Below the pieces are notes generated by a model that worked only from the letters and a program-made list of their open reading frames with translations, searched no databases and was not told where the DNA came from. A program made the translations under genes and the position numbers. Source: Polytrichum commune (Eukaryota; Streptophyta; Polytrichopsida; Polytrichales; Polytrichaceae). Taken from it: 64,000 nucleotides of DNA. How positions within the stretch are numbered: position 1 is the stretch's first letter; every line of letters begins with the position of its first letter. Below are positions 1-64,000 of the stretch, piece after piece. The stretch is taken from NCBI GenBank assembly GCA_950295325.1, contig OX485807.1:45104440-45168439 (forward strand), in the 5' to 3' direction.

Positions 1-2554
1 TGTGGCCAAAACCCATGCCTTAAAGTAAGGGGTGTATCTTGATGAAGGTTTGCCAAAGCGCCACGAACACGTGTCCAATATTGTATCCAACTTCCGTAAC
101 GAAGCCAACACGATCCACCAACATCCGCTACCCTCAAACTCTCCCAATATTGTATGAAGCCTGATATGCCTTTACAAATGTCCTCCAAATTCTTCATGGG
201 TATTGGTTTGCAAGGCTTAGGCTCTCCGTCAGGCAACATCGTCCTTCCCTCCCCATCAACACGCCATACAAGGAGACCCTCCGGCGGGCTCCAGTCTTGT
301 GACGTGCACAACAACTTGTATTGCATGGCGGGGACACCATCGTCACGCACGTAGAACCGAAATTGTTGTGCCTTCGTATGTCCGATCAATCGGTGAGCTC
401 CGCTTCGAATATACGGTTCTATAAATGCCTTGAAGTCGGGAACCTCCTCGATCATATGGGGGATGACGGGAATGTTCTCCAAATCCATGTACGACTTCAT
501 CAACAATGGGATTGTTGGAAAATCCTCCTCGCGCAACTTCATGCTCCACCGCCCAAAAGATGCATCGATATCGTCGTGCGTGTGGCCTACCAATAGAAAG
601 GACACAAAAACCTCCTTGAAAATGTCTTTCGCAACCAACAACGACCAATATGCAAAAACATATCTACTTTTATTGTCCTTGGCACAATTGTCCAATTGGA
701 CACGCAGAGTTGGGGGCAAATTCTTGGCAATCACATCTTCACTTGGTGGCTCCGGCAAGGAGTGCACGCATACATCTCTTCCATCCAAGACCGCTTCATA
801 TAGAGGTGTTGATCCCGAGTTTTCAAATAACAATCTTGATGAATAGGACGGCGGTTTCTCCAAATCACGTAAAAGCTTTGCAAATGACCCTATCGTGTGG
901 TTTGAATCCGCCGGATACAAATCAAGAGCATAATGAGCATACTTGACATCACCATGTCCATGTGCAATCATCCCTGCAAAGCCAACGCAATGGTTTAATA
1001 TTCAACTATGACACCAAAAAATTCACCTGCTGTACATCTATGGTCCCAAGTACAAACCTAAAGCACAAATTTGTGTTTAGGTAATGCAATGCAATTGTTA
1101 TCGAAATCACCTGTAACCGATACAGGAAGCTTAAAAAGGCCGTCCGTGGCTTTGATTCGATTTGCAAAACATGGTGAGGTTGTTTTGGCATGGTCCATTT
1201 TGTCATGGATGATTGTAAGGACCTCCAAAGGCCTAGAGATGGACAAAGCTCTATTTGTGTAGTAATCATTACGGTGTGCCTCTTGCATGTTCACATGCTT
1301 GAAATAGTTCATTTGATGTGCGGCATAGGACTCTGTCCCCATCGTGTGTGCATCTCGAAGGCGTTTCAACTTCTCGCATTTAGAACAACGCGCAAATTTG
1401 TCGCCTCGTCTTTTTGTGATGTATTCGCTAAAGTGAGATTTTTTTATTGCACTCAGTTTCGACAACGAAATAGGGTCCAACCCAGCCTTCTCGCCAACTG
1501 CGTTTACGTCCAACAATATGTCTTTCCATTTCGTGCCTGTAGGAAGAACCTTCTCCACAACCTTTTCACCGGTTGCGAGTGTGCGTGTTTTGTGTGGCAT
1601 TGCATCGGCAAGGGGGACAATGATGGTTGCCAGAGTGGCGGTTGCTTGTCTCGTTGCTTCCCTTGGTTTCTTTAAGCCCGTATTCCCATGGTGATGGGAC
1701 CGGCGGCCTTCCTTGGCATACGCGGCTTGTCTATAAAATTCCGCTTTCGACACACCGTGAATGATGTACCATGCCGTACAACACACGTCTATGCTCTGAA
1801 GGGTGATGACCTTGCGACCCGCTCCGTTCACATGTATCGCCCTATGGACATCAAGCTTTTTGGTGGATCTTAGACGGAAATCTCCAAGCCACATTTCCTC
1901 GCGGATGGCCTTCAATTTATCCCTTGGGAACAATTGGCAACAACGATGTACACAACAATCCTTTGTGGCAACTTCTCTAATGGACTCCTCACAAAGCAAC
2001 CTTTGACGTTTACACTCATTTGCAGACGGAATAGGACGTGCCAATGTATCGTACTTCCGTAGGCCTTTGCGTGGCCGAATGTTTGCTTGGAGCTCCTCTT
2101 GGATTTGGATGTGTCGTCGCTCATGCTCATGCAAATTAACCCCATCAATTGTCACATTCCTCAACGGCCACCTTCGCAACGAGAACCTATGAGTTGGATT
2201 AACTTCGGAATGTACGAGTGATTCCAATATAACAACTCCAACGTCCTCGGTGCCAAGGGGGTTTTCATCAATGCAATCTTGTGGATGTGTGTTACGACAA
2301 ATACCCTCCGCCACAGCAACTCCACTGTCATTAACAAGTACTACATCCAAATTCACCCATGAAGCTCGTGAAAGCCCAGCACATTCCACAGTGGGGCAAG
2401 AAGGGGCAGATGGCGAAGGACTCCCCAAGTCACCTTCATCTGCACTGTCATCAAAACTATCCTCCCCAACAATGTCTAGCTCATCCCCAGACGGAGATTG
2501 GGTGTTGCCCATGTCGTCAGAGAAGGAATCCCCTCTTCCACCAACTCCCTCCAT
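1..2554 (-). CDS. DUF7869-like putative transposase, A1 copy (partial, 3' end off-window)
   Basis: Exon 1 is 1111-2554 and exon 2 is 973 down to the window edge. The ATG at 2554 follows a TGTAG acceptor by five bases, so a leader exon lies upstream. The intron has GTGATT...TTTGCAG borders and splits a glycine codon in GTTACAG/GG. Exon 1 encodes an acidic N-terminus, a Cys/His cluster (CCVHRCC), a CxxC (RCSKCEK) and the block HDKMDHAK. Exon 2 encodes LDNCAKDN and GHTHDDID. In known DUF7869 and related RNase H-fold proteins such spaced acidic blocks are catalytic candidates; that role is inferred here. The visible exons have no stop. One residue differs from the A2 copy in exon 1 (Thr versus Met). 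The exon lengths match A3 exactly (exon 1 is 1,444 bp). Confidence 0.75.
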
Positions 2555-2754
2555 TGCGCCTACACACATGCACATGAAACCTCAACACACATGGAAAGAA
2601 TGTAAGGGTCCAAAAGAATCAAATATCGGAAAATGCAAGACACCATGATCAATGGGGACACCGAGGATGAAGACATTTCCAACACAACTACAATGTGAAC
2701 TCCCAACACTGTGTGCAAGTCCAAAACAAGTTCCAGGAATTATTTTGGTGCAGG

Positions 2755-3265
2755 TTTGGGTCGACCGGCCCAAACCTCATAAGGGTCGGACTGAACCCCT
2801 AACACACTGGGGTAGGGGTTTGGGTCGACCGACCCAAACCTCACAAGGGTACATCCACCCACACCAGGTAGTGATTTGGGTCGGTCGACCCAAACCTGAT
2901 AAGGGTCAGAAAAAAGACCCTAACACACTGGGGTAGGGGTTTGGGTCGACCGACCCAAACCTCACAAGGGTACATCCACCCACACCAGGTAGGGGTTTGG
3001 GTCGGTCGACCCAAACCTGACAAGGGTCAGAAAAAAAAACCCTACCACACTGGGGTAGGGGTTTGGGTCGACCGACCCAAACCTCACAAGGGTACATCCA
3101 CCAACACCACGTAGGGGTTTGGGTCGGTCGACCCAAACCTGATAAGGGTCAGACAAAAACCCTAACACACTGGGGTTGGGGTTTGGGTCGACCGACCCAA
3201 ACCTGTTAAGGGTCAGACATAAACCCTAACACACTAGTGGACAGGTTTGGGTCGGTCGACCCAAA
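2755..3265. repeat. Palindrome array upstream of A1 transposase (9 sites)
   Basis: Nine copies of the 20-bp palindrome TTTGGGTCG-NN-CGACCCAAA lie about 56-64 bp apart. They are embedded in a roughly 120-bp dimer unit whose spacers alternate (AC centre, then GT centre). The first site has one mismatch (CGGCCC). The array lies between the TATA box at 3571-3577 and the transposase ATG, so it is in the leader or first intron. A2 carries 11 sites at the same place, one dimer unit more. Short open frames running through the array are by-products of the repeat. Confidence 0.95.
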
Positions 3266-3570
3266 CCTCATAGGGTCAGACTTAAAACCCGCCAACACTA
3301 GTGTAAAGGTGAAGGTTCGCCCAAGTACACCACAAAATCCGGCGTATAATGCGGCGGATATTGCGTGGTGTGTTGAATTTGAGCTCATTGCAAAGTTCAC
3401 GGTGGGCTTGCATGCTGTGGATAGGTGCTCATGAACTTGCATGCTATGGATAAGTGCTCATGAACGGCAGCATGCACGAACCTTGAAGTACAGCTCCTAC
3501 TAAGAGTTCTCTCTACGAATTCCACAGCGGGAGAAGAGAAAAAAAGGACCGACTTTTGGGGGGTGCGCCC

Positions 3571-3577
3571 CTTTATA
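3571..3577 (-). promoter_or_regulatory. TATA box of A1 transposase unit
   Basis: On the minus strand the sequence reads TAGTATAAAGG within a GC-rich surround. The same block, GCGGAGG..GG.TAGTATAAAG, is kept at 60134-60140 (A2) and 35114-35120 (A3) at the same place before the transposase gene. Transcription would start about 30 bp downstream on the minus strand, near 3540. Confidence 0.6.
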
Positions 3578-5508
3578 CTATCCACCTCCGCTTCCCAGAC
3601 TTAGTCATTGGATGCCTTCCCCGCCTTCTTCTCTTGCAGAGGTTATTTCAAACCTCCTGACATAATTCCCCGTTTTCTGTTTATAGTAGAAAAATGCGCA
3701 TCTATCAATGCCCCTCTGATACCCCAGCCGTCATATGACTTAGTCTATGTTATTTAATCTATTTGTTTTGTTTTGTGTGGATATGACATACGCCATTGGG
3801 AGGAAGGGTGGCGGCCACATTAATTTTTTCAAGTATCATCAAGGTATATTTTAACCAATATGTAGACCCAAACACAACTCCATTCAATGCTTTCAAGTGT
3901 AAACCTATTTAGGTGGGGTTTGGGCCATTTGGAGGCTGCAATTATGAGAGAGTTTCCAAGGCTTGAGGCCATTGTCATGATGAATAGAATTATTTATTTG
4001 TCCCCCCTAAACCCTAAACCCTAGAACCTTGCTCTATTATCTCGCATGCAATAGTGGCAATGACGAACGTATGTGGACGTTGTTAAGGGGATACTAACTA
4101 CCAATGTCCCTTTCTAGTTCAATCTTTTAATGTTACTTGAATCCATCCTCAAGTTCACTTCAAGTTTACTAATGTGTGAGAGCAAAACATCCAAGATTGG
4201 ACCCTAAACCCTTATAACATCCACAACATGAAATACGCATTGACTAAATACAAAACCAATTAGGATATCATGTTTAAACGTCCCATATAACATATTAACA
4301 TGATCAAGATTGTATTTACTATGACCTTCCGATTAGACTCTTCTTCATAATATTATGCAAACAATATCTGTTATATCTTCCTCCATTATCTAATACACGT
4401 GGAGAGAACAATGAATAACAACATGATGTTGTGCTTCTCCGATTTACTTTTACATGACATTCCATATATTAAATACATCATGAACGATGGTTTATTAGCG
4501 ACTAATATGTGATTCCTTAAAGTGAGCGAAACATCCAAAGTTGGACCCATAGCCCCTATTAACATCCACAATATTTCATGTTATTTGAATAAACACACGA
4601 CCAATCAATATATCGCGTTTAAACGTCTCAAATAACAAATTAACATAATCAACATCGTCTTCACTATAACCTTCCTATAAGACTCTTCTCACGAGTAAGA
4701 CAATGTTATACATTGACATTGGATAGATTAATATGTTATAACCCTATCTCCTATCTCCTAAACCCTAAACCCTAAACCCTAAACACCAAATGTAGTTGTG
4801 GTTCACTGATGCCCCCATATACAAACAACATCTATTTTATCTTGCGCCATCATCTAATATACATGGAAGGAACAGGGAATAACAACATGATTGCTTGAAT
4901 GGCTTCATTTGATGTTGTGCTTATCCCATTTACTCTTATATCACAATCTATATATTAAATATATCATGAACCATGATTTATTGGCGACTATGTGATTCGT
5001 GAAAGTCACGATCTAAGGGATGTACTTAAAACTTGAGCATGTTCGCATTTTCAAATAAGGATCATGCATTTCAAAACCCTTGCAAAATGCAGTTGGGGAA
5101 GGTATTCATTTATTAGGCTCCACACTCAATTATTCTAAATTGTTCCACATGTTGGGGGGTGTGTGTAATCTTTTTTTTTTCATTCAATATCGTGTGAATT
5201 GTTGGCATCATTGGTAAAGACTAAATGTGAATGGTTACATCGTTAAATATAACGCAATTATATGGTTTTTCTAACATGCTCAAACAAAAGAGAAACCAAT
5301 GCCTTCAATGATTTTGGAAAATTTAGGGTATGGTGTCATGTAAGTAGGGGATAAGTATTAGTTTAGCATAAAGTTTTGTTGTAAGAATGCGCTGGCTATA
5401 TAAATGGTTAGTTTTGTAGAATAACACATTTTATGTAGCACCTTAGGGTACTCCATAGTTCTTTTGAAAAAACTAATAAGGGTTTAGAGCAGGGTCCAAA
5501 AGAACCTA
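3578..5508. other. AT-rich spacer between the two divergent units of A1
   Basis: No supported gene is visible. The stretch is AT-rich and carries short telobox runs of CCCTAAA, near 4010-4025 and 4766-4790, that are common in plant DNA. They are too short to be a telomere. No tandem repeat or palindromic site of the GGGTCG type was seen. The mirror copy is 58203-60133. Confidence 0.6.
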
Positions 5509-5767
5509 AACCCTAAAATTTGCTAATTTGAGATTTTCTCTTCTCTCAAATTAATATATGAACCACAACAACATAGTGTAATGTTTGGGTCGTCCTACCT
5601 AAACCATCTTCATATGAGATCTTAATTGCGTTCTTGATATGAACACCCGCTTCAAAGTATTTGCATCTTACAACATTCTCCAATGTACGTGCGATTTTAT
5701 CCATGTTCTTATATTTGTAACTTTCTCAAAATGCCGAAAAAATCCCAAATTAATGAATATACCGATT
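5509..5767. mobile_element. Mini-element made of both ends of a family-A-like transposon (degenerate)
   Basis: The left edge (about 5509-5560) resembles the A3 left end, including its following stretch CTCAAATTAATATATG. The right part (about 5570-5767) resembles the A right end: CCCGCTTCAAAGT, TTTGCATCTTACAAC, TTCTCCAAT and CTCAAAATGCC occur in the same order as at 17905-18005. The two ends meet with nothing between, as in an internally deleted MITE-like derivative. The terminal bases are diverged and no clear target duplication is visible, so the exact borders are uncertain. The mirror copy lies at 57944-58202. Confidence 0.55.
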
Positions 5768-6420
5768 AAAACAAATGCAGCCTACAAAATTAGTGACTTA
5801 GCCTATAAAATTTTGAAAGTGTAGGACAAAGAGCCTATGGACAATTTAAAAACATAGGATATCAACCTATGTGATAAAAAACATTTAGGAAATTTTGCCT
5901 AAATTTTTTTTAAAATAGAGGATTTTAGCCATTCATCCTTCTTCAAATTGGGAAATTAGTTGGCCTAAGTACATATCTTTAGGCTATATCTTGCAGGAAG
6001 AGTAGAGGTTGAATGAGAACATGGTGAGAACTTTCACCCTTGAACTCATTTGAATTTTAGCAACCTTTCATAACTTATAATCAACTCTTTAAAAAAGACT
6101 TGGTTAATCCTTGGCCTTCAAACGTGGTGAAAGGCTTAGCCAGGTTCAATTCCTGCCAAGGATCCCACTTAGTACTCAAATTTTGATTTTAAAACCTACA
6201 ACATTAAAAGATATGAAGGATTTTAACCTACTAAAAATTAGTTTTGAAGGCAATTGGCGAGGAACTTACAAACTCAAAAGGTTTTCAACTTACAAAAAGT
6301 TGATATTGTAGAATGCAACCTATGCTATGAGGCAAATAGCCTATGTACTCTTAAAGAGGTAGGCCCGCTAAGGGTTTAGAGTCAAGCTTTAGGTTTTAGG
6401 GTTCCTTGTAACCCTGTTTC
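5768..6420. other. AT-rich spacer before the A1 cassette promoter
   Basis: No gene is supported. The region contains a tRNA-like fold (6108-6163) and, near 6365-6412, a telobox-like stretch (AAGGGTTTAGAG, TTTTAGGGTT) just before the CT-rich leader of the cassette. Confidence 0.5.
6108..6163 (+). other. tRNA-like remnant (SINE-like B box)
   Basis: A perfect 7-bp acceptor-type stem (TCCTTGG with CCAAGGA) encloses a perfect T-arm (CAGG-TTCAATT-CCTG). Only 56 nt separate the outer ends, too short for a full tRNA: at least one arm is missing. It is probably a tRNA-derived relic or a degraded SINE head. The copy in A2 is at 57548-57603. Confidence 0.35.
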
Positions 6421-7340
6421 CGTGGGTGCCCTAAACTTGTGGGCACCCTATTCATGCGGTTGGGGGCCAATTCCCGAGGCAAACAAAACCCCAACCGTCA
6501 CATTTTTTCATTCTTTCTTTCTCTCTCTCTCTCTCCGCGCCAAGCTTACGCTCCGCGCTTTGCTTGGAAGCGCCGCCTCTCCTGAAGCGCCGCTTTCGCA
6601 AAGCGCCACGGCGATTCAGGCTTGGTGTGGGTTTTCTTCACATTCACCCGCGTTTTGCTTTCTTCTAATTCTTCTATTTCCCTCCTTCCTCTTGCTCTAC
6701 AATAGAATAGCCGCAGTGCAATCTTGGAAGTTAGGGTTTCTTTTGAAAGAAACAGAAACATACGGAGGAGGGTTTTCGAGCGTGAGTGTGAAGGAAATTA
6801 GTCCAAGACTGTTGAAGAGTGTTGGAAAGTGCTGAGGGAAGTTAGTAGAACATTGTGTAGGAGATAAAGCTTCTGTTTGGGAGGTCCAGGTGTTTGTACT
6901 GGAAGTTTTAGGAGTGCTTGTGAAATTCAAGAGTTCTTTAAGAGTATCAAGAGTTGTTTGAGAGTTTTCGAAGTCGTTTGAGAGATTCAGTAGTTTTGTG
7001 AGGGATTCAGGAGTGGGTTTAGACATTTCGAAGTCTTTTGAGAGGTTTAGTAGTTGTGTGTGAGATTCAGGAATTGGTTTAGACATTTCGAAGTCTTTTG
7101 AGAGATTCAGTAGTTGTGTGTGAGATTCAGGAGTTAGTTTAGACATTTCGAAGTCTTTTGAGAGATTCAGTAGTTCTGTGTGAGATTCAGGAGTTGGTTG
7201 AGAGATCCAAGAGCTGTTTGAGAGAGTTGATAGTTGTTTGAAAGTTTCTCATTGAACTTTCTCACAGTTTGTTTGATATTGAGAATTATTGGAAGAACAA
7301 CTTGCTCTACTCCAAATTGTCTGCACAACATCTTTGAAAG
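6420..7340 (+). other. Leader exon of the A1 cassette (start approximate)
   Basis: The stretch begins with a CT-rich run (6500-6540) typical of plant core promoters and leaders. It ends at a donor, TTTGAAAG/GTATTG, at 7341. The first coding exon starts at ATG 7870 directly after a CAG acceptor, so a non-coding upstream exon is needed. A3 has the same plan (donor at 37870). The exact transcription start cannot be seen. A 60-bp tandem repeat fills its 3' part. Confidence 0.5.
6957..7260. repeat. 60-bp tandem repeat in leader exon (about 5 units)
   Basis: The unit contains CATTTCGAAGTC, TTTTGAGAG and ATTCAGTAGTT followed by GTGTGAGATTCAGGA. It recurs with period 60 at about 6960, 7020, 7080, 7140 and 7200 with slight drift. 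A 149-aa open frame on the opposite strand here comes from the repeat. The mirror is 56451-56754. Confidence 0.85.
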
Positions 7341-7388
7341 GTATTGTATTTTATTTTAACCAATATGTGTTTGTAGATTCACGGTGTT

Positions 7389-7424
7389 GTAGCATACACA
7401 ATGCATAAGCATTGTATATGCTAC
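7389..7424. other. Conserved hairpin in leader intron of A1
   Basis: Two 16-base arms (GTAGCATACACAATGC and GCATTGTATATGCTAC) pair at 15 of 16 positions around an ATAA loop. A3 keeps the hairpin core at 37925-37954 with a changed but still paired outer stem. It lies about 50 bp after the leader donor and before the first palindrome cluster. Confidence 0.6.
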
Positions 7425-7459
7425 ATGCCAAGTTTAAAAAATATATTAAAATAATACTG

Positions 7460-7842
7460 TTTGGGGAGACGACCCAAACACAGCCTCTTGTTTGGGTCGA
7501 CCGACCCAAACACAGCCCCTTGTTTGGGTCGCTCGACCCAAACACAAAACAAAGCATCATGTTTGGGCCGAGCGACCCAAACAAAGTCTTCTAATTATAA
7601 ACTCATAAAGAAATCCATGATATTTTGCATCAATATAAAATTCGCATCAACCCAAAATAATAATCAAGGAATGTATCAAGGAAAAGTATCAAGGAATCCT
7701 GCATGTCACAAACAATATAAAATGCAAATCCACCCAATAATCACAACATTCTTATTATCATTACAAATGATGCTGAAATATAAAAATATACAATCCACCT
7801 AAACCTATTCATGTCATAGATGTTTGGGTCGAACGACCGAAA
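7460..7842. repeat. Palindrome cluster in leader intron of A1
   Basis: The cluster starts with an asymmetric variant, TTTGGGGAGACGACCCAAA (7460). Three sites of the TTTGGGTCG-NN-CGACCCAAA type follow near 7490, 7521 and 7561 (spacers AC, CT and AG; the last has one mismatch). A further site with one mismatch is at 7823-7842. A2 has one extra 32-bp unit here. All lie between the leader donor (7341) and the coding ATG (7870). Confidence 0.9.
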
Positions 7843-9205
7843 CTAACCTTGCACATTATTTTCTTACAGATGGCTCCAAAGAAAAGACCCGGCGAAAGGT
7901 GGTTCATGCCTGCGCCGGACATGTTGTGGCAGGAGCACGAAACCCCGCAGGATGACTCCTATTCCCCTAAGGACGGGCTTGTCCTCGCTTGGTCTATTCA
8001 AGTAGTCAAAGCCTCAACATACAAAATGATTTTTGTTGTCAAGGTGGGAACCGTGGAGAAACACACCTGGGCGACTCTCGCGGGATGGGAGGTCGCATCG
8101 GTACAGTCTCTTGGAGACTATACCGACGTCATCCTCGAGAACTCGGCTGTGCAGAACGCGCATATGTTCATGCACCAGTTCTCCGAGCCTTTCGACGCAC
8201 TCTATGCAAGAGAGTCCTGTGTCGAACCGGAAGTTATCAAGCCGGAGACAATATTTATCGATGGGAGTACATCGAATACCAAGGTCTCAAGCCGGTTCAC
8301 AAAACTAAAACATGCAATAACCGTGCTGAACAGGGGCCTGCAAAGCAAAACCAAATCACAACAACCTGTGAGGCGGAAAGCTCCCACAGAGGAAGGAGCA
8401 GGGTCGTCAAGACCTCAATCGGTGAGGATGCCGCTACCAGTACCGGCTGACTCGCGTAGGACCACTCCCTCCCAAACACCTACGAATAGTGAGACACCTA
8501 CACCTTCTGGGAGCCGTCAAACAACTCCATCCAAGAGGGCGAGAGAGTCATCTGTGATGACTGACGAGCCAGTCTCACCGGAGATGCGCATGCCGAAGCC
8601 AGGCGAAGAGGTGGATGCAGGGGAGCTGCAGAAAATTGTGAACAATTTCACGACGAAATGCTCCCACTGTTTTTTCATGGGCAGGGATTTCAAGTTCGAC
8701 GTGAACATCAGCCAGTGCCATCTAGCGCCATCGGAGAAGTGTGTCCGGGCAAAGGAGGACGCCTACGTTGACTGGATAATCGCGCAGATCGTTTGCGAGC
8801 AGTTTAAAGACGACAGGCAAACGATTGTAGTGATGCCACAGGGTCTCAAGAAAATGCCTACACCTGAAATGTGGCCAACAATTCAGAAGGGCGATTTTTG
8901 GCTGATAGACGGCCAACACAGCGTGGAGGCATCCAAGAAAATCCAACTCATGAATGAGTGGGATGATCCCAACAATCAGAAGGAAAAGCTGAAGGTTTGG
9001 AAGGCACTGGTGGTGTGGTCTGACGACGAGACCAAGCTCAGCGACATCTCCCGGTACTTCAATATGGGAAACAAGAAGAGGGCTTACCAAGCTTCCTGGA
9101 TAAGGAATATCATGGCCTCGCGGGAGGTGTGGGAGTTCTATGGTAGGCCTCCCAAGGAGAGGGAGAATGCAAAGGACAAGAATCCCAAGTGGGAGGTGAG
9201 TATTG

Positions 9206-9321
9206 TTTGGGTCGACCGACCCAAACTCCTGGTGCAGCCTTGTTTATTTAGTTTGGGTCGATCGACCCAAACAACTGTTGCAGTCTTGTGTTTTTTTTTA
9301 GTTTGGGTCGATCGACCCAAA
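9206..9321. repeat. Three palindromes in intron 1 (A1)
   Basis: Perfect 20-bp sites at 9206-9225, 9252-9271 and 9302-9321 (spacers AC, AT, AT) fill the first part of the 217-bp intron 9196-9412. The first starts 10 bases after the splice donor. A3 has four sites in the same intron, and family B has two sites of its own type. Confidence 0.95.
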
Positions 9322-10189
9322 CTCTTGTTGTAGATGTTGGTCATGATATGGTTTGGAAATCACATGTACATATCTAACACGCATTCAAATGTTCTGTTTT
9401 GTTCACGTGCAGGATTTCAAATACCAAATGATCAACAAATTCTCCTCCATTGATAATTCGAGCCACAAGCAAAAGAAATACAGCGACCTCAAGGGGGAGA
9501 TTTACTTGATTACAGCATCGGACTCAGTTTGGAGGAAGTGAAAAACCGTGTTTGAAAAGCACGAGACGGGGGATTTGATCGACCCCGACACTGGCGCTTT
9601 CTTTAGCCTGGCCTCGCGCTTCAAGCAGATGAAGCCTCTCGTGAGAGAGTTCTTTAGAACTCTTCAAGGTCTGTCAGAGACGGAGGTGGAGAAGGCGGCA
9701 TCGCACATCCTGCACGTGGCACCCACGGCGAAGAGGTGTTGGGTGCACCCGAAGATTGTCTTCCAAAAGCCCAAATCCTTCGTTCCTTCATGCTATACCA
9801 TGAAGGAATGGACGGAGAACAGGAAAAAGAAGACGACTATCGTGCAGGAGCTGCATAAATTGGTGCCAGAGAGGAATATTGTCGTGGACGGCGAGGTTCA
9901 TGAGGCTAACTGGAGAGCATTCAAAGATGAATATAAGTTCACCAGTGCCTCCATGGCGGCTCTAATAAGGGAAGCGGGGGACGACTTCTTGCGGGCCAAG
10001 ATGGTGAAGGGTGGGAAGAACCGGGCGCTTCCGGATCACACAGCGCGTGCGTTCTCGAACTTCATCAAGGAGAAGAAGATTGTCAAGTTTGAAGGGGACG
10101 CTTACTTCAACCTTGTCACCTTCGAGCCTTTGAAAATTCAGGGCTGGCCAGGTCAGGACGCCAGAATGGCGATAAGGACGAAAGCAAGG

Positions 10190-13029
10190 TGTGAACCCTT
10201 TGAGTGGTCCACCACTTTGCGGGATCACTTTTAGTTAGAATGTTAGCATTAAAAGTTAGAATTGATAGGGAATTTAGGGAAAATTAGTTCATTTAGCATT
10301 TAGCCTAGAAGAAGGAAGGTCAAAATGAAACTAAGTAGTGCTAGAAGATAGCAAAGTAGAAAAAATATGCTAGCTAGTAAAAACAACTAGCTAAGCAAAT
10401 ATTAGTAGATGCTAGTTATTAAGCAAATGTTAGTAGATGCTAGCTAAGCAAGTGTTAGTTTATTAGTTAGTGTGAGGCACACAAGACTATTGGAGGTGTT
10501 TTACGTAAGAAGATAAAATCGGCGTGAAGAATTTTGAAGACAAAAAAGAAAGAGAGCAAGGGGGATACTTGCCCACTTGCCCCCTTGCCAACTCGATGGC
10601 GGAAAAATTAGAAAGATTTCTAAAGGTTTTTTGTCGGAGCCACCTCGGCGAGAGGGTGGCAACCTCAACCGGGAAAACCCCCGAGCCAAAATTTCGGGAA
10701 AGGGTTTGAAAAATGGATCCGGTGGAGGAGGGGTCCAACCCTTTTGTGAGAGGGTTTAAAAACCCCTCCTTCCACCTTGTAGCTCTCTCTCTTTCTCTAG
10801 TTTTTGGGCGAAGCCCTGCTTTAATGTAGTTAGGAAAAAATCCTTTAGCATGTATTCTCAATGGTCTAAAAGAAAGGCTTGAGAACCTCCTCTACTCTCT
10901 CTCTCCTAGTTAGGTTGTGTGTTTATTAACACACCAACAAAATTATTCCTTTTTTTGTAGAGGTAGGTTGGATGGTAGAGTTTTGAGTAGAGGCATTATA
11001 GACCTCATCTGCCAATGCCCTGAAGGCTTAGTTCAAAAGCTAGAACAAGATACTTATCATTTTTCTCTTAGAGAGATTTCATATAGCTATCCATAGCCGT
11101 TTCCCATTTGTGATTTGGTTGAGATGACAATTAGTTATGGATTTTCAAAGATGGAGTAGAAAAACTGGGTGGTCTTGTGGGTAGCGGCTGCTGGATCAGA
11201 CCTGCGAGCCCAATAGGAATTTTAATTCCAAGAAATTATATTTTTCCCAAGTAGAACTTTTGTGTAGCTTTCCAAAATGGCTTAGAACATTTGATTTGAG
11301 CATGATTTGAATTAGATATGAATTGTGCAAGATGGGACACATAGTTTGAGAACTTTTGGTTGACTGCTGCATTACAGAGGACCTGCTGGGTTCACTTCGG
11401 CTTACCTTTCTAATCACATATTTTTATCAAATACATCTTTTTAATATCTCTCCAGGGTCATATAGAACGTTTGATTTGACTAAGATTTGAATTAGATATG
11501 AATTGTTGAAGGCGAGATACATAGTTTAAGCCTTCTTGATTGACTGCTGTGTTACAAGGAGTCCGCTGAATTTCTATTAGCTTAACCTGCTGATGTCATA
11601 ATTTTTTCTAGTTAGAGCTTGTTCATAGCTTTCCAATGGTATAAGGAAAGCCTAGATCCAAGTAGTAAGGAATGTGCTATGAATTTTTGAAGTTAGAAGG
11701 TAGATAGGTGGGTTGGAAGGGTCGGTTGAATCGACCTCACACTTCCAACCCTCATAACTTTTGCATTTCTTATCCGATTAGAGTGATTTTTAGATCATTG
11801 GAAAGATAATTTGGTGCACTAAGTATAAATATTATGCTTAGGATTAAATTACAGGGCAGAATAACACTTTATATTTTAATTGTTAACTAAGGTACGCTTA
11901 CTACCAAACTAGTTACAAAGAAGGAGGCAAGGTCGACGCTCGGAAAGTGGAGCAAGGAAGGAGGTAGCGGCTCGGCCTACATCAAGCCCAAATCAACCGA
12001 GGAAAATTGAGGTAAATTAACTAACCTTAAGCCTTCCATTTAGGATTGGAGGGAGCACGGCTAAGGTACGCATCTCTAAACCCACTCACCTATCTCGTAA
12101 GGTCAAGTGGCTTGACCACTTGACCGCCAAGGGAGTACCCAATTCCATTGTTTTCGGGGCCCTTGGTATGTTTTGTGGTAGTAGCTTCATTTATTAGCAA
12201 GTTTCGTGTGTGGTAAGTCGGATTAATCACCGACACGACCACTCTGAATGTTGTTGGTGGAAAGGTGGGGTTAATGACCCGCGAATCCACTATTATGTTG
12301 TTGGCCCCATAGATTGGGAGTAATGGCCCCAATTTATGAAGATTGCGCAACAGGTTGAACCTACAGGTCGCCCGTCACCCTGGTCCCATTGAGTTGCATT
12401 TCGTGGTCTATCCAGTGTAAACACATTTAACAATCAAAACATACAAAATAAATCGTAAACCCTTGTTGGCAAGAGACCCGAGGTAAGGGGTGATGCCTAA
12501 TATGTTAATGTAGTAAGTTAGGACGTGCAAACAAAAGTAAGTAATTAAGAAGGAATTTGTGTGAAGGGTGGGACTTAGGCCAAGTTCCCCCGCTTAGAAA
12601 ACTAAATAGAAATAAATAAAGAAATAGGAAGAATTGAATGGTCCATCAAATTGTCGTTATTCCGTTCGTTGAGTTGGGGTGGTATGAGTCACACCCGGTT
12701 GGGTGTATCAGAACCATCCCAATTCACAAATTAGGATTGCCTTGGTTTCAAGGCTGGTGCGTCTGCGCGTAGAATAGGTTGTAGGTTAAGGTTAGAACTA
12801 GATATGAAATTGGTTAGTGGAGTTTAAAGCCACACTAGTAAAAAACTAAGGCCTAACCTCCGGAGGTACTACGACGCATATTTAATCTCCCTTAAAAATC
12901 TAACTACTCACGTTATACACCTATCATCCGGGTTCGGCTTGGGCGCCTGCAAATGCAGGCCACCTTCACCGAAGGGCTTGTGTGATACTTTTAGGCTCCC
13001 TCGAAAGGGGGTGGCCCAAAAGTACCACA
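10190..13029. mobile_element. Probable solo LTR inserted in exon E2 (TSD CAAGG)
   Basis: The insertion begins TGTG and ends CACA, and is flanked by CAAGG at 10185-10189 and 13030-13034. Removing it and one CAAGG restores the exon exactly as in A2 (AIRTKA/RDRFPF, reverse strand near 53490). No long open frame, direct end repeats or primer-binding site were seen inside, so a solo LTR of a large retrotransposon fits best. It contains a Thr/Ser-free AT-rich body and a strongly folded 3' end. A non-autonomous element of another class is possible but the TG...CA ends with a 5-bp duplication favour an LTR. Confidence 0.65.
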
Positions 13030-13034
13030 CAAGG
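12976..13034. other. Inverted repeat at the 3' end of the solo-LTR-like insertion
   Basis: The left arm starts CTTGTGTGATACTTTTAGGC and the right arm, read in reverse complement, starts CTTGTGTGGTACTTTTGGGC. The fold uses the flanking target bases CAAG of the duplication. The end of the insertion therefore sits in a hairpin-forming stretch. Confidence 0.5.
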
Positions 13035-13618
13035 GACCGCTTTCCATTTGGGATGATTGATTTCAGGAATATTCCTGGAGGCTCATTTGAGGGCACAATG
13101 AGCACCCTCTTCTATGACCCCTTCCTATCTAAGTTCGTCGATTATGCAAGCCCTAAGTTCAGGGAGGTAGATATCTGGCTTTGAATAATCGAGGATAGGA
13201 GGGCGGAGCAGGTGTACGAGCTTGTCCGGAAACTGCAGCCGGAGTATGCAGTCTCCAAGTCTCACTACATCGCCGCACCGGCGGAGGGGGCTTACACGAC
13301 GTTGAGGGACAAGAAGACCAAGTTCGTCAACGTCTTGTGTTTGTACTTTGTGTACAAAGCGGAGTTGTTGAAGGTGCCGAACCACCCTATATCCCGGATG
13401 GACAAACTCTTCCAAGTTCCAGAAGGGTTGAGTGCCAACAAGTGCCTCTACGACGAGGCTAAATACACGAACTATCCTTTAGATGAGCTGCGGATGGAAT
13501 TTTACATGAGAATGATGAGGACGCTGACGAGGAGAGGGGACTGCATCTTCAACGTCTTCGGAGGCTCAAAACCTGTCTATGCTGCTATGGTAAGTGACTT
13601 TCTATAGCTCGTAAGCAG

Positions 13619-13710
13619 TTTGGGTCGATCGACCCAAACTAGGCTCTTTGCAGGTTTGGGTCGACCGACCCAAACTAGGCTTTTTGCAGGTTTGGGTCGA
13701 CCGGCCCAAA
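13619..13710. repeat. Three palindromes in intron 2 (A1)
   Basis: Sites at 13619-13638 (spacer AT), 13655-13674 (AC) and 13691-13710 (AC, one mismatch: CGGCCC) are spaced exactly 36 bp apart in the intron 13590-13785. Confidence 0.95.
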
Positions 13711-14904
13711 CTACACATTTCACTTAGTCTTGTATATGTGACTGCCTCGACAAATTCTAATTTCCCTATAACTTGGATTGTGTAGATGTCGGGGCTGAAT
13801 ATATACTCCTACATAGAGGATGGCGATCTGCCATTTTATAGGGTGCAGAAATCGCTGGCGAAGAAGATGGACATCCTCGATTGGATCCCGGGTAGCTACG
13901 TCGACGAGGTTGTTCAGGGTGGCGAAAACCCTCTTGATAGGGTGAGGCGCATCAACCCGGAGGAAATGGCCATGAGGGCCACGACCCAAGTTCCCGAACC
14001 TCTGGTCGGGTTGCATCCGGGCAATCCGTCCCGCACAGAAGGTGGCGAGGTTGAGGAGGAGGAGGAGGAAGCAGAGGAACACGAGGAGGCGGAGAAGGAA
14101 GGCGACGTCGAGGAAGGGGCAACGGGCTTCACGCAACAATCCGAAGCCCCTCAACGGAAGAAGGCGATGCGGGCGGCAACCCCGCAGAGTAAGCTCGTGC
14201 CCGTCCTGACTGTGGACGATGCACGGGACATGTACTCCAGGGACGCGACCGCCACGTTCAGGGAGAGGAGGAAGTTGAAGGGGAAGAAGCTGTATGGCGA
14301 CTACTCCGTGGAGGAGACCATTGCCATAAGCAGCGAGGACGACGATGATATTGAGCTCGCCAAACGGCTCAGATCAGATCCCCCCTCCCCGACAGCGTTC
14401 GCTGGCATGGTTAGGGTGAAGCCCGAGGTCCTGACTGTGGAGGAGGCGAACGAGAAGATGAGGAGGGACGAGGAGCAACGCGTCCGTCTGCAGAAGGCTG
14501 CCGCTGAAGAGCCCTCAATGCGGAACGAGGTAGCAGAGCTGAGGGCTCTCCTGTTGGAGCAGGAGCGACAGAGGGCGATGGCCCAACCTCCGTCCCACGC
14601 CGAATTGATATCACAAGTGATACAAGGAATGTGGGCGCAAGGTTTGGTGGTGGCTCCCTCCAGCTCCTTCCCGCACTTGCCCCCCGGCTTCCCTCCGCAG
14701 AGCATCCCTCAGCAGCCTGTGCCGCAATCGTCTTTCAGCTTCCAGCACTTGATTCGGCCCCACCAAGTTCCGTACGCGCCGGTCCAGCAAGTGGATGACC
14801 CCAACATCTGGCGCGTCTTTGGAGCCTCCTCCCCTTTGGGCCCTCCACCACTTCGGCCCCCCATAGTCATGGCGCCCCCTCACCAAGCGGACGACCCCAG
14901 GATG

Positions 14905-14993
14905 TTTGGGTCGACCGACCCAAACCCACCATCCACTGGAGTGTCCGAAGGGCCCTCTCCAGATGCAGGACAGTTTGGGTCGGGCGACCCAAA
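14905..14993 (+). repeat. Two palindromes inside coding exon E3 (A1)
   Basis: 14905-14924 (spacer AC) encodes the peptide FGSTDPN, and 14974-14993 (spacer GG) encodes FGSGDPN. Both are perfect 20-bp sites lying in the open frame of the Pro-rich C-terminal part of E3. A3 has two at the matching place (49945-49964 and 50014-50033). Confidence 0.95.
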
Positions 14994-15296
14994 CCCCGTT
15001 GCAGCGCAGTCCTCCCTTGACCAACATGGGTGTCAACTAGACACGGCCATGCTAGATGTTGAAGGCCTGCAAGGGCCTGGTGATACCTCTACTCCTAACC
15101 AAATCGATGAACGCATGCATGATGCACATGCGGAGATTGGTTTAGGACAAGGGCCTGATGCCGATCGTTTGCAGGAGAAGGTTCCTGACGTCGTCGGAGA
15201 AGGCGGTGGCGAGAGAGGCGGGGCAGCGGGGACGGTGGAGGCTTCCACATCGTCGAGACATGACCAGGGCGAGGTAATACACTGAGCCCTCCCCAG

Positions 15297-15316
15297 TTTG
15301 GATCGACCGACCCAAA
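15297..15316. repeat. Palindrome in intron 3 (A1)
   Basis: TTTGGATCGACCGACCCAAA carries one mismatch from the palindrome and lies 24 bases after the E3 donor (15274). A3 has a perfect site at 50318-50337, and A2 the same mismatched site at 27742-27761. Confidence 0.9.
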
Positions 15317-16688
15317 CTTCCTGGGTCATTGTCTTGTTGGCGTGGTCGTGTCCCCCTTGCTAGGAGGAAATGCACACCCCCTGCCCCCCCCCCATGCTCT
15401 ACACTTGCTCCCCCTCCCCCCAACGTGCCCCCCCGCGATCCCCTTCGTCTCACCTGCACTCGACTACGCTCGACCTTGGCGGCGCGCAACCAATTTTGTA
15501 GATGTAGAATTAGGGTAGTGTGAATGCCCTCGTTCACCGCGGTCCCCCCCAATCAAATTGTACATAGAGATTTGTAAAAATAAAATTATTATTTTTGGCG
15601 CCCATATGTTTGCATCCGTGTCCCAATGTATGTTGTTCCCCTTGTATGTTTTTGTTGCCACCAATGGTCCAATTCTTCTTGTGTTTGCACAAAATTTCCG
15701 TTCTGCTTGAGATGGACATAGCATAACATAGTCCTCGTCCGCCTTCTCTCGCTCGTCGCCGCAGGGTTCGGAGCATAGCGTCGCAGCTCCCCACCGATCC
15801 TCTCCGAGGAGTGTGGAGGACAGCGCGGTGGTCCCCCCGATTTTGCCCTCGCCACCTTCGCCTCCCAAGACCCGGTTCCTCGTGCTAGACCTCAACGGGG
15901 TCCTTGTCCAGTGCGTGCATTGTCCGAGGGTCCCTACGGTGCCTTTCTGCAAGCCCGAGGACGCCAACTACGATGGACCCCCCGCGTACATCAAAAGCAA
16001 GCTAGTGTACCTCCGCCCGTCCCTTCGGCGCTTCCTACAGGTCGCCCTATCCAAATGGTGGGTGATCATTTGGAGCTCCATGAAGTCCGAGAATACCCAG
16101 GCCGTCGTGGAGTTCATCTTCAAGGGACTCCAACCCCCGTGCTTGGTCCTAGGACATGATTCTTGTAAAACATTATACACCCCCGAGGGCAGGGTTGTGA
16201 AGAAGCCCAACAACCCCGCCGTAAACCAATTTCTTAAGGTCTTGAAGCCAGTCGTATGGGACCAGCGTCCGACCATGGTCGGCTGTCCCTACGACGTTCG
16301 CCCCACCCGTGACAACACGTTGATGGTGGACGACAGCGCTTCCAAAAACATTTTGAACCCGACCTCGAACTTCATAGTTTGCCCCACGTGGACGGTCGAG
16401 AAGGTCCGAGACCGCTTTTTGTTAGACCTACTTAAGTACATTCAAACGCTCGTGGGGAGCGGACTACCCGTGCCCCGGTTCCTTAGTTGTAATCCGATAG
16501 GCGAAAGATACATGGATCCGAAGGACTATATGTACAGAGAGTTGTACGCTCACGCGAAATATAATAAACTCATTTGAGATACTACATGGTGTGCCATTGT
16601 GTGTGATATATTATGCCTCAATTGTATATCGATTTTCACATGCTCCCCCCTCCCCTTGGGTTTTGTTTTGTTTCTTTTTTTGCGCCAG

Positions 16689-17492
16689 GTTTTGGAGCCC
16701 TCGATTGAGATCGTCAGCGAATCAAACTTGGGGAGCTTCTTCTACGAGACCGTCTACGATGCCGCGTCCACCATCGACTACTCCAAGGAGCCTATCAACG
16801 CCGGCGTCGTCGATAGCCCCCCACCCAAGCAAATCTTCCGGCCATCTCTGTCCCCGTCGCCGCTCAAGGGCATAAATCGCAAATGCATCCGGACGTCCCC
16901 CTCTCGGCCCGGCGGCAGTATTACACCTCAACGGCGGCTGCGGATGGACGCTCGGCCCACGAAGAGTGGCACCCTTCCTATCCCTTTGCGGGACGCCTTG
17001 CCCCTCCTCGCCAACTCCGACGGGAACGCCCCCGGTGACAAGGTGAACCCCCCCCCCCCCAAAACATGGTTAACCGCGCATTACAATCATCCCGCACTTA
17101 AAAATTGAACGTGTGACACGTTTGGGTCTTCCTCCCTAAACTAACACATGTGTTCTTGCATTGACGCGTTGCAGGTTGCTCCCACCCGTAAACCTATGCG
17201 GGCTAGTGCGTCCGTCGAGTTGGAGCGTTTCTACTCCATGACCAGAAATGCAAGACAGTCCACTTCATCGTATTCGAATTCTTCGTCGTATAATTCGGGC
17301 GGCCGACGGAATCCAAAATGTGTTTTTGATGGCGGTCACCCCAAGAATGGCTATAGTCGCGGGGCGGAGATTTTCAGGAATGTTGAAGCAATGCGAGCAA
17401 AAGAAGCCGCAGCAAAAGAAAAAGAGGCAAAAGTAAAAAAAGAAAAAGAAAATGAAGCAAAAGAAAAAGAGGTAGTCTCCGAGGCTAGATAG
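16689..17492 (+). CDS. Cassette exons E5-E6 of A1 (separate or alternative C-terminal product)
   Basis: E5 is 16689-17042 (118 codons) after a CAG acceptor, ending GACAAG/GTGAAC. E6 is 17175-17492, ending at TAG. Both are phase 0 and join into one frame. E5 is Ser/Pro/Arg-rich (SPSPLKG, SRPGG). E6 has a Ser/Tyr-rich stretch followed by a Lys/Glu/Ala helix-forming tail (KEKEAK repeats). The E4 frame stops at NKLI-stop before E5 in every copy, including family B. These exons must therefore be read from another transcript. Phase would allow E3 to splice straight to E5. No known domain recognised. Intron 5 contains a relic site (TTTGGGTCTTCCTCCCTAAA). Confidence 0.5.
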
Positions 17493-17529
17493 GCCATAGT
17501 AGGCGTAGGGTTTTGGGCCATAGGCAAGA

Positions 17530-17870
17530 ACATTTTGGGTCGCACTATCCAATGGATGTGTGGTGTTAGCATGCTATGCATTTTACATGCCACACTTTGT
17601 ATGTTTTTTTTTGCAATAATATAAGTGTCACATGATTTCCCCTTCCATATGGTCTAAGGTTTGGATTGCCCTACCTAAACCATCACAAATATGAGTTTGG
17701 AATATTTTGTATGTTATATTATATTGGTTCACATATTTCCCCTTCAATATGATCTATGGTTTGGATTGCCCTACCTAAACCATATTCATACAAGTTTTTG
17801 TGCGATAATATGAATGTTTTAAGATTTCCCCTTCAACTTGGCCTAAGGTTTGGATTGCCCGCCCTAAACA
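17530..17870. repeat. Subterminal relic palindromes near A1 right end
   Basis: Four sites decayed from the TTTGGGTCG-type palindrome occur near 17533, 17660, 17757 and 17848, about 90-125 bp apart. Three share the form TTTGGATTGCCC.ACCTAAA or close to it. The same decayed forms are kept at the matching end of A2 and of A3 (52736-52960), which are otherwise diverged. Confidence 0.7.
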
Positions 17871-18003
17871 ATCCCAAATATGAGTTATTAATGGGGTTCT
17901 TGTTCTAAACACCCGCTTCAAAGTGTTTGCATCTTACAACTTTCTCCAATACGTGTTCCATTTATCCTTGTTCTTATTTCTGTGAATGTCTCAAAATGCC
18001 CAA

Positions 18004-18031
18004 AAAGTCTCAATTTAACGAATATAGTGTT
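18004..18031. repeat. Terminal inverted repeat, right end of A1
   Basis: The 28-bp end reads, from outside in, AACACTATATTCGTTAAATT and on to GAGACTTT. It is identical to both ends of A3 (29663-29690 and 53097-53124) and to the A2 end at 25025-25052. The flank outside it is CCTT (18032-18035). Confidence 0.9.
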
Positions 18032-19953
18032 CCTTGTGTGTTGCCTGGAAAGGAATATGTGTCGTTCTTGTATGTTTCAGGACGCGCTCCCGAATTTAAC
18101 GAGGTGGTATTATAAGTAGAATACGAGGGCGTTTGCGAAAGGGAACGTCTTGCGCTTCTCCGGAGGGGCAGACAACGATCGAACTCGGAAGATGCGGCCT
18201 TGAGGGCGTGCCTATCCAAGGAGGACGTGGAGGAGGGCCGGGCACCAAGCGAGCGGGTAGCCACCTGCGAAACAACGTCATAGGAAGATAAGAATAGGAA
18301 TGGAGTGGGGAAAATAATGAGGGCGGTTTGGGATGGGCGCTCGTAAAGAGAACGGCACGCAAACGGAAGACAAGGAAAGCAAAAGCGGGAAAGGGGTTGA
18401 GGGTTGAGGAGGGCACCTTGGCTTTGGGGACGTCCATGCGGGGAACGGTGGGAACGAGGGGGGCGTCGATGGGAGCATCCGGAGCCGATGGAACTATTGC
18501 AATGTTGGATGGCGGGGGGGAGTCGAGGCGTGGAGGGCCCACGATCGCGGAGGACGTTGCGGGGGGAGGAACGGAGTCGGCGGGGGAGGTGTGGCAACGG
18601 GGGCCTTCCATGCGGAGACGCCGGCTCGGCCCGCGACGAGCGACGGCGTCGTCCCTCGAGGGCGAGAGGTGTCCCAAACGAACGAGCGTCCGTTTCTCCT
18701 TGGAGAGGGGGGAGGGCGACGGGGCGTAGGCGCGGGCGACAAGTGCTGGGGGCGGGCTGTTGACGACGCCGTCGTCGATGCCGACATCGCGGGAGTAATC
18801 CACGGCCGAGGCCGCGTCAACCGCCGAGAAGTGGTAGAGGGATGGCATTTGGAAGCCCGTGACGTCGCGGGAAGGGGATGCGGGGGGGGGATAGGGGACG
18901 GGAAGAGCCGTCGACCACAGGGGCGTCGCATATGGGGGCAGACTATGGGCAAGAACAAGAACAACAACAATCACAACAACAAAAGGCATCCAAAAACGGA
19001 GCAAGCATTAGATATGTGAACCACATGATAACAAGCAAAGACATGGAGGCATTTCAAATCAATTTATTGAGTTTGGCGAGCCTCATGATGCTCTTATATA
19101 CATTATCGCGGGGGCTTAGCGCCGCATTGCCGAAGGGGTTGGACCTAACAAAAAATGGGATGCTACCGGCGTGGAGCCCGAGCCTTCTAAGGTAGGGGGC
19201 TAGCCTATCAACCAAAAAGGTGTCTTGCCTATCGCCGGTCCAAGTGTCCGGGAAGATGACGTTGCCCGGGGGGTTCAAGACGCTTTTGGTGGGGTTGTCG
19301 TCGATGAGGAGGGTGTTCTCAGGAGTCGGCCACCACCCGTGGGGTGTCCCCTGCATTCGGGGAACGCCTCGCCAGAGTTTGGAGCGGAGGACCTTGAGGA
19401 ACTGTTGTCCTCCGCCTCGACCGCCAAACTTGGGCACCGGTCGGCCTTTCTCGTCGAGCAGCTCGTCGCAGTCCTCTTGGCCGAGGACGAGGCAAGGGCT
19501 CGGGAGATCACGGAACAAGAAGTCCACGATGGGCTCCGTGTTCTCCATGACCATGGAGCTCCACACAACGACGTGGGCGAACTCGACCACCTCGCGAAGG
19601 AAGTTGCGGCGCCGGGACGGGCGCGCACAGCCTTGCGGTTAATGAGGGCGTCGAGCTCGCCGTCATAGTCCCTTTCGTCGGGGTGACGGAAGGGACGCGT
19701 GGGGACCCTGGGGATGTGTTGGGTGTGACACAAGACCCCGTTGAGGTCAAAAACTACGAAAGGCTTGTTCCAAGTGTGAGGTCCACTGGTCGAGGGGTTG
19801 CGACCTATCTCCGGGGGGTCCTGTGATGAACAACGCGACTAGTTTAATGCTATGATCCAATAATGAAATTTTTGCGTAGAAAATGAAGACGATGCATTAT
19901 GGAAAAAGACGAGGAAGTGAGGAGAGTGCAAGGAAAATGTGCACAAGGGCACA

Positions 19954-20367
19954 CTTGCGAATGACCGTTCGTGAATGAAGGCTGCGGGGGCGGTGCATTT
20001 ACGAGCGGTCGTTCGTGAAGGAGGTGGACACGGGGCCGCACCCTTTCACGAACGAGCGTTCGTGAATGAGGTGGATACACAAGAATGAACATAATCGCAT
20101 CAACATCCACAATATACGAGAAGGGGTCGAGGGCAAAGAATTTGAAGAAATGCGATGCAGATAATATGGGTCTATATATTAATCCGTTGAATATTTACAT
20201 TTCTCACGTGATAGTCTATCACATTTTCCTAAGGCAAAATGATGCCGTGTCCTACAAAACTGGTCGTCCATAAGGGGGGTCGCTGAAGAGGGCTCGCGTG
20301 GGCCAGGGGTGTCGATGAAGAGAAAAACACCGCGATGTTAGTGAGGTTACGAACGCGCGCTCGTAAA
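19954..20367. repeat. Family-B palindromes in intron 3
   Basis: Four sites of the GAACG-NN-CGTTC type occur at 19954-19975, 19998-20019, 20045-20066 and 20346-20367. The second and third read TTCACGAACG or TTTACGAGCG on one side, so this intron holds drifting variants. They occupy the intron that carries one GGGTCG-type site in family A. Confidence 0.8.
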
Positions 20368-20452
20368 AAATGGTATTCTCAGAGGAGATTTACCTCGTCA
20401 TCGGGGGGAGGGGAAGCGGCGCTGGACCGAGCAGCAGGTCCCTCCTCAACGA

Positions 20453-20850
20453 TTAACGAACGCGCGTTCGTAACCTCCACAGCCGCAGCCGACTCCGTTT
20501 CCATGGCGTCGGCCTCACGCTCCGACTGAGAGGCCTGTGTCTGCTGGATGCGCAGCACGTTGTCATCCTCGGCGCCCAGGTCGAGCGCGTCCATCCGGAC
20601 ATCCTCCATCCACGCGGCAGGGGTCTCTTCCACGTCCATCCCCTGCTCTCCTACTGCGTCATTGGGGCTCCCCTGCGTGTCCTCCACAATGACCATGTCA
20701 GTGTGTCGCGCAAAGTCATCGCCCTGTCTGTCTACTACCCTGGGGACGACGGTGAAAGACGACGTGTCGGTGTCTGAGGGCAGTCCTACCCTTGAAGGGG
20801 GAGGGGTGAGGGCTGCAGGACCTGAAGATTCACGAACGCGCGTTCGTAAA
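20453..20850 (-). repeat. Two family-B palindromes inside coding exon E3
   Basis: Sites at 20453-20474 and 20829-20850 (both with spacer CG) lie in the open frame of E3. They encode VTNARSL and LRTRVRE. Family A also has exactly two sites in the C-terminal part of E3, with a different sequence and different peptides. Confidence 0.9.
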
Positions 20851-21871
20851 TCTTCGTCCTCCTGGATGGCCGCCGCGACAGCATCGTGGGAGGTGGCCGA
20901 GGGAACTTCTGGGGGCGGAGGAATCCCAACATGCGTAGGGTGGGGCGCGGAGTGGTGTGATGGTCCTCCTGGGAAATGGCCCTGCGGGGGGTACTGGCCT
21001 AGCGGGGGGTATTGCGATGGGTATCTTCCAGGGAAGGGGTAAGCCGGCTGGGGGGGCGCCGAGAAGCTCTGCATCTTGTTGAGCATGGCGAGGATGGCGT
21101 CCGTCTTCTCGTTGGATTGCCTTAGCTCCTCCTGAATTGCTTTCATCTTCTTCGCATTCTCCTCAGCAGCCTTCGCCATGTCCTCCTTCATCTTCTGCTC
21201 GAGCTCGGCGTTAAGCTCGGCGACGGAGAGGGCCTCCTCCTTGACCCGCTTGTTCTTGTCGAAGTCGACCCCCAGCTCGACCATTATCTCCATATCTCCC
21301 TCGTCCTCGTCGGAGACCTCGATGATTGCCCCCGGAGGCAGCTCCACGTAGGGGGTCTTCTTCATCTTCCGCCTAGTGTTGCGGAAGTGGTCCAACGACG
21401 GGCGGGAGCGTTGGTCCAGAAGGTCGAGGTTCTCCATCTTGGGAACCACGACTGGCCTGGGCGACACCGATGTCGAGCATCCCCCGGGAGTGCCGAATGC
21501 CTCCGCTCCAGACGTTCTCGCGGGGAGGACATCTTGGGTTGTCCCCGCGGACGACCCCGTGTATCCACCCGGAGTCCCCTGCACGTCGGATGGGTTTCCC
21601 GACGGCCCCAAAATTCGCAGAGGCGTGACGTCCAAGGATCGGAGGATCGCCTCGACGTTGTAGGAGGGCGCGGGCTCGTCGTCGTCCGTCTCCATGGCGG
21701 GCATGCCCTCGTCGACGGGCATGTTGATGTCCGTCCTCGGGAGGGACATGTCCTCCAGGTCCATCGTGGAGGCCTTCGCCCTGTGCACCTGGAAGTCCTC
21801 CTCGTTGATGGCGTCAATGAAGCTGTTGACGACCAGCCCCAGCATCTGAGATCCAAGAAAATACGTTAGAA

Positions 21872-21967
21872 TATACGAACGCACGTTCGTAAACATCAAC
21901 GACGAGAAACAATGTCGTCAAAACCCAAGACAAGTTGAGGTGAACTTTACGAACGAGCGTTCGTAAA
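21872..21967. repeat. Two family-B palindromes in intron 2
   Basis: Sites at 21872-21893 (spacer CA) and 21946-21967 (spacer AG) lie in the intron between 21846 and 21986, matching the intron that holds three sites in A1. Confidence 0.92.
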
Positions 21968-23343
21968 TATTAGTTGGAGAGCTTACCATCGTAGCGTACA
22001 TGAACTTGCTGCCTCCACAAACGTTGTACACGGTCTCTCCGCTTATTGCCACGCTCTGCAAAACGGAGACGTAGAACTCCAACCTGAGTTCCATCGCCGG
22101 GAAGATGGTGTACAAGGTCTCCTGCAGCAGATCCTTGGGAGGGGGATGGGGGATGCTGTAGATCTTCTTGAACGTAGTATTCGCCCTGACAGGGGCTCGC
22201 CCATTCCGAAGCGCGTTGTACGTCAAGAAGACGAGGCTGACCGCCCCCACCTGTTTGTTTCCCCTGGCCTCGTTGATGGCCACGATCCCTTCCGTCTTGG
22301 CGGGCACGTAAGTGCTGTGGAAGATGCTGTACTCGAATTTGATTGACTTCTCGTACAGGTCGACTACAGCAGAGAGCTTCTCCTGCTCGACTATCCACAG
22401 CCAAACGTGAGGCTCCCTCATGTCCGGCGACTTGTGCTCCTTGAACTTGGTCATGAAGGGGTTGTAGAAGGGCATGTCCTTCACCCCCTGCCTCGACGCA
22501 CCGGGGATCCCCCTGAAATCGATCAGGGCAAATGGGCACCCCCGTCGATCCTCCCTCACCTCGGCCCTGTTCATGGTCCGGTCCCACTTGGAAAATGTGA
22601 CCCTCTCCACTCCGCTTGTCACCAAACAAAATCTGGCCACTCCTTCGAATGTGGCCAACCTCTTCCGCGCCAAAAAGCTTCTGTATTGCTCCACCTCCTG
22701 GGGATCCGTCTCGGTTTTCTTTGTCCTCTTGTTCCCCTTCTGCTTCAAAATGGAGGCGTGCTCCTTGACAAGACAACGCATTGAGGCTCCGGAAATGTTG
22801 TAGTCGACCTTGAACATCTTCCAACTAGCCCAATTAACGTCTCCGTCGGCTAAGATGAATGCGTACTCCGGTATTAGGCCGCTCAACTCCCTCATTGCAG
22901 CAGTCTTCAACTTGCGGTGTTCGCACCATTCCTTGATGGAATACGTGCCGGGCTTGTGTCTTGGCCTCTTCAAAAATATCTTCGGGTATGGGATGGTTCT
23001 TCCCACTGTGTTCCCAAGAAGATGCACCGCGCACCTCTGCAACTCGGACTATGTTAACCCTTGAAGGGACCTGAAGAACTCCCTCAGTAGTGGAGGGGCC
23101 TCCCCGGTCTTCTCAGCGCTGTATTTCTCCTCGGTGTCGGGGTTGACCAGATCGCCCGAGCTGTGCGCATCAAAAAATTGTGTCCACAACTCCCAAGTGT
23201 CCCTGTTGCAATAGATGAGGCGGAGCTCACCCTTGAGCTCCAGGACAGACTTGGTTGTTGTAGACTTCATGTCGATGGAGGAGAACTTGTCCACCATCGC
23301 GTCGCAGAATGCCTGCAGCAAGAAAGGCATCAGTAACGCACAA

Positions 23344-23428
23344 AATACGAACGCACGTTCGTAAATTTGAATGTCAAAGAACTTGAAAATTTGAATGTCA
23401 AAGATATTTACGAACGTTCGTTCGTAAA
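23344..23428. repeat. Two family-B palindromes in intron 1
   Basis: Sites at 23344-23365 (spacer CA) and 23407-23428 (spacer TT). The second ends five bases from the E1 splice donor, as close as in family A. Confidence 0.92.
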
Positions 23429-24757
23429 CTCACCTTCCATTGTTGAGACGGCGTCTTCGCGTTCTCCCTTTCTTTAGGGGGGCACCCGTGGACGACCCAG
23501 ACGTCCCTTGCAGCCACTATGTTGGCTGCCCACAACGCCTCGAAGGCCTTGATCTTGTTGCCGGAGTTGAGGAAGGTGGATATCTTCCGCAGCTTGTCCC
23601 AATCGTCCGACCACACCAAGAACGCCTTCCAGTAGCGCAAGTCCTCCTTCAGCTCATGCTGGAAGTTGTCGTCCTTGAGGATTATCTGGGACGCCTCCAA
23701 GCTGTGTTGTCCGTCTATGATCCAGAACTCTCCATTCTGGATCCGTGGCCAGTCCTTCTCCGTCGGACGGGATGTCAGCCCCTTCGGCATGACGCAGATG
23801 GTCTGCATGTCCCACTTGACATTGTTCATTAGATTATTGATCTGCCACTTCACACCACCGCTCTCGCGAGAGCGAACCACCCATTTGTTGGGGGACATCT
23901 CGCACTTGAAGCAGTCCACGTTGAATGTGAAGTGGCGTCCCATGGGCCAGCAATCCTTCGAGTAGTTGTTGAAGTCTCGAAGGATCCTCGTGGCCTTCAC
24001 AGCGTCAGGGTTCTCACCCTTTTTCAAGGGGGTAGGCATTACGACAGGCGAGGTCACCTCCGCGGTCTCTGTTACTCCCGATTTCTCCATCTCGTCCCTT
24101 GTCCTCTTCGATGGCGTGGAGTGTCTACTGGGGCCCTCCGTCGCCCTGCTCGCGGAAGGCACATGCCTGGGTGCACTTTTAGATTCTCCTGCCCCTGATG
24201 TGGATGGTTTCCTGGGGCTCTTCTTCTTCTTGTTTGCCTCAGTGACCACACTGTTGTATTTGGAGATGTTCAATGCAAGGGCGGTCAATTTTCTTGCCGT
24301 CCAGTATGGGCTCAACGCATATTTGGAGAAGAGGCCGTCCAGGTCGAAGTGCTTGGCATCTTCCACTACGTTATTGGTGGCGTATTGGTAGGAGAATGTA
24401 TGTTTCTGGAAATGCAACAAGAGGTTGATATGATCCTTCTTGTTCTTCATGTCCATAATTACATACTCCCCCTGGGCCTCTGTGGACTCTATCTCCCACG
24501 TCTTCATTTGAACCCACTGTTCAGGCTGGTCCACTCTGGTCTCCAGCTCGTAGGTGAAGCGCATGCAGAAGAGGCCGTCTCCGATCTTCTCTGGCAGTGC
24601 CGTCCACTCCCCCATGAAGTCTTCCTTGGGGACATAGTTGTCGTTGCCGTTGTCGTCTAACACCGACTCTGGGAGGCGATCGACCTTCACCGCGAACATC
24701 TCAATGGCGCTTCTGCTTGATCTTGCCATCTGCAACAGAATATAAACAATTAGTGAC

Positions 24758-25003
24758 TTTACGAACGAACGTTCGTAAATGACATGCATATCCCACATAC
24801 TACGCAGTGTTAATGCGTCTTTGCAATTGATGTAATTATATTTATGAACGTTCGTTCGTAAATGAGGGGTTGCAAGATAATATAAATTTTTAGTATTGAG
24901 TTTACGAACGAGCGTTCGTAAAAGATATGAAGATCAAAGAGACTACTCGTCATGAATGTATTTGCAATATATTTGGTTATTTTTGCGAACGATCGTTCAT
25001 AAA
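24758..25003. repeat. Family-B palindromes upstream of E1
   Basis: Four sites at 24758-24779, 24841-24862, 24901-24922 and 24982-25003 (spacers AA, TT, AG, AT; two have one or two mismatches) lie just upstream of the CAG/ATG start. This is the position of the leader-intron cluster in family A. The B sequence stops at 25024 where A2 begins. Confidence 0.92.
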
Positions 25004-25024
25004 AGATATAGGTTTTCTAGATTT

Positions 25025-25052
25025 AACACTATATTCGTTAAATTGAGACTTT
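25025..25052. repeat. Terminal inverted repeat, inner end of A2
   Basis: The same 28-bp end as at 18004-18031, in the opposite orientation. It starts AACACTATATTCG next to family-B sequence. Confidence 0.9.
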
Positions 25053-25563
25053 TTGGGCATTTTGAGACATTCACAGAAATAAGAACAAGGATAAATGGAA
25101 CACGTATTGGAGAAAGTTGTAAGATGCAAACACTTTGAAGCGGGTGTTTAGAACAAGAACCCCATTAATAACTCATATTTGGGATTGTTTAGGGCGGGCA
25201 ATCCAAACCTTAGGCCAAGTTGAAGGGGAAATCTTAAAACATTCATATTATCGCACAAAAACTTGTATGAATATGGTTTAGGTAGGGCAATCCAAACCAT
25301 AGATCATATTGAAGGGGAAATATGTGAACCAATATAATATAACATACAAAATATTCCAAACTCATATTTGTGATGGTTTAGGTAGGGCAATCCAAACCTT
25401 AGACCATATGGAAGGGGAAATCATGTGACACTTATATTATTGCAAAAAAAAACATACAAAGTGTGGCATGTAAAATGCATAGCATGCTAACACCACACAT
25501 CCATTGGATAGTGCGACCCAAAATGTTCTTGCCTATGGCCCAAAACCCTACGCCTACTATGGC
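25053..25563. repeat. Subterminal region of A2 with relic palindromes
   Basis: Mirror of 17493-18003: AT-rich, no gene. It holds the decayed sites GGTTTAGGTAGGGCAATCC near 25275 and 25377, a third near 25190, and a fourth near 25505. Confidence 0.7.
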
Positions 25564-26368
25564 CTATCTAGCCTCGGAGACTACCTCTTTTTCTTTTGCT
25601 TCATTTTCTTTTTCTTTTTTTACTTTTGCCTCTTTTTCTTTTGCTGCGGCTTCTTTTGCTCGCATTGCTTCAACATTCCTGAAAATCTCCGCCCCGCGAC
25701 TATAGCCATTCTTGGGGTGACCGCCATCAAAAACACATTTTGGATTCCGTCGGCCGCCCGAATTATACGACGAAGAATTCGAATACGATGAAGTGGACTG
25801 TCTTGCATTTCTGGTCATGGAGTAGAAACGCTCCAACTCGACGGACGCACTAGCCCGCATAGGTTTACGGGTGGGAGCAACCTGCAACGCGTCAATGCAA
25901 GAACACATGTGTTAGTTTAGGGAGGAAGACCCAAACGTGTCACACGTTCAATTTTTAAGTGCGGGATGATTGTAATGCGCGGTTAACCATGTTTTGGGGG
26001 GGGGGGGGGTTCACCTTGTCACCGGGGGCGTTCCCGTCGGAGTTGGCGAGGAGGGGCAAGGCGTCCCGCAAAGGGATAGGAAGGGTGCCACTCTTCGTGG
26101 GCCGAGCGTCCATCCGCAGCCGCCGTTGAGGTGTAATACTGCCGCCGGGCCGAGAGGGGGACGTCCGGATGCATTTGCGATTTATGCCCTTGAGCGGCGA
26201 CGGGGACAGAGATGGCCGGAAGATTTGCTTGGGTGGGGGGCTATCGACGACGCCGGCGTTGATAGGCTCCTTGGAGTAGTCGATGGTGGACGCGGCATCG
26301 TAGACGGTCTCGTAGAAGAAGCTCCCCAAGTTTGATTCGCTGACGATCTCAATCGAGGGCTCCAAAAC
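25564..26368 (-). CDS. Cassette exons E5-E6 of A2
   Basis: E5 is 26368-26015 and E6 is 25881-25564, identical in plan to A1: a Ser/Pro-rich E5, and an E6 with a Lys/Glu/Ala tail ending KEVVSEAR. The intron between them has a poly-G/C run whose length differs from A1 (26000 versus 17050), a usual slippage site. Confidence 0.5.
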
Positions 26369-27741
26369 CTGGCGCAAAAAAAGAAACAAAACAAAACCCA
26401 AGGGGAGGGGGGAGCATGTGAAAATCGATATACAATTGAGGCATAATATATCACACACAATGGCACACCATGTAGTATCTCAAATGAGTTTATTATATTT
26501 CGCGTGAGCGTACAACTCTCTGTACATATAGTCCTTCGGATCCATGTATCTTTCGCCTATCGGATTACAACTAAGGAACCGGGGCACGGGTAGTCCGCTC
26601 CCCACGAGCGTTTGAATGTACTTAAGTAGGTCTAACAAAAAGCGGTCTCGGACCTTCTCGACCGTCCACGTGGGGCAAACTATGAAGTTCGAGGTCGGGT
26701 TCAAAATGTTTTTGGAAGCGCTGTCGTCCACCATCAACGTGTTGTCACGGGTGGGGCGAACGTCGTAGGGACAGCCGACCATGGTCGGACGCTGGTCCCA
26801 TACGACTGGCTTCAAGACCTTAAGAAATTGGTTTACGGCGGGGTTGTTGGGCTTCTTCACAACCCTGCCCTCGGGGGTGTATAATGTTTTACAAGAATCA
26901 TGTCCTAGGACCAAGCACGGGGGTTGGAGTCCCTTGAAGATGAACTCCACGACGGCCTGGGTATTCTCGGACTTCATGGAGCTCCAAATGATCACCCACC
27001 ATTTGGATAGGGCGACCTGTAGGAAGCGCCGAAGGGACGGGCGGAGGTACACTAGCTTGCTTTTGATGTACGCGGGGGGTCCATCGTAGTTGGCGTCCTC
27101 GGGCTTGCAGAAAGGCACCGTAGGGACCCTCGGACAATGCACGCACTGGACAAGGACCCCGTTGAGGTCTAGCACGAGGAACCGGGTCTTGGGAGGCGAA
27201 GGTGGCGAGGGCAAAATCGGGGGGACCACCGCGCTGTCCTCCACACTCCTCGGAGAGGATCGGTGGGGAGCTGCGACGCTATGCTCCGAACCCTGCGGCG
27301 ACGAGCGAGAGAAGGCGGACGAGGACTATGTTATGCTATGTCCATCTCAAGCAGAACGGAAATTTTGTGCAAACACAAGAAGAATTGGACCATTGGTGGC
27401 AACAAAAACATACAAGGGGAACAACATACATTGGGACACGGATGCAAACATATGGGCGCCAAAAATAATAATTTTATTTTTACAAATCTCTATGTACAAT
27501 TTGATTGGGGGGGACCGCGGTGAACGAGGGCATTCACACTACCCTAATTCTACATCTACAAAATTGGTTGCGCGCCGCCAAGGTCGAGCGTAGTCGAGTG
27601 CAGGTGAGACGAAGGGGATCGCGGGGGGGCACGTTGGGGGGAGGGGGAGCAAGTGTAGAGCATGGGGGGGGGGGCAGGGGGTGTGCATTTCCTCCTAGCA
27701 AGGGGGACACGACCACGCCAACAAGACAATGACCCAGGAAG

Positions 27742-28153
27742 TTTGGGTCGGTCGATCCAAACTGGGGAGGGCTCAGTGTATTACCTCGCCCTGGTCATGT
27801 CTCGACGATGTGGAAGCCTCCACCGTCCCCGCTGCCCCGCCTCTCTCGCCACCGCCTTCTCCGACGACGTCAGGAACCTTCTCCTGCAAACGATCGGCAT
27901 CAGGCCCTTGTCCTAAACCAATCTCCGCATGTGCATCATGCATGCGTTCATCGATTTGGTTAGGAGTAGAGGTATCACCAGGCCCTTGCAGGCCTTCAAC
28001 ATCTAGCATGGCCGTGTCTAGTTGACACCCATGTTGGTCAAGGGAGGACTGCGCTGCAACGGGGTTTGGGTCGCCCGACCCAAACTGTCCTGCATCTGGA
28101 GAGGGCCCTTCGGACACTCCAGTGGATGGTGGGTTTGGGTCGGTCGACCCAAA
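27742..28153 (-). repeat. Palindromes in intron 3 and coding exon E3 of A2
   Basis: 27742-27761 (one mismatch) is in intron 3. 28065-28084 and 28134-28153 lie in the E3 coding frame and encode FGSGDPN and FGSTDPN, exactly as in A1. Confidence 0.9.
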
Positions 28154-29347
28154 CATCCTGGGGTCGTCCGCTTGGTGAGGGGGCGCCATGACTATGGGGG
28201 GCCGAAGTGGTGGAGGGCCCAAAGGGGAGGAGGCTCCAAAGACGCGCCAGATGTTGGGGTCATCCACTTGCTGGACCGGCGCGTACGGAACTTGGTGGGG
28301 CCGAATCAAGTGCTGGAAGCTGAAAGACGATTGCGGCACAGGCTGCTGAGGGATGCTCTGCGGAGGGAAGCCGGGGGGCAAGTGCGGGAAGGAGCTGGAG
28401 GGAGCCACCACCAAACCTTGCGCCCACATTCCTTGTATCACTTGTGATATCAATTCGGCGTGGGACGGAGGTTGGGCCATCGCCCTCTGTCGCTCCTGCT
28501 CCAACAGGAGAGCCCTCAGCTCTGCTACCTCGTTCCGCATTGAGGGCTCTTCAGCGGCAGCCTTCTGCAGACGGACGCGTTGCTCCTCGTCCCTCCTCAT
28601 CTTCTCGTTCGCCTCCTCCACAGTCAGGACCTCGGGCTTCACCCTAACCATGCCAGCGAACGCTGTCGGGGAGGGGGGATCTGATCTGAGCCGTTTGGCG
28701 AGCTCAATATCATCGTCGTCCTCGCTGCTTATGGCAATGGTCTCCTCCACGGAGTAGTCGCCATACAGCTTCTTCCCCTTCAACTTCCTCCTCTCCCTGA
28801 ACGTGGCGGTCGCGTCCCTGGAGTACATGTCCCGTGCATCGTCCACAGTCAGGACGGGCACGAGCTTACTCTGCGGGGTTGCCGCCCGCATCGCCTTCTT
28901 CCGTTGAGGGGCTTCGGATTGTTGCGTGAAGCCCGTTGCCCCTTCCTCGACGTCGCCTTCCTTCTCCGCCTCCTCGTGTTCCTCTGCTTCCTCCTCCTCC
29001 TCCTCAACCTCGCCACCTTCTGTGCGGGACGGATTGCCCGGATGCAACCCGACCAGAGGTTCGGGAACTTGGGTCGTGGCCCTCATGGCCATTTCCTCCG
29101 GGTTGATGCGCCTCACCCTATCAAGAGGGTTTTCGCCACCCTGAACAACCTCGTCGACGTAGCTACCCGGGATCCAATCGAGGATGTCCATCTTCTTCGC
29201 CAGCGATTTCTGCACCCTATAAAATGGCAGATCGCCATCCTCTATGTAGGAGTATATATTCAGCCCCGACATCTACACAATCCAAGTTATAGGGAAATTA
29301 GAATTTGTCGAGGCAGTCACATATACAAGACTAAGTGAAATGTGTAG

Positions 29348-29439
29348 TTTGGGCCGGTCGACCCAAACCTGCAAAAAGCCTAGTTTGGGTCGGTCGACCC
29401 AAACCTGCAAAGAGCCTAGTTTGGGTCGATCGACCCAAA
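29348..29439. repeat. Three palindromes in intron 2 of A2
   Basis: Mirror of 13619-13710: three sites with 36-bp spacing, the one at 29348-29367 with one mismatch. Confidence 0.92.
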
Positions 29440-29662
29440 CTGCTTACGAGCTATAGAAAGTCACTTACCATAGCAGCATAGACAGGTTTTGAGCCTCCGA
29501 AGACGTTGAAGATGCAGTCCCCTCTCCTCGTCAGCGTCCTCATCATTCTCATGTAAAATTCCATCCGCAGCTCATCTAAAGGATAGTTCGTGTATTTAGC
29601 CTCGTCGTAGAGGCACTTGTTGGCACCCAACCCTTCTGGAACTTGGAAGAGTTTGTCCATCC

Positions 29663-29690
29663 AACACTATATTCGTTAAATTGAGACTTT
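29663..29690. repeat. Terminal inverted repeat, left end of A3
   Basis: Starts AACACTATATTCG, identical over 28 bp to the right end. The flank is ATCC at 29659-29662. Confidence 0.93.
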
Positions 29691-30194
29691 CTCTAGTCTC
29701 AAATTAATATATGGATCAAAGAACTTGAAGAGGCCCGAAACTATATTGTCAACAATCTCAATTATATTATATGTTCTAATATCCCAAATCTATGATGTGC
29801 GGACATAAGCACATATGGTAGAGCACTCGACACCAACTTCATCAACAAAAACACTTTGGGTAGAGCACTTCAAACAAGTTTCACCCAAAAATATATATAA
29901 AAGGATTTCTATTATTAGCATGTTCAATAGAATATAGACATTGCAACATACAAAGTGCATGTAATAAATGCATGTTTCTTCATTCGAGAATATAGTCCCA
30001 AGCATAATAATAAGATGAACTTCAATTGCAGCTTGAAATATAGTAAATGGATATTCATCCAACTCCAAACAATATAGTATTCGTAAGTTCTACCCAAACT
30101 CTGCCCCAATTTTGAAGAGCACACATATGTGTAATTTATATTGCTATAATTACGTATTAAACTATAATCATGCTAACACAATCCTACCAACTTC
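29691..30194. other. Left subterminal region of A3
   Basis: AT-rich, no gene seen. Directly inside the TIR is a small inverted repeat, TTGAGACT...AGTCTCAA (29681-29702), followed by CAAATTAATATATG, which the mini-element at 5509 shares. Related phrases (TAGAGCACT.GA or CA) repeat near 29820 and 29862. The region would contain the 3' UTR of the transposase gene. Confidence 0.5.
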
Positions 30195-33100
30195 TCATTC
30201 AACGTGGGTTGCTTCTTCTGCAATCCGAGCAAGGTTGTCTTTTGCAAAAGTTATGTACTTTTGAGGGATGGACACTGATCCACTATGGTGTTTCCGTGGT
30301 TTCCATGCTATGAATATGGAATCTGTATCTACCCAAGATGGACCGTGCTCAGAATCCACCTTCCACCGAAAGTTAGGGTTTGTATCCCAGCCTGTATAAT
30401 GCCGAATCACATCTTCATTCCTTGCTGTCGGTCGATAGTACTCCACTTGTATTTGTCGAAAATGAGGGCTGGAAGTTACAAAATTAGGATTGGACAAAGC
30501 TCTTGCCACCCACACTGGCTTCGCATATGTCTCGTCTCTAGGACGCAAAATGAGCATATAACCTTCATGACAATCCACTGCAATGCGGAAAGATGGTGGG
30601 GGACGACTACTAGCAGGCCCCACGTAATGGTCGTCCACATCAAACTCCTCTCGAACCTCTCCATTTCCCAAAAGACTAGGCTCTGAAGCTTGTACATCGA
30701 CTCGTGTTTGTGGCCAAAATCCATGCCTCAAAGTATGAGGGCTATCTTGGTGGAGGTCTGCCAAGGCGGCACGAACACGTGTCCAATAATGTATCCAACT
30801 CCCATAACGATGCCAACATGATCCGCCAACATCCGCTATTTTCAAACTCTCCCAATATTGTATGAAGCCTGATATACCTTTCAAAATATCCTCCAAATTC
30901 TTCATGGCTATTGGCTTACAAGGCCTAGGCTCCCCATCCGGTAACATGGTCTTTCCATCCGCATCCACGCGCCACACAAGAAGACCCTCCGGCGGGCTCC
31001 AGTCTTGTGACGTGCACAACAACTTGTATTGCATGGCCGGGACACCATCGTCACGCATATAGAAGCGGAATTGTTGTGCCTTCGTATGCCCGATCAATCG
31101 GTGAGCTCCACTTCGAATATAAGGTTCTATAAATGCCTTGAAGTCTGGCACCTCCTCAATCATATGGGGGATGACGGGAACGTTCTCCAAATCCATGTAC
31201 GACTTCATCAATAATGGAATTGTAGGGAAATCCTCCTCCCGCAACTTCATGCTCCACCGCCCAAAAGATGCATCAATATCATCGTGCGTGTGGCCTACCA
31301 ATAGGAAGGACACAAAAACCTCCTTGAAAATGCCTTTCGCAACCAACAACGACCAATATGCAAATACATATCTGCTTTTATTGTCCTTGGCACAATTGTC
31401 CAATTGGACACGCAAAGTTGGAGGCAACTTCTTGGCAATCACGGGTTCATTGGGTGGCTCGGGCAACGAATGCAAGCATACATCTTTTCCATCCAACACC
31501 GCTTCATATAAAGGTGTTGAACCCGTGTTCTCAAATAACAATCCTGAAGAATAGGCTGGTGGTTTCTCTAAATCACGTAAAAGCCTTGCAAATGATCCTA
31601 TCGTGTGGTTTGAATCCGCTGGATACAAATCAAGAGCATAATGAGCAAATTTGACATCACCGTGTCCATGTGCAATCATTCCTGCAATGCCAACCCAACG
31701 TGATTAGCATCTATGTATGAATAAACCATTATGAAGGAATCCATGTTCTCCAGTACATCACGGAATAAAATACAACAACATTTAGGGTATATCATGACAT
31801 TGTTTCGAAGTTCACCTGTAACCGATACAGGCAACTTGAAAAACCCATCCGTGGCCTTGATTCGATTTGCAAAACATGGGGAGGCTGTTTTGGCATGGTC
31901 CATTTTGTCATGGATGACCGTAAGAACCTCCAAGGGCCTGGAGATGGACAAAGCTCTATTTGTGTAGTAATCATTACGGTGTGCCTCTTGCATGTTCACG
32001 TGCTTGAAATAGTTCAATTGATGCGCTGCATATGACTCGGTGCCCATCGTGTGTGCATCCCGGAGGCGCTTCAACTTCTCGCAATTAGAGCACCTGGCAA
32101 ATTTGTCCCCTCGTCTTTTTGTAATGTATTCGCTAAAGTTTTGTTTCTTGATTGCACTCAATTTTGACAATGAAATTGGCTCCAACCCAATCTTCTCGCC
32201 AACTGCATTAACGTCCAACAATATGTCTTTCCATTTTGTGCCTGTGGGAAGAACTTTCTCCACAACCTTTTCACCGGTTGTGAGTGTGCGTGTTTTGTGC
32301 GGCATTGCATCGGCAAGAGGGACAATGATGGTTGCTAGAGTGGCCGTTGCTTGCCTTGTTGCTTCCCTAGGCTTCTTTAAACCCACGTTACCATGGTGAC
32401 GGGACCGGCGGCCTTCCTTGGCATAAGCAGCTTGTCTATAAAAGTCCGATTTCGACACACCGTGAATGGTGTACCATGCCTTACAACACACGTCTATGCT
32501 TTCAATGGTGATGACCTTGCGACCCGTCCCATTCACATGTATCGCCCTATGGACATCAAGTTTTCTTGTGGATCTTAGACGGAAATCTCCAAGCCACATT
32601 TCTTCGCGGATGGCCTTCAATTTATCCCTTGGAAACAATTGGCAACAACGATGCACACAACAATCCTTTGTGGCAACTTCTCTAATGGACTCCTCCCCGA
32701 GCAACCTTTGACGTTTACAATCAGTTGCAGACGGAGCAGGACGTGCCAATGTATCGTACTTTCTTTGACCCTTGCGCGGCCGCATGTTTGATTGCACCTC
32801 CTTTTCGATTTGCATGTGTCGTTGCTCATGTTCACGCAAGCTAACTCCATCAATTGTGACATTCCTCAATGGCCACCTGCGGAGGGAGAACCTATGAGTG
32901 GGATCCACCTCGGAATGAACGACCGACTCCAATATGACAACCCCAACGTCCTCCGTGCCAAGCGGGTTTTCATCAATGCAATCTTGCGGATGGGTGTTAC
33001 GGCAAATCCCCTCCGCCACAACAACTCCACTATCGTTAAGAAGTATCACCTCCAAATTCACCCACGAAGCCCTTGAAAGTCCCGTACATTCAACAATGGG

Positions 33101-33259
33101 ACACTGCGGTACGGAAGACGAAGGTAAATCCAAATGATCTTCATCCGCACTGTCAGCCATAGTAGCCTCCCCGACAATGTCTAGGTCATCATCAGATGCA
33201 GATGGCCAAGTGGCCATGTCATCAGATGACCAATCCCCTATTTCACTAAACCCATCCAT
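30195..33259 (-). CDS. DUF7869-like putative transposase, intact (A3)
   Basis: Exon 1 is 33259-31816 and exon 2 is 31681-30195; 1,444 plus 1,487 bp gives 976 aa without a stop. The start is the ATG that follows the acceptor TGTAG/GCAGA, chosen because A1 and A2 have the same arrangement (the upstream in-frame part is unlike theirs). Motifs: acidic N-terminus; CCVHRCC; RCSNCEK then a His-rich run; HDKMDHAK (31895-31920); LDNCAKDN (31381-31411); GHTHDDIDASFGRW (31262-31303). The last two blocks are the hallmark of DUF7869-type proteins, which look RNase H-like. Catalysis of A-family transposition is inferred from the intact frame, the TIRs and the TSD. It is divergent from the cassette. It could instead be a helper protein, but no other candidate recombinase is present. 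Confidence 0.78.
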
Positions 33260-33473
33260 TCTGCCTACACACATGAACATTGAACATTGTCTTAAAATCA
33301 CAAAAATTGTAGGTTCAAATCGAAGAACAAAAAAACCATCATATATAAACAAAATTGCAAATACTCAGTGCTCATACAAGTTCATATGACTGCTATGCCA
33401 TTGGGCTTGTAAAGGTTTCGGAAGGCCAGTGGCCACACCGGCACCCAGATCCCAACCACACTTAGAGGCTGGG

Positions 33474-34898
33474 TTTGGGTCGAGCGACCCAAACCTTTTG
33501 GGAGGATGGGTTCAGGCTCAATACAGAGAGCACCCACACTTAGGCGCTGGATTTGGGTCGAGCGACCCAAACCTTCTGGCAGGATGGGTTTAGGCTCACT
33601 ACAGACAGCATCCACACTTAGGGGCTGGGTTTGGGTCGAGCGACCCAAACCTTTTGGCAGAATGGGTTTTGGGTCACGACAGGGAGCACCCACACTTAGA
33701 GGGCTGGGTTTGGGTCGAGCGACCCAAACCTTTTTGCAGGATGGGTTCAGGCTCACAACAGTGAGCACCCACAGTGTAGGGCTAGGTTTGGGTCGATCGA
33801 CCCAAACCATGAGGCAGGATGGGTTCAGGCTCACAACAATGAGCACCCACACTGTAGGGCTGGGTTTGGGTCGATCGACCCAAACCTTGAGGCAGGATGG
33901 GTTCAGGCTCACAACAAAGAGCACCCACACTGTAAGGCTGGGTTTGGGTCGACCGACCCAAACCATGAGGCAGGATGGGTTCAGGCTCACAACAGTGAGC
34001 ACCCACACTGTAGGGCTGGGTTTGGGTCGATCGACCCAAACCATGAGGCAGGATGGGTTCAGGCTCACAACAGAGAGCACCCACACTGTAAGGCTGGGTT
34101 TGGGTCGACCGACCCAAACCATGAGGCAGGATGGGTTCAAGTTCAGAACAGTGAGCACCCACACTGTAGGGCTGGGTTTGGGTCGATCGACCCAAACCAT
34201 GAGGCAGGATGGGTTCAGGCTCACAACAGAGAGCACCCACACTGTAGGGCTGGGTTTGGGTCGATCGACCCAAACCATGAGGCAGGATGGGTTCAGGCTC
34301 ACAACAGAGAGCACCCACACTGTAAGGCTGGGTTTGGGTCGACCGACCCAAACCATGAGGCAGGATGGGTTCAGGCTCACAACAGAGAGCACCCACACTG
34401 TAAGGCTGGGTTTGGGTCGACCGACCCAAACCATGAGGCAGGATGGGTTCAGGCTCACAACAGTGAGCACCCACACTGTAGGGCTGGGTTTGGGTCGATC
34501 GACCCAAACCATGAGGCAGGATGGGTTCAGGCTCACAACAGTGAGCACCCACACTGTAGGGCTGGGTTTGGGTCGATCGACCCAAACCTTGAGGCAGGAT
34601 GGGTTCTGGCTCAATACAGAGAGCACCCACACTGTAAGGCTGGGTTTGGGTCGACCGACCCAAACCATGAGGCAGGATGGGTTCAGGCTCACAACAGTGA
34701 GCACCCACACTGTAGGGCTGGGTTTGGGTCGATCGACCCAAACCATGAGGCAGGATGGGTTCAGGCTCACAACAGTGAGCACCCACACTGTAGGGCTGGG
34801 TTTGGGTCGATCGACCCAAACCTTGAGGCAGGATGGGTTCTGGCTCAATACAGAGAGCACCCACACTGTAAGGCTGGGTTTGGGTCGACCGACCCAAA
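33474..34898. repeat. 19-unit, 78-bp palindrome array upstream of A3 transposase
   Basis: Nineteen perfect or near-perfect TTTGGGTCG-NN-CGACCCAAA sites occur with a period of about 78 bp. The unit also holds CAGGATGGGTTCAGGCTCA and GAGCACCCACACTGTA. Spacer bases: AG in the first four units, then AT and AC mixed. The array lies between the TATA box (35114-35120) and the transposase ATG (33259), so in the leader or first intron. Because 78 is a multiple of three, long open frames (494, 482 and 375 codons) run through it on both strands. They are pure repeat and start at non-ATG or chance codons, so I do not call a gene. Confidence 0.95.
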
Positions 34899-35113
34899 CA
34901 ATTCCGCAAAATCCGCCTATTTATTCAGGTGATGCTCTATTAATCTATTTATAACCTATTTGGGACAACTGAACTCATAGATGCTTGTTGTAATTAGCTG
35001 CTCATGAATGGAAGCGTATACAAACCGTGTATTACAGCTCCAACTTAGAGAGCTTGCAGCAATCTCAGGATTGGGACATGAAAGAAAGAACCAGCATTTG
35101 GGGGGGTTGGGCT

Positions 35114-35120
35114 CTTTATA
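35114..35120 (-). promoter_or_regulatory. TATA box of A3 transposase unit
   Basis: The minus strand reads GTAGTATAAAGAGC, preceded by GCGGAGGCGG as in A1 and A2. The transcript would run left through the 19-unit array to the ATG at 33259. Confidence 0.6.
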
Positions 35121-35521
35121 CTACCCGCCTCCGCTTTGGGCATCCTCTTTGGATGCCTTTCCCACCTGGTCTCCTTTGGATGTTAATTCAAACCTTCTGA
35201 CTCAATTTCCCGCTTCTTGTCAATAATAGAGAATGTATATTTAGCTTGGCTCTTCGTTGCCCCAACCACCAAATGAATAATTCAACATATATTTAAAGTT
35301 GTTACCACCCTAACTTGGTCAACACTATTCTTCAACTCTTTCATAATTAGTTTTATACATGAATACACCACCACCTTCCCTATTGCCATCTCCTTTCTCC
35401 TTTTATCATTGTTGTATATTTTTCTCACATCCTTACTAATACTAAATCCCTATATGTAACTTCCATATATCACCATAGTGGATATTTAGTGTTTGAGTTT
35501 ACATTTAATGTTACTTACTCT

Positions 35522-35655
35522 CATAGGGTTAGTAATGGGAAGTGTATGCGTTCGTTTTAAGTGTATCAAACACTAACTATCATATAACTAAAAAGGATAT
35601 AAAGGTTTTGATACACTACATATGAACGCATACACTGAATACCAATAACCCTATG
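35522..35655. mobile_element. Fold-back MITE (about 50-bp inverted repeats)
   Basis: Left arm from CATAGGGTTA through AGTGTATGCGTTCG to GTGTATCAAA; right arm is its inverted copy ending TAACCCTATG. Total 134 bp with a short loop. TA next to GGGTTA on both sides would fit a TA target duplication, but the palindromic end makes this ambiguous. A1 and A2 lack it at the matching place as far as I can see. Confidence 0.65.
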
Positions 35656-37140
35656 ACAATATGTAAGATTATATCTATTAAGGGGTTTTACTCTACTTGT
35701 AGTCAAACATTATGGTATATTTCAAACAATATATTGACAAAAGATGTGCATGTATTATAAAACTTCATATACTAAAAGTCACTAAATATAATAGTTAATG
35801 CTATTATTTAGACTCTCACATGAGGACTTATATTTTGAAAACAAATAATTAATGCCATGACAAACTTGAATAATTTGGCCAACTTTCAATTTCTGCTAAT
35901 TAAAAGAACATATGTTGTGTTGTAATGTGTGCACCCAATATTGCTTCATCCTCAAGACTCCAAGTGTGACAATAACCTAGTACCTATGTGGAAGTCATTA
36001 ATGGAACCCTAAACCACAAATGACATTTGGCACGTTCAATCTTCCAAGGATGTTTGAACCTATCGTGAAGTCCCTTGAACTCTACCAATGTGTGTGAGCA
36101 AAACATGCAAAGTTCAAAAGGTATGTCCTCATATCATTCACAACATGAAATCTACCTTAAATTAATATATAATATTTCACTATTCCAAATAACATGTTAA
36201 CATGAACAACATCCTATCCATTATAATCTAGTTCTTATGCTTTTCTTACCAGGTGACAAGGTTATAGGTTAATATTGTATCACCTACTTGTGAGCACAAT
36301 ATCGTTTATTTCCTTTAGTGCGTTCATTCGTGAAAAACCACACATCCATCTTTCACGTTTGTGAATTAGGATGTTGTGATGACAATATACATTTGTATTG
36401 GAAACTACAAGCACCAAGGCCCATGTCATTTGACCTATGTGCCATCCAGTTATGGTTTGTGTTGTTTAAGGTTTAGGGTTTAGGGTTCAGGCATCATCAA
36501 ACATCAAACTGAATGTTTAAATGACTTCATATGATATGTGAACTCCATGGGGTTGCAGTAGATACATTTGTAATCATTTGTTTCTCCCATGTACTTCAAA
36601 TGTGAACTTCTAAGTACATATATTAATGTTCACTCTAATGCTACTTGTTAGGGTATCCATTATAGACTAGAGCATTGTCCTCTACCAACAACCATCATAT
36701 AAATTACAATACATAATCCTAAACTGTTAACCATGTGAATGGTTACCATATTTATATTATTGCACCGTGTAATTGCCTTTGTGGATTGCAATATAATTAT
36801 GACTTACTCCTCTTAGACTTTGTAACACTCTCATATGATTCCATAAATTACATTATTCATACACCAAAACGATAATGGCTACATTCAACGATGTTATCAA
36901 TTCCAACGGGTGATCATTCAATTGAATACCATTAAAATATGAGTTGGTGATGGTGTTAATTTTGTGGAATACCTTAGTCCACGTAGGTTTTTGACTGGTA
37001 TTGAATTGCCGCTAATGAATAGCGGGTTAGAAGGCCGGGGCCGGGCGGCCAAGAGAGGCGCCGGCCCTCCTATGTCCCGCACCTAGGGGCAAGGACAACC
37101 AGGAAGGCAATCTCCCTAGGGTGGCAGGTGTCAACACCAC

Positions 37141-37209
37141 AAGCCTCGCGGGCAACCACCTAAACCAAGGAGGTGTCGACACCTGGCAAGGTGTTGGCCC
37201 GCGAGGCTT
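37141..37209. other. GC-rich inverted repeat before A3 cassette leader
   Basis: AAGCCTCGCGGGC (37141-37153) and its perfect complement (37197-37209) enclose a loop with the 14-bp palindrome AGGTGTCGACACCT (37171-37184). The pairing extends imperfectly beyond the arms. It lies just upstream of a TGGGCC site-II-like motif (37217) and the CT-rich leader. Confidence 0.55.
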
Positions 37210-37239
37210 CTGAGCCGTTGATGGGCCCGGCGCAATCTA

Positions 37240-37869
37240 ATGGCCTGGATTCGAGGGTTTAGGGTGACCCCTTCCGCTCTCTCCTTCTCTCCCCTCCTCT
37301 TTTTTCTTTCTCTCTTTTTCTTCCTCTCTTCCTCCGCGCCAAGCGCCGCTCTTGGAAACGCCGCCGCCGCTTTCCATAGCGCCGCGCCAAGCGCTTCCTC
37401 TCGCACCTTTTGCTTTTGTCTTGGTCGCGCCGCTTCCCTTCATTCTTCTTTCTCCTTCATTCCTCTCCTCCTCTCTGATGCTTCTCCTCCTCTTCTCTCA
37501 TTCTATTCCTCGTGTTATTGTCTTCCTCTTCTTATTCTCTCTTCTTGGTCCAGAGTGTTAGCTTTGAGTGAGTTCGGAGCGGTTTATTGTGTTGAACTCC
37601 TTACTTGTTTTGTAAAATTCATGCATGGAGTGATTTTAGGTTGAGTAGAAGTGAGCACGGTCGAGTGTGATAGAAAGGTAGAGGTCTTTCAAATTAGGCC
37701 TGAGTTTGCAAGAATCAGGGGGTTTGTGAGAAAGTTTTAGGGTGCTTGAGAGATTCATTGTGTTTCTGAGATCTTTGTGAGAGTTGTTCTTTAGTGCCAC
37801 AACAGAGTTTCTGAGTCTGGTTGTAAGAAGCAGATTGTGAGAGCAGCTTTCAAGAGTTTGAAAGACAAG
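37240..37869 (+). other. Leader exon of A3 cassette (start approximate)
   Basis: A CT-rich run (37265-37340) is followed by a stretch ending at the donor AAAGACAAG/GTAAGC (37870). The first coding ATG, 38640, follows a CAG acceptor directly. The order and role match the A1 leader, though the sequence is largely different. Confidence 0.5.
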
Positions 37870-37924
37870 GTAAGCAATTTGCATCAGTGCACACAATTTG
37901 CATCATTCCCTTTAGGTTCTTGTT

Positions 37925-37954
37925 ACATATACAATGCATAAGCATTGTATATGT
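37925..37954. other. Conserved hairpin in leader intron of A3
   Basis: Perfect 13-bp arms (ACATATACAATGC and its complement) enclose an ATAA loop. The core ACAATGC-ATAA-GCATTGT is shared with 7389-7424. The outer stem differs from A1 in sequence but still pairs. Confidence 0.6.
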
Positions 37955-37991
37955 TGCCCAAGCATTAAACATGCATCTGGAAACACAGTAG

Positions 37992-38611
37992 TTTGGGGAG
38001 ACGACCCAAACTCATATTAAAATATAATAAATATTTGAATTGCAGCCTAAAATGAACTAAATGTTTGGGTCGTTCGACCCAAACATTGCAGCCTCTTGTT
38101 TGGGTCGAGCGACCCAAACATTGGAGCCTCATTATGTTTGGGTCGCTCGACCCAAACATTACAGGGAGAAGAACTAAAGCACATTGTAAAATAAAAGAGA
38201 AATTTGAAAATTAAGTAATTGTTTGGGTCGTTCGACCCAAACATTGCAGTCTGAAATGAATGGGTTGAGCTACCTAAATTTGCAGCCTAACATATTTGGG
38301 TCGCTCGACCCAAACATTACAGGGAGAAGAACTAAACCACATTGTAAAATATAAAAGAACTTCCAAAATTAAGTAATTGTTTGGGTCGTTCGACCCAAAC
38401 ATTGCAGTCTGAAATGAATGTGTTGAGATACCTAAATTTGCAGCCTCATCATGTTTGGGTCGCTCGACCCAAACATTACAGGGTGACCACCTAAACCACA
38501 CTTTAAAATCTAAAAGATCTTTTAAAACGACTTTGAAAATTAAGTAAATGTTTGGGTCAATCCTCCAAATGTTAAATGCACATTGCAATACTTTGGGTCG
38601 ATCGACCGAAA
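37992..38611. repeat. Palindrome cluster in leader intron of A3
   Basis: It starts with the same asymmetric variant as A1 (TTTGGGGAGACGACCCAAA, 37992). Seven perfect sites follow near 38061, 38099, 38138, 38222, 38296, 38381 and 38455 (spacers TT, AG, CT, TT, CT, TT, CT). A decayed one (TTTGGGTCAATCC, about 38550) and a site with one mismatch at 38592-38611 come next. The block from 38220 to 38480 is itself a duplicated unit of about 160 bp. Confidence 0.93.
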
Positions 38612-39974
38612 CTCACAGTTTCGATTTCTTGGATTGCAGATGGCCCCTAAAAAGAGACCAGGTGAAAGGTGGTTCATGCTCGCGCCAGACCACCTTTGGC
38701 AGGAGTATGAAACTCCACAGGACGATTCTTACGTCCCAAAAGATGGCGTCGTTTTGGCATGGTCCGTTCAGGTGGTGAAGGCATCCATGTTCAAGCTGCT
38801 ATTCGTGGTGAAGGTGGGGACCCACGAGCAGCACACCTGGGCAACGCTGACGGGATGGGAGGTTGCGTCCGTCCAGTCTCTCGGGGACTACGTAGACGTG
38901 ATACTGGAGAACTCCGCCGTGCAGAACGTCCACATGTTCATGCACCAGTTCTCCGAGCCCTTCGACCCCCTGTACGCCAAGGAGACTTGCGTCGACCCTG
39001 AAACCATAAAACCGGAGGCCATATTCATAGATGGTAGTGTAACGAACACGAAGGTTGCGAGCAGGTTCACAAAGTTAAAACAGGCTATCACGGTTCTCAA
39101 CAAGGCGCTGCAAAGCAAACCCAAGACGCAGCAGCCTGTGAGGCGGAAGGCAACGACGGAAGAAGGCGCAGGGTCCTCAAGACCACAAACTGTGAGGAAA
39201 CCGCGGGCGGTCCCTGCAGACTCGAGACGGACGAGCACTACAACAACGCCGGCTGACAGCGAGACGCCAACGCCATCAGGAAGCCGTCAGACGACCCCTT
39301 CCAAGAGGGGAAGAGAGTCATCGGGGATGACTGACGAGCCTGTTTCCCCGGAGCTCCGGATGCCGAAGCCTGGCCAAGAGGTGGATGCAGGCGAAATACA
39401 AAAAATAAACAACAACTTCGAGACAAAATGCCTGCACTGCTTCTTCATGGGCAGGGACTTCAAATTCGAGGTCAACATTGCGCAGTGCCACCTTGCGCCA
39501 CCAGAGAAGTGCGTCCGAGCCAAGGAGGACGCCTACGTCGACTGGATGGTCGCTCAAATCTTGGGCGGGCAGTTCAAGGACGACAGGCAGACAATTGTTG
39601 TCATGCCACAAGGGCTGAAAAGAATGCCGACGCCTGAGATGTGGCCGGCAATCTCTAAAGGAGACTTCTGGCTGATTGACGGGCAGCACAGTGTGGAGGC
39701 CTCGAAAAAAATCCAGCTGATGACCGAGTGGGACGACCCGAACAACCAGAAGGAGAAGCTAAAAGTTTGGAAGGCTTTGGTGGTTTGGTCGGACAACGAG
39801 ACGGTCCTCAGCGACATCTCCAGGTTCTTCAACATGGGGAACAAAAAGAGGGCCTATCAGGCATCGTGGATCAGAAACATCATGGCCTCGAGGGAGGTGT
39901 GGGAGTTTTATGGAAGGCCTCCCAAGGAAAGGGAGAATGCTAAAGACAAGAACCCCAAATGGGAGGTGAGTATG

Positions 39975-40165
39975 TTTGGGTCGATCGACCCAAACTCCTA
40001 CATTGTTTTGTTGTCATCGCCAAGTTCATAGTTTGGGTCGGTCGACCCAAACTCTGAAATTATTTTGATATTGTCCCCAGGTTCATAGTTTGGGTCGGTC
40101 GACCCAAACTCTGAAATTGTTAAGATGTTTTCGCCAGGTTCATAGTTTGGGTCGTTCGACCCAAA
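39975..40165. repeat. Four palindromes in intron 1 of A3
   Basis: Perfect sites at 39975-39994 (AT), 40032-40051 (GT), 40089-40108 (GT) and 40146-40165 (TT), each 57 bp apart. The unit includes CCAGGTTCATAG. The first starts nine bases after the donor. Confidence 0.95.
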
Positions 40166-41163
40166 CTGCTGTTGCATTTGTTTTTCCATTATGTGTTGTC
40201 TAACATGTGCTAATGTCTTCCTGTGCAGGACTTCAAATATCAAATGATCAATAAATTCTCCTCGATCGACAATGCTAGCCACAAGCAGAAAAAGTATAAC
40301 GAGCTGAGAGGAGAAATCTATTTGATCACAGCGTCCGATTCCGTATGGGCAAGATGGAAGAGTGTTTTTGAAAAACACGAGACGGGGGACCTCATGGACC
40401 CCGACACCGGCATGCTCTTCAACCAGACTACGCGCTTCAAGCAAATGAAGCCTCTGGTGAGGGAGTTCTTCAGAGCGCTTCAAGGTCTCTCCGAGACAGA
40501 GATGGGAAAAGCGGCGTCCCACATCCTACACGTGGAGACGACGGCGAAGAGATGCTGGGTCCACCCTAAGATCGTCTTCACCAAACCCAAGATCTTCGTC
40601 CCTTCATGCTACACAATGAAGGAATGGACGGAGAACAAGAAGAAGAAGACGACCATCGTCCAGGAGCTGCACAAGCTTGTGCCAGAGAAGAAGCTCATCG
40701 TGGACGGAGAGGTCGACGAGGCGCACTGGAGGGCCTTCAAAGCCGAATATAAGTTTACCAGTGCGTCCATGGCGGCACTCATGAGGGAGGCGGGAGACGA
40801 CTTCCTCAGATCCAAGCTCGTGAAGGGGGGGAGGAACCGGGCGCTTCCCGAACACTCAGTGCGGGCCTTCTCCAACTTCATAAAGGAGAAGAAGATCGTC
40901 AGTTTCGAAGGCGATGCGCAATTCAACATGGTCACTGTCGAACCTCTCAGGATCCAGGGTTGGCCGGGTTCTGAGTCAAGGAAGGCGATCAGGACTAGAG
41001 CCGGGGACCGCTTCCCCTTCGGAATGATAGACTTCAGGAACATCCCTGGAGCCTCATTCGAGGGGACTATGAGCACCCCTTTTTACGATCCTTTCTTGTC
41101 GAAGTTCGTGGACTACGCCAGCCCCAAATTCAGGGAGGTCGACGTCTGGCTCTGGATTGTCGA

Positions 41164-42137
41164 TGTCGCGCACCTCTCCATGAGGAGTGCCCAAAACACC
41201 ATGGGCACAAGGGGGACCCCGGAGTGACACCCGGGACTTGTGGCGCCGTTGGTGAGAGGGCCCAAGTGATCCTAGTGTGGGTGAGGGCCCCGGGCGTTGG
41301 GAACGCCTCCCACCCACGAAGACTAGGAGGCACAAGGGTAAGGCCATGAGCTATGCGTAGCTCATGGCGTGGTGATTCTAGAAAGCTCAAGAACACCTCA
41401 ATCGGAGGTGTGAGCTAGGAGTTATGGCCATTTGAGTGGGGCGCTGTCCCGGGACAGCGCCCTGGTACAGCAGTGCCTGGGAGTGATTCCCGGGACTGCC
41501 AAGGTTCAAACAGGCATTACTTCCTCAATACTTGCCCGAATGGGGCAAGTGAGGTGTCCATCGGCATCTACGTGAAGCGTAGATGAGGATGGAGTGGTTG
41601 GTTGTTATGATCAGACATCATACAAGGAAGTTATGATGGTCTGAAGCTGCTGGGGGGTTCTAGGCCCAGCAGCTAAAGGAAAATGTCCACTTGGCCCCAA
41701 CTCTTGGTAGAGAGACAAGAGGTTGGTTGACGGTGGGGTAGGGGCCCCGCGTGAAGTCCTAGAGGCTTATATGGGTGAGGTGGTGTGGCCTCACCCACCC
41801 GAGGCCGAACGGCAAGGCCTCCATGGGCATTGGCCCATTGTGAAGCCATAGTTGCCTAGTATGCTTCGGGTTGTTGTAGTGTTGCTCCGGCAATGCGATG
41901 ATCAACATGGGATTGGACTTCCATGGATGGAAGTCCACATCTAGGAATGGGTTACCGATTAAAGGGTGAGTCCCGAAAGCAAAGTAGGAGGGTTGGTTCC
42001 CTCCTATGAACTATAAGGTCCGGGGTAGGAGGAGCTAACCATTAGCATGGCGGAATGCGAATGGTTAGCGCTCGTAACCTTTGCTAGAATTGAAAATTGG
42101 CAAGATGGTCAAGGGGGGGCTAGCAAGGGTTGCGACA
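41164..42137 (+). repeat. 5' LTR of the chromovirus
   Basis: Starts TGTCGCGCACC and ends GGGTTGCGACA. It contains CCAAAACACC at about 41191-41200, where the 3' LTR has CCGAAACACC: the only difference noticed. Confidence 0.95.
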
Positions 42138-43900
42138 CTTGGTATCAGAGCAGGGTTCCAAGTTTTGAGCTCGCACTTTGAGGGAAACATGGCTATCAAA
42201 AATGCGGGTTATGATGGTGAGCCCGGGGTTTCCAAAAGGTTGTGAGGCTCAAATTGGAACAAGGATCATGTGCAAGTGGAATTTGACCATATCATTGGTT
42301 CTTATGACAATGGTGGGCATGAGGGTGGATTTGGTAAGGAAAATGGAGGAGTGCTTTGAAAAGGGCTCCCGCAAACCTCAAAAAAACATTTGGGGCCTAG
42401 AATACCGAATGCACCCAAAACCTTGGAGGGTATTAATGTTGGATTGAAATTCCAATTCGAAATGCTTGGAAGGTATTGATGTTGGAATGAATTTGGTGCT
42501 AATGAGGCACCCGGGGCCTCTTAAGGCCTATGTGCGCTATTCAAACGCACAAATGAAGGATACACCTAAAACGGAAGAACTTTCTAAGAAATGCATCCTT
42601 TTAGGTGGGGTTTTAAAAGCGGGTGGTGGATGCCTTGTTTAAGTTCCCAAGGCTTCTTGAGGACATGGTGGGGACCATCAAGTTTGCAAGAGCATTGAAG
42701 CCGATGGTCCCAAAGAGAAGTTTGGCGGCGCATCACCACAAGTGGCTTTAGCAAAAGTAGGTCCCAAAGAAATGAGTGCAAATTGTTTGGTCCATTTTAC
42801 TTAGGCAAAACATGTTGGTGCCGCGGACGGAATGTTGAATGGTGGCTTTATGCTTCCAAAGCAAATCATACTTGTGCCGCGGACGGAATGTTGGGAGGTG
42901 GGTTTGTCCTACCAAGGCAATTCATGTTTGTGCCGCGGACGGAGTGTGGGAAGGTGGCTTTGTGCTACCAAGGCAAAACATGTTTGTTTTGCGGACAAAC
43001 TATTAGAAATTGGTTTTGTGGCACCAAACCAATTTGTCCCTCGCACGAAATGTTTGAAGTTGGCTTTGCGGACCAAGCCAAGCCAAGTTGCGGAGGACCA
43101 AATGTAAGACGATGGCATTGTGGCCAAGGCTAGTAGCCTTAAGCCAAGGCCAAATCTTTTGTACCTGGAGGCTCAATGAATGGGAGAAATGTCTCATGTG
43201 TTGACAAAGAGGCTACCACTCCTTCTTGAGCCCAAAATTCACAAGGGAGTTGGGGCTTGCCGATTGATAGAGAAAACAAGCCCACCAAGGTGCGGTTTGG
43301 AAAGGGCGAACCGCATGAGACAAAGGAGGCCGCAATGCATGTAACCTTTCAATGTGGGACATTGGATTTTGTCAAAATTTCACACCAAGTGAAATAGATG
43401 AAATGCATGTCATTCTGAAGGCCGCCTTCTTTGAAACTCACATGATAGATGTGAGGTGCAAGCCGGTGTGCTTGCCGTGCATTATGATGTGTCATAATGG
43501 CAAAGAATTGAAGTTCAAATTAACAATGACTCCTATGGTAGGAGGACCTAAGTTGAATTTGGTCTTAATGGACCGAATTAAAAAAAATAAAAAACATAAT
43601 GGTCGTGGTTCAATTGGAGCAACTCCAATGAACGTATGGGGAGGCTAGGAAAGATGGGCCTCCCCCAAACAACATTGGTGCGATGTTGGTGAGATACAAA
43701 GATGTATTCACTAATGTGTTGCGCAAAAAAAAAAAAAAAATTACCGCCAAGGAGTGAAAAAGAACTTTGCTCAACGAGAGATCGAGTTCTTGAGGTATGT
43801 GGTGACAAAGGAAGTTGGTGGACGAACATGAAGAATGTCAAGGCAATCCAAAAGGAGAATTGGCCCTTGATTCAAAAAGGGCTTAGGTCATTTGTTGGCC
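42138..43900 (+). pseudogene. Decayed 5' internal region of the chromovirus, with 55-65 bp tandem repeats
   Basis: Where gag and protease should be, only short broken frames remain. At about 42806-43085 a unit around TTGTGCCGCGGACGGAATGT recurs about five times with a spacing of roughly 55-65 bp and increasing drift. A run of A at 43725-43739 follows. Near 43500-43570 the frame reads ELKFKLTMTPMVGG, which may be a remnant of the protease-RT junction. I cannot assign more. Confidence 0.5.
42140..42151 (+). promoter_or_regulatory. Primer-binding site (initiator tRNA-Met type)
   Basis: TGGTATCAGAGC begins two bases after the 5' LTR. This is the standard complement to the 3' end of initiator tRNA-Met in plant LTR elements. 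It fixes the element's orientation as plus. Confidence 0.9.
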
Positions 43901-44650
43901 TAGCCAATTAGTACCACAACTTCATTCGAGAGTTTTCTAAGGTTGCTAGGACCTTATTCAACTTATTGAGGAAAATGGCTATCCCAAGAGTGGGATGAGC
44001 CTTGTCACCAAGCCTTTGGGGGGGGCTCAAAAACAAGTTCTCTTCGCCGCCCGTGCTTAAGTTCGCGGACTTTGACAAACCTTTTGAGGTGCATACGGGG
44101 GCGAGTGACTTTAGCATTGGCGGATGTTGAGGCAAAATGGATGGCCATTGTATATAAGAGCATGAAGCTCGATGGTTGTCCGACCTTGTCCAACTTATGC
44201 AAGAAATGGCTATCCCAAAAGTGGGTTGAGCCTTGCTACCAAGTCTTTAAGGAGCTTAAGACGAAGTTCTCTTCGCCGCCCGTGCTCAAGTTTGCGAAAT
44301 TTGACAAACCTTTTGAGGTACATACAGGGGTGAGTGACTTTGCTATTGGCGGATGGTTAACGTAGGATGGATGGCCATTGCATATGAGAGCGTTAAGCTT
44401 GATGGTTATCCGACCTTATCCGACTTGTGGAAGAAATGACTATCCCAAGAGTGGGATGAGCCTTGCCACCAAGCCTTTGGGGAGCTTGAGAGCAAGTGTT
44501 CTTAGACACCCGTGCTCAAGTTCGCGGAGCTTGACAAACCTTTTGAGGTGCATACGGGGGTGAGCGACTTTGCCAATGGTGGATTATGTGTAATTGGATG
44601 GCCATTGCATATGGGAGCATGAAGCTCGATGGTTGTCAAAGAAGACAACC
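43880..44650 (+). pseudogene. Reverse transcriptase / RNase H remnant with internal triplication
   Basis: Frames read SFVGLAN, YHNFIREFSKVARTL, KFSSPPVLKF and FDKPFEVHTGASDF, typical of the RT-RNase H border in Ty3/gypsy elements. The segment from ATGGCTATCCCAAGAGTGGG to GATGGCCATTG is present three times in tandem (starts about 43975, 44205 and 44437) with a period near 232 bp, each copy with its own stops. No complete catalytic domain remains. Confidence 0.75.
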
Positions 44651-45289
44651 AACTCATGACAAAGAATTTCTTTGCCGTAGTACATTGCTTGAAGATGTGG
44701 CAACACTATTTGGGGTTGCACAAAGCAAAGGTCTACATGGACAATGTGTCCTAAAAGAATTTTGACATTCAAGCGTAAGTGAGTGCCAAGTCATTGCGGT
44801 GACATGATAGTTTGGCGCTTATGAAGGTGGATTTGATCCACAAACCGGACCGTGGAAATGTGGTGCCGGATGCGCTAAGTAGACGGGAAGAGTTCCAAGC
44901 AATGAGAACCATCCAAACCTTGTGGCTAATGTGTGCCGGCAAAGGAAACTTGTGATGCAAGATACGGGAGGGATAAATTAACTACCCCAAAGCACAAAAG
45001 CTTTTAGGTGAGCTTCGCAAGAGCAAGGTGCTCAAAGAGGTTAAGTTGGTGGATGGATTGTTCAAGTGCAAGCAAAGTTGGGTGTATGTGCCACAAGGCA
45101 AGTAGAGGCTATCGGTTTTGAAGGAGGAATTTGATAGTCCTATTGCCGGCCTTAGAGGAGAAAGGAAAAAAATCGCCATAGAATGGTATCATGGAGGTAC
45201 CATTGGCGGTGCATAAAGGAAGATATAGCCCACTTTGTGAAGGCTTGAATCAAAGTGCCAAGTGAACTAAGCCTCTTACCAAAAGCAAG

Positions 45290-46130
45290 GCGGTTTCTTG
45301 CAACCGTTGCCTATCCCGTCGGCGCCATGGCATAGTATGTGCATGGACTTGATCACAAGTTTGCCGGAGTCACATGGGTATGATGCCATCTTGTTGATGG
45401 TAGAGTGGTTTGCCAAGTTGGCACACATGGTGCCGATTGTGGGAACCGCCACCGCGTTGGAGACCGCATAGCCTTTTCTCAAAGGATGGTTGAGGCATCA
45501 CGGGTTGCCACAAGTGATTGTGTGGGATCAAGATCCAAAGTTCACAAGTGCATTTTCAATGCATTTCTCTAAGGAGGTCGGAATGAAACTAAGGTTTAGC
45601 ACGGCCTTGCATTCCCAAATGAATGGGAAAGCGGAGCATGTGAATGGAGTCTTGAAGCAATACTTGAGGAACTTGGTGGGGGCGGACCAAGGAGATTGGG
45701 CGGACTATGTGGGTCGAGCGGAGTGTAATTGCAATGTAGCCACGCACTTGGCTACCAAGGGGTGGTCTTTCGTGGTGGCTTATGGAGTGGATGCGCTCCA
45801 ACCTATTAACCTATCTCTCGAGGGGGCACATTCAACACTAGAGTTCAACCAAGATGGTGAGGACTTGGCCAAGGATGGTAAACAAGTCTTGGAGATGACC
45901 AAGTTGTTGGTGGAGAAAGCCCGAAGGTGCTACGGAGTGCAAATCAATGCCGGAAGACGCGAAGTGGAGAATGAGGTGGGCCAATAAGGTGTTGTTGAAT
46001 GTGGACAACTTCACCTTGCCCAAAGGCCTTACTCCAAAAGTTCATGTCCAAAATTGGAGCTTCGTTTTCCATTGTGGAACAAGTGGTCAAGGACATGTAT
46101 AAGTTGGAATTACCGCCGGAGATCAAAGTA
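45290..46130 (+). pseudogene. Integrase remnant
   Basis: The best stretch (45490-45987, 165 codons open) reads HGLPQVIVWDQDPKF, then MNGKAEHVNGVLKQYLR. It matches the second Asp and the Glu regions of the Ty3/gypsy integrase core (usual TDGQTERVN). Upstream, MCMDLITSLP (about 45337) fits the first Asp region. Stops and frame changes separate the parts. Confidence 0.85.
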
Positions 46131-46302
46131 CATCCGACATTTCATGTCTCATTATGAAAGTCATATAAGGACGACACCTTGTGGCCCGATCACAAGCAAG
46201 TGATTAGGCCACGTCCCGACCTTGTGGAGGTCATTTGGAACATGAGGTAGGAGGGCATCCTCAAGTGTAGGAAGCCCAAGTGAAAATGAAAGAAAATGTA
46301 CA

Positions 46303-46449
46303 AAGGAGTACTTGGTGAAATGGTGAGGATACCACGAGAAAGAAACCGCTTGGGTGGCGGCAAGAGACATGGTCAACACCAATGAATTGGTGAAGCACTT
46401 TGAAGAAACTAAGGCTAGACATTCCAATAAAATGAAGCGTAGGCATTGA
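46303..46449 (+). pseudogene. C-terminal chromodomain remnant
   Basis: In one frame: KEYLVKW-stop-GYHEKETAW, then VAARDMVNTNELVKHFEE and a basic tail ending at TGA 46447-46449. The YLVKWxGY..xxxTAW pattern is the chromodomain signature of plant chromoviruses. The residue between W and G is replaced by a TGA. Confidence 0.85.
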
Positions 46450-47263
46450 TGAGGACATCAATCTCCTTTAGTGGGGGAGAGACGCTAGTAGCACACTTAG
46501 CTTCGAGGCTAATTACTCCACAACATGAACTTGTTCTTTGGCTTGAGGGAATAAAGTCCAAACTTTAGTGGTGCAAAGAGAAAAGTATGAGATGAGGTCC
46601 TAGTCTTGTACTTGTGCTTGGTTAATGGAAGAGGGGGAATAGATATGCCAAACTAGGTTGGGTAAGCCGAGTAATTGGGGGCCATGGCTTGGAGGGGCCT
46701 TGGATAAAACCAAGAAACTTCTTAGTTGTGGGCTTGTCCGGGCGGGGACGAGGTGATGGCGCGTGCTCATAAAAGTGCTACCCGCGAGCTAACGAGAGTT
46801 GGCGCATGGGAGTCATGAACCCATGTCTCGAAAGAGCAAAGTGGGAACCGAGTCGGGCGGGACTTGGCATCACCCCCGTGCGATCGAGGCGTGGCTTAAC
46901 AATGGAAAGCCATCTCGGAGTTGCAACCGAGACAACTTAGTGGAAGCGTTGAGGTCTCGCCTAGATGTGTCACGTTAGGCTAGTGGAGCCTAACGGGGGA
47001 GGCCCCAAAGGAGGGGCAACCCAAGTGAGTCTCAAAGTAGGTGGGTCTAGTGTAGGTTAGGTCCTTGGAGGAGAGATCCAAGGTCGCTAACGGACCACCT
47101 AGGAACGACACCTTTGGGACTATGCCGAATTTGAAGATGCATTGTGGGGGTCGCGCCCTAAGGTAAACACAATGCCGCACCATAGAGGATGGTAACTTGA
47201 GAATTGGTGTGCCGACTACGAGTATAGTCGATGAGGGCATCGACTCCGTTTGGTGGGGGTGAG

Positions 47264-48237
47264 TGTCGCGCACCTCTCCATGAGGAGTGCCCGAAACACC
47301 ATGGGCACAAGGGGGACCCCGGAGTGACACCCGGGACTTGTGGCGCCGTTGGTGAGAGGGCCCAAGTGATCCTAGTGTGGGTGAGGGCCCCGGGCGTTGG
47401 GAACGCCTCCCACCCACGAAGACTAGGAGGCACAAGGGTAAGGCCATGAGCTATGCGTAGCTCATGGCGTGGTGATTCTAGAAAGCTCAAGAACACCTCA
47501 ATCGGAGGTGTGAGCTAGGAGTTATGGCCATTTGAGTGGGGCGCTGTCCCGGGACAGCGCCCTGGTACAGCAGTGCCTGGGAGTGATTCCCGGGACTGCC
47601 AAGGTTCAAACAGGCATTACTTCCTCAATACTTGCCCGAATGGGGCAAGTGAGGTGTCCATCGGCATCTACGTGAAGCGTAGATGAGGATGGAGTGGTTG
47701 GTTGTTATGATCAGACATCATACAAGGAAGTTATGATGGTCTGAAGCTGCTGGGGGGTTCTAGGCCCAGCAGCTAAAGGAAAATGTCCACTTGGCCCCAA
47801 CTCTTGGTAGAGAGACAAGAGGTTGGTTGACGGTGGGGTAGGGGCCCCGCGTGAAGTCCTAGAGGCTTATATGGGTGAGGTGGTGTGGCCTCACCCACCC
47901 GAGGCCGAACGGCAAGGCCTCCATGGGCATTGGCCCATTGTGAAGCCATAGTTGCCTAGTATGCTTCGGGTTGTTGTAGTGTTGCTCCGGCAATGCGATG
48001 ATCAACATGGGATTGGACTTCCATGGATGGAAGTCCACATCTAGGAATGGGTTACCGATTAAAGGGTGAGTCCCGAAAGCAAAGTAGGAGGGTTGGTTCC
48101 CTCCTATGAACTATAAGGTCCGGGGTAGGAGGAGCTAACCATTAGCATGGCGGAATGCGAATGGTTAGCGCTCGTAACCTTTGCTAGAATTGAAAATTGG
48201 CAAGATGGTCAAGGGGGGGCTAGCAAGGGTTGCGACA
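47264..48237 (+). repeat. 3' LTR of the chromovirus
   Basis: The exact counterpart of 41164-42137 at an offset of 6,100 bp. The purine tract GGTGGGGGTGAG ends at 47263, directly before TGTCGC. Confidence 0.95.
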
Positions 48238-48674
48238 GTCGAGGACAGAAGGGCAGAGCAGGTTTACGAGATCGTGCGCAAATTGCAGCCGGAGTATGCC
48301 GTCTCGAAATCTCACTACGTTGCTGCACCGGCGGAGGGGGCGTACAGCACGCTGAAAGACAAGAAGACGAAGATCGTCAACGTGCTGTGTTTGTACTTCG
48401 TGTACAAAGCTGAGCTGCTTAAGGTGCCAAACCATCCCATAGCCAGGATGGAAAAGCTCTTCCAAGTCCAAGAAGGGTTGGGTACCAGCAGGAGCTTATA
48501 TGACGAGGCGAAGTACGCCAACTACCCCGCGGATGAGCTGCGCATGGAGTTCTACCTGCGGATGATGAGGACCCTCACGAAGAGAGGGGACTGCATCTTC
48601 AACGTTTTCGGGGGGTCCAAACCGATTTTTGCAGCCATGGTAAGCAGAAAACCCAGAAGTCCCTATACGTTCGG

Positions 48675-48730
48675 TTTGGGTCGAGCGACCCAAACTAGGG
48701 CCATGCATAGTTTGGGTCGAGCGACCCAAA
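48675..48730. repeat. Two palindromes in intron 2 of A3
   Basis: Perfect sites at 48675-48694 and 48711-48730, both with spacer AG and 36 bp apart, the same spacing as in A1 intron 2. Confidence 0.95.
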
Positions 48731-49944
48731 CTAACTATTCTTATTTTGTTTGGAAGTCATTTTCCATTATATGTTCATTTGGTGTTACTAATAGTATTGA
48801 TTTTGATTGTGCAGATGTCTGGGTTGAACATCTACTCCTATGTAGAGGATGCCGATGTTCAATTCTACAGGACCCAAAAGGCGCTGGCCAAGAGAATGGA
48901 CATCCTCGACTGGATACCCGGATCCTACGTCGAAGAGATCGTCGAGGGGGGCGAGAATCCTTTGGATATTGCGAGGCGAATCAACCCGGGTGAATTCGCC
49001 ATGCGGGCCCCCGTTCAATTGCCAGAGCCGCTCATCGGGTTGCATCCGGGCAATCCGTCTATGGGAGCAGGTGGCAGGGTTGGGGAGGAGGGGGAGGAAG
49101 ACGAGGAGGAGGCGGAGGAGGAAGCAGAGAAAGTGGAGGGGGAGGTGGAGGAAGGGGCAACAGGATTCACTCAAGAATCCGAGGCCCCTCAGCGGAAGAA
49201 GGCCATGCGGCCTGCCACGCCGCAGAGCAGGCTGGTGCCCGCGTTGACGGTGGACGACGCCAAGGATATGTACTCGAGGGACGCGACGGCCACCTTCAGG
49301 GAGCGTAGAAGGATGAAGGGGAAGAAGCTGTACGGGGACTATGCGGTGGAGGAGACGATCGCAATAAGCTCCGAGGACGAGGACGACATGGAACTCGCCA
49401 AGAAGCTGAGGTCTGATCCTGCCTCCCCCAGAGCGTTCGCCGGGAATGTGAGGGTGAAACCGGAGGTCCTCACCGTGGAGGAGGCAAACGCAAAAATGCT
49501 CCGAGACGAGGAGCAGCGTGTGCGACTGCAGAGGGCTGCCGCCGAGGAACCCTCTGTCCGCAACGAAGTCGCGGAGTTGAGGGCTCTCCTGTTGGAGCAG
49601 GAGCGGCAAAGGGCGATGTCCCAAACTCCGTCCCAAGCGGACCTCATCACGCAAGTGATCCAGGGCATGCTGGCGCAGGGATTGGTGATGGCTCCCCCGA
49701 GTTCATTCCCTCACTTGCCCGCAGGCTTCCCTCCACAGGATATCCGCCCGCGGCCGGCGTTGGAGCATTCCTTCAGCTTCGCGGATTTGCTGCAGCCGCA
49801 CGCCCGTCCTTACGCGCCTGTGCAGCAGGTGGATGATCCAAACCTTTGGCGCGTCCCCGGAGCGTCCAGCTCGTTGGCACCCCCCCCCCGCTCCGGCCTC
49901 CCATCCTCTTGCCCCCACACCACCAGCGGGACGACCCCCACATG

Positions 49945-50033
49945 TTTGGGTCGTCCGACCCAAACAGTGCCGACGTTGCAGCGTCGCAGAGCGACCCTCG
50001 CCAAGCAGCAGGGTTTGGGTCGGCCGACCCAAA
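49945..50033 (+). repeat. Two palindromes inside coding exon E3 of A3
   Basis: 49945-49964 (spacer TC, encodes FGSSDPN) and 50014-50033 (spacer GC, encodes FGSADPN). The start-to-start distance of 69 bp equals that in A1 (14905 to 14974), while the sequence between them has diverged. Confidence 0.95.
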
Positions 50034-50317
50034 CCCCGTCCCCCATCAGACCCCGGTCGACGAGCCTATGCTAGATGTTGAAGGCCCGCAAGGGCCTGGT
50101 GATACCTCTACTCCTAACCCAGTCGATGAACCAATGCATGATGCGCATGCGGAGGTTGGGTTGGGACAAAGGCCTGACAGTCAGCCTTTGCAGGAGCAGG
50201 TTGCGGCTGACGGCGTCGTCGGAGGCGGCGGTGACAGAGGTGGGGCAGCGCACGCGATGCCGGCATCAACGTCGTCAAGGCACGACCAAGGCGAGGTAAT
50301 GCACTGACCCCACTCAG

Positions 50318-50337
50318 TTTGGGTCGGCCGACCCAAA
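50318..50337. repeat. Palindrome in intron 3 of A3
   Basis: Perfect site with spacer GC, 22 bases after the E3 donor at 50296. Confidence 0.95.
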
Positions 50338-51752
50338 CTTCCTGGGTCTTTGACTTCTTGCCTTGGTCGTGTCCCCTAGCTAGGACGAACTTAGGCCCCC
50401 CCCGGCACTCGCGCCCTTCGTCACCCCCAGCGACCATTCGTTCGTCCACCTACCCCCGGCTTTGCAACGAAGTCTTCATCACGGCGGCCCGTCTCTTCAA
50501 TTTTTTCTAGATGTAGAAGTAGGCTAGTTTGAACGCATCGTTCAACGCGGCTCCCCCAATCAAGATGTACATAGAGCATTGTATATAATATAATCACCAT
50601 TTTTGACTCCTATATACTTGTATATTGTGTTTGAATGTATTTTGTATGCTCTTGTATCCCTTGTATCCCTTGTTGCACCCCCTCCAAAATGAATCAAATG
50701 CTTTTGTGTTTGCACCGAGAACGCTCGTTTCCTTAATGCTTCGTTTGGACATAGCATGACATAAGTCGCCCCCGTTTTCTCTCGCTCGTATCCGCAGGGC
50801 TCGGAGCATAGCGTAGCGGCTCCCCGACGCTCTTCCCCAAGGAGCGGAGAGGGCAGCGCGGCGGCGCCCCCGGTTTTACCCGCCCCGCCCCCGCTGCCGA
50901 AGAAACGATTCCTGGTGTTAGACCTGAACGGGGTCCTCGTCCAATGCGTTCATTGCCCTAGGACCCCCACGGTGCCCTTTTGCAAGCCCGAGGACGCTAA
51001 TTACGACGGGCCGCCCACGTTCATAAAGAGCAAACTAGTTCACCTCCGCCCGTGGCTTCGGACCTTCCTCCAGATCGCCCAACAACGATGGTGGGTGGTC
51101 GTGTGGAGCTCCATGACGGCCGAGAACACCAATGCGGTCGTGGAGTTCATCTTCAAGGGCATCGAGCCCCCCTGCATGGTCCTAGCACAGGAAGCCTGTA
51201 GAATATTGTACACACAGGACGGCAAAGTCGTCAAAAAACCAAACAACCCCGCTTCCCCCCAATACCTCAAGGTCTTGAAGCCCATTTTTTGGGACCAGCG
51301 ACCGTCCTTGATAGGCGTCCCCTACGACGTCCGCCCCACCCGCGAGAACACGCTCATGGTGGACGACAGCGCCGCAAAGAACATGTTGAACCCGACGGCC
51401 AACTTCATAGTGTGCCCTACGTGGACGGTCGAGAAGGTCCGGGACCGATTTTTGTTAGACCTTAGTAAATACCTCCAGGCGCTCTGGGGAAGCGGACTTC
51501 CCGTAAACAATTTTGTTAGGAATAATCCCATAGGCGAGAGATACTTGGATCCACGAGACCATTTGTACAGAGAGTTGTTATCTCACGCGAAATTTAACAA
51601 GCTCATTTGAGACAGTACGTGTGTTTGTATGTGTGTGTGTGTATATGCGCCTCCCATTTTGTGTAATTTACGCTTCATATGTATCTTGATTTTCACGCGC
51701 TCTATCTCCCCCCTTTTCCTTGGGTTTTGTTTTGTTCCAATTTTGGCTCCAG

Positions 51753-52575
51753 CGTTTGGAGCCCTCGATTGACGTCGTCAGCGAGTCAGACTTGGGGAGC
51801 TTCTTCTACGAGACCGTTTACGACGCCGCGTCAACCATCGACTACTCCAAGGAGCCTCTTGACGCCGGCGTCGTCGATAGCCCCCCACCCAAGCAAATCT
51901 TCCGGCGATCTGCGTCCCCGTCACCGCTCAAAGGCATAAATCGCAAATGCGTCCGGACATCCCCCTCTCGGCCCGGCGGCAGTAGTACACCTCAACGGCG
52001 GCTGCGGATGGACGCTCGGCCTACGAAGAGTGGAACCCTTCCTATTCCTTTGCGGGATGCCTTGCCCCTCCTCGCCAACTCCGACGGGAACGCCCCCGGT
52101 GACAAGGTGAACCCCCCCCCCCCAAAAAAAACATGGTTATCCGCGCATTACAATCATTTTGCACTTAAAAAATGAATGTGTGACACGTTTGGGTCTTCCT
52201 CCCTAAACTAACACATGTGTTCTTGCGTTGACGCGTTGCAGGTTGCTCCCACCCGTAAACCTATGCGGTCTAGTGCGTCCATCGAGTTGGAGCGTTTCTA
52301 CTCCATGACCAGAAATGCAAGACAGTCCACTTCATCGTATTCGAATTCTTCGTCGTATAATTCGGGCGGCCGACGGAATACAAAATGTGTTATTGATGGC
52401 GTTCACCCCAAGAATGGCTATAGTCGCGGGGCGGAGATTTTCAGGAATGTTGAAGCAATGCGAGCAAAAGAAGCTGCAGCAAAAGAAAAAGAGGCAAAAG
52501 AAAAAGAGGCAAAAGAAAAAAAAAGCAAAAGAAAATGAAGCAAAAGAAAAAGAGGTAGTATCCGAGGCTAGATAG
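51753..52575 (+). CDS. Cassette exons E5-E6 of A3 (frame shifted near the end)
   Basis: E5 is 51753-52106 (RLEPSIDVVSES..., 118 codons, donor GACAAG/GTGAAC). E6 starts 52242 after GTTGCAG. The frame used by A1 would end at 52573-52575 (KEVVSEAR), but an A-run near 52520 shifts it so that translation stops at 52538 (KSKRK). Ser/Pro-rich first half, Ser/Tyr-rich middle, Lys/Glu/Ala tail. No known domain recognised. Highly similar to A1 E5-E6, more so than E1-E4 are. Confidence 0.45.
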
Positions 52576-53096
52576 GCCATAGTAGGCGTAGGGTTTTGGG
52601 CCATAGGCAAGAACATTTTGGGTCGCACTATCCAATGCATGTGTGGTGTTAGCATGATATGCATTTTACATGCCACACTTTGTATGTTTTTTTTTTGCAA
52701 TAATACAAGTTAGACATGATTTCCCCTTCCATATGGTCTAAGGTTTGGATTGCCCTACCTAAACCATCACAAATATGAGTTTGGAATATTTTGTATGCAA
52801 TATTATATTGGTTAACATATTAACCCTTCAATAAGATCTATGGTTTGGATTGCCCTACCTAAACCATATTCATACAAGCTCTAATATTTTGTGTGCAATA
52901 ATATGAATGTTTTAAGGTTTCCCCTTAAATGTGGTCTAAGATTTGGATTGCCCACCCTAAACCATCACAAATATGAGTTATTTATGGGGTTCTTGGTCTA
53001 AACACCTGCTTCAAAGTGTTCGCATCTTACAACTTTCTCCAATATGTGTTCCATTTATCCTTGTTCTTATTTATGTGAATGTCTCAAAATGCCCAA
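52576..53096. repeat. Right subterminal region of A3 with relic palindromes
   Basis: No gene. Relic sites near 52618, 52742, 52845 and 52928 keep the same decayed forms as A1 (TTTGGATTGCCCTACCTAAA at two of them). The stretch CGCTTCAAAGTGTT.GCATCTTACAAC leads into the terminal repeat. Confidence 0.7.
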
Positions 53097-53124
53097 AAAG
53101 TCTCAATTTAACGAATATAGTGTT
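53097..53124. repeat. Terminal inverted repeat, right end of A3
   Basis: The 28-bp reverse complement of 29663-29690, followed by the duplicated target ATCC at 53125-53128. Confidence 0.93.
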
Positions 53125-54357
53125 ATCCGGGATATAGGGTGGTTCGGCACCTTCAACAACTCCGCTTTGTACACGAAGTACAAACACAAGACGTTGACGA
53201 ACTTGGTCTTCTTGTCCCTCAACGTCGTGTAAGCCCCCTCCGCCGGTGCGGCGATGTAGTGAGACTTGGAGACTGCATACTCCGGCTGCAGTTTCCGGAC
53301 AAGCTCGTACACCTGCTCCGCCCTCCTATCCTCGACTATTCAAAGCCAGATATCTACCTCCCTGAACTTAGGGCTTGCATAATCGACGAACTTAGATAGG
53401 AAGGGGTCATAGAAGAGGGTGCTCATTGTGCCCTCAAATGAGCTTCCAGGAATATTCCTGAAATCAATCATCCCAAAAGGAAAGCGGTCCCTTGCTTTCG
53501 TCCTTATCGCCATTCTGGCGTCCTGACCTGGCCAGCCCTGAATTTTCAAAGGCTCGAAGGTGACAAGGTTGAAGTAAGCGTCCCCTTCAAACTTGACAAT
53601 CTTCTTCTCCTTGATGAAGTTCGAGAACACACGCGCTGTGTGATCCGGAAGCGCCCGGTTCTTCCCACCCTTCACCATCTTGGCCCGCAAGAAGTCGTCC
53701 CCCGCTTCCCTTATTAGAGCCGCCATGGAGGCACTGGTGAACTTATATTCATCTTTGAATGCTCTCCAGTTAGCCTCATGAACCTCGCCGTCCACGACAA
53801 TATTCCTCTCTGGCACCAATTTATGCAGCTCCTGCACGATAGTCGTCTTCTTTTTCCTGTTCTCCGTCCATTCCTTCATGGTATAGCATGAAGGAACGAA
53901 GGATTTGGGCTTTTGGAAGACAATCTTCGGGTGCACCCAACACCTCTTCGCCGTGGGTGCCACGTGCAGGATGTGCGATGCCGCCTTCTCCACCTCCGTC
54001 TCTGACAGACCTTGAAGAGTTCTAAAGAACTCTCTCACGAGAGGCTTCATCTGCTTGAAGCGCGAGGCCAGGCTAAAGAAAGCGCCAGTGTCGGGGTCGA
54101 TCAAATCCCCCGTCTCGTGCTTTTCAAACACGGTTTTTCACTTCCTCCAAACTGAGTCCGATGCTGTAATCAAGTAAATCTCCCCCTTGAGGTCGCTGTA
54201 TTTCTTTTGCTTGTGGCTCGAATTATCAATGGAGGAGAATTTGTTGATCATTTGGTATTTGAAATCCTGCACGTGAACAAAACAGAACATTTGAATGCGT
54301 GTTAGATATGTACATGTGATTTCCAAACCATATCATGACCAACATCTACAACAAGAG

Positions 54358-54473
54358 TTTGGGTCGATCGACCCAAACTAAAAAAAAACACAAGACTGCA
54401 ACAGTTGTTTGGGTCGATCGACCCAAACTAAATAAACAAGGCTGCACCAGGAGTTTGGGTCGGTCGACCCAAA
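54358..54473. repeat. Three palindromes in intron 1 of A2
   Basis: Mirror of 9206-9321, with perfect sites and the same spacer bases (AT, AT, GT read on the plus strand). Confidence 0.93.
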
Positions 54474-55836
54474 CAATACTCACCTCCCACTTGGGATTCT
54501 TGTCCTTTGCATTCTCCCTCTCCTTGGGAGGCCTACCATAGAACTCCCACACCTCCCGCGAGGCCATGATATTCCTTATCCAGGAAGCTTGGTAAGCCCT
54601 CTTCTTGTTTCCCATATTGAAGTACCGGGAGATGTCGCTGAGCTTGGTCTCGTCGTCAGACCACACCACCAGTGCCTTCCAAACCTTCAGCTTTTCCTTC
54701 TGATTGTTGGGATCATCCCACTCATTCATGAGTTGGATTTTCTTGGATGCCTCCACGCTGTGTTGGCCGTCTATCAGCCAAAAATCGCCCTTCTGAATTG
54801 TTGGCCACATTTCAGGTGTAGGCATTTTCTTGAGACCCTGTGGCATCACTACAATCGTTTGCCTGTCGTCTTTAAACTGCTCGCAAACGATCTGCGCGAT
54901 TATCCAGTCAACGTAGGCGTCCTCCTTTGCCCGGACACACTTCTCCGATGGCGCTAGATGGCACTGGCTGATGTTCACGTCGAACTTGAAATCCCTGCCC
55001 ATGAAAAAACAGTGGGAGCATTTCGTCGTGAAATTGTTCACAATTTTCTGCAGCTCCCCTGCATCCACCTCTTCGCCTGGCTTCGGCATGCGCATCTCCG
55101 GTGAGACTGGCTCGTCAGTCATCACAGATGACTCTCTCGCCCTCTTGGATGGAGTTGTTTGACGGCTCCCAGAAGGTGTAGGTGTCTCACTATTCGTAGG
55201 TGTTTGGGAGGGAGTGGTCCTACGCGAGTCAGCCGGTACTGGTAGCGGCATCCTCACCGATTGAGGTCTTGACGACCCTGCTCCTTCCTCTGTGGGAGCT
55301 TTCCGCCTCACAGGTTGTTGTGATTTGGTTTTGCTTTGCAGGCCCCTGTTCAGCACGGTTATTGCATGTTTTAGTTTTGTGAACCGGTTTGAGACCTTGG
55401 TATTCGATGTACTCCCATCGATAAATATTGTCTCCGGCTTGATAACTTCCGGTTCGACACAGGACTCTCTTGCATAGAGTGCGTCGAAAGGCTCGGAGAA
55501 CTGGTGCATGAACATATGCGCGTTCTGCACAGCCGAGTTCTCGAGGATGACGTCGGTATAGTCTCCAAGAGACTGTACCGATGCGACCTCCCATCCCGCG
55601 AGAGTCGCCCAGGTGTGTTTCTCCACGGTTCCCACCTTGACAACAAAAATCATTTTGTATGTTGAGGCTTTGACTACTTGAATAGACCAAGCGAGGACAA
55701 GCCCGTCCTTAGGGGAATAGGAGTCATCCTGCGGGGTTTCGTGCTCCTGCCACAACATGTCCGGCGCAGGCATGAACCACCTTTCGCCGGGTCTTTTCTT
55801 TGGAGCCATCTGTAAGAAAATAATGTGCAAGGTTAG

Positions 55837-56251
55837 TTTCGGTCGTTCGACCCAAACATCTATGACATGAATAGGTTTAGGTGGATTGTATATTTTTATA
55901 TTTCAGCATCATTTGTAATGATAATAAGAATGTTGTGATTATTGGGTGGATTTGCATTTTATATTGTTTGTGACATGCAGGATTCCTTGATACTTTTCCT
56001 TGATACATTCCTTGATTATTATTTTGGGTTGATGCGAATTTTATATTGATGCAAAATATCATGGATTTCTTTATGAGTTTATAATTAGAAGACTTTGTTT
56101 GGGTCGCTCGGCCCAAACATGATGCTTTGTTTTGTGTTTGGGTCGAGCGACCCAAACAAGGGGCTGTGTTTGGGTCGGTCGACCCAAACAAGGGGCTGTG
56201 TTTGGGTCGGTCGACCCAAACAAGAGGCTGTGTTTGGGTCGTCTCCCCAAA
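55837..56251. repeat. Palindrome cluster in leader intron of A2
   Basis: Mirror of 7460-7842 with one extra 32-bp unit: two identical neighbouring sites near 56168 and 56200 instead of one. The asymmetric variant is at 56233-56251. Confidence 0.92.
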
Positions 56252-56286
56252 CAGTATTATTTTAATATATTTTTTAAACTTGGCAT

Positions 56287-56322
56287 GTAGCATATACAAT
56301 GCTTATGCATTGTGTATGCTAC
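56287..56322. other. Conserved hairpin in leader intron of A2
   Basis: Exact mirror of 7389-7424 (loop TTAT on the plus strand). Confidence 0.6.
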
Positions 56323-56370
56323 AACACCGTGAATCTACAAACACATATTGGTTAAAATAAAATACAATAC

Positions 56371-57290
56371 CTTTCAAAGATGTTGTGCAGACAATTTGGA
56401 GTAGAGCAAGTTGTTCTTCCAATAATTCTCAATATCAAACAAACTGTGAGAAAGTTCAATGAGAAACTTTCAAACAACTATCAACTCTCTCAAACAGCTC
56501 TTGGATCTCTCAACCAACTCCTGAATCTCACACAGAACTACTGAATCTCTCAAAAGACTTCGAAATGTCTAAACTAACTCCTGAATCTCACACACAACTA
56601 CTGAATCTCTCAAAAGACTTCGAAATGTCTAAACCAATTCCTGAATCTCACACACAACTACTAAACCTCTCAAAAGACTTCGAAATGTCTAAACCCACTC
56701 CTGAATCCCTCACAAAACTACTGAATCTCTCAAACGACTTCGAAAACTCTCAAACAACTCTTGATACTCTTAAAGAACTCTTGAATTTCACAAGCACTCC
56801 TAAAACTTCCAGTACAAACACCTGGACCTCCCAAACAGAAGCTTTATCTCCTACACAATGTTCTACTAACTTCCCTCAGCACTTTCCAACACTCTTCAAC
56901 AGTCTTGGACTAATTTCCTTCACACTCACGCTCGAAAACCCTCCTCCGTATGTTTCTGTTTCTTTCAAAAGAAACCCTAACTTCCAAGATTGCACTGCGG
57001 CTATTCTATTGTAGAGCAAGAGGAAGGAGGGAAATAGAAGAATTAGAAGAAAGCAAAACGCGGGTGAATGTGAAGAAAACCCACACCAAGCCTGAATCGC
57101 CGTGGCGCTTTGCGAAAGCGGCGCTTCAGGAGAGGCGGCGCTTCCAAGCAAAGCGCGGAGCGTAAGCTTGGCGCGGAGAGAGAGAGAGAGAAAGAAAGAA
57201 TGAAAAAATGTGACGGTTGGGGTTTTGTTTGCCTCGGGAATTGGCCCCCAACCGCATGAATAGGGTGCCCACAAGTTTAGGGCACCCACG
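56371..57290 (-). other. Leader exon of A2 cassette, including the 60-bp tandem repeat
   Basis: Mirror of the A1 leader: the donor borders 56371 and the 60-bp repeat covers 56451-56754. A 149-aa open frame on the plus strand lies over the repeat and its flank. It has no known domain and I treat it as a by-product. Confidence 0.45.
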
Positions 57291-57547
57291 GAAACAGGGT
57301 TACAAGGAACCCTAAAACCTAAAGCTTGACTCTAAACCCTTAGCGGGCCTACCTCTTTAAGAGTACATAGGCTATTTGCCTCATAGCATAGGTTGCATTC
57401 TACAATATCAACTTTTTGTAAGTTGAAAACCTTTTGAGTTTGTAAGTTCCTCGCCAATTGCCTTCAAAACTAATTTTTAGTAGGTTAAAATCCTTCATAT
57501 CTTTTAATGTTGTAGGTTTTAAAATCAAAATTTGAGTACTAAGTGGG

Positions 57548-57603
57548 ATCCTTGGCAGGAATTGAACCTGGCTAAGCCTTTCACCACGTTTGAAGGCCAA
57601 GGA
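57548..57603 (-). other. tRNA-like remnant, A2 copy
   Basis: Mirror of 6108-6163. Confidence 0.35.
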
Positions 57604-57943
57604 TTAACCAAGTCTTTTTTAAAGAGTTGATTATAAGTTATGAAAGGTTGCTAAAATTCAAATGAGTTCAAGGGTGAAAGTTCTCACCATGTTCTCATTC
57701 AACCTCTACTCTTCCTGCAAGATATAGCCTAAAGATATGTACTTAGGCCAACTAATTTCCCAATTTGAAGAAGGATGAATGGCTAAAATCCTCTCTTTTA
57801 AAAAAAATTTAGGCAAAATTTCCTAAATGTTTTTTATCACATAGGTTGATATCCTATGTTTTTAAATTGTCCATAGGCTCTTTGTCCTACACTTTCAAAA
57901 TTTTATAGGCTAAGTCACTAATTTTGTAGGCTGCATTTGTTTT

Positions 57944-58202
57944 AATCGGTATATTCATTAATTTGGGATTTTTTCGGCATTTTGAGAAAGTTACAAATAT
58001 AAGAACATGGATAAAATCGCACGTACATTGGAGAATGTTGTAAGATGCAAATACTTTGAAGCGGGTGTTCATATCAAGAACGCAATTAAGATCTCATATG
58101 AAGATGGTTTAGGTAGGACGACCCAAACATTACACTATGTTGTTGTGGTTCATATATTAATTTGAGAGAAGAGAAAATCTCAAATTAGCAAATTTTAGGG
58201 TT
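57944..58202. mobile_element. Mini-element of family-A-like ends, A2 copy
   Basis: Mirror of 5509-5767. Its presence in both arms shows it predates their duplication. Confidence 0.55.
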
Positions 58203-60133
58203 TAGGTTCTTTTGGACCCTGCTCTAAACCCTTATTAGTTTTTTCAAAAGAACTATGGAGTACCCTAAGGTGCTACATAAAATGTGTTATTCTACAAAAC
58301 TAACCATTTATATAGCCAGCGCATTCTTACAACAAAACTTTATGCTAAACTAATACTTATCCCCTACTTACATGACACCATACCCTAAATTTTCCAAAAT
58401 CATTGAAGGCATTGGTTTCTCTTTTGTTTGAGCATGTTAGAAAAACCATATAATTGCGTTATATTTAACGATGTAACCATTCACATTTAGTCTTTACCAA
58501 TGATGCCAACAATTCACACGATATTGAATGAAAAAAAAAAGATTACACACACCCCCCAACATGTGGAACAATTTAGAATAATTGAGTGTGGAGCCTAATA
58601 AATGAATACCTTCCCCAACTGCATTTTGCAAGGGTTTTGAAATGCATGATCCTTATTTGAAAATGCGAACATGCTCAAGTTTTAAGTACATCCCTTAGAT
58701 CGTGACTTTCACGAATCACATAGTCGCCAATAAATCATGGTTCATGATATATTTAATATATAGATTGTGATATAAGAGTAAATGGGATAAGCACAACATC
58801 AAATGAAGCCATTCAAGCAATCATGTTGTTATTCCCTGTTCCTTCCATGTATATTAGATGATGGCGCAAGATAAAATAGATGTTGTTTGTATATGGGGGC
58901 ATCAGTGAACCACAACTACATTTGGTGTTTAGGGTTTAGGGTTTAGGGTTTAGGAGATAGGAGATAGGGTTATAACATATTAATCTATCCAATGTCAATG
59001 TATAACATTGTCTTACTCGTGAGAAGAGTCTTATAGGAAGGTTATAGTGAAGACGATGTTGATTATGTTAATTTGTTATTTGAGACGTTTAAACGCGATA
59101 TATTGATTGGTCGTGTGTTTATTCAAATAACATGAAATATTGTGGATGTTAATAGGGGCTATGGGTCCAACTTTGGATGTTTCGCTCACTTTAAGGAATC
59201 ACATATTAGTCGCTAATAAACCATCGTTCATGATGTATTTAATATATGGAATGTCATGTAAAAGTAAATCGGAGAAGCACAACATCATGTTGTTATTCAT
59301 TGTTCTCTCCACGTGTATTAGATAATGGAGGAAGATATAACAGATATTGTTTGCATAATATTATGAAGAAGAGTCTAATCGGAAGGTCATAGTAAATACA
59401 ATCTTGATCATGTTAATATGTTATATGGGACGTTTAAACATGATATCCTAATTGGTTTTGTATTTAGTCAATGCGTATTTCATGTTGTGGATGTTATAAG
59501 GGTTTAGGGTCCAATCTTGGATGTTTTGCTCTCACACATTAGTAAACTTGAAGTGAACTTGAGGATGGATTCAAGTAACATTAAAAGATTGAACTAGAAA
59601 GGGACATTGGTAGTTAGTATCCCCTTAACAACGTCCACATACGTTCGTCATTGCCACTATTGCATGCGAGATAATAGAGCAAGGTTCTAGGGTTTAGGGT
59701 TTAGGGGGGACAAATAAATAATTCTATTCATCATGACAATGGCCTCAAGCCTTGGAAACTCTCTCATAATTGCAGCCTCCAAATGGCCCAAACCCCACCT
59801 AAATAGGTTTACACTTGAAAGCATTGAATGGAGTTGTGTTTGGGTCTACATATTGGTTAAAATATACCTTGATGATACTTGAAAAAATTAATGTGGCCGC
59901 CACCCTTCCTCCCAATGGCGTATGTCATATCCACACAAAACAAAACAAATAGATTAAATAACATAGACTAAGTCATATGACGGCTGGGGTATCAGAGGGG
60001 CATTGATAGATGCGCATTTTTCTACTATAAACAGAAAACGGGGAATTATGTCAGGAGGTTTGAAATAACCTCTGCAAGAGAAGAAGGCGGGGAAGGCATC
60101 CAATGACTAAGTCTGGGAAGCGGAGGTGGATAG
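58203..60133. other. AT-rich spacer of A2
   Basis: Mirror of 3578-5508; no gene seen. Telobox run near 58925-58955. Confidence 0.6.
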
Positions 60134-60140
60134 TATAAAG
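60134..60140 (+). promoter_or_regulatory. TATA box of A2 transposase unit
   Basis: GGATAGTATAAAGGGG, same context as in A1 and A3. Confidence 0.6.
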
Positions 60141-60445
60141 GGGCGCACCCCCCAAAAGTCGGTCCTTTTTTTCTCTTCTCCCGCTGTGGAATTCGTAGAG
60201 AGAACTCTTAGTAGGAGCTGTACTTCAAGGTTCGTGCATGCTGCCGTTCATGAGCACTTATCCATAGCATGCAAGTTCATGAGCACCTATCCACAGCATG
60301 CAAGCCCACCGTGAACTTTGCAATGAGCTCAAATTCAACACACCACGCAATATCCGCCGCATTATACGCCGGATTTTGTGGTGTACTTGGGCGAACCTTC
60401 ACCTTTACACTAGTGTTGGCGGGTTTTAAGTCTGACCCTATGAGG

Positions 60446-61076
60446 TTTGGGTCGACCGACCCAAACCTGTCCACTAGTGTGTTAGGGTTTATGTCTGACC
60501 CTTAACAGGTTTGGGTCGGTCGACCCAAACCCCAACCCCAGTGTGTTAGGGTTTTTGTCTGACCCTTATCAGGTTTGGGTCGACCGACCCAAACCCCTAC
60601 GTGGTGTTGGTGGATGTACCCTTGTGAGGTTTGGGTCGGTCGACCCAAACCCCTACCCCAGTGTGGTAGGGTTTTTTTTTCTGACCCTTGTCAGGTTTGG
60701 GTCGACCGACCCAAACCACTACCTGGTGTGGGTGGATGCACCCTTGTGAGGTTTGGGTCGGTCGACCCAAACCCCTACCCCAGTGTGTTAGGGTTTTTTC
60801 CTGACCCTTATCAGGTTTGGGTCGACCGACCCAAACCCCTACCTGGTGTGGGTGGATGTACCCTTGTGAGGTTTGGGTCGGTCGACCCAAACCCCTACCC
60901 CAGTGTGTTAGGGTCTTTTTTCTGACCCTTATCAGGTTTGGGTCGACCGACCCAAATCACTACCTGGTGTGGGTGGATGTACCCTTGTGAGGTTTGGGTC
61001 GGTCGACCCAAACCCCTACCCCAGTGTGTTAGGGGTTCAGTCCGACCCTTATGAGGTTTGGGCCGGTCGACCCAAA
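60446..61076. repeat. Palindrome array upstream of A2 transposase (11 sites)
   Basis: As 2755-3265 but with one more two-site unit (120 bp longer). Sites alternate AC and GT spacers. Confidence 0.95.
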
Positions 61077-61276
61077 CCTGCACCAAAATAATTCCTGGAA
61101 CTTGTTTTGGACTTGCACACAGTGTTGGGAGTTCACATTGTAGTTGTGTTGGAAATGTCTTCATCCTCGGTGTCCCCATTGATCATGGTGTCTTGCATTT
61201 TCCGATATTTGATTCTTTTGGACCCTTACATTCTTTCCATGTGTGTTGAGGTTTCATGTGCATGTGTGTAGGCGCA

Positions 61277-64000
61277 ATGGAGGGAGTTGGTGGAAGAGGG
61301 GATTCCTTCTCTGACGACATGGGCAACACCCAATCTCCGTCTGGGGATGAGCTAGACATTGTTGGGGAGGATAGTTTTGATGACAGTGCAGATGAAGGTG
61401 ACTTGGGGAGTCCTTCGCCATCTGCCCCTTCTTGCCCCACTGTGGAATGTGCTGGGCTTTCACGAGCTTCATGGGTGAATTTGGATGTAGTACTTGTTAA
61501 TGACAGTGGAGTTGCTGTGGCGGAGGGTATTTGTCGTAACACACATCCACAAGATTGCATTGATGAAAACCCCCTTGGCACCGAGGACGTTGGAGTTGTT
61601 ATATTGGAATCACTCGTACATTCCGAAGTTAATCCAACTCATAGGTTCTCGTTGCGAAGGTGGCCGTTGAGGAATGTGACAATTGATGGGGTTAATTTGC
61701 ATGAGCATGAGCGACGACACATCCAAATCCAAGAGGAGCTCCAAGCAAACATTCGGCCACGCAAAGGCCTACGGAAGTACGATACATTGGCACGTCCTAT
61801 TCCGTCTGCAAATGAGTGTAAACGTCAAAGGTTGCTTTGTGAGGAGTCCATTAGAGAAGTTGCCACAAAGGATTGTTGTGTACATCGTTGTTGCCAATTG
61901 TTCCCAAGGGATAAATTGAAGGCCATCCGCGAGGAAATGTGGCTTGGAGATTTCCGTCTAAGATCCACCAAAAAGCTTGATGTCCATAGGGCGATACATG
62001 TGAACGGAGCGGGTCGCAAGGTCATCACCCTTCAGAGCATAGACGTGTGTTGTACGGCATGGTACATCATTCACGGTGTGTCGAAAGCGGAATTTTATAG
62101 ACAAGCCGCGTATGCCAAGGAAGGCCGCCGGTCCCATCACCATGGGAATACGGGCTTAAAGAAACCAAGGGAAGCAACGAGACAAGCAACCGCCACTCTG
62201 GCAACCATCATTGTCCCCCTTGCCGATGCAATGCCACACAAAACACGCACACTCGCAACCGGTGAAAAGGTTGTGGAGAAGGTTCTTCCTACAGGCATGA
62301 AATGGAAAGACATATTGTTGGACGTAAACGCAGTTGGCGAGAAGGCTGGGTTGGACCCTATTTCGTTGTCGAAACTGAGTGCAATAAAAAAATCTCACTT
62401 TAGCGAATACATCACAAAAAGACGAGGCGACAAATTTGCGCGTTGTTCTAAATGCGAGAAGTTGAAACGCCTTCGAGATGCACACACGATGGGGACAGAG
62501 TCCTATGCCGCACATCAAATGAACTATTTCAAGCATGTGAACATGCAAGAGGCACACCGTAATGATTACTACACAAATAGAGCTTTGTCCATCTCTAGGC
62601 CTTTGGAGGTCCTTACAATCATCCATGACAAAATGGACCATGCCAAAACAACCTCACCATGTTTTGCAAATCGAATCAAAGCCACGGACGGCCTTTTTAA
62701 GCTTCCTGTATCGGTTACAGGTGATTTCGATAACAATTGCATTGCATTACCTAAACACAAATTTGTGCTTTAGGTTTGTACTTGGGACCATAGATGTACA
62801 GCAGGTGAATTTTTTGGTGTCATAGTTGAATATTAAACCATTGCGTTGGCTTTGCAGGGATGATTGCACATGGACATGGTGATGTCAAGTATGCTCATTA
62901 TGCTCTTGATTTGTATCCGGCGGATTCAAACCACACGATAGGGTCATTTGCAAAGCTTTTACGTGATTTGGAGAAACCGCCGTCCTATTCATCAAGATTG
63001 TTATTTGAAAACTCGGGATCAACACCTCTATATGAAGCGGTCTTGGATGGAAGAGATGTATGCGTGCACTCCTTGCCGGAGCCACCAAGTGAAGATGTGA
63101 TTGCCAAGAATTTGCCCCCAACTCTGCGTGTCCAATTGGACAATTGTGCCAAGGACAATAAAAGTAGATATGTTTTTGCATATTGGTCGTTGTTGGTTGC
63201 GAAAGACATTTTCAAGGAGGTTTTTGTGTCCTTTCTATTGGTAGGCCACACGCACGACGATATCGATGCATCTTTTGGGCGGTGGAGCATGAAGTTGCGC
63301 GAGGAGGATTTTCCAACAATCCCATTGTTGATGAAGTCGTACATGGATTTGGAGAACATTCCCGTCATCCCCCATATGATCGAGGAGGTTCCCGACTTCA
63401 AGGCATTTATAGAACCGTATATTCGAAGCGGAGCTCACCGATTGATCGGACATACGAAGGCACAACAATTTCGGTTCTACGTGCGTGACGATGGTGTCCC
63501 CGCCATGCAATACAAGTTGTTGTGCACGTCACAAGACTGGAGCCCGCCGGAGGGTCTCCTTGTATGGCGTGTTGATGGGGAGGGAAGGACGATGTTGCCT
63601 GACGGAGAGCCTAAGCCTTGCAAACCAATACCCATGAAGAATTTGGAGGACATTTGTAAAGGCATATCAGGCTTCATACAATATTGGGAGAGTTTGAGGG
63701 TAGCGGATGTTGGTGGATCGTGTTGGCTTCGTTACGGAAGTTGGATACAATATTGGACACGTGTTCGTGGCGCTTTGGCAAACCTTCATCAAGATACACC
63801 CCTTACTTTAAGGCATGGGTTTTGGCCACAAACACGTGTCAATGTACAAGCTTCGGAGGCTAGTCTTTTGGGAAATGGAGAGGTTCGAGAGGAGTTTGAT
63901 GTGGACGACCATTACGTGGGGCCTGCTAGTAGTCGTCCGCCACCATCTTTCCGCATTGCAGTGGATTGTCATGAAGGTTATATGCTCATTTTGCGTCCTG
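61277..64000 (+). CDS. DUF7869-like putative transposase, A2 copy (partial, 3' end off-window)
   Basis: Exon 1 is 61277-62720 and exon 2 runs from 62858 to the window edge. The frame is open throughout as far as I translated it, with HDKMDHAK, LDNCAKDN and GHTHDDIDASF present. The start is the ATG that follows TGTGTAG/GCGCA. Nearly identical to A1. Compared with A3, roughly one residue in ten differs, more in the acidic N-terminus. Confidence 0.75.

Follow-up and report, generated by a model that had tools for sequence, protein, structure and literature searches.

What reads the 22-bp palindromes that occupy corresponding parts of homologous transposon genes at this locus, and how can two families of such sites co-exist in one genome? 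The sequence-only reading proposed that a sequence-specific DNA-binding factor and its sites had changed together. We examined this proposal in the window, that is, the whole stretch of 64,000 nucleotides analysed here, in the 114 kb surrounding the locus, and in a set of related proteins and genomic matches. The window spans positions 45,104,440-45,168,439 of contig C5 and is eukaryotic (spliced genes, LTR retrotransposons, CCCTAAA runs).

A nest of DNA transposons

The window consists of nested DNA transposons, as indicated by the 28-bp terminal repeat (perfect in element III, AACACTATATTCGTTAAATTGAGACTTT), the TSDs (CCTT, ATTT and ATCC in the A-type elements, CTTT in the second B-type element) and the location of T1 and T2 inside the unit (Table 1). 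Elements I and II are inverted copies of each other and almost identical (4635 of 4638 tail positions are the same); both are inserted in an older element, of B type, on the minus strand. Element III is inserted in element II, within E2, at a site that is uninterrupted in element I. The T1/T2 region of the B-type host, along with more B sites, lies beyond the window at 64887-69487, and comparison of the flanks of its two terminal repeats revealed no common 4-bp duplication. The second B-type element occupies positions 76042-90104.

The A-type elements encompass T2 and T1 exons on the minus strand, followed on the plus strand by a leader intron, E1, E2, E3 and a NIF-type exon; the gene order in the B-type element is the same. 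T1, the DUF7869 protein, is the putative transposase, and is 64-66% identical between A and B, compared with 56-63% for T2. Besides DUF7869, the Pfam search with T1 returned only a TraI_2 row (0.21), and that with T2 returned no row; for E1, E2 and E3, nothing above the cut-off and no DUF1985 row was obtained. E2 is broken in all three cassettes examined, by a solo LTR and two stops in element I, by an LTR retrotransposon in element III and by one stop in the B-type element. A frame change is present in E3 of element III.

Table 1. Elements, exons, palindrome groups and insertions in the window (positions relative to its first nucleotide)
Feature	Position	Strand	Remarks
Element I, A type, right part	1..18031	+	whole element -1044 to 18031; CCTT flanks both terminal repeats
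Element II, A type, inverted near-copy of I	25025..64000	-	end at 64875; TSD ATTT
Element III, A type, complete	29663..53124	+	28-bp perfect terminal repeat; TSD ATCC
Host B-type element, part, cut by insertion of I and II	18032..25024	-	terminal repeats -1527 and 73643
T2, transposase-side exon, element I	1058..2575	-	84.8% over 500 aa to T2 of III
T1, element III, DUF7869 domain	30198..31679	-	PF25273, E 1.1e-42
T2, second transposase-side exon, element III	31680..33352	-	
E1 exon, element I, 442 aa	7870..9195	+	86% to E1 of III
E1 exon, element III, 442 aa	38640..39965	+	predicted ParB fold, C-terminal domain
E1 exon, B-type element, 432 aa	23434..24729	-	35% to E1 of III
E2 exon, element I	9414..13591	+	split by solo LTR, plus two in-frame stops
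E3 exon, element I	13786..15273	+	A sites 14905-14924, 14974-14993
E3 exon, B-type element	20394..21845	-	B sites 20453-20474, 20829-20850
NIF-type phosphatase-like exon, element I	15764..16577	+	PF03031, E 2.3e-13
A-site array adjoining T2, element I (9 sites)	2755..3265	.	spacing 56-66 bp
A sites, leader intron, element I (4)	7491..7842	.	
A sites, intron 1, element I (3)	9206..9321	.	
A sites, intron 2, element I (3)	13619..13710	.	
A site, intron 3, element I (1)	15297..15316	.	
B sites, leader intron (4)	24758..25003	.	
B sites, intron 1 (2)	23344..23428	.	
B sites, intron 2 (2)	21872..21967	.	
B sites, intron 3 (3)	19998..20367	.	
A-site array, element III (19 sites)	33474..34898	.	78-bp tandem repeats
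A sites, leader intron, element III (8)	38064..38611	.	
A sites, intron 1, element III (4)	39975..40165	.	
A sites, element III: intron 2 (2), E3 (2), intron 3 (1)	48675..50337	.	
Solo LTR in E2 of element I	10190-13024		TSD CAAGG
LTR retrotransposon in E2 of element III	41164..48237	+	974-bp LTRs; no sites

Two families of palindromes with the same shape

The palindrome pattern is real and clearly non-random, with support stronger than at first sight. At up to 3 mismatches, the A pattern, TTTGGGTCG-NN-CGACCCAAA, has 88 matches in the window (0.07 expected), and the B pattern, TTTACGAACG-NN-CGTTCGTAAA, has 13 (0.00 expected), every one at 19998-25003; the existence of two families is thus upheld. 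A scan for positions with at least 9 of the 10 arm pairs matched yielded 103 (82 A-like, 8 B-like and 13 other), against 0-3 in each of 20 Markov sequences that served as the control.

The sites are 22 bp long and consist of two 10-bp arms around a 2-bp spacer. The half-sites had been described as 9-10 bp long, which is accurate for B (10 bp) and too short for A, where the outer G/C is kept in 93%/100% of the 59 sites in elements I and III (23 + 36, at up to 3 mismatches), so that the two families share the 10-2-10 layout. Across these 59 sites, the arms are 93-100% conserved, and conservation of the flank columns peaks at 54%. The spacer is free in sequence, as previously noticed (10 of the 16 dinucleotides are seen in these A sites), and constant in length: when perfect arms were scanned with spacers of 0-11 bp, 2 bp alone occurred (168/168 for A, 22/22 for B). 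The description of the two sequences as wholly different was too strong; in register, GTTTGGGTCG of A and TTTACGAACG of B have T2, T3, G6, C9 and G10 in common, and intermediates exist elsewhere. When elements I and III are aligned, 207 of the 220 site columns in the leader and introns 1-3, free spacer included, are identical, as are 42 of the 44 in E3, compared with 74-80% of the remaining aligned columns of these regions.

The sites were originally noticed between positions 7460 and 25003, at corresponding places of the A and B genes. They are indeed there, but more lie outside this range, chiefly in the transposase-side arrays of elements I and III; every compartment listed (leader intron, introns 1-3 and E3) is occupied in I, III and the B-type element, and the intron positions match, but the sites in E3 fall at codons that are not homologous. 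Identity of E3 between A and B is 27%, and the exon is of low complexity around the sites, with the A pair 69 bp apart and the B pair 376 bp apart; the A sites in E3 of element I translate in frame as FGSxDPN, and the B site at 20453 deviates from the B consensus exactly where TAA would fall in frame. The T1, T2, E1, E2 and NIF exons harbor none of the 36 sites of element III (p 1e-8) and none of the 23 of element I, and no sites were found in the inserted retroelements. Introns, which make up 16% of the B stretch, contain 11 of the 13 B sites (p 1e-7). The arrays by the transposase gene in both B-type elements are of B type (11 sites at 68538-69487 and 9 at 85319-86038, at up to 2 mismatches), and the severed part of the B leader contains 6 further B sites.

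Palindrome type follows the E1 clades

Three protein searches produced 49, 30 and 45 matches; counted once each, these are 91 proteins, for the most part encoded on short assembly contigs (source tags ena, lgn, jgi and ncbi). Because many of the reading frames extend into intron 1 or start in the leader intron, the peptide sequence reveals the palindrome. A readable flank was available in 60 proteins, in 44 of which the peptide fits a CG-ended 9-2-9 palindrome (0-3 in 12 shuffles); the remaining 16 flanks contain no such palindrome. Six half-sites were delineated, namely A (GTTTGGGTCG), A2 (GTTTCGGTCG), A3 (GTTTCGGGCG), B (TTTACGAACG), C (TTTACGGACG) and C2 (TTTACGGCCG), with the outermost base not always legible. 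In register, all six keep nTTnnGnnCG; A and A2, A2 and A3, B and C, and C and C2 are each one base apart, and A3 differs from C2 at 3 of the 10 positions.

In a quick tree of E1 (66 rows, exon columns only), clades A, B and C received SH-aLRT values of 100, 100 and 99, respectively. A single unambiguous type, based on one to three sites per protein, was assigned to 35 of the 66 rows (19 A-like, 7 B and 9 C-like, leaving 31 unlabelled). For the A/B/C labels, 2 changes suffice, which is the minimum, whereas each of 300 shuffles needed 9 or more; for the six types, 6 changes are required, compared with 15 or more in the shuffles. The A/B/C split comprises two deep changes, with most rows inheriting their type, a descent that the shuffles ignore. 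Thus, in a check that had been set beforehand, palindrome types and E1 clades agree, with the number of changes as low as it can be. The A2 type appears at two places in the tree. The part of the original proposal that concerns joint change of factor and sites is borne out to the extent that site type follows E1; because the transposase resides in the same element, this tracking by itself cannot separate E1 from T1/T2.

Sites beyond the elements

Palindromes spread evenly outside the elements would speak against a link with the elements' proteins; around the locus, no such spread was seen. In the 114 kb around the locus, no A site was detected outside elements I, II and III (at up to 1 mismatch beyond the window and up to 3 within it), nor any C, C2 or A3 site at up to 1 mismatch; the two A2 rows in this region correspond to hybrid sites in the leaders of elements I and II. 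Genome-wide (407.8 Mb, 64 contigs), the A pattern is present without mismatch at 9,731 places, and the reversed control at 0. Twelve stretches around the matches listed were examined, all on contig C1 below 2.2 Mb. Three places there contain element genes (L016-L017, L018-L019 and L020-L021); L012-L015, L022 and L023 carry 1-9 perfect A sites each, and tblastn searches of these with T1, T2, E1, E2, E3 and NIF gave no match. L015 and L023 contain 32-bp arrays in a common repeat, which represents a second repeat family without E1. Hence A sites are not confined to E1-bearing elements, and the link is not exclusive.

Fold and relatives of E1

The C-terminal domain of E1 is predicted to adopt the ParB-CTPase fold. 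The P motif, GxxR, is absent from E1, which reads GQHS at this place, with S in 63 of the 65 rows; this replacement argues against a canonical CTP clamp. The N-terminal domain shows weak PH-like matches, a search for a DNA-binding motif in E1 identified none, and the predicted structure of E2 has a pLDDT of 36. The plant-named E1 relatives among the matches come from the moss Physcomitrium patens only, which makes a moss the probable host of the elements; one further match is named uncultured cyanobacterium. The hypothetical Physcomitrium patens protein P0080 is 24% identical to E1 of element III, and P0079, another E1 relative, also aligns to pieces of E2 (21-33%); the two resemble the proteins of these elements but are deeply diverged.

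A putative element-encoded reader and the alternatives

Taken together, these observations make it reasonably probable, in our view, that each family encodes its own reader: E1, probably with E2/E3 of the same transcription unit, would bind the 22-bp palindrome of its own element as a dimer and co-evolve with it. The candidate targets are the array by the transposase gene, the leader intron, introns 1-3 and the low-complexity tail of E3. If protein and sites evolve together, families in one genome need not cross-react. By marking the DNA of its own element, E1 might allow the transposase and E genes to escape host silencing or might switch them on, in a VANC-like manner; a ParB-fold E1 could load at the palindrome and spread along the element, thereby reaching genes several kilobases away, an attractive but unproven possibility. 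Building on the sites, their conservation, the tracking of E1 clades, the concerted switching and the predicted ParB fold, we infer the steps with falling confidence: that the reader is encoded by the element, as suggested by two site types in one host; that it binds as a dimer, as suggested by a palindrome with a free centre; that E1 or E1-E2 fills this role rather than T1/T2, given good sites that are remote from the element ends and pervade the E introns; and, finally, that the effect is anti-silencing or plain activation. A more elaborate model, a eukaryotic ParB/parS-like system in which the transposon ParB-fold protein would load at clade-specific palindromes and spread from there to shield its element from silent chromatin, while the protein and its sites would have moved in step by single-base intermediates (A, A2, A3; B, C, C2), is conceivable but doubtful.

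Several other explanations have to be weighed. The anatomy would be the same if E1-E2 were an ordinary activator of its own element and the palindromes were enhancers without effect on silencing, and the arrays flanking the transposase gene and the leader intron filled with sites fit this view; however, sites across gene bodies, including exon E3, would be unusual for simple promoter control, and VANC-like systems match more closely, so that we rate plain activation as rather unlikely. It is unlikely that the palindromes are binding sites of the T1/T2 transposase that serve transposition like subterminal repeats. Transposases normally bind terminal repeats, whereas the outermost good sites (up to 3 mismatches) of element III lie 3,810 and 2,786 bp from its ends, the good sites are spread over introns and one exon, and none is found in the 28-bp terminal repeats; on the other side, the sites are locally confined to the elements, T1 and T2 also differ between A and B, the biggest arrays adjoin T2, and near the right ends of I and III, about 0.2-0.9 kb from the end, there are A-like copies, all of them imperfect (mostly 4-5 mismatches).

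Recognition of the palindromes by a DNA-binding protein or a silencing factor of the host is quite improbable: all six half-sites keep the inner CG-NN-CG, which leaves room for an effect of CG methylation or of a CG reader, but a host factor poorly explains two site types that co-exist in one host, in A and B elements at one locus, and follow the E1 clades. Neutral spread of repeats by slippage and gene conversion, with clade tracking as mere descent, appears highly improbable. Several site groups are tandem, and any inherited sequence follows phylogeny, but the arms are fixed among A-type rows with E1 identity down to 62% while flanks and spacer vary, which, to judge from these alignments, is beyond what descent alone explains; furthermore, the tandem units differ among A elements (78 bp in III, spacing of 56-66 bp in I), so that one palindrome has been amplified in different repeats, and site groups switch together. 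Least probable is a role as RNA hairpins in introns and leaders, in splicing or RNA binding, even though transcribed introns contain many of the sites: a loop of 2 nt is too tight and would leave a shorter stem, some of the variants with a change in one arm unpair without a G-U wobble (others would wobble), and the array sites need not be transcribed.

Should the preferred reading, self-recognition by E1, be correct, plants would have evolved such a family-drifting, sequence-specific transposon system at least twice, from unrelated proteins. The graded half-sites, in the A, A2, A3 and B, C, C2 series, together with the matching proteins, would then be a natural experiment on the joint change of a DNA-binding specificity and dozens of its sites.

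Comparison with known systems

VANDAL transposons are Mutator-like, and the parallel with them that the sequence-only reading drew applies to behaviour, whereas the transposase and the accessory protein differ. In the available excerpts of the relevant reports (PMC5735166, PMC10398659), the VANDAL/VANC system of Arabidopsis similarly pairs an accessory protein with a large DNA transposon of plants: VANDALs encode VANA, VANB and VANC, the last containing DUF1985. As in the elements described here, short family-specific motifs are enriched in the element's own non-coding DNA, as tandem repeats, and differ between related families; a motif may also turn up in an unrelated element, as VANC6 motifs do in AT9TSD1 (PMC5735166). 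Unlike VANDALs, the present elements have a DUF7869-type T1 and 4-bp duplications rather than a Mutator-like transposase, and an accessory E1 with a predicted ParB fold rather than a VANC-type DUF1985 domain; the sites are 22-bp palindromes, against the 8-9-bp motifs described in these excerpts, and some are located in a coding exon. Anti-silencing, reported for VANC, is putative in these elements.

With ParB/parS, Noc, KorB and VirB, the elements have in common the (here predicted) ParB-CTPase fold and palindromic sites scattered round their own genes, and VirB, a ParB-fold protein that relieves silencing, provides a precedent (available parts of PMC10770331 and PMC12704722). They differ from this group in being eukaryotic transposons and in having GQHS for GxxR; no HTH or dimerisation domain was recognised, and no ParA was seen. 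According to the same excerpts, a 2025 survey lists sulfiredoxin as the commonest eukaryotic ParB-fold member (PMC10770331, PMC12704722); if our reading is true, a fold that in eukaryotes is mainly that of sulfiredoxin enters transposon biology. VANDAL/VANC, as far as these sources describe it, is therefore a precedent by strategy and VirB by fold, with membership in neither group, because the VANDAL transposase and accessory domain and the ParB P motif are absent. Self-recognition by a transposon-encoded, sequence-specific protein is a known strategy, and the parts employed here are unrelated to the known ones.

The paired elements and their coding exons

The two A-type transposons I and II are almost identical, lie in inverted orientation and are both inserted in one B-type element (Table). 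The later insertions and duplications differ between I and II, which argues against an assembly artefact. A second B element, located outside the window, retains the transposase-side exons T1 and T2, a match to the NIF-type phosphatase-like exon and B sites, with no match to the accessory exon E1; this is possibly a non-autonomous copy. The NIF-type domain reads DLNGV in place of the DxDx(T/V) motif that is usual in active members and thus, judging from the motif, may be inactive.

Variant A sites

The final leader site ahead of E1 is a hybrid in both I and the A-type element III, with the left arm of A and the right arm of its one-base variant, A2; when the N flank of the E1-related protein P0020 is read by eye, it shows a similar hybrid. 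The 3' regions of I and III contain several imperfect A-like sites (GTTTGGATTGCCCTACCTAAAC and its relatives), mostly with 4-5 mismatches and at corresponding positions; these may have decayed or may belong to a different factor.

Coordinates of the features (window positions unless indicated)
Feature	Location	Coordinates
Element I		1-18031
Element II		25025-64000
Hybrid leader site	I	7823-7842
Hybrid leader site	III	38592-38611
NIF-type domain		15764-16577; 50799-51609
Imperfect A-like sites	I	17120-17869
Imperfect A-like sites	III	52187-52962
Second B element	local chromosome	76042-90104
A-site arrays	contig C1, L023	2452-7834
A-site arrays	contig C1, L015	
Further palindrome	contig C1, L014	2884-5948

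Palindromes on contig C1

In the L014 stretch of this contig, another perfect palindrome, GGTGTCTCGG-TA-CCGAGACACC, occurs 10 times within long tandem and inverted repeats. In L023 and L015, arrays of A sites in 32-bp units are carried by a second repeat family. The L023 ORFs include one DGNHR stretch and one DLTCSTG stretch, near copies of a different palindrome, CCCTGTGCGT-TA-ACGCACAGGG; a Pfam search with these ORFs gave no match, and we take the two stretches to be reminiscent of ParB-like and DNA methyltransferase motifs.
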